Shown: piece after piece, positions 1 to 49,692 of the stretch | How the letters are laid out: every line of letters begins with the position of its first letter | Position numbering within the stretch: position 1 is the stretch's first letter | Assembly (NCBI RefSeq): GCF_000743355.1 | Contig: NZ_JQEI01000046.1 | Span: forward strand, 1 to 49,692 | Reading direction: 5' to 3' | Length of the DNA stretch: 49,692 nt | Origin: Serratia sp. Ag1 | GTDB taxonomy: Bacteria; Pseudomonadota; Gammaproteobacteria; Enterobacterales; Enterobacteriaceae | Program-made: the position numbers and the translations under genes | Notes under the pieces: model-generated | What the model was told of the DNA's origin: nothing | Database searches by the model: none | What the model saw: only the letters and a program-made list of their open reading frames with translations

Positions 1-333
1 GTCTTCCCCACGCACGTGGGGGTGTTTCCAAGCCGCAGCCAACCGCCAGAACCACGCCGCAGTCTTCCCCACGCACGTGGGAGTGTTTCCAACAAGCTTC
101 CATACGAGAGTGCGCACTGTTTGCCTTCCCCACACACGTGGGGGTGTTTCTGGCTGACAGGGGCACGAACCTGTCCATACCGGGCCTTCCCCACGCACGT
201 GGGGGTGTTTCTTGGGTCGTTTTCCCCACCCCGGCATAGCCCTGGCCTTCCCCACGCACGTGGGGGTGTTTCTTGGTCTCGTTCGGCAATGTTGTTGATG
301 GTGTTGTCTTCCCCACGCTCGCGGGGTGTTAGT
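1..333 (+). CRISPR. CRISPR array, type I-E-like, trailer end (6 repeats, 5 spacers visible)
   Basis: Six 28-base repeats lie at 1-28, 62-89, 123-150, 184-211, 245-272 and 306-333, separated by five unique 33-base spacers, so the period is exactly 61. The repeat begins GTCTTCCCCACG and ends GGGGGTGTTTC, with a CCCCACG/CGTGGGG hairpin as in type I-E repeats. By analogy with the E. coli repeat the + strand is the crRNA sense. The last repeat is degenerate (GCTCGCGGGG core, ending in TTAGT), which marks the old trailer end; leader and newest spacers would lie left of the window. The second base is T in repeats 1, 2 and 6 and C in 3-5; repeats 2 and 3 each carry one further change. No cas gene is in the window. 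Spacer targets were not identified. Confidence 0.97.
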
Positions 334-430
334 CAAGCATGACCAAAACCACCGTAGTAACTACCCACCAAAATACGGCTGTCGCAATGACAATGTGAAA
401 TAACCTGGCACGGGAGAGTAAGTTGTTCAT
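329..430 (-). CDS. Predicted 33-residue single-pass membrane protein
   Basis: A short ORF starts at an ATG (430-428) preceded by a good ribosome site, GAGGT, six bases upstream. It encodes MNNLLSRARLF, then a hydrophobic stretch of about 20 residues containing AVFWWVVTTVV, and ends VMLD. Positive residues before the membrane segment suggest the N terminus faces the cytoplasm. Size and composition resemble the tiny inner-membrane proteins of enterobacteria (YmiA-like), but that is only a resemblance. Its stop codon (331-329) falls inside the last, degenerate CRISPR repeat, so it is antisense to and convergent with the array. Function unknown. Confidence 0.5.
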   Translation of the reverse strand: MNNLLSRARLFHIVIATAVFWWVVTTVVLVMLD

Positions 431-606
431 AGCAACCTCACAGTTTCAACGAGTCAACAGACCAAAACTGCCCTTTAAGATTAACTTTAGTTCGGCACAG
501 CTATTTTTATTTGCAGCAGATCACTCTTTCATTAAATGATAAAAATTTGTCAAAGAAATGTTTTTCTCTCGCGGTATTTTTAACATCAACCAGAGGGCAT
601 CAAAGG

Positions 607-1590
607 TTAAAACAAAGTACTGCGCGGAACCTCTATCAGCAGCATACCGGCACGCAATCCCAGAGCGACGTTAGGGTTAGGGAACAGAATCCACTCTTTA
701 TCGTGCTGTACCCGGTATGTCTCCCCTGGTTGATCACACAATACCGTTCCCCGTGGCAACTCGGTAAAGTTGGCGGTGTCATCACTCAGATACAGTTTGA
801 AGGCTTCACTGTGCTTAATCAGCGACTGCTCAACGCGGAATACCCGTATCGGTGCCTGCTCCCTTTGTGGCAGCGGCTCGGCGCTGATCGCCGATTGTAA
901 TGCCTGATAAATACCCACAAACTGTTGCAGATCGTTGTGGCCGAATGGCCGCGCCTTGCCCAGTTCCAACGTGCAACTGGCTGCCTGCCATTGTTCACTG
1001 GAGAAATGGCTGAAAGTCCCGCCGGGAGCCTGATGGATCACCAGGGCATCTAATGCTGCCGCATCCAGCAGCGCCAGCATTTCTGCGCTATACGCTCGGT
1101 TTTGGAATGGCAACAGGCCAAAACGCGGTAAATGCGATTCGCGGATCGCCGTATGCAAGTCAAAGTGAAAACGCGTGGCGTTCTCCCCAGCAAAGAAAGC
1201 GCCAATCACCTGCTCCAATTGCTGCGCCCGCGCGGTTTCTTGGCCAGGCTCAAACTTGACGTAGCGCCCACCGAACATACGGTTCATATCGCTGGACAGA
1301 TAGCGTTTACCTGCACGCATCGCGGGTGGATTGCCCAGCACCACTAACAAACGCACCGCCAGTGGTCTGGTGCCAGCCAACACCTGCGCTACACACTGGT
1401 TAAGCAATTCGATAGGTGCCGTTTCATTACCGTGGATACCGGCGGAGATCGCTACGGCACGTTGATAACCGTGCCGTGGGCAAATCTCCAATATCCCTTC
1501 GCCCAGCCATTGCCAGCGCAACAGGTCGTTTTCACCACCTTGCTGCGCCGGTTCTTCCCCTGCTAACGTCAGCGCCAGTAAGTCAATCAT
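607..1590 (-). CDS. astE: Succinylglutamate desuccinylase AstE
   Basis: Last enzyme of the arginine succinyltransferase (AST) pathway: hydrolyses N-succinylglutamate to glutamate and succinate in the cytoplasm. The 327-residue product has the expected length for AstE. It carries the zinc-carboxypeptidase signature GIHGNETAP (His53 and Glu56) and a later metal ligand in FHFDLH (His146), as in the AstE/aspartoacylase family. It is the fifth and last gene of the operon, 11 bases after astB. No strong terminator is visible between its stop and the mini-ORF at 430. Confidence 0.96.
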   Translation of the reverse strand: MIDLLALTLAGEEPAQQGGENDLLRWQWLGEGILEICPRHGYQRAVAISAGIHGNETAPIELLNQCVAQVLAGTRPLAVRLLVVLGNPPAMRAGKRYLSSDMNRMFGGRYVKFEPGQETARAQQLEQVIGAFFAGENATRFHFDLHTAIRESHLPRFGLLPFQNRAYSAEMLALLDAAALDALVIHQAPGGTFSHFSSEQWQAASCTLELGKARPFGHNDLQQFVGIYQALQSAISAEPLPQREQAPIRVFRVEQSLIKHSEAFKLYLSDDTANFTELPRGTVLCDQPGETYRVQHDKEWILFPNPNVALGLRAGMLLIEVPRSTLF

Positions 1591-1601
1591 GATTGCTCCG
1601 C

Positions 1602-2942
1602 TTATTGCTGGAACGGGTAAACAGAACCCAAGCCAAGGATTGTGGTCAGGGCATCCAGTGCTTCACGGCCTTCACGCAGTAATTGCGGATCCGCCAAGTC
1701 TGCCTGCGTCAGGCGATCACGATAATAGCGCTCAACCCACTGGTTAAGCGTGGTAAACAGCGCGTCATTCATCATCACCCGTGGGTTTACCGCCCGCAGT
1801 TCCTGTTCATTCATTGCCACTCGCAACCGCAGGCAAGCAGGGCCGCCGCCATTGCGCATGCTCTCGCGCAGATCGAATACTTTGATCTCATCAATCGGGC
1901 CACCGCTGGCCACCATTTCCGACAGATAATGCCAGACACCCGCATGCTGGCGAGATTCCTCTGGCACGACGATCATCATCCGGCCATTCGCTTTGGTCAG
2001 CAGTTGGCTGTTGAACAGGTAGGTCGCCACCGCATCTGCCACGCTGACGCGCGCGGTGGGCACTTCAATCGCCACCAGTTCAGAGCCTACCGTTGCCATT
2101 TTACGCCGCAGTTCATCCAGCCCCTGCTGCTGATGCAGAAAAGCCTGCTGATGATGAAACAGCACTTGCTGGTTGCTAACCGCAATCACATCGTTATGGA
2201 ACACCCCTTGATCGATCACGGCCGGGTTTTGTTGCAAAAAGACCGTGTGTTCTGGCTGCAACTGGTGTAAACGGGCAATCGCTTCGCTGGCTTCTCGCGT
2301 CTGCCGCGCAGGGTAACGGGTTGGAGCCTGTTCCCCACCGAACTCTTGCCTGCCGTAAACAAACACCTGCACACCGCGCTGAGCATAGCTACCGCCTAGC
2401 CGGTTGTGATTAGCCGCCCCTTCATCGCCGAACAGCGCCACCTGTGGCAATGCATCATGATGCTCAAAATGCTGCCGATCGCTGAAAATCGCCCGCAGCA
2501 CGGCGGAGGTAGTTTCCGCCTCGATCGCCCGGTGGAATTTGTTATTCAGATTGGCAGCGGTAAAGTGTACTTTGCCATCGGCGCTGTCGGCTGAAGGTGA
2601 CACCGTCGCCGCATTGGCCGTCCACATCGACGAGGCCGAACTGAGTGCAGAAAGCAGTTGCGGTGCCGTGCGCATCACCTGCGCCAATATATTTTCGTCG
2701 GAACCGCTGAACCCCAGCTTACGCAGCATCGGCAGATGCGGGCGCTCTTGCGGCGGCAATACGCCCTGCTGGAAGCCGAGATCCGCCAGCGATTTCATTT
2801 TCAGTAAGCCTTGCTTAGCCGCCAGCTTTGGGTTGGATACCGCATTGCGGTGCAGAGTCGAGGCCTCATTACCAAACGACAGCCCGGCATAATGGTGCGT
2901 CAAACCGACCAACCCATCGAAATTGACTTCATATCCCAACAT
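1602..2942 (-). CDS. astB: N-succinylarginine dihydrolase AstB
   Basis: Second step of the AST pathway: converts N2-succinylarginine to N2-succinylornithine, releasing CO2 and two ammonia. The 446 residues match the usual AstB length. The N terminus ([20 protein letters not shown]) and [15 protein letters not shown] are typical of the family, and [14 protein letters not shown] places the likely catalytic cysteine at Cys370 (amidinotransferase-like fold). It lies 18 bases after astD and 11 before astE, consistent with one polycistronic message. Confidence 0.97.
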
Positions 2943-2960
2943 GTTTCTCTCCTGCGGGCA

Positions 2961-5467
<2,507 letters not shown>

Positions 5468-5519
5468 AATGCGAACCTCGAAAATCGTCCCCTGGGGCTT
5501 TTAAACCCAACCGGGGCTA

Positions 5520-5542
5520 GGCTGCACCACGTGGGTGCAGCC
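5520..5542. other. Stem-loop between astC and astA
   Basis: A perfect 9-base stem GGCTGCACC / GGTGCAGCC with a 5-base loop lies just past the astC stop. On the coding (minus) strand it is not followed by a T-run, so it is not a classical terminator for astC. It may be an mRNA-processing or stabilising hairpin that lets astC and astADBE accumulate at different levels. A second GC-rich imperfect repeat (CCCC T GGGG) lies at about 5490-5516. Confidence 0.5.
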
Positions 5543-5548
5543 GTTTTA

Positions 5549-7425
<1,877 letters not shown>

Positions 7426-8400
7426 ATGCCTAAGAAAATCGTTGAGCTCATTCAACCGGCTGCCGAATACCATACCGCCGCTTTTTTACAGGCTTTGAAC
7501 GCCAGTTTGAGTAAACCGATGGAGCACATGAAGCCGAAAGAAGCGCGCAAAATGCTGGAAAGCCTGCAGCGCAGCGTAGAAGTACCGTTGCGTGACGTAG
7601 AGATTGAGGAAAAAACTGTCCGTGCTGCAGGCCAGGAACTGCTGCTGCACATCGTGCGTCCGCCTAAAGTAAAAGCGAAACTCCCGGCGTTTATGTTCTT
7701 TCACGGTGGGGGTTGGGTGATGGGCGATTTTCTTACCCATGAGCGGTTGGTGCGCGATCTGGTTTACAGCTCAGGGGCTGTTGCCGTGTTCGTCAACTAC
7801 ACACCGTCACCAGAAGCGCACTACCCCAACGCCATTCATCAGGCCTACGCCGCTACCGAATGGGTGGCGGAGTTTGGCGAGAAAATCAACGTCGACGGTT
7901 CACGCTTGGCGGTTGTCGGCAACAGCGTTGGCGGCAATATGGCGGCGGCAGTTAGCTTGCTGGCAAAAGAGCAGGCAACGCCAGCGCTGCGTTGCCAGAT
8001 CCTGCTGTGGCCCGTCACTTACGCCAACTTTGATAGCGAATCCTATCACCAGTTCGCTGAAGGCCATTTCCTGACACGCAACATGATGAAAGGGTTCTGG
8101 GATCATTACGCTCCTGATAAAGCCTTGCGCAAAGAGATCTACGCTTCACCGCTCAATGCCACGCTGGAACAGTTGACAGGCCTGCCACCGGCCCTGATCC
8201 AAACCGCAGAGCTGGACGTGCTGCGCGACGAGGGTGAAGCCTATGCCCGCCTGCTGAACGCCGCAGGCGTCGAGGTCACCGCCACCCGCTATAACGGCTT
8301 GATCCACGATTATGGCCTGCTGAATCCGCTGGCTCACGTCCCGGCAGTACATTCTGCTCTTCATCAAGCCGGAAGGGCATTGAAGCATTATTTGACCTGA
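7426..8400 (+). CDS. Alpha/beta-hydrolase, HSL-family esterase
   Basis: A 324-residue cytoplasmic esterase/lipase of the hormone-sensitive-lipase (family IV) group. Visible signatures: oxyanion-hole HGGGW at His93; nucleophile elbow GNSVGG with Ser167 (the family consensus is GDSAGG, so two positions are changed); catalytic Asp264 in AELDVLRDEGE; catalytic His294 in GLIHDYG. No signal peptide is seen. The first 60 residues form the variable cap. Substrate cannot be inferred; short-chain acyl esters are usual. It is transcribed alone, divergent from ast and convergent with the MocR gene. Confidence 0.88.
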   Translation: MPKKIVELIQPAAEYHTAAFLQALNASLSKPMEHMKPKEARKMLESLQRSVEVPLRDVEIEEKTVRAAGQELLLHIVRPPKVKAKLPAFMFFHGGGWVMGDFLTHERLVRDLVYSSGAVAVFVNYTPSPEAHYPNAIHQAYAATEWVAEFGEKINVDGSRLAVVGNSVGGNMAAAVSLLAKEQATPALRCQILLWPVTYANFDSESYHQFAEGHFLTRNMMKGFWDHYAPDKALRKEIYASPLNATLEQLTGLPPALIQTAELDVLRDEGEAYARLLNAAGVEVTATRYNGLIHDYGLLNPLAHVPAVHSALHQAGRALKHYLT

Positions 8401-8401
8401 G

Positions 8402-9820
8402 CTACACCACTGGTTCCAGTTCCCGAATCAGTCTGGCTAACGTTTTGATCGCTGTCTCGAACTTATCGCCCCATTCGAAAGAGGCGTTCAAGCGGAAACA
8501 GTGATTGAAATGGGGGCCGGTGGTAAACATGCGCCCAGGGGCAATGCTGATCCCTTCAGCCAGCGCCCGCTGATACAGCACCATGGCAGACTGCGCCGGA
8601 TCCAATTCGCACCAGAGAAAATAGCCGCCATCGGGCTGGCCCACCTTGACGGTTAGCGGAAAGTGACGGGTGATGGCCTGGCACATCACGCTCTGGCGCT
8701 GTGCCAGTAAGCGGCGCAGGCGGCGCAAATGGGTGTCGTAGCCACCGTGTAACAGATAGTCGGCAATCGCCATCTGGGTCGGCACGCTAGCCGAGACGGT
8801 GCTCATCAATTGCAGGCGCTGGATCTGCTGCGCATACCGCCCTGCTGCCACCCAGCCCACCCGGAACCCCGGGGCCAGACATTTGGAAAATGACGAGCAG
8901 TGCAGGATTTGCCCATCGTTGTCCAGCGCTTTGACGGGCAACGGTTGCTCGGCGCTGAAATACAGCTCACCGTACACGTCATCTTCGATCAATGAGACCT
9001 GATGCTCGCGCAGCAACCTCACCAACCGCTGTTTATTCTCCTGCGGCAGGCTGGCACCTTGTGGATTCTGGAAATGCGGCATCAGCCAGCAGGCTTTGAT
9101 CGGGTACTGTTCCAGCGCTTGCTGCAATGCATCCAGATCGATGCCGTATTGCGGGTGAGTGGCAATCGCCACCGCCTTCAGGCGCAACCGTTCCAGCGCC
9201 TGCAACGCGCCGTAAAATGCCGGGGATTCAATCGCCACATAGTCGCCCGGTTGCGTTACCGCTTGCAGGCTGAGACTGAGTGACTCCATCGCTCCTGCGG
9301 TAATCACGATCTCGTCCGGTGCCACCTGCATCCCACTCAGCGCATAACGCTGGGCAATATGGCGACGCAAAGCATCATTGCCCGGCGGCAGGTTGGCTAA
9401 TGAACTGTGCGGGGTAAATTTACGCGCCACACTGCTCAGCGCCCGCGCCAGCTTTGGTTGCATAAACAGCGTGGCATCAGGGAAAGCCGAGCCAAAAGGC
9501 ACCATGGTGGGATCTTTGCACGCCTGTAAAACCTCAAACACAAAGGCGTTGATATCGACATGTTCACTCAGCAGCAATCTTTCGCTGCGTATTGGCTGCA
9601 GCAAGGGCTGTGGGCGGGGTGCGACGTAATAACCAGACTGTGGCCGGGCAATGATCCAGCCTTGGCTCTCTAGCAACTGATACGCCTGCACCACCGTCAT
9701 CAGGCTTAAACCCGCGCGTTTGCCGCTTTCACGCAGCGAAGGCAGTTTATCGCCAGCACGCCATACCCGGTTCTGGATTTGTTCGCGGATCTGCTGAGCA
9801 AGCTGTTCATATCTGGTCAT
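8402..9820 (-). CDS. MocR-type transcriptional regulator (GntR HTH + aminotransferase-like domain)
   Basis: A 472-residue fusion of an N-terminal GntR winged helix (about 1-75; GDKLPSLRESGKRAGLSLMTVVQAYQLLE) and a class I aminotransferase-like domain. NPQGASLPQENKQRLVRLL and CSSFSKCLAPGFRVGW mark the PLP region, the latter with the probable PLP lysine. MocR proteins sense PLP or amino compounds and bind direct repeats. It is divergent from cioAB, and the shared intergenic contains a direct repeat suited to it, so it probably regulates itself and perhaps cioAB. Resembles YdcR-like members; the effector is unknown. Confidence 0.9.
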   Translation of the reverse strand: MTRYEQLAQQIREQIQNRVWRAGDKLPSLRESGKRAGLSLMTVVQAYQLLESQGWIIARPQSGYYVAPRPQPLLQPIRSERLLLSEHVDINAFVFEVLQACKDPTMVPFGSAFPDATLFMQPKLARALSSVARKFTPHSSLANLPPGNDALRRHIAQRYALSGMQVAPDEIVITAGAMESLSLSLQAVTQPGDYVAIESPAFYGALQALERLRLKAVAIATHPQYGIDLDALQQALEQYPIKACWLMPHFQNPQGASLPQENKQRLVRLLREHQVSLIEDDVYGELYFSAEQPLPVKALDNDGQILHCSSFSKCLAPGFRVGWVAAGRYAQQIQRLQLMSTVSASVPTQMAIADYLLHGGYDTHLRRLRRLLAQRQSVMCQAITRHFPLTVKVGQPDGGYFLWCELDPAQSAMVLYQRALAEGISIAPGRMFTTGPHFNHCFRLNASFEWGDKFETAIKTLARLIRELEPVV

Positions 9821-9828
9821 TCACACCA

Positions 9829-9868
9829 ACTGTTATGGTTAAATATGAAATAATTGTCACTGTTATAG
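9829..9868. promoter_or_regulatory. 30-bp-spaced direct repeat, candidate MocR operator
   Basis: ACTGTTATGG (9829-9838) and ACTGTTATAG (9859-9868) are direct repeats whose starts are exactly 30 bases apart, about three helical turns, on one face of the DNA. They begin 9 bases before the MocR start codon and lie about 100 bases upstream of cioA. Same-orientation repeats are the usual MocR binding mode. Binding is inferred from architecture. Confidence 0.45.
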
Positions 9869-9964
9869 CCAATGTACTCCGTGCTCTACTGAATACCAAG
9901 CGTTAGTTTGGAAAATGAGATCTATACTCAAGAGGTCATTTTATGTACAGCAGCAGGAGGCGTC

Positions 9965-11365
9965 ATGTTCGGTTTTGACGCATTGGAACTAGCACGTATT
10001 CAGTTCGCTTTCACCGTCTCCTTTCACATCATTTTCCCCGCCATCACCATCGGTCTGGCCAGTTATCTGGTGGTGTTGGAAGGATTATGGCTAAAAAGCG
10101 GCGATCGTACCTATCGCGATCTGTATCATTTCTGGTCAAAAATCTTTGCCGTTAACTTCGGCATGGGGGTGGTTTCCGGCCTGGTAATGGCCTATCAGTT
10201 TGGTACTAACTGGAGCTTCTTCTCTGAATTTGCTGGCAGCATCACCGGCCCGTTGCTCACCTATGAAGTGCTCACCGCCTTCTTCCTTGAAGCCGGTTTT
10301 CTGGGGGTGATGCTGTTTGGCTGGAACCGCGTCGGCCCTGGCTTGCACTTCTTCGCCACTTGCATGGTGGCACTCGGCACGCTGATTTCCACCTTCTGGA
10401 TCCTGGCTTCCAACAGTTGGATGCAGACCCCACAGGGGCATGAAATCATCAACGGTGTGGTGGTGCCAGTTGACTGGCTGAAGGTGATCTTCAACCCGTC
10501 GTTCCCTTACCGCCTGCTGCACATGGCCACTGCCGCGTTCCTGTCATCTGCCTTTTTTGTCGCGGCTTCCGCCGCCTGGCATCTGCTGCGCGGGCGTGAC
10601 ACCCCGGCTATGCGCAAAATGCTGTCGATGGCCATGTGGATGGCGCTGATCGTAGCGCCGATCCAGGCGGTTATCGGTGATGCACATGGCTTGAATACGC
10701 TGAAGCATCAACCAGCAAAAATCGCGGCAATGGAAGGCCATTGGGAAAACCACCCAGGCGAAGCCACGCCGCTGATCCTGTTTGGTTGGCCAGATATGCA
10801 GCGTGAAGAAACACGCTTTAAGCTGGCGATTCCTTACCTCGGTAGCCTGATCCTGACTCACAGCCTGACCGGGCAGGTGCCAGCGTTGAAATCCTTCCCA
10901 CCAGAGGATCGCCCCAACGCTACCGTGGTGTTCTGGTCGTTCCGCATTATGGTGGCACTGGGCATGCTGATGATCCTGGCTGGCGTCTGGAGCCTGTGGC
11001 TGCGCTGGCGCGGCAGGCTCTATCACTCCAGGCCCTTCCTGCGCTTTATTCTCTGGATGGGGCCGTCCGGTATCTTGGCCCTGCTGGCAGGCTGGTTCAC
11101 CACCGAGATTGGCCGCCAACCCTGGGTCGTCTACGGTTTGTTGCGCACCAAGGACGCCGTATCTGCCCATGGCGAACTGCAGATGAGCATCAGTCTGCTG
11201 GCCTTTATCGTCGTCTATTGTTCGGTGTTTGGTGTCGGTTACTCCTATATGATGCGCCTGATCCGCAAAGGCCCGCAAGAGCATGAAGGTGACGAAGCAA
11301 ACAGCGGCGGCACGCCGTCCCGTCCGCTTTCAGCGGTAAAAGAAACCTTGGACGACAGGAGCTGA
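9965..11365 (+). CDS. cioA: Cyanide-insensitive-type cytochrome bd quinol oxidase subunit I
   Basis: Inner-membrane subunit I of a bd-type quinol:O2 oxidoreductase. I place the start at 9965 (MFGFDALELARIQ, 466 residues) because AGGAGG sits 5 bases before that ATG; the open frame extends 19 codons upstream without such a site. Multiple membrane helices, the axial haem histidine in FTVSFHIIFP (His21), and the GRQPWVVYGLLRT motif identify the family. The region after the sixth helix is short, as in CioA and unlike the long Q-loop of E. coli CydA. It is followed by cioB after two bases and then a DUF2474 gene. Confidence 0.93.
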   Translation: MFGFDALELARIQFAFTVSFHIIFPAITIGLASYLVVLEGLWLKSGDRTYRDLYHFWSKIFAVNFGMGVVSGLVMAYQFGTNWSFFSEFAGSITGPLLTYEVLTAFFLEAGFLGVMLFGWNRVGPGLHFFATCMVALGTLISTFWILASNSWMQTPQGHEIINGVVVPVDWLKVIFNPSFPYRLLHMATAAFLSSAFFVAASAAWHLLRGRDTPAMRKMLSMAMWMALIVAPIQAVIGDAHGLNTLKHQPAKIAAMEGHWENHPGEATPLILFGWPDMQREETRFKLAIPYLGSLILTHSLTGQVPALKSFPPEDRPNATVVFWSFRIMVALGMLMILAGVWSLWLRWRGRLYHSRPFLRFILWMGPSGILALLAGWFTTEIGRQPWVVYGLLRTKDAVSAHGELQMSISLLAFIVVYCSVFGVGYSYMMRLIRKGPQEHEGDEANSGGTPSRPLSAVKETLDDRS

Positions 11366-11367
11366 AC

Positions 11368-12375
11368 ATGGGTATCGATCTTCCACTGATCTGGTTTGTG
11401 ATTATCGTGTTCAGCACCATGATGTATGTGGTGATGGACGGTTTTGATTTAGGGATCGGCATTCTGTATCCCTGGGTGAAAAGCAGCCGCGATCGCGATG
11501 TGATGATGAACACTGTCGCTCCGGTTTGGGATGGTAATGAAACCTGGCTGGTGCTCGGCGGCGCGGCACTGTTTGGCGCTTTTCCGCTAGCCTATGCGGT
11601 GATCCTCGAAGCCCTGGCCATTCCGCTCACGCTGATGCTGTTTGGCCTGATTTTCCGTGGAGTCGCCTTTGAGTTCCGTTTCAAAGCGAAACCAGAAAAA
11701 CGCCATATCTGGGACAAAGCCTTTATTGGTGGATCGATTTTCGCCACCTTTAGCCAAGGCGTGGTTGTGGGCGCAATCCTCAACGGTTTCCCGGTAGAAG
11801 GCCGTGCCTATGCGGGTGGCGCGCTCGACTGGCTGACACCGTTTGCGTTGTTCTGCGGGCTAGGGCTAGTAGTGACCTATGCTCTGTTGGGTTGTACCTG
11901 GCTAGTGATGAAAACGGCGGGCGATCTGCAAAAGCGCATGTACCGCCTGGCGACCCCGCTGTTAATCATTCTGCTATTGATACTGCTGGCGATCAGCCTG
12001 TGGACTCCGCTCGAACATCAGGCTATTGCCGCCCGCTGGTTCAGCCTGCCAAACCTGTTCTGGCTATTGCCGGTGCCGCTGTTGGTGTTGCTCAGCGCCT
12101 GGGGGATCTGGCATGGCGTGCGTCAGGGTGCCCATTATTCGCCATTCCTGCTGACGTTACTGCTGGTGTTTCTCGGCTTGAGCGGCCTGGGTATCAGCAT
12201 CTGGCCACTGCTGATACCGCCATCCATTACGCTGTGGCAGGCCGCCGCACCGCCACAAAGCCTGGGCTTTATGTTGGTTGGCGCGCTGTTCATTATCCCG
12301 ATCATCCTGGTTTATACCTTCTGGAGCTACTATGTATTCCGCGGCAAAGTCAGCCATGAAGATGGGTATCATTGA
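11368..12375 (+). CDS. cioB: Cytochrome bd-type oxidase subunit II
   Basis: 335-residue polytopic membrane protein, partner of CioA in the bd quinol oxidase. MGIDLPLIWFVIIVFSTMMY and VMDGFDLGIGILYPW at the N terminus and VWDGNETWLVLGGAALFGAFP are hallmark CydB/CioB segments. It starts right after the cioA stop, preceded by GACAGGAGC, so the two are co-translated. Three bases separate it from the downstream DUF2474 gene. Confidence 0.94.
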   Translation: MGIDLPLIWFVIIVFSTMMYVVMDGFDLGIGILYPWVKSSRDRDVMMNTVAPVWDGNETWLVLGGAALFGAFPLAYAVILEALAIPLTLMLFGLIFRGVAFEFRFKAKPEKRHIWDKAFIGGSIFATFSQGVVVGAILNGFPVEGRAYAGGALDWLTPFALFCGLGLVVTYALLGCTWLVMKTAGDLQKRMYRLATPLLIILLLILLAISLWTPLEHQAIAARWFSLPNLFWLLPVPLLVLLSAWGIWHGVRQGAHYSPFLLTLLLVFLGLSGLGISIWPLLIPPSITLWQAAAPPQSLGFMLVGALFIIPIILVYTFWSYYVFRGKVSHEDGYH

Positions 12376-12377
12376 GC

Positions 12378-12524
12378 ATGAAGAAGACGATGGAGTATAA
12401 AGCGCCTTGGTGGCAACGCCTCGGCTGGCTGGTAATCATCTGGAGTGCCAGCGTGCTGGGGTTGTTCTTGGTTGCCACACTGTTTCGCCTGCTGATGGGC
12501 ATGGCAGGGATGAGAACTCATTAA
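12378..12524 (+). CDS. DUF2474 small membrane protein, putative oxidase accessory subunit
   Basis: A 48-residue ORF: a basic, aromatic start (MKKTMEYKAPWWQRLGW), one transmembrane helix (about 18-40) and a short tail RTH. Pattern and position match DUF2474 proteins, which occur downstream of cioAB-like operons. By analogy with CydX of E. coli cytochrome bd it may be a stabilising third subunit; that role is inference. Its ATG lies two bases past the cioB stop. A GC-rich hairpin (12530-12547, GCGGCTC/GAGCCGC) follows without a T-run. Confidence 0.8.
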   Translation: MKKTMEYKAPWWQRLGWLVIIWSASVLGLFLVATLFRLLMGMAGMRTH

Positions 12525-12546
12525 ACCTGGCGGCTCTGTGGAGCCG

Positions 12547-13560
12547 CTACTTCACCCAAGCACCCTGTTGCTTCAGCCATTGCCCTGTTTGCTCAATCCC
12601 CTGCTCCAGGCTGTACAGTGGTCGATACCCCAACTCCTCAATCGCTCGGGTGTTATCCAGCGTCATATCGAAATGGATCGCCGCCACGCCGTAGCGCGTC
12701 AAAGCCGGTTCGTTGTCAGTGATAAACGCCAGTATTTCGCTCCCGCATGCCAATGACAGCAACAGTGGATAAGACACCGCCTGCAAACGGTATTGCCAGC
12801 CTAACTGTTGAAGCAACAGCTTATGCAGCACGTCTGCCAATGCCTGCGGTTGCTGATTGGTGATGTTGTAAACGCTGCCAGACGCTACATTATCCTTACA
12901 GCTAGCCAGTGCCATGGCATGCACCACGTTGAGCACAAAGGTGAGATCCAGACAGGCCTTACCGCCCCCGGGCAGGCGCAGTATTCCTTTGTCGCGCTGC
13001 AGTTTGGCCATTACGCCTGGCATATTCATCCGGTCATGCGGCCCGAACAGGCCACCTGGCCGCAAAATAAGATAGGTGGTTTGCGGGTAAAGATGCAAAA
13101 GCGCCGCGATACTCTGCTCTGCGGCGAACTTGCTGGCGGCATAGTGGTTGGCAAAGCTGTCAGCAAACTCACCTTCCGCGATGTTGTGGCGGTGCTGAAA
13201 ATCAAAATAGACTGCCGGGGTTGATATATAAATGAAGCGCCGGATACCGCAACGCCCAGCCACCTGAGCCAGCTTATCGGTCACGTAGGTATTGATCTGA
13301 TAAAACTCCGGGCCCCGTCCCCAAAGGGAGGAATTCGCTGCACAGTGCCAAACCACATCACAGCCGACCATCAGTTGCTCACACTGTTCTACCCCTGCAC
13401 GGGTGAGATCCAGCAGGGTAAACCTCGCCCCTAAAGCGACCAACAAACGCCCGACGGTTTCATTCCTGCCAGTTGCATGCACCTGATGGCCAGCACTCAA
13501 TAACCATTCCACTGCATTGCGCCCCAATCCGCTGGTGGCTCCGGTCACCAATACCTTCAT
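12547..13560 (-). CDS. NAD(P)-dependent extended-SDR oxidoreductase/epimerase
   Basis: 337 residues of the extended short-chain dehydrogenase fold. VTGATSGLGRNAVEWLL near residue 5 is the dinucleotide-binding glycine motif, DLT near 52 and CAANSS near 74 are expected NAD contacts, YISTPAVYFD and YAASKFAAE give the catalytic Ser/Tyr-x3-Lys set. Overall pattern is closest to 3-beta-hydroxysteroid-dehydrogenase/OleD-like members, but the substrate is unknown. Its ATG overlaps the stop of the small upstream ORF (ATGA), implying coupled translation. Confidence 0.85.
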   Translation of the reverse strand: MKVLVTGATSGLGRNAVEWLLSAGHQVHATGRNETVGRLLVALGARFTLLDLTRAGVEQCEQLMVGCDVVWHCAANSSLWGRGPEFYQINTYVTDKLAQVAGRCGIRRFIYISTPAVYFDFQHRHNIAEGEFADSFANHYAASKFAAEQSIAALLHLYPQTTYLILRPGGLFGPHDRMNMPGVMAKLQRDKGILRLPGGGKACLDLTFVLNVVHAMALASCKDNVASGSVYNITNQQPQALADVLHKLLLQQLGWQYRLQAVSYPLLLSLACGSEILAFITDNEPALTRYGVAAIHFDMTLDNTRAIEELGYRPLYSLEQGIEQTGQWLKQQGAWVK

Positions 13561-13796
13561 GGCTGCAACCTCACATCCTTCAGGATCACCCCTGCCGCAC
13601 GGTCAGCCTGCACGCCACGCAATCGCTTGCGCATATAAGGGAAATAACAGCGGGCCTTGCGCAGAACAAAGCTCGGTGAATCAAGGGAATCATAAACGGG
13701 CAGCCCGTCATTTGCGGCACAATATGCTCGCAATACCGTGGCTGTGACAATCGCGTTAAACGGCAGTGCGTTGTTGGAAGGCGTTTTCATAATCAT
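13557..13796 (-). CDS. Small protein of unknown function coupled to the SDR gene (possibly truncated)
   Basis: 79 residues beginning MIMKTPSNNALPFNA and ending DRAAGVILKDVRLQP, with a basic middle (FVLRKARCYFPYMRKRL). Codon usage looks coding and its stop overlaps the SDR start (ATGA). No family recognised. No clear ribosome site precedes the start, which lies one base from a palindromic repeat element at 13798. It may therefore be the 3' remnant of a longer gene cut by the repeat, or a genuine small gene. Confidence 0.45.
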   Translation of the reverse strand: MIMKTPSNNALPFNAIVTATVLRAYCAANDGLPVYDSLDSPSFVLRKARCYFPYMRKRLRGVQADRAAGVILKDVRLQP

Positions 13797-13797
13797 T

Positions 13798-13840
13798 TAT
13801 ACCCAAAATAATCCGAATTGTTTGAAGTATGATGGGTATA
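13798..13840. repeat. Palindromic repeat, short form (element A)
   Basis: 43 bases running from TATACCCAAAATAAT to GAAGTATGATGGGTATA. These are the two outer arms of the full element with the whole interior missing, so it folds into a single imperfect hairpin. It directly abuts the full-length element B, sharing the TATA at the junction. Confidence 0.8.
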
Positions 13841-13965
13841 TACCCAAAATAATTCGAGTTGCTTGTAGGCGGCAACCGAAGGAAGCCCCAGGAGCTTACT
13901 CAGGTAAGTGACTGGGGTGAGTGAGGGCAGCCAACACCCAAGCAACTTGAAGTATGACGGGTATA
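13839..13965. repeat. Palindromic repeat, full length (element B)
   Basis: 127 bases with imperfect inverted ends: left TATACCCAAAATAATTCG, then GAGTTGCTTGTAGGCGG; right AGCCAACACCCAAGCAACTT, then GAAGTATGACGGGTATA. The same ends recur in elements D and F with different interiors, which suggests a non-coding miniature mobile element (MITE-like) ending at TATA/TA. The interior here has a CAGGAGCTTACTCAGGTAAG-type repeat. Confidence 0.85.
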
Positions 13966-14069
13966 AAACATGCAAACGGCAATATAGCCCCATCAGTCAC
14001 CGATATCCGCGAGTCCAGCCAGAAAACCACAGTCTACCATTGAGGTAAATATGTTGAATGCTGCTGACC

Positions 14070-15023
14070 TCAAATCTGATAGTCAATCACCGGTTCCAAC
14101 TGGGCTGAGAAAACTTTCTCCTTGATTTCCGTCAGTGACAACGCGGGATTGCACAGTTGGATAAATTTCCACGCATAGTTACGTTGTAACTGACTACGTT
14201 TTAACCCCAGCCAAACCGTGTTAGTGGCAAACAGATGTTCAGCATTGAGGCAAACCAACCCACGATCGCGCGCTTGTTCAAAAGAGATATCGGCTAATAT
14301 GCCTACCCCCAGCCCCAGTTCCACATAGGTTTTGATCACATCGGAATCCTGGGCACTCAGCGCAATATCCGGCGTTAACCCTGCGATCTGGAAAGCCTCA
14401 TCCAACCGCGAACGCCCGGTAATCCCCTGTCGGTAAGTAATTAGCGGCAACGTGCTGAGCATTTCCAGCGTTACCTGCGGCTGGTGCGCCAATTGATGCC
14501 CTTCAGGCACAAGAATGGCGTGATGCCAGTGATAATAAGGGAAAGCGGCCAGCGACTCATCGTTCATCAAGCGTTCGCTGGCAATACCGATATCGGCTTC
14601 GCCAGCAGCCAACATCGCCACAATCTCTTCTGGGCTCCCTTGATTGAGAACCACTCGCACTCGTGGATACAGCGCACGAAACTCTTTAATCACGCCCGGC
14701 AGGCTGTAACGTGCCTGAGTATGAGTCGTAGCAATATGCAGTTGGCCAGCGTCGTTATTGCTGAAAACCTCTGCCAGGCGACGAATATTATTTGCCTCAT
14801 TCAGGATACGCTCGGCGACGATCAACAGTTCTTTACCCGGCTCCGTCATGCCTAATAGCCGTTTCCCGCGCCGGATAAATATTTCAATCCCCAACTCTTC
14901 TTCTAACTCGCGAATATGACGGCTGACCCCAGATTGTGAGGTAAATAACGTGTTGGCAACCTCCGTCAGGTTGTAGTTACAGCGTGCCGATTCACGAATA
15001 ATTTTTAATTGCTGAAAGTTCAT
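14070..15023 (-). CDS. cbl: LysR-family regulator Cbl (CysB-like)
   Basis: 317-residue LysR-type activator. The N-terminal HTH (MNFQQLKIIRESARCNYNLT, then TSQSGVSRHIRELEEELG) and the effector domain (ATTHTQARYSLPGVI, LITYRQGITGRSRLDEAF, SAQDSDVIKTYVELGLGVG) are nearly those of enterobacterial Cbl/CysB, and the C-terminal IDYQI ending favours Cbl. Cbl activates sulfonate and sulfate-ester use genes during sulfur limitation, with adenosine 5'-phosphosulfate as anti-inducer. No nac gene, its E. coli neighbour, is present here. Confidence 0.9.
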   Translation of the reverse strand: MNFQQLKIIRESARCNYNLTEVANTLFTSQSGVSRHIRELEEELGIEIFIRRGKRLLGMTEPGKELLIVAERILNEANNIRRLAEVFSNNDAGQLHIATTHTQARYSLPGVIKEFRALYPRVRVVLNQGSPEEIVAMLAAGEADIGIASERLMNDESLAAFPYYHWHHAILVPEGHQLAHQPQVTLEMLSTLPLITYRQGITGRSRLDEAFQIAGLTPDIALSAQDSDVIKTYVELGLGVGILADISFEQARDRGLVCLNAEHLFATNTVWLGLKRSQLQRNYAWKFIQLCNPALSLTEIKEKVFSAQLEPVIDYQI

Positions 15024-15134
15024 TCAATTTCCTCTTGCGCCCGTAGGATTGACAGCATTGATACGGGTTCAGTGCAAAAGGAACAAATAAGAAATAACCT
15101 CTACTTATGCTTTTTAATGCTATGGCACAGCACC

Positions 15135-15833
15135 TCAGGCGGTCGCTTCACCACCAAGAGCGCCTGGCCTGTTGTGCTGCTGCAGCCATTGACGCACGGT
15201 ATTAACCAGATCGCCAATGCAATCATCATGCATGCCGTGGCTTTTTAGCTCATTGTCCAAGGCAAACAGGTATTGCGCATTGGTGCCTAATGGGCCGCTG
15301 GCACTGGCAATCAAGGGGGCCACCACCTGATGGCGGGTATCTTCTTCAAACAATGGGTGCTGGCGGTTCATCACAAATACCAACGCAGTGACTATCGTGC
15401 CGTTTTCCAGCGCTAATTCACACCAGGTTGGCAGATAGCAACCGGTAAGCATCTCGCGCTTCCACAGCAGTTCCAGCTCTTCACGCAGTTTCGCCTCCGG
15501 TAAACGGAACGCCAAGCCGCTGGTTTGCCCACCTTCGCTCAGTGCCAACATACGCCCTGGCTGATGCTGCGTACCGCGCCCTGCGGTTAACCGCAGGCAA
15601 AATGCGCGATGCCAGCCCTGCAAAGTGGCAGGCCTGATTTCTTCAGATTCAAATACCGGATTCCACATAAGTGAACCGTAGCCAAATATCCATACCGGGC
15701 TATTATCTGGCCGACGTGACAGCGTACATTCCAATGAGGCCAGACGCTGTTCTGGTGTCAGTAATAGCGTCTCTTCAATTGCGCCGAATGCCGTTCTGCA
15801 ATCTGCCTTTTGCAGAAAATCTCGTGTTAACAC
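15135..15833 (-). CDS. chaC: Glutathione-specific gamma-glutamylcyclotransferase ChaC
   Basis: 232 residues; degrades glutathione to 5-oxoproline and Cys-Gly in the cytoplasm. VWIFGYGSLMWNP (about 47-59) is the substrate-binding loop of the gamma-glutamylcyclotransferase fold, and WKREMLTGCY carries the likely catalytic Glu127. In E. coli chaC is adjacent to chaA-chaB; here chaA lies 2 kb away on the other strand, separated by repeats and a siderophore-related gene, and chaB was not seen. Confidence 0.92.
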   Translation of the reverse strand: MLTRDFLQKADCRTAFGAIEETLLLTPEQRLASLECTLSRRPDNSPVWIFGYGSLMWNPVFESEEIRPATLQGWHRAFCLRLTAGRGTQHQPGRMLALSEGGQTSGLAFRLPEAKLREELELLWKREMLTGCYLPTWCELALENGTIVTALVFVMNRQHPLFEEDTRHQVVAPLIASASGPLGTNAQYLFALDNELKSHGMHDDCIGDLVNTVRQWLQQHNRPGALGGEATA

Positions 15834-15883
15834 CTACTACAACCTCCTGGAAATCGGATTGCCCAATTCCCTTCTCGCCACTC

Positions 15884-15955
15884 TATCCGTCATACTCCAA
15901 GTTGTTTGGGTGTTGGTTGAACCCTGCCACCAGCAACTCGAATTATTTCGGGTAT
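15884..15955. repeat. Palindromic repeat, internally shortened and diverged (element C)
   Basis: 72 bases in opposite orientation to B: CCGTCATACTCCAAGTTG at the left and CAACTCGAATTATTTCGGG at the right, with several mismatches to the arms of B and D and only a short interior. It lies just upstream of chaC. Confidence 0.65.
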
Positions 15956-16004
15956 GCTTCTTTGAAATTTAGTTTTGCGGAAGTTTATTAATTAATACCG
16001 CTGT

Positions 16005-16124
16005 TATACCCAAAATAATTCGAGTTGCTTGTAGGCGGCAACTGAGCTAAGCCCCAGGAGCGAGGCCCAGTATGGGCCGAGTAACGCAGCCAACACCCAA
16101 GCAACTTGAAGTATGACGGGTATA
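16005..16124. repeat. Palindromic repeat, full length (element D)
   Basis: 120 bases with the same ends as element B, TATACCCAAAATAATTCG and AAGTATGACGGGTATA. The interior differs: GAGCGAGGCCCAGTATGGGC, then CGAGTAACGC. It sits about 50 bases from element C and 330 bases upstream of the siderophore-interacting gene. Confidence 0.85.
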
Positions 16125-16225
16125 TAAACATAACCTTATTCGCTTCTTACAGTGTAATCAAGTTTCAACCTCGATTTAATGTGAAAACGTATTGAAATGT
16201 AACTGCCATAATAGTTAAGCCGACT

Positions 16226-16304
16226 CTACCCTAAATAATTCGAGTTATTTGTAAGAAACAAACGCGTGCAGTCAATACCCAACCCTCCTCAAATATGAAG
16301 GGTA
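16226..16304. repeat. Degenerate palindromic repeat (element E)
   Basis: The left arm CTACCCTAAATAATTCGAG and right end CTCAAATATGAAGGGTA match the repeat family with many substitutions. Apparently an old, decayed copy. Confidence 0.5.
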
Positions 16305-16394
16305 AACTTTAATCTCAGATATCTTTTTAATAATATGGATTGTACAAAAAACACTCTTTACTTTCATGCAGCCTCTCCCGAAACAAAAATCAAA

Positions 16395-16426
16395 ACAATT
16401 CTCATTATCATATGTCGTGATATACT
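16395..16426 (+). promoter_or_regulatory. Fur-box-overlapped promoter of the siderophore-interacting gene
   Basis: ACAATTCTCATTATCATAT (16395-16413) resembles the Fur consensus GATAATGATAATCATTATC and overlaps a candidate -35 (TTCTCA, 16399-16404). The -10 TATACT is at 16421-16426 with 16-base spacing. This predicts repression by Fe-Fur in iron-replete cells. Confidence 0.6.
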
Positions 16427-16453
16427 CAGCGCAGAATGATAAAGGAGAACCCA

Positions 16454-17272
16454 ATGACTGCTGGCACCCCACGCCCTCGTGCACCTTATTTGATTGAAGT
16501 CACCCGTCTGTGCGACATCACGCCACACCTGCGCCGTATCACCTTTAGCGCTCCTGACTTATGCCACTACCCTGCGAACGCTGCCGCCGCCCATATCAAA
16601 GTATTTTTGCCATGCGCAGGCCAGACGCAACCCGATTTACCAACGCTGAGCGACAACGGTCCGGTCTGGCCCGCCGACGCTGTGCGCCCGATTGTCCGTA
16701 CCTATTCGATACGTGCCGTTCGGCCTGAGCAAGCAGAGATCGATATCGAGTTCGCCCTGCACGATCACAACGGCCCTGCAGTGAATTTTGCTCGTCAGGC
16801 TAAGCCAGGTGACAAAATCGGTATCAGCAACCCCGGTGGCCCCAAACCCATGTTGCCAGCAGCAGACTTTTATTGCCTGGCTGGTGATCCCTCGTCACTG
16901 CCCGCGATCGCCGCGTTGTTGGAAAACCTGCCCGCCAACAGCACCGGACGGGTATTTATTCGGGTTGATACACCTGCAGACGTGCTTGATCTGAAGAAAC
17001 CAGCCAACGTTGAGCTGAGCTGGATCATTGGCTCTACTGATAAAACGGCTGAACTTATTACTCAATTCTGTGCACAACCGTTGCCACAGGCTGGCATCCA
17101 TTTCTGGCTAGCGGGTGAAGATCGTCTGGTGGTCGAACTGCGCCGTTATTTACGCCGTGAATGGAAATGCGACCGTAATCAGCTTTATGCCGTGCCTTAC
17201 TGGCGTGAGGGGCTAAATGAGGAAGGCTACCATGAGAAAAGGCATGAAATTATGGATAATATTGACTCGTAA
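16454..17272 (+). CDS. Siderophore-interacting protein (FAD-dependent ferric-siderophore reductase family)
   Basis: I choose the ATG at 16454 (272 residues) because AAGGAG lies 6 bases upstream; the frame opens six codons earlier. The protein has the SIP fold of ViuB/YqjH-like enzymes: an FAD-binding domain with RTYSIRAVRPEQAEIDIEF near 80-100 and GISNPGG near 120, then an NAD(P)H-binding domain ending FWLAGEDRLVVELRRYL and YAVPYWREGLNEEGYHEK. These cytoplasmic enzymes release iron by reducing ferric siderophores. The Fur-type site just upstream supports an iron role. Cognate siderophore unknown. Confidence 0.9.
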   Translation: MTAGTPRPRAPYLIEVTRLCDITPHLRRITFSAPDLCHYPANAAAAHIKVFLPCAGQTQPDLPTLSDNGPVWPADAVRPIVRTYSIRAVRPEQAEIDIEFALHDHNGPAVNFARQAKPGDKIGISNPGGPKPMLPAADFYCLAGDPSSLPAIAALLENLPANSTGRVFIRVDTPADVLDLKKPANVELSWIIGSTDKTAELITQFCAQPLPQAGIHFWLAGEDRLVVELRRYLRREWKCDRNQLYAVPYWREGLNEEGYHEKRHEIMDNIDS

Positions 17273-17370
17273 CGGCCAATTTCTGCCTGATTCGCTCAAG
17301 CTAATGCATAGCTGACTTGATTTTATGCCCGCATAGCATAGGAAAAACACCCTATTGCGTAAAAATGCGT

Positions 17371-17401
17371 AAAAAAAACCGCATGCGTTGCGGTTTTTTT
17401 G
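17371..17401 (+). terminator. Rho-independent terminator
   Basis: AAAAACCGCA / TGCGGTTTTT stem with loop TGCGT, followed by T residues, about 100 bases after the siderophore-interacting gene. A-rich left and T-rich right flanks make it usable in both directions. Confidence 0.85.
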
Positions 17402-17490
17402 TTACGCTTGTCACATAAAGTAACCCATTGCTTTCCCAAGTTAAAACAACATCACATCATTACCCAGTGTCATGAGCAGGGTGTATCCTA

Positions 17491-17604
17491 TTAATATGTC
17501 CCCTTCGTCTTCTGGATGATGGGGCCGGTTGCCTTATATATGCCGCGAATCTGACCGTTCGAGGAAACGACCACCGGCCTACAATCTGAAAACTCTCTGG
17601 GGTA
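17491..17604 (-). pseudogene. Possible 3' fragment of an unknown gene, cut by element F
   Basis: On the minus strand a coding-like frame runs out of element F and ends in a stop at 17493-17491. It includes CRPVVVSSNGQIRGIYKATG followed by PIIQKTKGTY. The sequence inside the repeat does not continue as a plausible protein and no start lies between the repeat and this segment. I read it tentatively as the C-terminal end of a gene disrupted by the element. Family not recognised. Confidence 0.3.
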
Positions 17605-17762
17605 TATACCCAAAATAATTCGAGTTGCTTGTAGGCAGCAACTGAACGACAAATGGGTCATAGACCCATTTGAACAACGCTGGCGCTGGCCCGCAGAGTG
17701 AGGCCCTGTATGGGCCGAGTAACGCAGCCAACACCCAAGCAACTTGAAGTATGAAGGGTATA
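17605..17762. repeat. Palindromic repeat, longest copy (element F)
   Basis: 158 bases with the family ends TATACCCAAAATAATTCG and GAAGTATGAAGGGTATA. It has an extra internal hairpin, AAATGGGTC / GACCCATTT, not present in B or D. It ends 78 bases upstream of chaA and may influence chaA expression. Confidence 0.85.
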
Positions 17763-17840
17763 ACAACATTCTGGATATGCAGACTAGCCAACGATTCTGC
17801 AATGACCGGGCCATGCAGTTTGAGAAGGAGAATCACCAAA

Positions 17841-18947
17841 ATGAAGTCGCACAACGATCCTGGCCGCTCCAAATCCCGACACACCGAGTACTCACTCATT
17901 TTTCCCATTGCTGCACTGCTGGTGCTCAATTTATGGGGAGGGATTGACAGCTTTCCATTGATTATCGCTATCAACATTTTGGCACTGGTGGGGATCCTCA
18001 GCAGTGCTTTCAGCGTAGTGCGCCATGCCGACGTACTGGCCCACCGGCTGGGTGAACCCTACGGCTCGCTGATCCTCAGCCTGTCGGTGGTGATTCTGGA
18101 AGTGAGCCTGATTTCGGCCCTGATGGCAACCGGCGACGCGGCACCAGCTCTGATGCGTGACACGCTGTATTCCATCATTATGATCGTCACCGCAGGCTTG
18201 GTGGGTGTTGCTCTGCTGCTCGGTGGGCGTAAATTTGCCACCCAGTACGTGAACCTTGGCGGCATCAAACAGTATCTGATGGCGATTTTCCCGTTGGCGA
18301 TCATCGTGCTGGTGTTGCCCAGTGCGTTGCCCGGCGGCAACTTCAGCGTCGGCCAGTCATTGTTAGTGGCGGCCATTTCGGCGGCGATGTACGGCGTATT
18401 CCTGCTGATTCAAACCAAAACACACCAGAATCTGTTCGTATATGAACACGAAGATGACGGCGACGATGGTGACCCGCACCACGGAAAACCCTCCTCGCAC
18501 AGCAGTCTCTGGCATGCTGGCTGGTTGATCGTGCATCTGGTTGCAGTGATTGCCGTGACCAAATTTAACGCCAATCCGCTGGAATACCTGTTAACCAGGC
18601 TGAATGCACCAACGCAATTCACCGGTTTCCTGGTGGCGCTGCTGATCCTGTCACCTGAAGGACTGGGGGCGTTACGTGCAGTGCTGAATAATCAGGTGCA
18701 GCGTGCCATGAACCTGTTCTTCGGTTCCGTGCTGGCGACGATCTCGCTGACGGTTCCGGCGGTCACGATTATCGCTACTCTGACCGGCCAGACGCTGATC
18801 TTCGGCCTACAGGCACCGCACATGGTCGTGATGCTGACGGTGTTGATCCTGTGCCATATTTCTTTCTCTACCGGCAGAACCAACGTCCTGAACGGCACCG
18901 CGCATCTGGCGCTGTTTGCCGCTTATATGATGACCATTTTTGCCTGA
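17841..18947 (+). CDS. chaA: Sodium-potassium/calcium:proton antiporter ChaA
   Basis: 368-residue inner-membrane antiporter of the CaCA family, exporting Ca2+, Na+ or K+ in exchange for H+ at alkaline pH. The start at 17841 (MKSHNDPGRSK) has AAGGAG ten bases upstream and gives the E. coli ChaA size; the frame runs 30 codons further upstream into element F. Two alpha-repeat-like motifs are visible: GEPYGSLILSLSVVILEVSL and ILSPEGLGALRAVLNNQ. An acidic, His-rich cytoplasmic loop (EHEDDGDDGDPHHG) lies between the halves. Confidence 0.95.
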   Translation: MKSHNDPGRSKSRHTEYSLIFPIAALLVLNLWGGIDSFPLIIAINILALVGILSSAFSVVRHADVLAHRLGEPYGSLILSLSVVILEVSLISALMATGDAAPALMRDTLYSIIMIVTAGLVGVALLLGGRKFATQYVNLGGIKQYLMAIFPLAIIVLVLPSALPGGNFSVGQSLLVAAISAAMYGVFLLIQTKTHQNLFVYEHEDDGDDGDPHHGKPSSHSSLWHAGWLIVHLVAVIAVTKFNANPLEYLLTRLNAPTQFTGFLVALLILSPEGLGALRAVLNNQVQRAMNLFFGSVLATISLTVPAVTIIATLTGQTLIFGLQAPHMVVMLTVLILCHISFSTGRTNVLNGTAHLALFAAYMMTIFA

Positions 18948-18976
18948 TCTCAGGCTACAGTAGTGAATAACATACC

Positions 18977-19012
18977 AAATCAGGCAGAGCCGATACTCCG
19001 CCTGATTTTTTT
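18977..19012 (+). terminator. Rho-independent terminator after chaA
   Basis: AATCAGGC / GCCTGATT stem around a 14-base loop, followed by a run of T. It is 30 bases past the chaA stop. Confidence 0.9.
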
Positions 19013-19042
19013 AATGTGATAGCCAACCAAAGGATGCCAACT

Positions 19043-20359
19043 GTGGATCTGGCAAGTGTGAATACAGGGACAGACGCCTATCGGGCGCAAACCAAGCGTT
19101 ATATATATTTACTGTTTGCCCTGCAGGCGATTGGTGCGTCTTCACCACCGATTATCATCTCGCTGGGTGGCTTGGTGGGCGAAACGTTAAGCAGCAACAA
19201 AACCTTATCGACCCTACCAGTCAGTCTGTTTAACATTGGCCTGGCATTATCTGTCTTACCCATCGGATTTATGATTGCCCGCATTGGCCGTGTCAATGCT
19301 TATACCCTTGGTGCGCTCAGCGCATTAATCGGCGGGGCCATTGCCGCTTGGGGAGTCACTAGCGGCTCTTTCGGCCTGTTCTGCTTAGGCTGCCTGCTGG
19401 CAGGTTGCTACGCGGCCTGTGTCCAAAGCTACCGTTTTGCCATAACCGACTATGTCGCCCGGCCAGAACAGCCCATGGCGATATCGCGTATCATGCTCGG
19501 TGGCCTGCTGGCAGCGGTGATCGGCCCACAGTTGGTGATTTGGACACAACATCTTTTACCTGTGCCGCTGTCGGCCAGTTTCCTCAGTCAGTCTTTATTA
19601 GCCTTGATCGCCCTGCTGTTTTTATGGCGAATGCGGCAGATGACGGCACAGTTAGCGGCCCAGCAACGCCATCTTTCCAAACAATTGCCCCAACACGAAA
19701 CGGTGCTGGTACCGCCCCGTTCGCTGAGGGAAATAGCCAGCTCATTTCGTTTTATTTCCATCGCGGTGGCGGGCCTGGTCTCTTACGGATTGATGACATT
19801 TATGATGACCGCAACCCCGCTGGCCATGTTGCATAGCGGCCACAGCCTGTCTACCGCAACGCTGGGTATTCAGTGGCATATTCTGGCGATGTACGCGCCG
19901 GGATTTGTCACCGGCAGGCTGATGACCCGTTTCGGCCCGCGTAAAATATGTGTCACCGGGCTGTTGTTAACGGCCTGTGCCGCTGCGGTCTCAATGGTCG
20001 GTAACGAGGTGATCTGGTTCTGGAGCGGACTGATCCTGCTGGGTGTGGGCTGGAATTTTGGCTTTGTCAGTGCCACGGTCATGCTCACTTCCTGTTACAC
20101 CCACCAGGAGCGGCTAAAAACGCAATCCCTGAACGATACCTTTGTCTTTGGCACCACCGCATTAGCCTCGCTGTTGTCTGGTCAGATGCTGCATATCATC
20201 GGCTGGTTCTGGCTAAATATCCTGGTGTTCATACCGGTGATGATCGCGTTAGGGCTGTTATTTATTCAGTATCTGTCAGAGAAAAAGCAACTGGCAGGCG
20301 TACCTAAATCCCTGCCAGATGATGGGGAGCAAGCCGGAAAACGCCAGGTCAGCGGGTGA
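19043..20359 (+). CDS. Major facilitator superfamily transporter
   Basis: Polytopic inner-membrane transporter, about 12 helices, roughly 438 residues. The frame is open from GTG at 19016, with an ATG at 19034, but AAAGGA (19029-19034) is best spaced to the GTG at 19043 (MDLASVNTG), so I place the start there. The MFS loop 2-3 motif appears as GFMIARIGRVNAYTLGAL, and LMTRFGPRKICVTG marks the second half. Substrate unknown; drug or metabolite efflux is typical. It follows the chaA terminator directly, so it needs its own promoter in or before that hairpin. Confidence 0.85.
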   Translation: MDLASVNTGTDAYRAQTKRYIYLLFALQAIGASSPPIIISLGGLVGETLSSNKTLSTLPVSLFNIGLALSVLPIGFMIARIGRVNAYTLGALSALIGGAIAAWGVTSGSFGLFCLGCLLAGCYAACVQSYRFAITDYVARPEQPMAISRIMLGGLLAAVIGPQLVIWTQHLLPVPLSASFLSQSLLALIALLFLWRMRQMTAQLAAQQRHLSKQLPQHETVLVPPRSLREIASSFRFISIAVAGLVSYGLMTFMMTATPLAMLHSGHSLSTATLGIQWHILAMYAPGFVTGRLMTRFGPRKICVTGLLLTACAAAVSMVGNEVIWFWSGLILLGVGWNFGFVSATVMLTSCYTHQERLKTQSLNDTFVFGTTALASLLSGQMLHIIGWFWLNILVFIPVMIALGLLFIQYLSEKKQLAGVPKSLPDDGEQAGKRQVSG

Positions 20360-20360
20360 C

Positions 20361-20495
20361 GTTGAGAAGGCCGCCAAGGTGTTTGTGTGCAATCAATTAA
20401 TGCCACTGAAAGAGCGTATCAAGGAGATTAATGACTGGCTCGGCCTGGAGGTGATCCGGTTTAAAAAATACAGCCTGGAGAATGACGACGAGTAA
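20361..20495 (+). pseudogene. 3' fragment resembling a phage portal protein
   Basis: 45 codons with no start, in a different frame from the MFS gene and beginning just after its stop. It reads VEKAAKVFVCNQLMPLKERI, then KEINDWLGLEVIRFKKYSLE and NDDE. The LMPLKER...INDWLG...EVIRF pattern resembles the C terminus of P2/PBSX-type portal proteins as I recall them. I treat it as a prophage remnant at an island edge. Homology was not tested. Confidence 0.4.
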
Positions 20496-20501
20496 CCCCG
20501 T

Positions 20502-20528
20502 AGCCGCCAGCACTGGCGGCTTTATTTT
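20502..20528 (+). terminator. Rho-independent terminator
   Basis: AGCCGCCAG / CTGGCGGCT stem followed by TTATTTT, directly after the portal-like fragment. It probably also serves the end of the hicAB message from the other side. Confidence 0.75.
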
Positions 20529-20536
20529 GCGCAGGA

Positions 20537-20881
20537 TTAAGAGTGTTTTTCGATAACCAGATCGACACCTTCATTAAGCAATTCATTGATGGATTGCCCG
20601 GTTGCCTGTGCCGCTACAGCTAACGCCTGATGGCGTTCTGGCGAGAGGCGGGTGGTTACTTTGCCGCTGTAGGTTTTATACGGTTCAATACCGTCTTTAC
20701 GGCACTCGTCCAAAAAGATCGCCAGAGAGGTGGCCCCTTCTTTCTTGAGTTCTTCCACGCTGTAGGCGTAAAAGTCTGCCCCACCATTCAGCCCAATAAA
20801 CTCCCCCCGAAACATTTCGATCTCTGGGTCAAAGCTGAGCACGGCAATATGACCGTCGATCTTCAATGTGTTATTCATCAT
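20537..20881 (-). CDS. hicB: HicB-family antitoxin
   Basis: 114 residues: an N-terminal degenerate RNase-H-like HicB fold (IAVLSFDPEIEMFRGEFIGL) and a C-terminal ribbon-helix-helix DNA-binding segment (GKVTTRLSPERHQALAVAAQ, then TGQSINELLNEGV). HicB neutralises HicA and represses the operon. Its start overlaps the hicA stop (ATGA), so antitoxin synthesis depends on translation of the toxin gene. Confidence 0.9.
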   Translation of the reverse strand: MMNNTLKIDGHIAVLSFDPEIEMFRGEFIGLNGGADFYAYSVEELKKEGATSLAIFLDECRKDGIEPYKTYSGKVTTRLSPERHQALAVAAQATGQSINELLNEGVDLVIEKHS

Positions 20882-21132
20882 GGTTTAATTCCTAAACTGT
20901 CCAACCAGAGCCTGATGGAGTTAACCGCCCCCTTGTCAGTAGTAGGTCTGGGATGGGGCCGATGAAAGATACGTTTCTCACCCTTCAACAGCACAGCGAT
21001 CCTAGAACCTTCCCTCTCGTGAATTTCCGCCCCTAACGCGGTAAAAAGCGCCTCAATATCAGACCACTTTATAGAACCGTTGACAGGCCGGGCAAACACA
21101 TCTGACAGCGTTTTTTGGTGTCGTTTGTTCAT
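20878..21132 (-). CDS. hicA: HicA-family mRNA interferase toxin
   Basis: 84 residues, starting MNKRHQKTLSDVFARPVNG. IKWSDIEALFTALGAEI and GSRIAVLLKGEKRIFHRPHP fit the dsRBD-like HicA fold, with the functional histidine probably in FHRPHP. HicA toxins cleave mRNA independently of translation. It is the upstream gene of the pair, as usual for hicAB. The pair adjoins a phage-like fragment, consistent with mobile origin. Confidence 0.88.
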   Translation of the reverse strand: MNKRHQKTLSDVFARPVNGSIKWSDIEALFTALGAEIHEREGSRIAVLLKGEKRIFHRPHPRPTTDKGAVNSIRLWLDSLGIKP

Positions 21133-21570
21133 GGAGTTTATAGTATCACTTTATGACACCATCGCAAGACTTAGAGAATGCATTTCTTATGGTTATCAGG
21201 ATGATTAAAGGAACAGCATAGGCCGAACGCCCTGCCATGTTCTGAGGGCGTCGCTATCGCGCCACATCAATGATATAGCGTGAGAATTCAGACGCGATGA
21301 TAAATCGCCGTAACGAGCCGCTGACAGCGATTTTTAAATGACGTAAAACAATGCTATCCCCGCCACGCCTGCCCGCTTCCTGGGGCACTTTTAATGCAGT
21401 CACGCTAAGTCGCGTAGCTTAGGTAACACTAGCTTTTAAGATGAATATCAAATCTAAATTACGATTATGACACTATTGAAAAAAAAGCAAGATAATCACA
21501 TCATGACTTTATGGACAAACCTACAGCTTCAATCGTTCAGCCAAAATAGCCCAACAGTAGCAATTAGATA
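21133..21570. other. Intergenic stretch without a recognisable gene
   Basis: 438 bases between hicA and the AT-rich operon. The left half is of mixed composition with several short imperfect inverted repeats (for example GCGATGATAAATCGC); the right half becomes AT-rich. I see no credible ORF, RNA gene or insertion sequence. Confidence 0.5.
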
Positions 21571-22038
21571 TCAACTAGCTATTTCCTCTACGCTTCCGCC
21601 CTCAAACCTCAGATAAAATGATGACAGCTCTAATAAAGTTGTCTTTACCTCCATAAAGTCAACCTCCCGATCTACCAAGCCAGCCAAGTAAAACATTCCG
21701 ATATGAGGATATCCCTTATCCTCAAATGAAATTAGCTTTCTAGGATTATTCACATAATTGTAAACCTCCGACATATCAAAAGACATATAAACCGCCGGTT
21801 TAGTTCTCCCTCCAAGATTTATATTTCTATGAGCTTCCTTAACCATTTCAAATTTATCGACTTTATTTGAGTGACTAAAAGAAAGATAGCCATGATCATC
21901 CACGGTTAAATTAAAACACAAATGTGAAGCAACCCCGTTAATGGCCCTATGCTCCTCTCTAACATAACGCCAAAGGAAGTAATTATTTATTTGTGCACGA
22001 ACCTTACTGAAAGATTTAGGTAAGCATAAATCACTCAT
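21571..22038 (-). CDS. Unknown protein, third gene of AT-rich operon
   Basis: 155 residues, soluble, no signal peptide or membrane helix. It contains QINNYFLWRYVREEHRAING, VYMSFDMSEVYNYV and HIGMFYLAGLVDREVDFMEV. Family not recognised. The coding strand is far richer in A and T than neighbouring core genes, which suggests horizontal acquisition. It starts one base after the stop of the preceding gene (TAA-T-ATG), so it is part of a compact operon with the two genes to its right. Confidence 0.75.
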   Translation of the reverse strand: MSDLCLPKSFSKVRAQINNYFLWRYVREEHRAINGVASHLCFNLTVDDHGYLSFSHSNKVDKFEMVKEAHRNINLGGRTKPAVYMSFDMSEVYNYVNNPRKLISFEDKGYPHIGMFYLAGLVDREVDFMEVKTTLLELSSFYLRFEGGSVEEIAS

Positions 22039-22039
22039 A

Positions 22040-22789
22040 TTACCAATCCATGATATTTAATATCGCAAGTATACCATCAGAATTCCTTAAATCTTTTCCG
22101 GTATACCCCCTCCCAGAGTACTTCATTATGCCGTTTTTTCGTTTTACATATGAATATATCAATTCACTATTATCTTTAACAAGTATATTTAAAGTGCCTT
22201 TGTTTTTATGCTTTAATTGTCTAAGAATGCCAAAAAAACCAGTTTCTCCATCAATATAAAAATCCAAATTATTCTTGTCATAAATGAAAGGGATATATCT
22301 GAAAATTTGCAGTAAGGACTGCACTGATGCTTCAACATATGACCGCTCAGCTTTCACACATTCTCTTTCATAAGACAAGTATGAATCTAATATTTTACTG
22401 AGCACAGCGTCATAACTATATTTCTCATCTCTACTCACAACATTCATGACATATCTAATATAACCTTCCACGCCCCCCACCTCATTATCATTGTAAAAGG
22501 TGTTAAGAAACTCAATCCATTGTTTCAGTTCGCTATCAAAACATTCCAAAAAAAGATATTCAATATCTTTTCTTTCGCCTTTAAAAGCTATTTCTCGAGG
22601 AATAGTTGACTTAACCGACACAAAAGAAACATCCTGGGTAAGTTGTTCCCCTTCAATACACTCAAGAAAACCATTCACATTATCAATAGACTTTGGGTGC
22701 TTTACATCAATATCAATACTATTAGTGAAAAAGAAAAGCTCATCTTTAACATAGAAGCATTCTTGTGCAGTAAAGCCTTTTTCTTTCAT
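22040..22789 (-). CDS. Unknown protein, second gene of AT-rich operon
   Basis: 249 residues, predicted cytoplasmic. Features include ECFYVKDELFFFTNSIDIDV at the N terminus, an acidic central helical part (LECFDSELKQWIEFLNTFYN), and a basic C-terminal part (SYVKRKNGIMKYSGRGYTG). No catalytic motif and no family recognised. Low GC like its partners. Its ATG follows the first gene's TAG by a single base (TAG-C-ATG), so the three proteins are very likely made together. Confidence 0.75.
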   Translation of the reverse strand: MKEKGFTAQECFYVKDELFFFTNSIDIDVKHPKSIDNVNGFLECIEGEQLTQDVSFVSVKSTIPREIAFKGERKDIEYLFLECFDSELKQWIEFLNTFYNDNEVGGVEGYIRYVMNVVSRDEKYSYDAVLSKILDSYLSYERECVKAERSYVEASVQSLLQIFRYIPFIYDKNNLDFYIDGETGFFGILRQLKHKNKGTLNILVKDNSELIYSYVKRKNGIMKYSGRGYTGKDLRNSDGILAILNIMDW

Positions 22790-22790
22790 G

Positions 22791-23021
22791 CTAATCTTCC
22801 ATTTCTATAAACTTCGTCAACCCTGAAATTAATCTTTCAGCGTGATTTTTGGTTAACGCTATTGAATAGAAAACATTCACAACATCTTTTTCTGGAGAGT
22901 CCATAAAGTCAACAATACATATGTCATCAGAAATCCCCATTCTTATCGATAGCGGGAATATGGGCGGATTAACTCTTGAAACTATGTTTTTCTTTGTCTT
23001 TCCTACTGTTATACGTTCCAT
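22791..23021 (-). CDS. Unknown small protein, first gene of AT-rich operon
   Basis: I place the start at 23021 (MERITVGKTKKN, 76 residues). A further ATG at 23057 is open, but it overlaps a perfect -10 TATAAT, so it would lie at or before the transcription start. The C-terminal VFYSIALTKNHAERLISGLT resembles DUF3467-like proteins in which SxxHAxxLxxxL recurs; this is a weak resemblance. First gene of a three-gene AT-rich operon. Confidence 0.65.
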   Translation of the reverse strand: MERITVGKTKKNIVSRVNPPIFPLSIRMGISDDICIVDFMDSPEKDVVNVFYSIALTKNHAERLISGLTKFIEMED

Positions 23022-23055
23022 TTCCTGCTCTCTTTGCTCTGCGCCACATGGTTCC

Positions 23056-23061
23056 ATTATA
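23056..23061 (-). promoter_or_regulatory. -10 element of the AT-rich operon promoter
   Basis: Consensus TATAAT on the minus strand, 35 bases before the chosen start of the first gene. No good -35 lies 17 bases upstream. The hexamer decides the start choice because it overlaps the upstream ATG. Confidence 0.5.
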
Positions 23062-23101
23062 CAACATGAAAAAACATACGCTAGTATGATTTATAATGCT
23101 A

Positions 23102-23245
23102 CTAAAGTTGTCTTACTGAGTTTAGGCATAGTAGCGTTAAGAAATCGGCGAACTCCATAGCGACGTCTGGGTCATTCCAGCTAACTTCCCCACTCTCGAT
23201 TAATTTCATCACCGCCGTGACGTACTCAGGCGGCGTATCCTGCAT
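23102..23245 (-). CDS. Hypothetical short ORF, possibly the end of a decayed gene
   Basis: From the ATG at 23245 the frame gives 47 residues, including VTAVMKLIESGEVSWNDPDV and MEFADFLTLLCLN, acidic and protein-like. The frame is open upstream as far as the phoH stop but has no convincing start there. The upstream segment VVDVELLTLKRASGTPRSP faintly recalls the tail of Mu-like Com proteins, so the whole may be prophage debris. No clear ribosome site. Confidence 0.3.
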   Translation of the reverse strand: MQDTPPEYVTAVMKLIESGEVSWNDPDVAMEFADFLTLLCLNSVRQL

Positions 23246-23453
23246 AACGTGATCCGGTTCTCGCTCAACCTCCCCACAGTTATTGACAGGACTCCGAGGG
23301 GTGCCGGAGGCTCTTTTTAAAGTCAAAAGCTCAACGTCAACGACTTTACGGGCAATACGCCATTCTATTATACGGGTTTCAAATACGTGACCGGAACAAA
23401 GATGCGACACGAAGATACTGATCACCTTCTGCAGAACTCTTTGTTTTTTCTGG

Positions 23454-23500
23454 TACGCCCCGTAGTTTGGGGCGTAAGAAAGGCCACCGCAGTGGCCTTT
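23454..23500 (-). terminator. Double hairpin downstream of phoH
   Basis: AAAGGCCAC / GTGGCCTTT (23479-23500) followed by a second perfect stem TACGCCCC / GGGGCGTA (23454-23476). They begin 18 bases past the phoH stop. The first probably terminates phoH transcription, although its T-run is short. Confidence 0.65.
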
Positions 23501-23517
23501 CAAAAAGTTAAAATAAA

Positions 23518-24306
23518 TCAATCATATGCATTAAGCGTGTGCTGGCACAGTGCCGAGCGGACACAGTCTTGTTTATCAAAGCGGATGATGCCTACCATCT
23601 CGTCCTCTTCGAAGCGCTCCAACGCGTCGCTGAGGCCGGATTTCACGCCGCGCGGTAAATCGCACTGGGTGATATCACCATTCACGATCACCGTAACGTT
23701 TTCACCCAAGCGGGTCAGAAACATCTTCATCTGGCTGGCGGTCACGTTTTGGGCTTCGTCCAGAATCACCACCGCATTTTCAAAAGTACGCCCGCGCATA
23801 TAAGCGAAAGGCGCGATCTCCACCTTGCCGATTTCCGGGCGCAGGCAGTATTGCATAAACGAAGATCCTAAACGGCGCAGCAAAACGTCATACACTGGCC
23901 GGAAATAAGGGGCGAATTTCTCAGAGATATCCCCAGGCAAAAAGCCGAGATCTTCATCGGCCTGCAGAACCGGACGCGTCACAATAATCCGATCCACCTC
24001 TTTATGTATTAAAGCTTCTGCCGCTTTGGCCGCGCTGATAAACGTTTTACCGCAACCCGCTTCGCCAGTGGCAAATATTAACTGCTTATTCTCTATGGCT
24101 GATAAGTAATGACCTTGAGCTTCAGTTCTCGCTTCAATGGTAGAAGTATCTCGGCTGTCACGAGCCATGCCGATCGACTCAACCCCCCCCATTTGCACCA
24201 GCGAGGTCACGCTTTCTTCTTCACGTTGGCGATGGCTACGTGCGTCACGGCGAATAACGCGTTTAGCTTCACGACGTGCTTTGATCACTGCTTTCTGTCT
24301 TCCCAT
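23518..24306 (-). CDS. phoH: PhoH-family ATPase
   Basis: 262 residues, almost collinear with E. coli PhoH as I recall it. It begins MGRQKAVIKARREAKRVIRR and has Walker A FATGEAGCGKTFIS near 78-91, TRPVLQADEDLGFLPGD, and Walker B AVVILDEAQNVTASQMKMF near 188-206. PhoH is a cytoplasmic P-loop NTPase related to superfamily I helicases and in E. coli belongs to the phosphate-starvation regulon. I could not place a convincing Pho box upstream. Confidence 0.93.
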   Translation of the reverse strand: MGRQKAVIKARREAKRVIRRDARSHRQREEESVTSLVQMGGVESIGMARDSRDTSTIEARTEAQGHYLSAIENKQLIFATGEAGCGKTFISAAKAAEALIHKEVDRIIVTRPVLQADEDLGFLPGDISEKFAPYFRPVYDVLLRRLGSSFMQYCLRPEIGKVEIAPFAYMRGRTFENAVVILDEAQNVTASQMKMFLTRLGENVTVIVNGDITQCDLPRGVKSGLSDALERFEEDEMVGIIRFDKQDCVRSALCQHTLNAYD

Positions 24307-24946
24307 AGTGGCACCTTACAGTTTGTTTCACCTACCGCAGCGGCACTGGGTACCGCGCGATTATGTTTCACACACGTATTAGGTTTTGGCTTCCTTTAGA
24401 GCCAATATAAGCCGATGAATAATGTGAATACGCGGCTACATCGTAATGAGCCTTGTTTTCACGGGACAACACGGTTTGCAGGTAATAAGAGAGTGTTACT
24501 GTCAGATTTTTGCGCAAGAGCTGGCAAGAATCGGTCAAAAATTGAGAGGCGGAGGGGGAGCCCTCGTTACAACGAGCAATCAGGGAGGAGATGTTATTTG
24601 TCTTTTGTAGCCCAACCAAGGACTTTACCATTAGCGATCCCCGCAGTGATATTTACAGCACCGAGCTGTGCACCGAGTGAAACTACCGCCAGATGATTAC
24701 AGTATAATGACATTCAAATCCGTCGTGTTACTAAAATGTAAAAAAAGTTATTTTTATTTTTTTCAGAGCAGCTAAAAACACTCTATCATGCCGTTCACAT
24801 CATTTATGGGTTATTTTTTATCATTAAAAATCAATTAGTTAATATTAATCATCGACAGTTTGCCTAGGCCTTCAGATTAAAATTCAAGCAACTTGAAATA
24901 ACCATATTGATAGCCTCCCCATGTTCAAGGGGAGGCTAAAAAAGCA
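24307..24946. other. Intergenic region upstream of phoH and downstream of putP
   Basis: 640 bases. An 87-codon frame at 24368-24631 (minus) has no ribosome site and no protein-like composition, so it is not called. The right part is AT-rich and contains a fragment of the palindromic repeat (AAGCAACTTGAA, 24886-24897) and a strong hairpin at 24911-24938. It presumably holds the phoH promoter. Confidence 0.5.
24911..24938 (-). terminator. Strong hairpin downstream of putP
   Basis: Perfect 10-base stem TAGCCTCCCC / GGGGAGGCTA with an 8-base loop, 9 bases past the putP stop. The T-run is on the stop-codon side rather than after the hairpin in the putP direction, so intrinsic termination may be weak. 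Position still favours a 3'-end role. Confidence 0.6.
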
Positions 24947-26431
24947 TTACACCGTTTTAAACTCGGCTTCAGCCAATTCAAAACGTTCGGTCATGGTTGC
25001 CGAAGGCTTACGCCCCATCAGGCTGACCAGCACGATGGCGATGCTACCAAACAGGAAGCCAGGAATGATTTCATACAGATCAAGCCAGGCATATTGCTTC
25101 CAGACGATCACGGTGATCGCACCGACTAACATACCAGCCAGTGCGCCGTTGCGGGTCATGCGTGGCCACATGACCGAGATCAGCACCACTGGGCCAAATG
25201 CAGCACCGAAACCTGCCCAAGCGTAGCTGACCAAGCCCAGCACGCGGTTTTCCGGGTTAGCTGCCAACGCGATAGCCACCAGCGCAACCACCAGTACCAT
25301 GATTCGCCCCACCCACACCAGCTCACGCTGGCTGGCACCTTTACGCAAGAAGGCTTTGTACAAGTCTTCTGTGATCGCGCTGGAACACACCAGCAGTTGG
25401 CAGCTTAAGGTGCTCATCACGGCAGCCAGAATCGCCGACAGCAGGATGCCCGCAATCCAAGGATTGAACAGCAACATAGCCAGCTCAATAAACACCCGCT
25501 CACCGTTTTGTGACACATTCCCGGCTTGCTCCGGGTTATTGGCAAAATAAGCGATCCCGAAGAACCCAACCGCAATGGTGCCCGCCAGGCACAGGATCAT
25601 CCAGGTCATACTGATACGGCGTGCGCTGCGGATAGTGCGGTGGGAATCTGCCGCCATGAAACGCGCCAGAATGTGCGGCTGGCCAAAATACCCCAACCCC
25701 CAGCCCATCAGTGACAGGATGGCGACAAAATTCAGCCCTTTCATCATATCGATGTTGGCCGGGTTTTGAGCCGCAATCACCAGCATCGACGTGTCGATCC
25801 CGCCAACGGCGAAAATCACAATGACCGGCGTCAGGATCAGCGCAAAGATCATCAGGCTGGCCTGCACGGTATCGGTCCAACTGACCGCCAGGAACCCGCC
25901 AATAAAGGTATAAAGAATAGTAGCGGCGGCACCGGCCCACAGCGCGGTGGCGTAGCTCATGCCGAAGGTGCTTTCAAACAGACGCGCCCCGGCAACGATG
26001 CCAGAGGCGCAATAGATGGTGAAAAATACCAGAATGACGATGGCGGAAATCACCCGCAACAGCTTGCTGTTGTCTTCAAAACGGCTGGTGAAATAGTCTG
26101 GCAACGTCAGGGCATTATTGTTGGCTTCGGTATGCACGCGCAACCGGCCAGCCACCAGCTTCCAGTTCAGGTAAGCGCCAATCGTCAGGCCGATGGCGAT
26201 CCAGCTTTCAGAAATGCCGGACAGGAAGATTGCCCCAGGCAAACCCATCAATAACCAGCCACTCATGTCGGAAGCCCCGGCGGAAAGCGCGGTAACCACG
26301 CTCCCCAGGCTGCGGCCACCCAGAATATAATCATCAAAGTTGTTGGTCGCCCGGTAGGCGATTAAGCCGATTAGCACCATCCCAAAAATGTACACCAGGA
26401 AGGTCACCAGCATTGGTGTGCTCATTGTCAT
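24947..26431 (-). CDS. putP: Sodium/proline symporter PutP
   Basis: 494 residues with about 13 membrane helices, SSS family, importing proline with Na+. MSTPMLVTFLVYIFGMVLIG at the N terminus, NFDDYILGGRSLG, SAGASDMSGWLLMGLPGAIF and WGLGYFGQPHILARFMAADS are essentially those of enterobacterial PutP. The start is ATG 26431 with GTGGAGAG upstream. It is divergent from putA across a 588-base control region. Confidence 0.97.
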   Translation of the reverse strand: MTMSTPMLVTFLVYIFGMVLIGLIAYRATNNFDDYILGGRSLGSVVTALSAGASDMSGWLLMGLPGAIFLSGISESWIAIGLTIGAYLNWKLVAGRLRVHTEANNNALTLPDYFTSRFEDNSKLLRVISAIVILVFFTIYCASGIVAGARLFESTFGMSYATALWAGAAATILYTFIGGFLAVSWTDTVQASLMIFALILTPVIVIFAVGGIDTSMLVIAAQNPANIDMMKGLNFVAILSLMGWGLGYFGQPHILARFMAADSHRTIRSARRISMTWMILCLAGTIAVGFFGIAYFANNPEQAGNVSQNGERVFIELAMLLFNPWIAGILLSAILAAVMSTLSCQLLVCSSAITEDLYKAFLRKGASQRELVWVGRIMVLVVALVAIALAANPENRVLGLVSYAWAGFGAAFGPVVLISVMWPRMTRNGALAGMLVGAITVIVWKQYAWLDLYEIIPGFLFGSIAIVLVSLMGRKPSATMTERFELAEAEFKTV

Positions 26432-27019
26432 TCAACTCTCCACTTTCATTGTTCCCTTGGTCTTTCAGGCAGTCGCGTTGTTAGCCGCCGCTTGAAATCT
26501 ATCGGGTATTTTTATTCACGCTGTTTGCGAGGTTTTTCATCCGCCGCAGTGCCAGAACAGAGCACCTTAGGATGTGCGGCGGATAAACAGGGTTTCTGCC
26601 CGGTATTGTAGAAACGCTGGCTATCCTAGATGACGAACTCAACAGCCAACAAGGCATTTAACAATAAAGTTACACAAAGTTTACCCTGCATCACATTTAG
26701 CCACCCTATGGGTTGCACTCATCAATCGCAAAATGAGTTGCACCTCTCCTTTGCCCCTATAAAACACAAGGTAATGTTACAACTCATGGCCGAAAACCAG
26801 TGCTGCCTGCAAAAAACATGTCGGCGTTGCATGTTAAAAAACCGATTGGAATCACACTTCGCTCACTGGCTCGATTTAACAAGGTTGCACAAAGTTGCAA
26901 CATGCAGGATATTACCCGCATTAATCACACAACCTATCCACGAACCTATCCCAGCAGGTTTATCTGCACAGCGTTATATGCCTGATGGGATAGGTTCTAC
27001 ACACAGGAGCTGGATTGGC
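26432..27019. promoter_or_regulatory. put control region with multiple PutA operators
   Basis: The hexamer GTTGCA, the known recognition core of the PutA ribbon-helix-helix, occurs five times in the same orientation at 26712, 26737, 26826, 26884 and 26894. The last is followed by AC, making a palindromic GTTGCAAC. Copies at 26884 and 26894 are 10 bases apart, and those at 26712 and 26737 are 25 apart. Without proline, PutA should bind here and repress putP and putA. The putA frame is open through part of this region but translation should start at 27020. Confidence 0.8.
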
Positions 27020-30000
27020 ATGGGCACTACCACGATGGGCGTAAAGCTTGATGAAGCCACACGCGACCGGATTAAAAGCGCGGCACAACGTATCGACCGC
27101 ACGCCGCACTGGTTAATCAAGCAAGCCATTTTTAATTATCTTGAGCGCCTGGAAAACGGTTCTGATATTCCTGAACTCCCTGCACTCGCCGCTGCGGGGC
27201 TAACCGAAGCGGACGACATTATGCCGCAAACCCACGAAGAGTCCCATCAACCCTTCCTTGAATTTGCCGAACAGATCCTGCCGCAGTCCGTGCTCCGTGC
27301 CGCTATTACCGCTGCCTATCGCCGCCCGGAAACCGAAGCAGTGCCAATGCTGCTCGAACAGGCGCGCTTACCTGCCGATCTGGCTAAGGCGACGCATAAC
27401 ATGGCCCATGGCATTGCCGAAAAGATGCGTAATCAAAAGAGTGCCAGTGGCCGTGCCGGTATGGTGCAAGGGTTGTTGCAGGAATTTTCGCTGTCTTCAC
27501 AGGAAGGCGTGGCCCTGATGTGTCTGGCAGAAGCTTTGCTGCGCATCCCAGACAAACCTACGCGCGACGCCCTGATCCGCGACAAAATCAGCAACGGCAA
27601 CTGGCATTCGCACCTTGGCCGCAGCCCTTCGCTGTTCGTCAACGCCACAACCTGGGGCCTGCTGTTCACCGGCAAACTGGTGTCTACCCACAACGAAACC
27701 AGCCTGTCGAGCTCGCTGAACCGGATTATCGGCAAAAGCGGCGAACCGCTGATCCGCAAAGGCGTGGATATGGCGATGCGCCTGATGGGGGAGCAGTTTG
27801 TTACCGGTGAAACCATCGCTGAAGCGCTGGCCAATGCCGGTAAACTGGAAGATAAAGGTTTCCGTTATTCTTACGACATGCTGGGCGAAGCGGCACTGAC
27901 CGAAGCTGATGCGCAGGCCTATCTGGTTTCTTATCAGCAGGCGATCCACGCCATCGGTAAAGCTTCTAATGGCCGTGGCATCTATGAAGGCCCAGGTATT
28001 TCGATCAAGCTTTCAGCCCTGCACCCGCGCTACAGCCGCGCGCAATACGATCGCGTGATGGAAGAACTGTACCCACGTTTGCTGTCGCTGACGCTGCAGG
28101 CGCGCCAATATGATATCGGCATCAACATTGACGCCGAAGAGGCCGACCGCCTGGAGATCTCGCTCGATCTGCTGGAAAAGTTGTGTTTTGAACCACAGTT
28201 GGCCGGTTGGAACGGGATTGGCTTCGTGATCCAGGCTTACCAGAAGCGCTGCCCGTTCGCTATTGATGCGGTGATCGATATGGCTAGCCGCAGCCGTCGC
28301 CGCCTGATGATCCGTCTGGTGAAAGGTGCTTACTGGGACAGCGAGATCAAACGTGCTCAGATGGACGGCCTGGAAGGCTACCCGGTTTATACCCGCAAGG
28401 TTTATACCGACGTTTCCTATCTGGCCTGCGCGCGGAAACTGCTGGCCGTACCGAATCTGATTTATCCGCAGTTTGCCACCCATAATGCCCATACCCTCAG
28501 CGCGATTTATCATTTGGCCGGTAACAATTATTATCCGGGGCAATATGAATTCCAGTGCCTGCACGGCATGGGGGAACCGCTGTACGAGCAAGTGGTCGGC
28601 AAAGTGGCCGATGGTAAGCTGAACCGCCCTTGCCGTATTTATGCCCCGGTCGGGACTCACGAAACCCTGCTGGCGTATCTGGTGCGTCGCCTGCTGGAAA
28701 ACGGTGCCAATACCTCGTTCGTTAACCGAATCGCGGATACCACCTTGCCGCTGGACGAACTGGTCGCTGACCCAGTCAGCGCCGTCGAAGCACTGGCAGC
28801 CAGCGAAGGCCAGATCGGCCTGCCGCACCCGCGCATCCCGTTGCCGCGTGAGCTGTACGGTAAAAAACGGGTTAACTCCAACGGGTTGGATCTCGCTAAC
28901 GAACAACGTCTGGCATCACTCTCTAGCGCGCTCCTCACCAGTGCCGCACAACCATGGCGCGCTGAGCCGATTATCGATGCCACTCTGGATCAGGGCGTTG
29001 AACTGCCCGTGCTCAACCCGGCTGAACCGAGTAATGTCGTCGGTTATGTGCGTGAAGCCACCGAAGGCGAAGTCAGCCGTGCGCTGGATGCCGCCGCAGC
29101 CGCCGGGCCAATCTGGTTTGCTACCCCACCGGCTGAGCGGGCCGCTATTCTGGAACGTGCCGCTGAACTGATGGAGAGCCAGCTACAAAGCCTGCTGGGC
29201 ATTCTGGTGCGTGAAGCCGGTAAAACCTTCAACAACGCGATTGCCGAAGTGCGTGAAGCGGTCGATTTCCTGTACTACTACGCGGGTCAGGTGCGTGATG
29301 ACTTCGCCAATGACAGCCATCGCCCGCTCGGCCCAGTGGTCTGCATCAGCCCATGGAACTTCCCGCTGGCGATCTTTACCGGCCAGATTGCTGCCGCGCT
29401 CGCCGCAGGCAACAGCGTGCTGGCAAAACCAGCCGAACAAACGCCACTGGTGGCCGCGCAGGCAGTGCGGATCCTGTTGGAAGCCGGTATTCCTCAAGGA
29501 GTACTGCAACTGTTACCTGGCCAAGGCGAAACCGTGGGTTCGGTATTGGTTAACGACGCGCGCGTGCGTGGCGTGATGTTCACCGGCTCCACCGAGGTTG
29601 CAGGTATCCTGCAACGCAGTATTGCTGGTCGCCTGGATCCACAGGGCCGCCCAACGCCGCTGATCGCCGAAACCGGTGGCCTGAATGCGATGATCGTCGA
29701 TTCTTCCGCACTGACTGAGCAAGTAGTTACCGACGTTGTAGCTTCCGCCTTTGACAGCGCAGGCCAACGCTGTTCTGCCCTACGCATCCTGTGTATTCAG
29801 GAAGATGTGGCTGAACATACGCTGCAAATGCTGCGCGGTGCCATGGCCGAATGCCGCATGGGCAACCCGGAACGCCTGTCTACCGACATTGGCCCGGTGA
29901 TCGATGTTGCAGCCAAAACCGGCATTGAGCGCCATATCCAAGCCATGCGCGCCAAAGGCCGCAAGATTTATCAGGCTGCCAGAGACGATAGTCAGGACGA

Positions 30001-30991
30001 GCAAGAGTGGGCGCGCGGTACCTTCATCAAGCCAACGCTGATCGAGCTGGAGAGTTTTGATGAGTTGCAGAAAGAGATCTTTGGACCGGTACTGCACGTG
30101 GTGCGTTATCAGCGCGCTAACCTGGACAAGCTGATCGAGCAGATTAACGCTGCTGGCTATGGCCTGACGTTGGGTATTCATACGCGTATTGATGAAACCA
30201 TTGCCCGCGTAACCGGCAATGCCAAAGTCGGCAACCTGTACGTTAACCGCAACATGGTTGGCGCAGTGGTGGGCGTGCAACCATTTGGGGGTGAGGGTTT
30301 ATCTGGCACCGGCCCGAAAGCCGGTGGCCCTCTCTATTTATATCGCCTGCTTGCGAGCCGCCCAATCGATGCGGTGCAATGCACCCTGAACCGTCAGGAT
30401 AGTGAATTCCCGCAGGAAGCCGGGGCGCGCTCTGTACTGCTGACAGCCCATCAGGCGCTGGAACAGTGGGCGGTAACCGAGAAACATCATGAACTGGCAG
30501 CATTGGCGCAGCAATACGCTGAACTTGGCCAAGGTGGCACCGTGCGGCCACTGCCGGGCCCGACCGGGGAACGTAATACTTACGCCCTCCTGCCACGTGA
30601 ACGCGTGCTGTGCCTGGCCGATAACGAAACCGATGCCCTGATCCAGTTAGCTGCCGTTCTGGCTGTGGGTAGCCAGGTGCTCTGGCCGGAGGCTGAATTG
30701 CAACGCACACTGTTCCGCCGCTTGCCTAGCGCCGTGCAGGCACGCATCAGCTTCAGCAAAGACTGGCAACAGGATAAGGTGGTGTTTGACGCAGCGATCT
30801 ACCACGGGGATGCCGATCAGCTACGCACGTTATGCGAGCACATTGCCCAGCGGAGCGGAGCGATTGTCTCGGTGCAGGGGTTTGCTCACGGTGAAACCAA
30901 TATTCTGCTGGAGCGGCTGTTAATCGAACGTTCATTAAGCGTCAACACCGCTGCTGCAGGCGGCAATGCCAGCTTGATGACCATTGGTTAA
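27020..30991 (+). CDS. putA: Bifunctional proline dehydrogenase / P5C dehydrogenase and repressor PutA
   Basis: 1323 residues, trifunctional: N-terminal ribbon-helix-helix repressor (MGTTTMGVKLDEATRDRIKS), FAD-dependent proline dehydrogenase barrel in the first half (including RRRLMIRLVKGAYWDSEIKR), and an NAD-dependent aldehyde dehydrogenase converting glutamate semialdehyde to glutamate (FTGSTEV; nucleophile near Cys917 in SAGQRCSALR). It ends NTAAAGGNASLMTIG as in E. coli. Start 27020 is chosen over the much earlier in-frame ATG at 26630 because AGGAG lies 10 bases upstream and homology begins here. Confidence 0.98.
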   Translation: MGTTTMGVKLDEATRDRIKSAAQRIDRTPHWLIKQAIFNYLERLENGSDIPELPALAAAGLTEADDIMPQTHEESHQPFLEFAEQILPQSVLRAAITAAYRRPETEAVPMLLEQARLPADLAKATHNMAHGIAEKMRNQKSASGRAGMVQGLLQEFSLSSQEGVALMCLAEALLRIPDKPTRDALIRDKISNGNWHSHLGRSPSLFVNATTWGLLFTGKLVSTHNETSLSSSLNRIIGKSGEPLIRKGVDMAMRLMGEQFVTGETIAEALANAGKLEDKGFRYSYDMLGEAALTEADAQAYLVSYQQAIHAIGKASNGRGIYEGPGISIKLSALHPRYSRAQYDRVMEELYPRLLSLTLQARQYDIGINIDAEEADRLEISLDLLEKLCFEPQLAGWNGIGFVIQAYQKRCPFAIDAVIDMASRSRRRLMIRLVKGAYWDSEIKRAQMDGLEGYPVYTRKVYTDVSYLACARKLLAVPNLIYPQFATHNAHTLSAIYHLAGNNYYPGQYEFQCLHGMGEPLYEQVVGKVADGKLNRPCRIYAPVGTHETLLAYLVRRLLENGANTSFVNRIADTTLPLDELVADPVSAVEALAASEGQIGLPHPRIPLPRELYGKKRVNSNGLDLANEQRLASLSSALLTSAAQPWRAEPIIDATLDQGVELPVLNPAEPSNVVGYVREATEGEVSRALDAAAAAGPIWFATPPAERAAILERAAELMESQLQSLLGILVREAGKTFNNAIAEVREAVDFLYYYAGQVRDDFANDSHRPLGPVVCISPWNFPLAIFTGQIAAALAAGNSVLAKPAEQTPLVAAQAVRILLEAGIPQGVLQLLPGQGETVGSVLVNDARVRGVMFTGSTEVAGILQRSIAGRLDPQGRPTPLIAETGGLNAMIVDSSALTEQVVTDVVASAFDSAGQRCSALRILCIQEDVAEHTLQMLRGAMAECRMGNPERLSTDIGPVIDVAAKTGIERHIQAMRAKGRKIYQAARDDSQDEQEWARGTFIKPTLIELESFDELQKEIFGPVLHVVRYQRANLDKLIEQINAAGYGLTLGIHTRIDETIARVTGNAKVGNLYVNRNMVGAVVGVQPFGGEGLSGTGPKAGGPLYLYRLLASRPIDAVQCTLNRQDSEFPQEAGARSVLLTAHQALEQWAVTEKHHELAALAQQYAELGQGGTVRPLPGPTGERNTYALLPRERVLCLADNETDALIQLAAVLAVGSQVLWPEAELQRTLFRRLPSAVQARISFSKDWQQDKVVFDAAIYHGDADQLRTLCEHIAQRSGAIVSVQGFAHGETNILLERLLIERSLSVNTAAAGGNASLMTIG

Positions 30992-31014
30992 TCACAGCAG
31001 ATAAATATAAATAG

Positions 31015-31056
31015 AAATCCCCGGAACCTCAGTAAATCGAGTAGCCGGGGATTTTT
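31015..31056 (+). terminator. Rho-independent terminator after putA
   Basis: AAATCCCCGG / CCGGGGATTT stem with a 20-base loop, followed by T residues, 24 bases past the putA stop. Confidence 0.9.
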
Positions 31057-31060
31057 GCAA

Positions 31061-31094
31061 ACAACTCAAATTATTTGGGGTATATCGGGTATAA
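31061..31094. repeat. Fragment of the palindromic repeat (element G)
   Basis: CAACTCAAATTATTTGGGG followed by TATATCGGGTATA is one arm of the dispersed repeat joined to the outer tip of the other; the interior is gone. Confidence 0.55.
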
Positions 31095-31272
31095 AGTAAA
31101 TGCGCTTATCCTTTAATAAAGCGCTTTCTGGTAGGATGTGTGCCGTGAAACTATCATGCTCGCAAGAGCCATACTGATACTTCACTTAAATATACATAAG
31201 CTAAATATCCATCCTGTAATTATACATGAAGGTTATTTCCCGAGTTTGTCATCATGGAGAGATTTCATTTCG

Positions 31273-31941
31273 ATGAAAAAATCACTCATTGTTTGTTCTG
31301 TTGCCCTCACTACCCTGTTGGCGGGTTGTGCTACCGAGTCTTCCCGTTCGCTCGAAGTACCCAAAGTCGCTACCTATAACACCAGTTATCAAGGCGTGCG
31401 CAGCCCTATTGCTGTCGGCAAATTTGATAACCGCTCCAGCTATATGAACGGTGTTTTCTCTGATGGCGTTGACCGCTTGGGTAACCAGTCAAAAACCATC
31501 CTGATTACTCATCTGCAGCAAACTGGCCGCTTCAACGTGCTGGATCGCGCCAATATGGAAGAGTTGAAAGCCGAAGCGGGTATCAAGGGCCAGCAGCAAA
31601 CCCTGAAAGGTGCAAGCTATGTCATCACCGGTGATGTCACCGAGTTCGGCCGCAAAGAAGTGGGCGATCAGCAGCTATGGGGTATTCTGGGCCGTGGTAA
31701 ATCACAGGTTGCTTACGCCAAAGTCAATCTGAACGTGGTTAACGTGCAAACCTCTGAAGTCGTTTACTCCAGCCAGGGCGCAGGGGAATACACTCTGTCG
31801 AACCGCGAAGTGATCGGTTTTGGCGGCACGGCGAGCTACGACTCAACCTTAAACGGTAAAGTGCTGGACTTGGCCGTACGCGAAGCGGTCAACAATCTGG
31901 TTGCAGGGATCGAAAGTGGTGCATGGCGCCCAACCAACTAA
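31273..31941 (+). CDS. CsgG/HfaB-family outer-membrane lipoprotein
   Basis: Start at 31273 gives a clean lipoprotein signal: MKKSLIVCSVALTTLLAGC with lipobox LAGC and the acylated Cys at 19; an upstream in-frame start adds 45 implausible residues. The mature part shows CsgG features: SPIAVGKFDNRSSYMNGVFS, FNVLDRANMEELKAEAGIKG and ASYVITGDVTEFG. CsgG proteins oligomerise into outer-membrane channels. Here there are no curli genes; instead two further lipoproteins follow, forming a CsgG-DUF4810-DUF799 set. Role unknown; perhaps an envelope transport or assembly complex. Confidence 0.88.
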   Translation: MKKSLIVCSVALTTLLAGCATESSRSLEVPKVATYNTSYQGVRSPIAVGKFDNRSSYMNGVFSDGVDRLGNQSKTILITHLQQTGRFNVLDRANMEELKAEAGIKGQQQTLKGASYVITGDVTEFGRKEVGDQQLWGILGRGKSQVAYAKVNLNVVNVQTSEVVYSSQGAGEYTLSNREVIGFGGTASYDSTLNGKVLDLAVREAVNNLVAGIESGAWRPTN

Positions 31942-31959
31942 CGGATTATAAAAACAATC

Positions 31960-32322
31960 ATGGCAATGACTAAAAAATTTGGCGGAGTGCTGTTAGCAGC
32001 AACTCTGCTTGGTGGCTGTGCTACGCCTCAAAAGCCTCTTTATAACTGGGACGGTTACCAAACCACGGTATACCAATATTATCAGCAAGGTTCTTCCAGC
32101 CCGGAGCAGCAGATCGCTGCGTTAACAGAGAGCATCGAAAAATCCAAAGCAAAAGGCCAAACCGTACCGCCTGGTTTACATGCCCATCTCGGTATGCTGT
32201 ACGTTAAAACGGGCAGAACCGACCTGGCGATGTCTGAGTTCAGCACCGAAAAGTCGCTGTTTCCAGAATCCGCACCGTTCATGGATTTCCTGATGAGCAA
32301 AGATAAAGGGAGCTTCAAATGA
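31960..32322 (+). CDS. DUF4810 lipoprotein
   Basis: 120 residues with signal peptide and lipobox LGGC near residue 20 (KKFGGVLLAATLLGGCATPQ). YNWDGYQTTVYQYYQ and the TPR-like segment PPGLHAHLGMLYVKTGRTDL are typical of DUF4810. Lies between the CsgG-like and DUF799 genes; its stop overlaps the next start (ATGA). Likely a periplasmic-facing partner of the CsgG-like pore. Confidence 0.85.
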   Translation: MAMTKKFGGVLLAATLLGGCATPQKPLYNWDGYQTTVYQYYQQGSSSPEQQIAALTESIEKSKAKGQTVPPGLHAHLGMLYVKTGRTDLAMSEFSTEKSLFPESAPFMDFLMSKDKGSFK

Positions 32323-32975
32323 AACGTGCATTAGGCCTTTTGGCTGCGATTGCAGTACTTTTGCTGACAGGGTGCGCCAAGAAACCCGCTTACGACTACA
32401 CCGCTTTCCACGCCAGTAAGCCAAAGTCGATCCTGGTTTTGCCGCCGACCAGCCAGTCACCTGACGTCAAAGCCAGCCACAGCGTGCTGTCTACCGCGAC
32501 CTTACCGCTGGCAGAAGCAGGTTACTACGTGCTGCCAGTGGCGGTGGTGGAAGAAACTTTCCAGCAGAATGGTTTGACCAATGCCAACGATATCCGCGCG
32601 GTCAGCACGCAGAAACTGCATAAGATCTTCGGTGCTGACGCTGTGCTGTATCTGGATATCGCCCAATACGGCACCAGCTATATCGTGATCGGCAGTGAAA
32701 CCCGCGTCACCGTGAATGCCAAACTGGTCGATCTGCGCACCGGTCAGCAGTTGTGGGCTGGCAGTGCTAGCGCTTCCAGCAACGAGAACAACAGCAATTC
32801 GGGTGGCGGCCTGGTGGGGATGCTGATTACTGCGGCGATAACCCAAGTCGTCGATACCATCAGCGACAAAGGTTTTGACATTGGCGCTATTGCCAATACG
32901 CGTCTCCTTTCCGCCGGGGAAGACGGTGCCATCCTGTATGGCCCACGCTCACCTAAATACGCCGGTCAGCATTAA
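32319..32975 (+). CDS. DUF799 (GNA1162-like) lipoprotein
   Basis: 218 residues: signal peptide with lipobox LTGC (Cys about 19), then KPKSILVLPPTSQSPDVKAS, ADAVLYLDIAQYGTSYIVIG and NAKLVDLRTGQQLWAGSA, the DUF799 pattern first noted for neisserial GNA1162. A Gly/Ser/Asn-rich loop (NENNSNSGGGLVG) interrupts the C-terminal part. Translationally coupled to the DUF4810 gene. The fold is related to the periplasmic part of CsgG/TolB-N-like proteins, so a complex of the three is plausible. Confidence 0.87.
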   Translation: MKRALGLLAAIAVLLLTGCAKKPAYDYTAFHASKPKSILVLPPTSQSPDVKASHSVLSTATLPLAEAGYYVLPVAVVEETFQQNGLTNANDIRAVSTQKLHKIFGADAVLYLDIAQYGTSYIVIGSETRVTVNAKLVDLRTGQQLWAGSASASSNENNSNSGGGLVGMLITAAITQVVDTISDKGFDIGAIANTRLLSAGEDGAILYGPRSPKYAGQH

Positions 32976-32984
32976 TCAAAGCTC

Positions 32985-33004
32985 AGGCAGCCCCAGGGCT
33001 GCCT
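32985..33004 (+). terminator. Hairpin after the lipoprotein operon
   Basis: AGGCAGCCC / GGGCTGCCT, 9 bases past the DUF799 stop, followed only by TATCTC. Probable terminator with a weak tail. Confidence 0.5.
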
Positions 33005-33109
33005 TATCTCGGCAACTGAAATCACTTTCCACCAGCCGATGGCTATTCAAAGCTGAAAACGCTAAAAGACGCGCAGTGATAAATTCCGGCCCTGATTAAT
33101 CCCCCTACT

Positions 33110-34018
33110 TCAGTTTGCTGATCGATTATCTTTAATCAGCAATCTCTGCCCTGGGAAATCAATAATAACGGTAAAGTCTTTGAAGAAATTATTACCCACT
33201 AAACCATCCGTCTCTATATGCTCAAAGTTGCCCTCTAACAGGACTGAATTCAGCTTAATTTCTTTTCTCCCCACACCATCAAGCTGAAACTCTGTGGCTA
33301 TGCATCCTTTATTGTCCATTTCTGGCATCACGGTTTGGCAAGGTAGACCAGTAAAAGAGGATTTAAGCCTGCCTTTCCAAAAAACTGACACCGATGCGCC
33401 AGTATCCAAAACCATGTCGTAGCGCTGAAGGCGCAATGACACATTAACCACAATTCCTTCTGGCGTGAGCCGCAGCGGCAAGGCCATCCAACCATCATCT
33501 ACGTTGATGCTTAACGCTTGAAGATCATCCGCAACCGACAAACGCTGGCCTTGGTAATCAATCAGCACCGCCTTGCCTTTGAATAAATCCAAACCAATCA
33601 CCATCGAGGTTGGAATATGCCCCCCGGGTATCAAAATCATCCCCCAAGGCGTTAATGAAACCCCTTTAACGTTATTAAACGTCATGCCATTGATCGAGAG
33701 CTGTGGAATATGGAACCTGTCATTGAGAAAAACTTTACCTGTCAGGTCTGTGGTGCGCTCTTTTTCAGGATCGGTGATCAACCCAGGAAGTTGCGCCATC
33801 ACGTCTTTCGATAGATGCAAGGCAATGGATGAACCCGTATCAATAGAGAATGTCAGGAGTTGCCCATTGATGTTGACTTTGGTCACTGGCAAAGACGTAT
33901 CATCTAACTGAAAAGGCATATGCATCACCTTTGCAACGGCCTGGGTCACCACCGGGAACACCGAAAATAGCAGGATAACTATCGCCGCTGGAATGCGCCA
34001 ATGTAGTAAAGGATGCAT
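33110..34018 (-). CDS. Exported/anchored aspartic-protease-like protein with two DTG motifs
   Basis: 302 residues. The first about 30 form a hydrophobic signal or anchor (LLHWRIPAAIVILLFSVFPV). Two retropepsin-type active-site motifs follow: TFSIDTGSSIALHL near 55-68 and DMVLDTGASVSVFW near 200-213, each in a similar half (each later has a GLD/GLVGNNFF-type segment and IDYQGQRL / IDFPGQRL). The duplicated layout resembles a bilobal pepsin-like enzyme or two fused clan-AA domains. Substrate unknown; expected in the periplasm. Single gene between the lipoprotein operon and the T6SS locus. Confidence 0.75.
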   Translation of the reverse strand: MHPLLHWRIPAAIVILLFSVFPVVTQAVAKVMHMPFQLDDTSLPVTKVNINGQLLTFSIDTGSSIALHLSKDVMAQLPGLITDPEKERTTDLTGKVFLNDRFHIPQLSINGMTFNNVKGVSLTPWGMILIPGGHIPTSMVIGLDLFKGKAVLIDYQGQRLSVADDLQALSINVDDGWMALPLRLTPEGIVVNVSLRLQRYDMVLDTGASVSVFWKGRLKSSFTGLPCQTVMPEMDNKGCIATEFQLDGVGRKEIKLNSVLLEGNFEHIETDGLVGNNFFKDFTVIIDFPGQRLLIKDNRSAN

Positions 34019-34136
34019 GAGTGTTTCCCCATTCAGAGTGCGCTCAAAATTCTCTTATCACTATAGCGTTGATTACCGGACATTGAGCACCACAAGACGC
34101 GACGTATAAATGGGGAGAAACGGGGCATATAAAGTT

Positions 34137-34160
34137 GCCCCCTTATCGTATTAAGGGGGC
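34137..34160 (-). terminator. Hairpin at the end of the T6SS operon
   Basis: GCCCCCTTA / TAAGGGGGC with a 6-base loop, 9 bases past the VasL-like gene's stop. Followed on the minus strand by AACTTTAT. Likely 3' end of the T6SS message. Confidence 0.55.
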
Positions 34161-34168
34161 TGAGGCGT

Positions 34169-35569
34169 TTATTTGGTGGGAGCCGTCAACAAAGCGTAAC
34201 GGTTCAACAACTGGGTCAACCTGCTTTCGATCTGAGTTTGCAACCCTGGTGAAACCTTGCCATTACGCTGTTGTTCTTCAAGTTGACGCAACAACTCCTC
34301 TAAAGGCGGCGTGCGGTTCATCGGCTGTTGTACAGCAAAAACTACCGATTTCAGTTCTGAAACCGTTATATAACGGCCACGCTGTTCATCCAGCGAATTC
34401 AGCTTATCCGCAAGCTGCTGCAGGCGAGTTTGCGCCTGATGCCAATCCTCCATCGCGGCTTTTGGCAACGCTTGTGCTTCACGCTGCTGATGCCATTGCT
34501 CCCCCAACTGTTTTACCTGCGGGCTTGCTGGCCAGAGGGCATGCAGCTGTTGCACCAATACGCTGCCGTAGTTCAGTGCCCATAAAGGAGAGAGTGTGTC
34601 CAAGCGCAGCAGTTGTTCACCACTGGCTTGAGCCATGGCATCTTCAAGCCTGGCCAGCTCGGCACGGTGATCCGCTTGCTGGAGTTTGGCCAACTGCCCT
34701 GGCTCCAGCAACACAGGCAATGGCCTGACCATATTTTGCAATACCTGCTCGGTGCCTGACAGCCGCAGAGAAGTAATTCCCCACCAAGAACCTGCTCCGA
34801 CCAGCAAACTGATGAGTACCCCTGCCAAAAAACCGTGCCACATCTTCCAGCGAGCGGGTTCTGGAACCGGTGCCGGTTCAGGCTCGGGTTCAGGTACTGG
34901 CGGCGGCGGCGGCGGCGGTGGTACCGGTACTGATTCCTTGATGATATAAACCAGCGGTGGTGACGCAGCACTTTCCTGCTGGAACGCACCCTCGGGCTCA
35001 ATCCGAATTTCAGTGGCCTGTGGCGCAGCTGTGGCGGCAGACTCCAGGCTTTCCAGCCGCAATGCGGCGTGATGCATCTGGCTGCGCAAATTATCTAACT
35101 TGCTGAGATGTTTCAGATCCAGGCGCTGCAACACATAGCACACATGTTCCAGCACTTTTTCAATACGGTAAATCTGCGCCAGATCGCCATACTGGAATTC
35201 CTGCGTACGCAACACCTGCTGCAAGCGAGCGACCAGCCAGGCAAGAATTTCTACCCTGGCATGCGTTTGCTGCGGCCAAAAAACCGGCCACTGATGCGTG
35301 AGCAAACCATCAATCAGTTGCATCCCTTCAAGGATGCCAGACAGCCCTGAACGTTGTGTGCGCGCCAACGTAAACCACGCGACCGTTTGCAGCTCGACGC
35401 CATTTTGCCGGAACAATGTCATACAGAGCTGTTCAACCTTGCCCCAATGTACATCCGGACGCGCTGGGTGGCTCAGCTTGGCGATTTCCTCTTTCAGCGT
35501 TGCGAATTCCGCCAAAGTACGTGGGTCACCACCGGTTTTTATGCTGTTTCCTGATGATAATGCGCTCAT
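34169..35569 (-). CDS. T6SS VasL/TagA-like membrane protein with ImpA N-terminal domain
   Basis: 466 residues in three parts: an ImpA_N domain (HPARPDVHWGKVEQLCMTLF, GLLTHQWPVFWPQQT), a Pro/Glu linker (about 215-240; PVPPPPPPPPVPEPEPEPAP), one membrane helix (WHGFLAGVLISLLVGAGSWW) and a C-terminal helical VasL-like domain. Such TssA paralogues in other T6SS cap or stop the growing sheath at the distal membrane; that role is inferred. Last gene of the locus; separated from tssA by 160 bases containing a coding-like scrap. Confidence 0.82.
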   Translation of the reverse strand: MSALSSGNSIKTGGDPRTLAEFATLKEEIAKLSHPARPDVHWGKVEQLCMTLFRQNGVELQTVAWFTLARTQRSGLSGILEGMQLIDGLLTHQWPVFWPQQTHARVEILAWLVARLQQVLRTQEFQYGDLAQIYRIEKVLEHVCYVLQRLDLKHLSKLDNLRSQMHHAALRLESLESAATAAPQATEIRIEPEGAFQQESAASPPLVYIIKESVPVPPPPPPPPVPEPEPEPAPVPEPARWKMWHGFLAGVLISLLVGAGSWWGITSLRLSGTEQVLQNMVRPLPVLLEPGQLAKLQQADHRAELARLEDAMAQASGEQLLRLDTLSPLWALNYGSVLVQQLHALWPASPQVKQLGEQWHQQREAQALPKAAMEDWHQAQTRLQQLADKLNSLDEQRGRYITVSELKSVVFAVQQPMNRTPPLEELLRQLEEQQRNGKVSPGLQTQIESRLTQLLNRYALLTAPTK

Positions 35570-35578
35570 TCAGTTACC

Positions 35579-35729
35579 TTATTCCCTACACTGTAGTTTT
35601 TTTAGATGTCGAACCAATACCCGCCTCTCTGGCAAAAACTCCCTGTCATAACGTACCAACCCTAATCCCTTTAATCCGGTATCACTGCCTACCGTTGTTT
35701 CTGCCGAACTGACCTTACTGCATATTTCA
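35579..35729 (-). pseudogene. Possible remnant of a gene between tssA and vasL-like
   Basis: A 48-codon frame with no start reads CSKVSSAETTVGSDTGLKGL, then GLVRYDREFLPERRVLVRHL and KKLQCRE, ending in TAA at 35581-35579. Composition is protein-like, and this spot is where many T6SS loci carry further genes. It could be the 3' end of a deleted T6SS gene. Family not recognised. Confidence 0.3.
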
Positions 35730-37325
35730 CTAGCCGCAGAGTACGGCAGCACGTGCCGGATCGATGGCAACCAGCCCACTGAGTAACTGTTCCATCTGGC
35801 GTGCCAGTTCGGCTTTATCTGCATCGCCACGCTGAGCTTTCATCCGCAACAGCTTCAAGCGCCGGGCCTTCACTTCAAACATCAAGGCAGGTTCCCACTG
35901 GCTGAGCGTAAACAGCTCCACCGGGCCATCCAGCTCACTCAGCAAATGCAGCGCCATCTCATTTTTGCCATACTGCTCGGCAACGCGCGCCATCAGCAGC
36001 CGCAGCAGCCAGCGTTGACGATGCGTGTGGATCCCCGGGCGAGCAGCCAGCCAACCTAAGGCAGCCTCAATGCCGTCGCTGTCTGCCTGGGCAAGCGCCT
36101 CCGGCTCCAACGCCAGAATGTCGCTATCCTCACCCGCAACCGTTGCGGCGTTTTCTGGCAGCCAGCTCGAAGCGCTGCTCCCTTGCACCTGTTGCTCAAT
36201 CCAGGCTACCGTGACCTCATCGGCAAAAGGTGTGCCATCGGCATAGGCCAGCTTTTCCAGACCCGGTAAACGCTCCAGCAACATCGCCAGATCGTGTTTG
36301 ATAATATCTGCCCACAGATCGTAAGGGTGGCCGTGTTTGCTCAGCCCTTGATAGGTATACCACTGCAGATCAAGCCAGAAGTGGTTTACGCCTTCGCCAA
36401 ACATGCTTTCCGTGCGCTCCAGCAATTCGCCCCAACTTTGCTGCAGGTAGAGGCGTTTTAACTGAGCACGGTATTCGGTGCGCGGTGCGACCAGCCGAGT
36501 CAGACCCGCGCTGTCTTGAGGGGGGAGTTGATGCACGGTGTCCCAGCGGACACTCTTCATCAGCCTTGAGGCCGAAAGCCACCCTTGCGGTTGTTCACGC
36601 AGGTAGCGGGCCAGCTCTTTTGCCTGATCCAGGAGATCGCGCCCGGATTGCACCTGCCGCAAGCTGGGGAGATCCTGTTGGCGAACCTGCGCTGGCGCAT
36701 TTTCTGGCGCCCCGCTATTTTGCGGCACCAGGGCATCCATACCACCTGATTGAGCCAACCGGTTATCCAACGCGTTATACAACCCAGCGAAGGAAGGCCG
36801 ATCCTGTTCTGGCCAGCTGCTAAAGGCATGATCGAGCAGCGCCAGCGCCGCCACCGCACGTTCGAAGTCGGCTTTTTCGATCTCAGGGTAACGCATCAGG
36901 CTATCCTGCACCTTGCCACCGGCCAGCCATTCCAGCGCCACTTTTCGGCTATTGGCGCGCAGTGGCAACAGTGCCTCGCCATATTGTTCAACCAGCCCGG
37001 CCAGCAGCGTTAACCCATCCGCCAGCCCAGCTTCACCGTCGCGGTGCAAACGTGCCCACAGGTAATAAGTGACCACCCGCACATCTTTGCAACTGGTGGT
37101 CAGCAGCTTTTCCGCCAATTGGCAAATCAGATCGGTATCTGCGCCTGAGAGCTTGTTCATCTCTTCACGTATGCGCTGAAAATCGTCGTCATAACCTGGA
37201 TCGTCACCAACCGGCGCATTTGCTGCAATAGGCTCCAGCCAGCGTTGCCACAGTGCTGCAGCCCGCCGAGCTTCGTCTAACGCGTCACGATCTTTAAAAC
37301 ACGCGGCGATAAGTTGTGCCAGCAT
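35730..37325 (-). CDS. tssA: T6SS baseplate/sheath-assembly protein TssA
   Basis: About 531 residues. Of two adjacent ATGs the second (37325) is better spaced from GGAGG. The N-terminal ImpA_N part includes VGDDPGYDDDFQRIREEMNK and VVTYYLWARLHRDGEAGLAD; the long C-terminal part (WGELLERTESMFGEGVNHFW, LGWLAARPGIHTHRQRWLLR) fits class TssA2/VCA0119-like proteins. TssA binds the baseplate and primes Hcp tube and sheath polymerisation. Confidence 0.88.
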   Translation of the reverse strand: MLAQLIAACFKDRDALDEARRAAALWQRWLEPIAANAPVGDDPGYDDDFQRIREEMNKLSGADTDLICQLAEKLLTTSCKDVRVVTYYLWARLHRDGEAGLADGLTLLAGLVEQYGEALLPLRANSRKVALEWLAGGKVQDSLMRYPEIEKADFERAVAALALLDHAFSSWPEQDRPSFAGLYNALDNRLAQSGGMDALVPQNSGAPENAPAQVRQQDLPSLRQVQSGRDLLDQAKELARYLREQPQGWLSASRLMKSVRWDTVHQLPPQDSAGLTRLVAPRTEYRAQLKRLYLQQSWGELLERTESMFGEGVNHFWLDLQWYTYQGLSKHGHPYDLWADIIKHDLAMLLERLPGLEKLAYADGTPFADEVTVAWIEQQVQGSSASSWLPENAATVAGEDSDILALEPEALAQADSDGIEAALGWLAARPGIHTHRQRWLLRLLMARVAEQYGKNEMALHLLSELDGPVELFTLSQWEPALMFEVKARRLKLLRMKAQRGDADKAELARQMEQLLSGLVAIDPARAAVLCG

Positions 37326-37469
37326 CATTCCACCTCCGCCATCAGTTCAGCATTTAGCGGAACTGCCGGTGTTCTCTCATTGGCATCAAGTATCTTGGTC
37401 GACAAAGTAAAACCTCGTAATTTCTTCTATAGCGCCAATAACGTCAAAAAGGGCCACTTCTGTCGATCA

Positions 37470-40136
37470 TTACGCCGTCATCGCCCGGTCCGGGTCGTCG
37501 AACGCCAACGTAATCCCCTCTTCATCGTTGTACCCCAACAACAGATGTTGCGGTTTCTGATGCTGGGCCAACTGTTGTAACAGTTGCTGGCTCAATACCG
37601 GCAGAATTTGCTGATTCAGCAAGCTGTCAATGTTACGCGCACCGCTGTCTGGCAGCAGGCAGGCCGCTACCAGCGTATCGTACAGGCTCTCTTCGATAGT
37701 GCAGTTCAACCCATAATGGCGCTGCAGACGCTGAGCGACCTGTTCGAGTTTCATTTCGACGATATTGCGCAATGCCGGAGCGGCCAGCGGGCGATAAATC
37801 ACCGTCTGGAAACGGGCCAGTAACGCAGGTTGGAAATGCTCGCGCAGGATCGGGCGCAACAGTTCTTGCAGGGAGGCATCCGGTGCTTCAGGCTGTTCAT
37901 CCAGCAGTTGCATGATGTGATCGCTGCCCATATTGGCAGTCATCAAGATTACGGTGTTGCGGAAATCAATCTCACGGCCTTCGCCATCGCGCATAAAGCC
38001 ACGGTCAAACACCTGATAGAACATGTTCAGCACATCGCGATGGGCCTTCTCTACTTCATCCAGCAGCACCACGCTGTATGGGCGTTTGCGTACCGCTTCG
38101 GTGAGCACGCCACCCTGGCCGTAACCCACATAACCCGGCGGTGAGCCTTTCAGTTGGGAAACGGTGTGAGCTTCCTGGTATTCCGACATATTGATGGTGA
38201 TGAGTGCCTTTTCACCGCCGAACAGGCTATCCGCCAACGCCAATGCTGTCTCGGTTTTACCGACCCCGCTTGGGCCAACCAGCAGGAACACACCCAGCGG
38301 GCCATTTTCTGGCGTCAGCCCGGTTTTAGAGGCCCGGAGACGTTGTGCCAGCGCCAATAGAGCGGCATCCTGACCAACAACGCGCTGACCGAGATTCTGC
38401 TCCAGTTGCAGCAGATTGGTTTGTTCGTCTTTCAGCAGGCTGCCCAATGGCACCCCTGTCCAATCAGCAATCACCGTCGCCACGGTACGGGCATCAACAT
38501 CCAGTGACAGTAAGCGAATGTTATTTTGCAGCTCATTTAACTGCTGCTGCAGTTGCGCGCGCTCAACGGAGCGGCTGAGATCTTTGCGCAATTCCAGTAG
38601 CTGCTGAGTTAAGGTTTTTTCCTGCTTATACTGCTTCTCCAGCTCGATCTGTTGTTTTTGCAGCACATCACGCCAGTCGGTAATATCCGCCAAACGTGCC
38701 GGATCGGCATCTGAACTCAGCACCAGATCCTGTTCAATCGCCTGCTGTTCCATGTCCAGTGCGAGCAGTTCAGAACTGACCTGCATCAACGGCTGGGGTT
38801 TAGTATCGAGGCTCATGCGTACCCGGGCGCTGGCAGTATCCAGCAGGTCAACCGCTTTATCCGGCAACTGACGGCCTGTCAGATAGCGGCGCGACAAAGT
38901 CACCGCCGCTTTTACGGCTTCATCGGTGATATGTACACCATGGTGTTTGGCATAGCGATCTTTCAGGCCACGCAGCATCAGGCAGGCTTTTTCGTCATCC
39001 GGCTCATCCACTTTCACCATCTGGAAGCGGCGTTCCAAGGCGGCATCACGCTCAAAATATTGTTTGTACTCCGACCAGGTGGTCGCTGCGATCGTGCGTA
39101 GTTCACCACGGGCCAGTGCAGGCTTGAGCAGGTTGGCAGCATCCGCGCCCCCAGCCTGATTACCTGCACCAATGATGGTATGAGCTTCGTCGATAAACAG
39201 CAGGATCGGGTTCGGCGACTGCTGTACTGCTGCAATGACGTTTTTCAGACGCTGCTCAAACTCCCCTTTGACACCGGCCCCCGCCTGCAACAACCCCAGA
39301 TCCAACGTGCGCACGCTGACCGTTTTCAGGCTGTCTGGCACGTTACCTTCGGCAATGCGCAAGGCCAGCCCTTCAACCAGAGCCGTTTTACCCACCCCAG
39401 GTTCACCCACCAGAATCGGGTTATTTTTACGCCGACGGGAGAGGATATCCACCATCTGGCGGATTTCGTTGTCACGCCCGAATACCGGATCAATCTCATT
39501 GGCCTTGGCTTTAGCCGTAACATCCTGCGTAAACTTGTCCAGCACCGCCAGCAATGCCTCATTCGGCACTGGCGATGGAACCGACGGATCCGTTGCAGAC
39601 TCAGATTCTTGTTGAGGCAAGGTAGAAGGATAGCGCCCCAGTTCCGCCTGCTGCTGTAACTCCGGGCGCTCATCGGATTGCGCATCCAATAATGGGCGCA
39701 AGCGCTGTAATTGAGTTGGGCTCAAACTCAATAGCGGCCACAGGCCATCGCTCGCGAGCTGCGATGGCTTTGCCATCAGCGCACCCAGCAGATGAACGCT
39801 GCGGATTTGTTGCGCATCTTCATCCAGTGATGCCGTCAACCAAGACTGCTTAATCAGGTTCAGCAAGGCAACTGAGAGATGTGGGCGGCTACGAACCGAA
39901 CGTGGCAATGTGTCCAGATTCGCCAACAGCGATTGCCAGACGCCATCCATATCCCACTCATAGCGCCGGGCCAAGACGGTGATATCCCCTTCCCCCAACT
40001 CCAACAATTTGAGCAACCAGTGTTCAATGGTAATTTCTGCGTGGGCCCGGGTCTGGCACAATGTTGCGGCGGCCTCCAAGGCCTGCGCACAGTAAGAATT
40101 TAACCGGCGTAATAATATAGCTGACTGATTTTCCAT
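37470..40136 (-). CDS. clpV: T6SS sheath-recycling AAA+ ATPase ClpV (TssH)
   Basis: Start at 40136 (MENQSAILLRRLNSYC, 888 residues) has AAAGGAAC just upstream; the frame opens 16 codons earlier. N-terminal Clp repeat domain, then two AAA+ modules: VGEPGVGKTALVEGLALRIA with LLFIDEAHTIIGAG, and GPSGVGKTETALALADSLF with VVLLDEVEKAHRDVLNMF. The coiled middle domain (EQDLVLSSDADPARLADITD) is present. ClpV disassembles the contracted TssBC sheath. The gene is intact, unlike tssK. Confidence 0.96.
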   Translation of the reverse strand: MENQSAILLRRLNSYCAQALEAAATLCQTRAHAEITIEHWLLKLLELGEGDITVLARRYEWDMDGVWQSLLANLDTLPRSVRSRPHLSVALLNLIKQSWLTASLDEDAQQIRSVHLLGALMAKPSQLASDGLWPLLSLSPTQLQRLRPLLDAQSDERPELQQQAELGRYPSTLPQQESESATDPSVPSPVPNEALLAVLDKFTQDVTAKAKANEIDPVFGRDNEIRQMVDILSRRRKNNPILVGEPGVGKTALVEGLALRIAEGNVPDSLKTVSVRTLDLGLLQAGAGVKGEFEQRLKNVIAAVQQSPNPILLFIDEAHTIIGAGNQAGGADAANLLKPALARGELRTIAATTWSEYKQYFERDAALERRFQMVKVDEPDDEKACLMLRGLKDRYAKHHGVHITDEAVKAAVTLSRRYLTGRQLPDKAVDLLDTASARVRMSLDTKPQPLMQVSSELLALDMEQQAIEQDLVLSSDADPARLADITDWRDVLQKQQIELEKQYKQEKTLTQQLLELRKDLSRSVERAQLQQQLNELQNNIRLLSLDVDARTVATVIADWTGVPLGSLLKDEQTNLLQLEQNLGQRVVGQDAALLALAQRLRASKTGLTPENGPLGVFLLVGPSGVGKTETALALADSLFGGEKALITINMSEYQEAHTVSQLKGSPPGYVGYGQGGVLTEAVRKRPYSVVLLDEVEKAHRDVLNMFYQVFDRGFMRDGEGREIDFRNTVILMTANMGSDHIMQLLDEQPEAPDASLQELLRPILREHFQPALLARFQTVIYRPLAAPALRNIVEMKLEQVAQRLQRHYGLNCTIEESLYDTLVAACLLPDSGARNIDSLLNQQILPVLSQQLLQQLAQHQKPQHLLLGYNDEEGITLAFDDPDRAMTA

Positions 40137-40260
40137 AGTTCCTTTCCCTGTTCTCTCGTCACGCCCAGGCACGCTATGGCCCATATCCGTTAACCGAGAC
40201 CCATAAGATTATCTGATAAAAGTACGTTGTCTTTGCCTAATGCCTGCAGCAGACCCTAGG

Positions 40261-40296
40261 AAAAAACAACAAAAAGCAGACGGTAAAACCGTCTGC
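40261..40296 (-). terminator. Rho-independent terminator between hcp and clpV
   Basis: GCAGACGGT / ACCGTCTGC with a 3-base loop, followed on the minus strand by CTTTTTGTTGTTTTTT. It should end most hcp transcripts and let only read-through or a separate promoter supply clpV. Confidence 0.92.
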
Positions 40297-40304
40297 CCCA
40301 AGAT

Positions 40305-40796
40305 TTACGCGGTAGCGCGTTCATTCCAGGCATCAGAATGAATGATGTTGCCATCTTTGTAAGTCCAGGTGATTTTTTCGTAACGCAGTTCTACCAGTTC
40401 CAGGTGATTGTGTTTCTCTTTGCCTGGATCTTTGATGTCGTGCATCTTCGGTGCCACTTTAACGACTTTCACGTTGTCCAGCTTGGTGTTGAAATACTCA
40501 ACTTCCTGGCCAGCGTCATCAATGCGGTACCATTTGAACTCAGCCGTTTTCAGCGTTTGGCCGGTGGTCACCGCTTTGTACAGATAAGGGCTGGACGCAT
40601 CGATTTCCTTAGTAAACACGAAAGGCGTGTGGATACGAGTGCCGGTCAGCTTGCCAGTGTTATTGTCAGTCGGGATGTACAGGCTATGATCCTGTGCCAC
40701 CACTTCGATGCTCCCTTCGCGACTTTGCACGTCCACAGAACCTTTAATGTCCGCACCGCCGTCGTCCTTCAGCCACAGATAGACTGGAATTGCCAT
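40305..40796 (-). CDS. hcp: T6SS tube protein Hcp (TssD)
   Basis: 163 residues, the standard size. MAIPVYLWLKDDGGADIKGS, REGSIEVVAQDHSLYIPTD, THTPFVFTKEID-like segment (RIHTPFVFTKEIDASSP), and ITWTYKDGNIIHSDAWNERA are classic Hcp. Hcp hexamers form the inner tube and carry effectors. GGAGAG precedes the ATG by 5 bases. It lies between the OmpA-domain gene and clpV and has its own strong terminator. Confidence 0.97.
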   Translation of the reverse strand: MAIPVYLWLKDDGGADIKGSVDVQSREGSIEVVAQDHSLYIPTDNNTGKLTGTRIHTPFVFTKEIDASSPYLYKAVTTGQTLKTAEFKWYRIDDAGQEVEYFNTKLDNVKVVKVAPKMHDIKDPGKEKHNHLELVELRYEKITWTYKDGNIIHSDAWNERATA

Positions 40797-40798
40797 GT

Positions 40799-42556
40799 TT
40801 ACTCTCCTTGATTATCAGAACCGCCAACTTGTTCCGGCGGAGTTACACTGCCCGGCCCCTGGCAGGCATTTGCCTGAGGAACCAGACTAATTTCTACTCT
40901 TCGATTTGCTGCCCGCCCTTGGTCAGTGTCGTTAGAAGCAATGGGCCGAGTGGCACCATACCCCTGAACGGCAAAACAGGTCGGTGAAACATCACTGGTC
41001 TGCAACATCCAATCGCGTACCGACTCCGCACGCTTGAGAGACAACATTTGATTCGCCTTGGCATCCCCGGTGATATCGGTATGCCCCGCCACCACAATCA
41101 ACCAGCCTGGCTTGGCTTTAATGTTGATTAACGCCTCCACCAGTACTTTGGTGGAGCCCGCTTTAAGCTGATACTTGCCGGTATCAAAGAGCGACAGGCT
41201 ATCAAGCAGCACGGTTTGAGGAGCAACCTGCGGTGGCGCTGGCTCATCAACTTTTATTTCTTCAACCGGCGGTATATACCCCTTAATCGCGGCCAAAACC
41301 GGTTGCCGCAAGCGCTCACCAGGATACAAACCCAGGCCAAGATTAAGAGGAACCCCCTCACGGTAATATTCATTCAGTTGCGCGGCATCGGCTTTCAATA
41401 CCTTCACGGCCTGTGCTTTGGCTTGGGTATCCGACATGGGAATGGCCTGGTAGCGTTGCAGATCATCCGTCATCTGGCGCGACAGCGTACGGTTCTGCCA
41501 CGCAGAAACATTCAGTGCAACCAACCCGGCAAGCGTGAATACCCCGGCGGCATAAACTGCCGCACGGCGGCGTGGGGTAAAACCGGACTGCTGCGGTAAA
41601 AGACGCAACAGCGGATCGGGGAAAGGCAATGAGACGTCCTCACTTACCTTGCTGCTGCTTTCTTTACGGTTGAGTGTGGTTTTCTCCGTCAGCCACTGCT
41701 GCCAGAGATGAGCAGATGACAACTCAGGCACCGCCGGAGAAAACGTCAGCGCCAACGCCAACGGTGAACAAACCGGGATCGACTGTTCACGCGTTAAACA
41801 TTGCGGCAGGATTTGTTGCACCATCCACTGCACCCAGCTTTCAACTTCTATTGCCCGGTAAAGTCTCTGGGTTTGTTCTGCGCTCTCGCCTTGTGCCACC
41901 CAATGCGCCAAAGGTTGTGCCGAGTGCGCATTATGCCAGACCGTCGCGGAAGGCTGGCCCGCTTTGAATTCAAACCATTCAGGATTGTCAGTTGCCACAT
42001 CAGATGTCATTGCCATCGGTAGATAGCTGCATAGCAATGCAGGAACATCAGTGCCTGTTACGCGGCGCATGCGGGATAGCTGGTGGCGAAAGGTTTGGAC
42101 ACGGTTTGCCAATACCGCCATATCGTTGTGCTGTGATGGGTTAACCAATAGCAACGTGCTGAGTTGTGTTACCCAATCTGGGCGCAGGTTAAGCAATGCG
42201 GCAGAGGCTTCGGACAGCATCGAAAGGTCAGAAACTACCAAATAGCAACCCTCCGGTGTTTCACGCACCGCTGCGCCCTTAAACATCTGTGCTAAACCAT
42301 CACCACAAACCAGCACTACCGGCTGCCGATAACGTTCAGCAGGTAGATGGGCCTGCCAGGCGGCATTGATAGCGGATTCAACCTGTGCAGCAACGCGTGA
42401 ACGCCCACCCCGTATCCATACAGCCAGGGTAACAACAATAATAATTACAGCACCGATAAATTGGCCACGTGGAGTAAGAGGGAAGTAGCCCACACATAAG
42501 ATCAAGGCCAGAACACCAGCCCAGAGCCATAACAACCGCTTTAACATTGCACTCAC
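40799..42556 (-). CDS. T6SS-associated OmpA-domain membrane protein
   Basis: 585 residues from GTG 42556, which overlaps the tssL stop (GTGA); ATG 42547 is an alternative. Two N-terminal helices (LWLWAGVLALILCVGYF, GAVIIIVVTLAVWI) and another near residue 335 (AGVFTLAGLVALNVSAW) anchor it. The C-terminal OmpA peptidoglycan-binding domain contains VVAGHTDITGDAKANQMLSL and GYGATRPIASNDTDQGRAAN, then RRVEI. Probably attaches the TssL/TssM membrane complex to the wall, in place of an OmpA domain fused to TssL. Confidence 0.85.
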   Translation of the reverse strand: MSAMLKRLLWLWAGVLALILCVGYFPLTPRGQFIGAVIIIVVTLAVWIRGGRSRVAAQVESAINAAWQAHLPAERYRQPVVLVCGDGLAQMFKGAAVRETPEGCYLVVSDLSMLSEASAALLNLRPDWVTQLSTLLLVNPSQHNDMAVLANRVQTFRHQLSRMRRVTGTDVPALLCSYLPMAMTSDVATDNPEWFEFKAGQPSATVWHNAHSAQPLAHWVAQGESAEQTQRLYRAIEVESWVQWMVQQILPQCLTREQSIPVCSPLALALTFSPAVPELSSAHLWQQWLTEKTTLNRKESSSKVSEDVSLPFPDPLLRLLPQQSGFTPRRRAAVYAAGVFTLAGLVALNVSAWQNRTLSRQMTDDLQRYQAIPMSDTQAKAQAVKVLKADAAQLNEYYREGVPLNLGLGLYPGERLRQPVLAAIKGYIPPVEEIKVDEPAPPQVAPQTVLLDSLSLFDTGKYQLKAGSTKVLVEALINIKAKPGWLIVVAGHTDITGDAKANQMLSLKRAESVRDWMLQTSDVSPTCFAVQGYGATRPIASNDTDQGRAANRRVEISLVPQANACQGPGSVTPPEQVGGSDNQGE

Positions 42557-43221
42557 TCAGCGCCCCCTGGTAATAAGGCCGCGAGTAATTCCTGTAACTG
42601 CATATGCAACACCCACCAACTGCCTGCCAACACTAACAATGCGATGAAAAACCAGAAAAAAACCGACTGGAATAAACGGGATGAGTGCCGTGGCCGGGCC
42701 GCTAACGCCAAAGGCGGCTGCAAGGCAATATCGTAGGCAGCCACCTGCTCACCCAAAGTCGCCATAAGTTGTTCACGCGGTTGTTGCTGCAACTGGCCGT
42801 GATAAACACCTTCAAACCCGAGCCGTAATACCCGATAAAAACAGGTCAATACGGCGGGATCAGCCGCAGGCTCACGCAGCACTTGACGCATGCGCTCATA
42901 CAACAGTTCCCCTGCCTGCAGCGTATTGAAAAAATGCGTCTGTAACGGTGTCTGGATCCAGGTGTTGTAACCTTCATCCTGCCTACCACGCCCCAGAACG
43001 GTTTCATCCAGCAATGCACATTGTGCATACGCGATATGCTCAATACTTTCGGCGCTGTAACCCGACTCGGTTAACCGAGTCTGAGTATCGACAACCAGTT
43101 GCAAGCAACGCTGATACAATGCCGTACCTTGCTGAGCGGGCACACCACGGCGTAACTCAGCCACAATCAACCAAGTGTCGTAGAGCAGGCTGTCAATAGA
43201 GAGATCGCTGATTGGTTTCAT
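42553..43221 (-). CDS. tssL: T6SS membrane-complex protein TssL (DotU/IcmH family)
   Basis: 222 residues, the short TssL form: cytoplasmic helical DotU domain (AYAQCALLDETVLGRGRQDE, YNTWIQTPLQTHFFNT, RVLRLGFEGVYHGQ) and one C-terminal membrane helix (VFFWFFIALLVLAGSWWVL). It would normally contact TssM and TssK. Its ATG overlaps the stop of the truncated tssK (ATGA) and its stop overlaps the next start, so tssK-tssL-ompA are translationally coupled. Confidence 0.93.
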   Translation of the reverse strand: MKPISDLSIDSLLYDTWLIVAELRRGVPAQQGTALYQRCLQLVVDTQTRLTESGYSAESIEHIAYAQCALLDETVLGRGRQDEGYNTWIQTPLQTHFFNTLQAGELLYERMRQVLREPAADPAVLTCFYRVLRLGFEGVYHGQLQQQPREQLMATLGEQVAAYDIALQPPLALAARPRHSSRLFQSVFFWFFIALLVLAGSWWVLHMQLQELLAALLPGGAE

Positions 43222-43598
43222 GAACGCAACACCGCAAAGAGTTCAAGCTGTACATCCGATAATGCCAGCAAGACCTCAACACTACGCTGAGGCCCATCCA
43301 GAATCTGTGCCAAATTGATTGCGGGTGGCAGGTTATCCGTCACATCAGTGTCAATCAGACTCCCGTCTGGGAGACGTAACCGGAGGTGCTGTGCTTTCAG
43401 CCGATTAAGGTGCAACGCATCTTGATCAAACTCTGCACACAGCACTCCCCATGGATGATTCAGCGACAGGTGCGCAAGACAGTCATTAGCATAACTTTCC
43501 CAACGCGCCTGTTGCTGAAATTGTTGAGGGGACAGAAACGCCCCCTCCGTCCACAACGGACGTAAGATTTTCATAACCTGCTGCTCCCGCATGCCCAA
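43218..43598 (-). CDS. tssK: TssK, severely shortened (large internal in-frame deletion)
   Basis: Only 126 residues, whereas TssK is normally about 440. The N-terminal shell domain is clear: MKILRPLWTEGAFLSPQQFQ, NHPWGVLCAEFDQDALHLNR and LPDGSLIDTDVTDNLPPAIN. The frame then goes from VEVLLALS straight to DVQLELFAVLRS and a stop. That ending looks like a natural TssK C terminus, so the middle (neck and most of the C-terminal head that binds TssL/TssM) appears deleted in frame. Start could be the ATG of MKILRPLW, eight codons downstream. The ATGA coupling to tssL is kept. Without another tssK the baseplate should not assemble. Confidence 0.85.
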   Translation of the reverse strand: MGMREQQVMKILRPLWTEGAFLSPQQFQQQARWESYANDCLAHLSLNHPWGVLCAEFDQDALHLNRLKAQHLRLRLPDGSLIDTDVTDNLPPAINLAQILDGPQRSVEVLLALSDVQLELFAVLRS

Positions 43599-45140
43599 TT
43601 AGGCTTTCGCTTTTGGCATCTGGGAAACCAGTGACAGATTGACATCCATGCCTTCAACCTGGAAGTGCGGTACTGCGTACAGTTTCACGCGGAAGAAACC
43701 TGGATTATCTTCAATGTCTTCCACTTCAACTTTAGCATCACGCAGTGGGTGAGACGCTTGCAGATCGTCACCTGGATCGGTCATTTCAGTCACCAACCCG
43801 CGCACCCAGTTGTTCAGTTCCAACTCCAGCAGACGGCGATCTTTTGTCGTGCCGATGTTTTCGCGTTGAATCAGTTTCAGGTAGTGAGCAATGCGCGACA
43901 GCAGGAAGATGTATGGCAGACGTGAGTTGATACGGCTGTTAGCGGTAGCATCTGCGGTGTCATACAACGCAGGTTTCTGCGCAGAGTTCGCCGAGAAGAA
44001 GCAGGCGTAATCACGGTTTTTGTAGTACGACAATGGAATAAAGCCCAGATTGGCGAATTCAAATTCGCGCGTTTCCGGGATCATCACTTCCGACGGGATC
44101 TTCACCTGATTGCCAGTGCCCAGATCGTACAGATGGATTGGCAGATCGGTAACCGCCCCACCAGCCTGTGGGCCACGAATCTGCACACACCAACCGTTTT
44201 TGATAAAGCTCTTCACCATGTTGGCTGCAAAAGCGAATGAAGCGTTGGTCCACAGATACTTTTCATGATCTGGACCTTTCACTTCTTCTACATAGTTAAA
44301 GCTGCGTACCGGCACAGTATCTGGGCCATATGGCAAACGGCCCAGCACGCGTGGCATCGTCAGACCGATGTAACGGGCGTCGTCGGTATCGCGGAAAGAT
44401 TTCCACTTGATGTATTCAGCGCGATCGAAGTAGTTACCGATATCTTTAATGGCAGCGACTTCTTCCATGCTTGATTTGCCAAAGAAAGCCGGGCCAACTG
44501 AACCGATAAACGGCATATGCGCAGAAGCAGAAACTTTGGAAATGTTACGCAACAGGGCAATGTCCTGTGGGCCTGCATCGAACTCATAGTTAGAGATCAC
44601 GGCACCAATCGGCTCACCACCTGGGGTGTCATATTCCTGAATGTAAGCGTGGCGATACATTCCGCTCTGAATGATTTCTGGTGAATCTTCGAAATCCTGG
44701 CGCAGATCTTCCTTCGAAATATCCAGCACTTCAATTTTCACGTTCTGACGGAAATCCGTACCGTCGACCAGTTGCTTAAGACCACGCCAGGCGGATTCCA
44801 CTTTCTGGAATTCCGGGTGGTGCATAACCACGTCCAACTGACGGCTGATCATTTGATCCAGTTCAGCAATGTGGTGATCCAACAAGGTCTTATCCAGACG
44901 CTCAACTTTCTGGCCAGACTGCTTCAAACGCTCCAGGAAAACCTGAACCGCTGCAGTGACACGCTCATCAGCCGTGGTCTCAGACAGAGCAGTATTGTCC
45001 TGATAGGCATCCAGATCGCCCAGCGCGGATACCGGCGTCAGATTAATTTTTTCAAACAAGGAAGCATAAACACTGCCTTCTTGTGGACGTTCCAGAACAG
45101 TGGTCTGGCTTTCCTTGGTATTTTCGGTATTTACAGACAT
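43599..45140 (-). CDS. tssC: T6SS contractile sheath large subunit TssC
   Basis: 513 residues from ATG 45140 (MSVNTENTKESQ; GAGAG spacing favours it over the ATG two codons earlier). QLDVVMHHPEFQKVESAWRG, FGKSSMEEVAAIKDIGNYFD, LGRLPYGPDTVPVRSFNYVE and YKNRDYACFFSANSAQKPAL are diagnostic of TssC/VipB. It forms the sheath with TssB, which lies immediately upstream. Intact length. Confidence 0.97.
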   Translation of the reverse strand: MSVNTENTKESQTTVLERPQEGSVYASLFEKINLTPVSALGDLDAYQDNTALSETTADERVTAAVQVFLERLKQSGQKVERLDKTLLDHHIAELDQMISRQLDVVMHHPEFQKVESAWRGLKQLVDGTDFRQNVKIEVLDISKEDLRQDFEDSPEIIQSGMYRHAYIQEYDTPGGEPIGAVISNYEFDAGPQDIALLRNISKVSASAHMPFIGSVGPAFFGKSSMEEVAAIKDIGNYFDRAEYIKWKSFRDTDDARYIGLTMPRVLGRLPYGPDTVPVRSFNYVEEVKGPDHEKYLWTNASFAFAANMVKSFIKNGWCVQIRGPQAGGAVTDLPIHLYDLGTGNQVKIPSEVMIPETREFEFANLGFIPLSYYKNRDYACFFSANSAQKPALYDTADATANSRINSRLPYIFLLSRIAHYLKLIQRENIGTTKDRRLLELELNNWVRGLVTEMTDPGDDLQASHPLRDAKVEVEDIEDNPGFFRVKLYAVPHFQVEGMDVNLSLVSQMPKAKA

Positions 45141-45174
45141 CAGCATACTCTCGTGTTAATCCAGCTCTCAGGGG

Positions 45175-45675
45175 TTACGCTTCTTTAGGAGCCAGCGCGG
45201 CCAGTTCAGTGCGCAAATCAGCGCTTAACGATTCGTCTTTAAGAATGGCTTCCAGCTCTTTACGGAAGGTGACGTTATCCAGGAGGTTGGATTTGAGGTC
45301 GCGCAGCAGATTGCGCATGGAAAGGAGAGCACGCAGTTGGGGGATGCTACGCGCTACCTGCTCTGGCTCGAAATCTTTCATTTCTTTGAACGTCAGCGCG
45401 ATGTTCTCTTCACTCTTATCACCAGCTAACGTGTTTTCTACAACCAGTTTGACTGAAGGGCTGAATTCCGCTAACACATTATCGAAATTATTCTTGTTGA
45501 CGGAGATCTTTTCGCGCTCAGACAGCGCTCTGTGCTCCTGTCCGTTGCTATAATCACCCATCACCATTAGCTTGAGAGGCAATTCTACTTTTTTCTGCGC
45601 CCCGCCGGTATGGAGGTCGAGTTTGATGTTAACGCGCGCGCGCGGTATCTCATTTTGGTAGCTGGAGGAGGCCAT
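45175..45675 (-). CDS. tssB: T6SS contractile sheath small subunit TssB
   Basis: 166 residues, usual length. ARVNIKLDLHTGGAQKKVEL, PLKLMVMGDYSNG and FDNVLAEFSPSVKLVVENTL identify TssB/VipA. The C terminus contains the helix that interlocks with TssC. AAGGA precedes the ATG by 5 bases. First gene of the operon, preceded by a long AT-rich leader region. Confidence 0.96.
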   Translation of the reverse strand: MASSSYQNEIPRARVNIKLDLHTGGAQKKVELPLKLMVMGDYSNGQEHRALSEREKISVNKNNFDNVLAEFSPSVKLVVENTLAGDKSEENIALTFKEMKDFEPEQVARSIPQLRALLSMRNLLRDLKSNLLDNVTFRKELEAILKDESLSADLRTELAALAPKEA

Positions 45676-46454
45676 AACAGTCCTTATTCACTGAGCGATT
45701 TAAGTAAGGACTGCCTGTTGGAGTGTGGAGCACAACGGCAATCCTTGCCAAACAAAAGCGTCAAACAGATGTTGTGATGCATGGTGACATAAAACGTAGA
45801 TATCCATTCATTTTAGGAATGAATACATAGGAATACATCAATTATTTTACAGCAGGACACGGCTTATCTAAACCGTTGCAATACATAAGATAATCTTAAG
45901 GAGATTATTATGTCAATATTAATTTTTACTTCAGATATAAAACCGATAAGTTTTATTTAATAAAAATAGACCTTATTATGTAGGAGTATTCCAACAAAAA
46001 TCGGTGCAGTGTATTCTCTAATAAGCTGATTAATTGATTTTTACCTATTTCTCTGTTGAATTATTTTAAAAGTCACGTTTAACTGCCGTCTATTAAAGTG
46101 ATCTACATCAAAAAACCAGGCGTATTTTTATCAAAAACCCACCAATATATAAAATTATTATATATTTAAAATTAAAACATTCACCATATAGATTAATGGT
46201 AATTTCCTCTCTGCGATATATCATAAATTATATTCGGCAATTGTTTACACCACTCATTAATATTCTAAAGATTTCAATTTTCATCTGGTTATAAAATCAA
46301 CACATATTTATGCTGTATTCTTTTTTTTGTTTTTCCTCACTCTGCCTGCTTATTTGCCTATTTTTCGGGCACTGCCCCCTTAGACGATGTAGTAGCATGC
46401 ATTGAAAGCCTACACTACGCTATGCTGAGATATCGCAAGAACTAAGGAAAAGCT
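45676..46454. other. AT-rich divergent control region between tssB and amn
   Basis: 780 bases with no credible ORF, very rich in A and T, which makes it a likely H-NS target. It must contain the T6SS promoter and the amn promoter. GTGATCTACATCAA (46098-46111) matches the FNR consensus TTGAT-N4-ATCAA at nine of ten fixed positions and is listed as a separate site. Confidence 0.55.
46098..46111. promoter_or_regulatory. FNR/CRP-like site
   Basis: GTGAT-CTAC-ATCAA is a near-perfect FNR half-site pair. It is 423 bases from tssB and 344 from amn, too far to sit directly on either promoter unless the leaders are long. Chance occurrence in AT-rich DNA cannot be excluded. Confidence 0.35.
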
Positions 46455-47912
46455 ATGAATAACAACCCAGGAACAGTTCTGACAGCCATACAGGCACTCG
46501 ATAAACTCGAGGCGATGTATGATGCCTCGGTTTGCGCGCTACGAGGAGCCATCAAGGATTTCATCGCTCATGGGGCCCTCCCAGACGAGCAAGCACGCGC
46601 AGAGGGGCTGTTTTCTTACCCGGAATTGCGTGTCCGTTGGGATGGTGATACGCCTAATAGCCCCAGGGCACGCGCCTACGGAAGATTTACCCGGCCCGGT
46701 AATTACACTACCACCATTACCCGGCCACAGTTGTTTCGCCATTATTTGTCTGAGCAATTGGCTTTACTAGAAAGCGAATATGCCGCCGTGATTGAGGTCG
46801 TTTCATCCAGGCAGGAGATCCCTTTCCCTTATGTGATTGACGGTTCCGATCTCACGCTGGATCGCTCGATGAGTGCCGGAATAACCAAACATTTTCCCAC
46901 CACCGAATTAGCACAAATCGGCGATGAGACAGCAGATGGGCTGTTCCCTTTTATCAATCACTTCCCACTGTCACATTTTGACGCACTGCGTACGGACTTC
47001 TCTCTGGCACGATTAAGGCACTATACCGGTACCCCTGTAGACCATTTCCAGCCTTTCGTACTGTTTACTAATTACACGCGCTATGTGGATGAGTTTGTAC
47101 GGTGGGCATGCCGCCAAATTGCCGACCCAGACAGCCCCTATGTCGCTCTTTCCTGTGCAGGTGGGCATTATGTCACGGCACAAACCCCTAACCCAGAACA
47201 GGCAGTTTCGGATCTCGCCTGGAAAAACCACCAAATGCCCGCTTACCATCTGATTGCTCGTGATGGCCAAGGAATCACCTTGGTGAATATCGGCGTCGGC
47301 CCCTCTAACGCCAAAACCATCTGCGACCATCTGGCTGTATTGCGCCCACATGCCTGGCTGATGATCGGCCACTGTGGTGGCCTGCGTGAAAGCCAATCAA
47401 TCGGCGACTATGTTCTGGCCCATGCGTATCTGCGCGACGATCACGTACTCGACTCAGTATTACCACCGGATATTCCTATCCCAAGCATCGCGGAAGTGCA
47501 GCGAGCACTTTATGACGCGACCAAAACGGTCAGTGGCATGCCGGGTGAAGCGGTGAAACAGCGTCTGCGAACTGGCACGGTTGTCACAACGGACGATCGC
47601 AACTGGGAATTACGCTACTCCGCCTCTGCACTACGTTTTAACCTCAGCCGAGCCGTGGCTGTCGATATGGAGAGCGCCACCATTGCCGCTCAGGGCTATC
47701 GTTTCCGGGTCCCTTACGGTACTTTGCTTTGTGTTTCTGATAAACCGCTGCATGGTGAGATCAAACTGCCAGGTCAGGCAAACCGCTTCTATGAAGGTGC
47801 GATTTCCGAACATCTGCAGATCGGAATCTGCGCGATCGAGCTATTACGTGCCGAGGGAGAACATCTGCATTCCCGTAAGCTGCGTACCTTCAACGAGCCA
47901 CCTTTCCGTTAA
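46455..47912 (+). CDS. amn: AMP nucleosidase Amn
   Basis: 485 residues, expected length. Hydrolyses AMP to adenine and ribose 5-phosphate in the cytoplasm. An N-terminal regulatory domain (ELRVRWDGDTPNSPRARAYG, FPYVIDGSDLTLDRSMSAGI) precedes the nucleoside-phosphorylase-like catalytic domain (VNIGVGPSNAKTICDHLAVL, MIGHCGGLRESQSIGDYVLA, VAVDMESATIAAQGYRFRVP). AAGGA lies 6 bases before the ATG. E. coli amn responds to phosphate starvation; no clear Pho box was found here. Confidence 0.97.
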   Translation: MNNNPGTVLTAIQALDKLEAMYDASVCALRGAIKDFIAHGALPDEQARAEGLFSYPELRVRWDGDTPNSPRARAYGRFTRPGNYTTTITRPQLFRHYLSEQLALLESEYAAVIEVVSSRQEIPFPYVIDGSDLTLDRSMSAGITKHFPTTELAQIGDETADGLFPFINHFPLSHFDALRTDFSLARLRHYTGTPVDHFQPFVLFTNYTRYVDEFVRWACRQIADPDSPYVALSCAGGHYVTAQTPNPEQAVSDLAWKNHQMPAYHLIARDGQGITLVNIGVGPSNAKTICDHLAVLRPHAWLMIGHCGGLRESQSIGDYVLAHAYLRDDHVLDSVLPPDIPIPSIAEVQRALYDATKTVSGMPGEAVKQRLRTGTVVTTDDRNWELRYSASALRFNLSRAVAVDMESATIAAQGYRFRVPYGTLLCVSDKPLHGEIKLPGQANRFYEGAISEHLQIGICAIELLRAEGEHLHSRKLRTFNEPPFR

Positions 47913-47945
47913 CTCTCTGGCAGAAATGGCTAGCAGCAAAACGAA

Positions 47946-47973
47946 AAACCCCTCATGTCACCATGCGGGGTTT
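47946..47973. terminator. Bidirectional terminator between amn and the FKBP gene
   Basis: AAACCCC / GGGGTTT with an additional CATG/CATG inner stem. A-rich on the left and T-rich on the right. It serves the convergent amn (+) and FKBP (-) genes. Confidence 0.8.
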
Positions 47974-47998
47974 CTGTTGCGACTTTCAGGGCTTAGGC

Positions 47999-49692
47999 TT
48001 AGTGAGCTTCAGCGGTACTGCTTGCAGGCATAACATCCAGGATACGCACGCTATAGACCATAGTGGCACCCGGTGGAATGTCTGGCGCCATCCCTTTGTC
48101 GCCATAGGCCAACTCAGGTGGAACTACCAGCGTCATGCTGCCATGGTTTTTCAACTTGGTAATTGCTTCACGGAACAATGGTGGATAAGCACTCAGCGGT
48201 TGTGAAATCGATGTACCCGCCAGATCCATATCTTTAATCACCTTACCATCGGTCAGACTTTCTTTAACCACGACGGCAACCGTATCCGTCTCATTAATAG
48301 CACCATCACCCTTATAATCTATACGGTAGTAGAAGCCTTGCGGTGATTTAACCACCTTGGCCTGCTGCCTGAATTTATCAATATATTTCTTGCCCGTTTG
48401 TTCATTCTTTGTTTTTAACTGCTTATGCTGACTATTTAATTCCAGCTCGCTCTCATACAAGGCTTTAGCAATTTGCTCTTTGTCCATTTTAATCTGGCCG
48501 TTGATGGTGTCGGTCACCCCCGCTAACGCCACTTGCCGATTAACTTCAACACCCTGCGACTTTTTACTCTCAAGCAGGCTTACAATGTCGTTACCCAGAG
48601 AAGTCCCGATAGCATAATCACGCTTTTCCTGATCGGTTTTAGGCTCTGTCAAGACAGCCACACTTTCCGGTTGCGATTTCTTAGCATCAGCCAACGCTTG
48701 TTGTAACTGCTTGAGATCCTGATCTTTCTGCTCGCGATCTTTAGCCTGCTCTGCCAGTTGCTCTTGCAGTTTGGCATTCGATTGCTGGCTTTCCTGTACG
48801 GTTTGCTGCAATTGTGCCAACTGTTGCACTTTCTGCTCGCTGTCTTTGGCTTGTGCCGCCAGTTGCTCCTGCAACTTGGCGTTCGCCTGCTGGCTTTCTT
48901 CTAGCGTTTGCTGTTGCTGTTTAACCTGTTGGGTTTTCTGCTCACCATCTTTGGCCTGAGCTGTAAACTGCTCCTGCAATTTGGTCAGAGCCTGCTGGTT
49001 CTCCTGCAACGATTGCTGTAGTTGTTTCACCTGCTGAGTTTTCTGCTCGCTATCTTTGGTTTGCGATGCCAGTTGCTCTTGCAGTTTGGCCAAGGCCTGT
49101 TGGCCCTGTTGCAGTTCTTTCACCTGCTGAGTTTTTTGCTCGTTGTCTTTGGTCTGCGATGCCAACTGCTCCTGCAATTTGGCACTCGCCTGCTGGTTAT
49201 CCTGCAACGTTTGCTGTAGTTGTTTCACCTGCTGAGTTTTCTGCTCGCTATCTTTGGTTTGCGATGCCAGTTGCTCTTGCAGTTTGGCCAAGGCCTGTTG
49301 GCCCTGTTGCAGTTCTTTCACCTGCTGAGTTTTTTGCTCGTTGTCTTTGGTCTGCGCCGCCAATTGTTCCTGCAATTTGGCACTCGCCTGCTGGTTATCC
49401 TGCAACGTTTGCTGTAACTGCTTCAGCTGCAGCGCTTTTTGCTCGCTATCTTTGGTTTGCGATGCCAGTTGCTCTTGCAGTTTAGCCAAGGCCTGTTGGC
49501 CCTGTTGCAGTTCTTTCACCTGCTGAGCCTTTTGTTCGCTGTCTTTGGTCTGCGCCCCCAATTGTTCCTGCAGCTTGGCACTCGCCTGCTGGTTATCCTG
49601 CAACGTTTGCTGTAACTGCTTCAGCTGCTGCGCTTTTTGCTCGCTATCTTTGGTTTGCGCCGTGAGCTGTTCTTGCAACTTAGTCAGGGACT
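47999..49692 (-). CDS. FKBP-type peptidyl-prolyl isomerase with long repetitive coiled coil (5' end outside window)
   Basis: Incomplete: the frame is open to the window edge, where S-L-T-K precedes LQEQ, so the true start, and any signal peptide or membrane anchor, lies outside. The first about 340 visible residues are a Gln/Lys/Glu-rich repeat array starting LQEQL with TKDSEQK. Then comes an FkpA/Mip-type N-terminal dimerisation domain (YAIGTSLGNDIVSLLESKKS, GVTDTINGQIKMDKEQIAKA) and an FKBP catalytic domain (FREAITKLKNHGSMTLVVPP, ELAYGDKGMAPDIPPGATMV). In FkpA/Mip the protein works in the periplasm as a foldase. The predicted shape is a rod with the isomerase at its tip. Confidence 0.85.
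   Translation of the reverse strand, partial: SLTKLQEQLTAQTKDSEQKAQQLKQLQQTLQDNQQASAKLQEQLGAQTKDSEQKAQQVKELQQGQQALAKLQEQLASQTKDSEQKALQLKQLQQTLQDNQQASAKLQEQLAAQTKDNEQKTQQVKELQQGQQALAKLQEQLASQTKDSEQKTQQVKQLQQTLQDNQQASAKLQEQLASQTKDNEQKTQQVKELQQGQQALAKLQEQLASQTKDSEQKTQQVKQLQQSLQENQQALTKLQEQFTAQAKDGEQKTQQVKQQQQTLEESQQANAKLQEQLAAQAKDSEQKVQQLAQLQQTVQESQQSNAKLQEQLAEQAKDREQKDQDLKQLQQALADAKKSQPESVAVLTEPKTDQEKRDYAIGTSLGNDIVSLLESKKSQGVEVNRQVALAGVTDTINGQIKMDKEQIAKALYESELELNSQHKQLKTKNEQTGKKYIDKFRQQAKVVKSPQGFYYRIDYKGDGAINETDTVAVVVKESLTDGKVIKDMDLAGTSISQPLSAYPPLFREAITKLKNHGSMTLVVPPELAYGDKGMAPDIPPGATMVYSVRILDVMPASSTAEAH
48671..49678 (-). repeat. Tandem coding repeats, alternating 105 and 93 bp (198-bp higher-order period)
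   Basis: Units in coding order: 49678-49574 (35 aa), 49573-49481 (31), 49480-49376 (35), 49375-49283 (31), 49282-49178 (35), 49177-49085 (31), 49084-48980 (35), 48979-48875 (35), 48874-48770 (35), and a diverged last unit to about 48671. The 35-residue form ends LQDNQQASAK or similar, the 31-residue form KELQQGQQALAK. Paired units form a near-identical 198-bp repeat. Confidence 0.92.

What the first reader, a model, noticed from the sequence alone, without database searches (positions are those of the whole stretch)
43218..43598. tssK reduced to 126 codons by an apparently precise in-frame internal deletion
The TssK N-terminal shell domain is intact, then the frame jumps to what looks like the last dozen residues of TssK, keeping the stop and the ATGA coupling to tssL. 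A random decay event would more often frameshift. TssK is an essential baseplate component, so either this T6SS is dead, another tssK complements, or a mini-TssK has a new role such as capping or regulation.
Basis: partly seen in the sequence, partly recalled or inferred. Interest (0 to 1): 0.75.

Follow-up and report, generated by a model that had tools for sequence, protein, structure and literature searches.

The report
Broken baseplate gene in shrunken T6SS
A gene for a key part of a bacterial injection machine has lost about three quarters of its length from the middle, in a gene cluster that had already lost other parts, so this is most likely ordinary gene decay rather than a new mini-protein.

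Summary
The deletion is real. On the minus strand, 43574..43218 encodes 118 aa (126 counts a non-conserved start): TssK residues 1-106, then the last 12, keeping the stop and the ATGA overlap with tssL. Against the collinear intact tssK of Serratia oryzae exactly 993 bp (331 codons) is missing. The piece is nowhere else in the assembly except as a 67%-identical paralogue. No second case of such a form was found.

A genus-mate has a fuller cluster between the same neighbours; S. oryzae and this strain lack vgrG, tssM, tssF, tssG and tssJ there. This strain also lost about three quarters of tssE, and its assembly shows TssF and TssM only in three other clusters. The N-terminal domain is not intact: about half the shoulder strands are gone. 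The remaining genes show no sign of relaxed selection, so the lesions are recent or the module still lends parts. Best reading: stepwise decay; sharing of parts with a paralogous cluster is the live rival.

The parts
43218..43574 (-). truncated tssK, 118 aa: TssK residues 1-106 (105-106 at the junction) fused to the last 12 residues
43257..43262 (-). deletion junction (codons TTA TCG); 993 bp present in S. oryzae is missing here; Leu-Pro codon pairs CTGCCG and TTGCCA stand at the two ends in S. oryzae
42553..43221 (-). tssL (DotU, 222 aa), overlaps the tssK stop by ATGA
43599..45146 (-). tssC (sheath large subunit), intact, 99.8% identical to S. oryzae
45175..45675 (-). tssB (sheath small subunit), intact, 97% to S. 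oryzae
40799..42556 (-). OmpA-domain protein of the cluster, intact
40305..40796 (-). hcp (tube), intact, 100% to S. oryzae
37470..40184 (-). clpV, intact
35730..37328 (-). tssA (ImpA_N + VasJ domains), intact
35579..35683 (-). tssE remnant: matches residues 112-145 of 145 of S. oryzae TssE, plus stop; start and 5' three-quarters missing
34169..35569 (-). vasL (ImpA_N + VasL domains), intact

Best explanation
The 118-aa ORF is a truncated tssK made by one 993-bp internal deletion, perhaps between short similar sequences (a Leu-Pro codon pair stands at both ends in S. oryzae). It lies in a type VI secretion cluster that is being reduced step by step. The absence of vgrG, tssM, tssF, tssG and tssJ is shared with S. 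oryzae and so probably older. The losses of most of tssK and most of tssE are seen only in this genome. The product keeps the N-terminal TssG-contacting segment, but it loses half of the shoulder sandwich, the whole helical neck and all but one strand of the head. It should therefore not be able to join a baseplate to a membrane complex. Shown: the deletion, the absent genes, the selection measures. Inferred: the loss of function, the slippage mechanism, the order of events, and that the locus cannot fire by itself. The frame is kept either by chance (one in three) or because the coupled downstream genes still matter.
For: Collinear S. oryzae locus with intact tssK and exactly 993 bp more. The missing piece is not elsewhere in the assembly except as the C64 paralogue. 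Fuller orthologous cluster between the same neighbours in G002, with all nine families searched. vgrG, tssM, tssF, tssG and tssJ absent from the reduced locus in both species. tssE reduced to a 34-residue tail here but 145 aa in S. oryzae. In this genome TssF 3 and TssM 3, all inside three other clusters; TssG 3 there plus a fragment on C12. Model of the mini-protein poor (mean pLDDT 65.6, pTM 0.41): residues 41-100 at 60-80 per block of ten, against 88-93 in full-length S. oryzae TssK.
Against: No sign of relaxed selection. dN/dS between this genome and S. oryzae runs from 0 (hcp) and 0.001 (tssC) to 0.097 (OmpA-domain gene), and is 0.081 for the tssK remnant. Changes private to this lineage number 52, against 63 in S. 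oryzae, over nine cluster genes. Eight cluster genes are intact. A dead locus should decay, so either the lesions are recent or the rest is still used. An assembly gap could hide TssF/G/M of the paralogous cluster. In the models the first 40 residues score about alike in the short and full forms.
Confidence: 0.6

Rival explanations
1. Hybrid machine: this module still lends tail parts (TssB, TssC, Hcp, ClpV, TssA) to a paralogous T6SS of the same clade, which lends TssK, TssE and the rest. Own tssK and tssE were lost because the paralogues suffice.
For: The reduced module is strongly constrained between this genome and S. oryzae although both lack tssF/G/J/M/vgrG there, so it probably already worked in trans. 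In this genome contigs C64, C40 and C8 carry paralogues with a 450-aa tssK, clpV, a vgrG frame that runs to the contig end and a 154-aa tssE frame, while their tssB lacks its 5' third: complementary losses. S. oryzae has a same-clade cluster on C33 with all nine families searched.
Against: No TssF or TssM of this clade is in the assembly, and TssG only as a fragment of uncertain origin. TssJ on C8 is cut by the contig start. TssK of C64 is only 56% identical to this one over the N-terminus.
Confidence: 0.25
2. Assembly artefact: the full-length gene is present and the assembler collapsed it.
For: Draft of 109 contigs; no reads were available.
Against: No leftover contig holds the missing stretch; its only match is the C64 paralogue at 67%. 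The junction is clean and in frame. A second deletion (tssE) lies in the same cluster.
Confidence: 0.08
3. A working mini-TssK: a decoy or regulator that binds TssG feet by its N-terminal segment and damps baseplate assembly of a related system.
For: The residues that line the TssG-binding pocket of EAEC TssK (N-terminal 15-18; PMC6300606 and PMC8406304, passages seen) are kept. The remnant shows no faster change (1 private change against 0).
Against: The helical neck is gone, and the pocket is described as formed by a TssK trimer (same passages). The shoulder is half lost. No intact TssG outside the three other clusters was found in this genome. No other genome examined showed such a form.
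Confidence: 0.05

Closest known systems
TssK (T6SS_VasE, PF05936), EAEC structures 5m30, 5mwn, 6giy, 6n38
   Same: Residues 1-105 of the window protein align with EAEC TssK residues 1-103 and the last 12 residues match its C-terminus, the latter a weak second stretch.
   Different: 118 aa instead of about 445-450; half of the shoulder, all of the neck and nearly all of the head are missing.
Reduced T6SS locus of Serratia oryzae J11-6 (G004/L033)
   Same: Same neighbours, same gene order, same absent genes.
   Different: There tssK (449 aa) and tssE (145 aa) are intact.
Incomplete T6SS clusters after duplication (Boyer 2009, PMC2660368, passages seen)
   Same: Gene loss in one of two related clusters in genomes with several T6SSs.
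   Different: The passages seen do not describe an in-frame internal tssK deletion.
Broken tssK copies in other genomes: L095 (Photorhabdus thracensis), G287, G118, G144
   Same: Short or disrupted TssK frames beginning with the N-terminus.
   Different: L095 and G287 look like frameshifts; in G118 and G144 the match stops after residues 132 and 169 and no TssK C-terminus follows in the stretch read. None is an in-frame internal deletion.

Membership tests
TssK (PF05936) | N-terminal sequence of the family | tested here: met
   E=1.5e-17, profile 1-88 of 429
TssK (PF05936) | Complete shoulder beta-sandwich | tested here: not met
   Full-length S. oryzae model has shoulder strands on to residue 175-183; strands at 128-136, 143-151, 154-157 and 165-175 fall in the deletion
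TssK (PF05936) | Helical neck | tested here: not met
   Helices 198-279 of the full-length model fall inside the deletion
TssK (PF05936) | Head domain that binds TssL/TssM | tested here: not met
   Only the last strand (440-447) is kept
TssK (PF05936) | Binds TssG and enters the baseplate | not testable with these tools
   needs biochemistry
Complete T6SS cluster | tssB, tssC, hcp, clpV, tssA, tssL present and intact | tested here: met
Complete T6SS cluster | tssE, tssF, tssG, tssJ, tssM and vgrG present in the locus | tested here: not met
   tssE only a tail; for the others no match on this contig
Natural family of short TssK proteins | Recurrence of the same short form in other genomes | tested here: not met
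   77 of 80 GTDB loci hold at least 430 aa; the 3 short ones are one apparent frameshift and two contig-end cases.
Pseudogene by deletion | Relaxed selection on what remains | tested here: not met
   dN/dS 0.081, 1 private change against 0; a recent lesion would look the same

The most novel reading that the evidence does not exclude
Two paralogous T6SS clusters in one genome are wearing down in complementary ways: the window cluster keeps the sheath pair, tube, ClpV and TssA but loses its baseplate genes one after another, while the other (contigs C64, C40, C8) keeps TssK and TssE but has lost the front of tssB. Together they would be read as one machine spread over two loci, with the tssK deletion a harmless step. 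This needs tssF, tssG and tssM of the clade to lie in assembly gaps.
Probability: 0.1. Interest if true: 0.55.

Novelty: new member of a known kind. Interest (0 to 1): 0.22.

Why it matters
It gives a series of one T6SS cluster in three related genomes: a fuller one, a reduced one, and one further reduced in TssK and TssE, with the remaining tail genes under strong purifying selection between the last two. That makes a real question testable: can a cluster without baseplate genes stay useful by lending sheath and tube to a sister system? The mini-TssK itself is probably of no consequence.

Tried and rejected
A mini-TssK family: looked for in the 7 genomes held for the genus, own included, 295 of the family, and the best 80 of 174 confirmed loci in the GTDB collection (lengths); none found. 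The three other short frames were fetched and read: G287 is split over two frames, G118 and G144 lose the match after residues 132 and 169.

A stray copy of the lost piece: only the C64 paralogue at 67%; the other 32 hits have E of 0.197 or more. A tssM tail between clpV and tssA: part of that gap aligns between this genome and S. oryzae, and by eye it looked like a tssM end, but blastx gave no TssM match, so it is not claimed. The TssG fragment on C12 was first thought to be the scar of the S. oryzae C33 cluster; it is 38% identical to the C73 TssG, but my C33 and G002 comparison translations were out of frame, so its origin is open. Fold search of the mini model: the 13 chains at E<=0.001 are all TssK, with TM by query 0.35-0.47 and rmsd 10-14 A, so the model is too poor to argue from. 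A plasmid search found annotated tssK beside tssC in relatives at 72-77% identity, no copy of this locus.

Literature: the searches (10 of 22 listed) listed, by title and abstract start, no paper on an in-frame internal tssK deletion or on this locus. Seen: listings, and passages of PMC6300606, PMC8406304, PMC6730261 and PMC2660368.

Full report
What is there. Its first eight codons do not hold a start in the relative; the shared ATG is at 43574, giving 118 aa. Pfam scores it as TssK over profile positions 1-88 of 429 (E=1.5e-17), and phmmer aligns it with EAEC TssK residues 1-103. Residues 105-106 are the junction codons TTA TCG; then comes DVQLELFAVLRS, the TssK C-terminus, and the stop overlaps the start of tssL (ATGA).

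The deletion. A search of the genus (7 genomes held, own included) found a 457-aa open frame, 89% identical over the N-terminus, in genome G004. The two loci are collinear from vasL to past amn. From the shared ATG, the S. oryzae gene has 449 codons against 118, a difference of 331 codons or 993 bp, and the two ends in S. oryzae carry the Leu-Pro codon pairs CTGCCG and TTGCCA exactly 993 bp apart. That fits slippage between short similar sequences, but the direct ancestor is unknown, so this step is inferred. Frame retention is a one-in-three event. The missing stretch used as a DNA query finds in this genome only the C64 paralogue (67%), besides 32 hits with E of 0.197 or more, so no leftover contig speaks for a collapsed assembly. 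Reads were not available.

The cluster. In the window it reads tssB, tssC, truncated tssK, tssL, OmpA-domain gene, hcp, clpV, tssA, tssE remnant, vasL. In genome G002 the orthologous place between amn and vasL holds a fuller cluster with vgrG, tssM, tssF, tssG, tssJ and tssE as well. S. oryzae has the same reduced set as the window but with full tssK and a 145-aa tssE. Of 80 GTDB loci read with the same reference proteins, S. oryzae is the only one in which the window's TssA was detected in the stretch held; 61 of 80 (counted by eye) show vgrG, and several of the rest are short or cut. So the older reduction is shared by S. oryzae and this strain, most simply through their ancestor, and tssK and tssE were damaged later, in this lineage. 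The tssE remnant matches residues 112-145 of 145 (71% identical, E=1.6e-11) and has lost its start.

What else the genome holds. TssK: 5 places, 4 of them full length. TssC 5, TssL 5, TssF 3, TssM 3, TssG 3 plus a fragment on C12, TssJ 3 plus a piece cut by the start of contig C8, VgrG domains 10, none on the window's contig, gp25-like 8, of which 3 stand with the three other clusters, 1 is on C8 and 4 (C21, C33, C67, C69) were not looked at. The three TssF, TssM, TssG and TssJ sets lie in three other clusters (two on C3, one on C23), each with all nine families searched. The C23 TssC is 41% identical to the window's; the C3 stretches fetched did not include TssC. A second same-clade remnant is spread over contigs C64 and C40, which share 21 bases at their ends, and probably C8: tssB without its 5' third behind unrelated DNA, then tssC, a 450-aa tssK, tssL, OmpA-domain gene, hcp, clpV and a vgrG frame running to the contig end, and on C8 the end of tssJ and a 154-aa tssE frame. 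It is 86-95% identical by piece to its S. oryzae counterpart. No TssF or TssM of this clade was found. The genome is scored 100% complete, but the breaks at C40 and C8 leave room for a gap.

Selection. Nei-Gojobori dN/dS between this genome and S. oryzae: tssB 0.019, tssC 0.001, tssK remnant 0.081, tssL 0.092, OmpA-domain gene 0.097, hcp 0, clpV 0.033, tssA 0.038, vasL 0.052, flanking amn 0.025, with dS from 0.29 (hcp) to 1.27 (amn). Several dS against the outgroup are saturated. With G002 as outgroup, protein changes private to this lineage number 52 against 63 in S. oryzae over nine cluster genes; for the tssK remnant 1 against 0. The module was thus constrained for most of the time since the split. 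This is the main result against a plain 'dead locus': either the two lesions are recent, or the tail genes are still used in trans.

Structure. AlphaFold2 with 38 window and locus rows gives the 118-aa protein mean pLDDT 65.6, pTM 0.41. Full-length S. oryzae TssK with 36 rows gives mean 82.4, pTM 0.64. Residues 41-100 score 88-93 per block of ten in the full form against 60-80 in the short form; the first 40 residues score about alike. In the full model the shoulder strands run on to about residue 175-183, the neck helices span 198-279 and the head follows. The short form ends in the middle of the shoulder. The two alignments differ in length and depth, so this is a rough control. Foldseek's 13 hits at E<=0.001 are all TssK chains but with rmsd 10-14 A. 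[quoted passage not shown] The first is kept here, but without the neck; the second is lost.

Other genomes. Of 80 GTDB loci 77 hold a TssK of at least 430 aa; the three short ones are an apparent frameshift (L095) and two contig-end cases. The 191 is split over two frames; in the 350 and 144 the match to TssK stops after residues 169 and 132. None repeats the in-frame internal deletion.

Verdict. A genuine in-frame truncation of tssK, seen only once here, in a T6SS cluster under stepwise reduction; ordinary decay is most likely (0.6). Sharing of parts with a paralogous cluster is the serious rival (0.25). A new role for the 118-aa protein has no positive support beyond a kept N-terminus and no faster change (0.05).

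Noticed in passing
window 35579-35683: 3' remnant of tssE between tssA and vasL; S. oryzae has a 145-aa tssE there.
   Followed up: yes
L028 (G000:C64) 1-420 and L119 (G000:C40): Second same-clade T6SS remnant; tssB lacks its 5' third and is preceded by DNA 77-80% like hypothetical genes on two enterobacterial plasmids.
   Followed up: partly
L118 8611-9111 (G000:C12:66727-67134): TssG C-terminal fragment beside a frame that looks like an IS1595-type transposase (name recalled); 38% identical to TssG of S. oryzae C73.
   Followed up: partly
window 13797-17769: Family of palindrome-like intergenic repeats (TATACCCAAAATAATTCGAGTTGC ... GGGTATA), with copies also near the T6SS clusters on C3 and C40; resembles known enterobacterial repeats (recalled).
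   Followed up: no
window 48725-49660: FKBP-type isomerase gene with long tandem coiled-coil-like repeats (198-bp unit, 94% match), near the contig end; 1069- and 1259-aa frames in relatives.
   Followed up: no
window 23523-23716: Match to Rfam Yersinia sRNA 251 (RF02855), 187 bits.
   Followed up: no
L095 (Photorhabdus thracensis) from 1659; L134 (G287): tssK copies that look broken by frameshifts.
   Followed up: partly
L133 (G118), L135 (G144): TssK frames whose match to TssK stops after residues 132 and 169, with other sequence following; not identified.
   Followed up: partly
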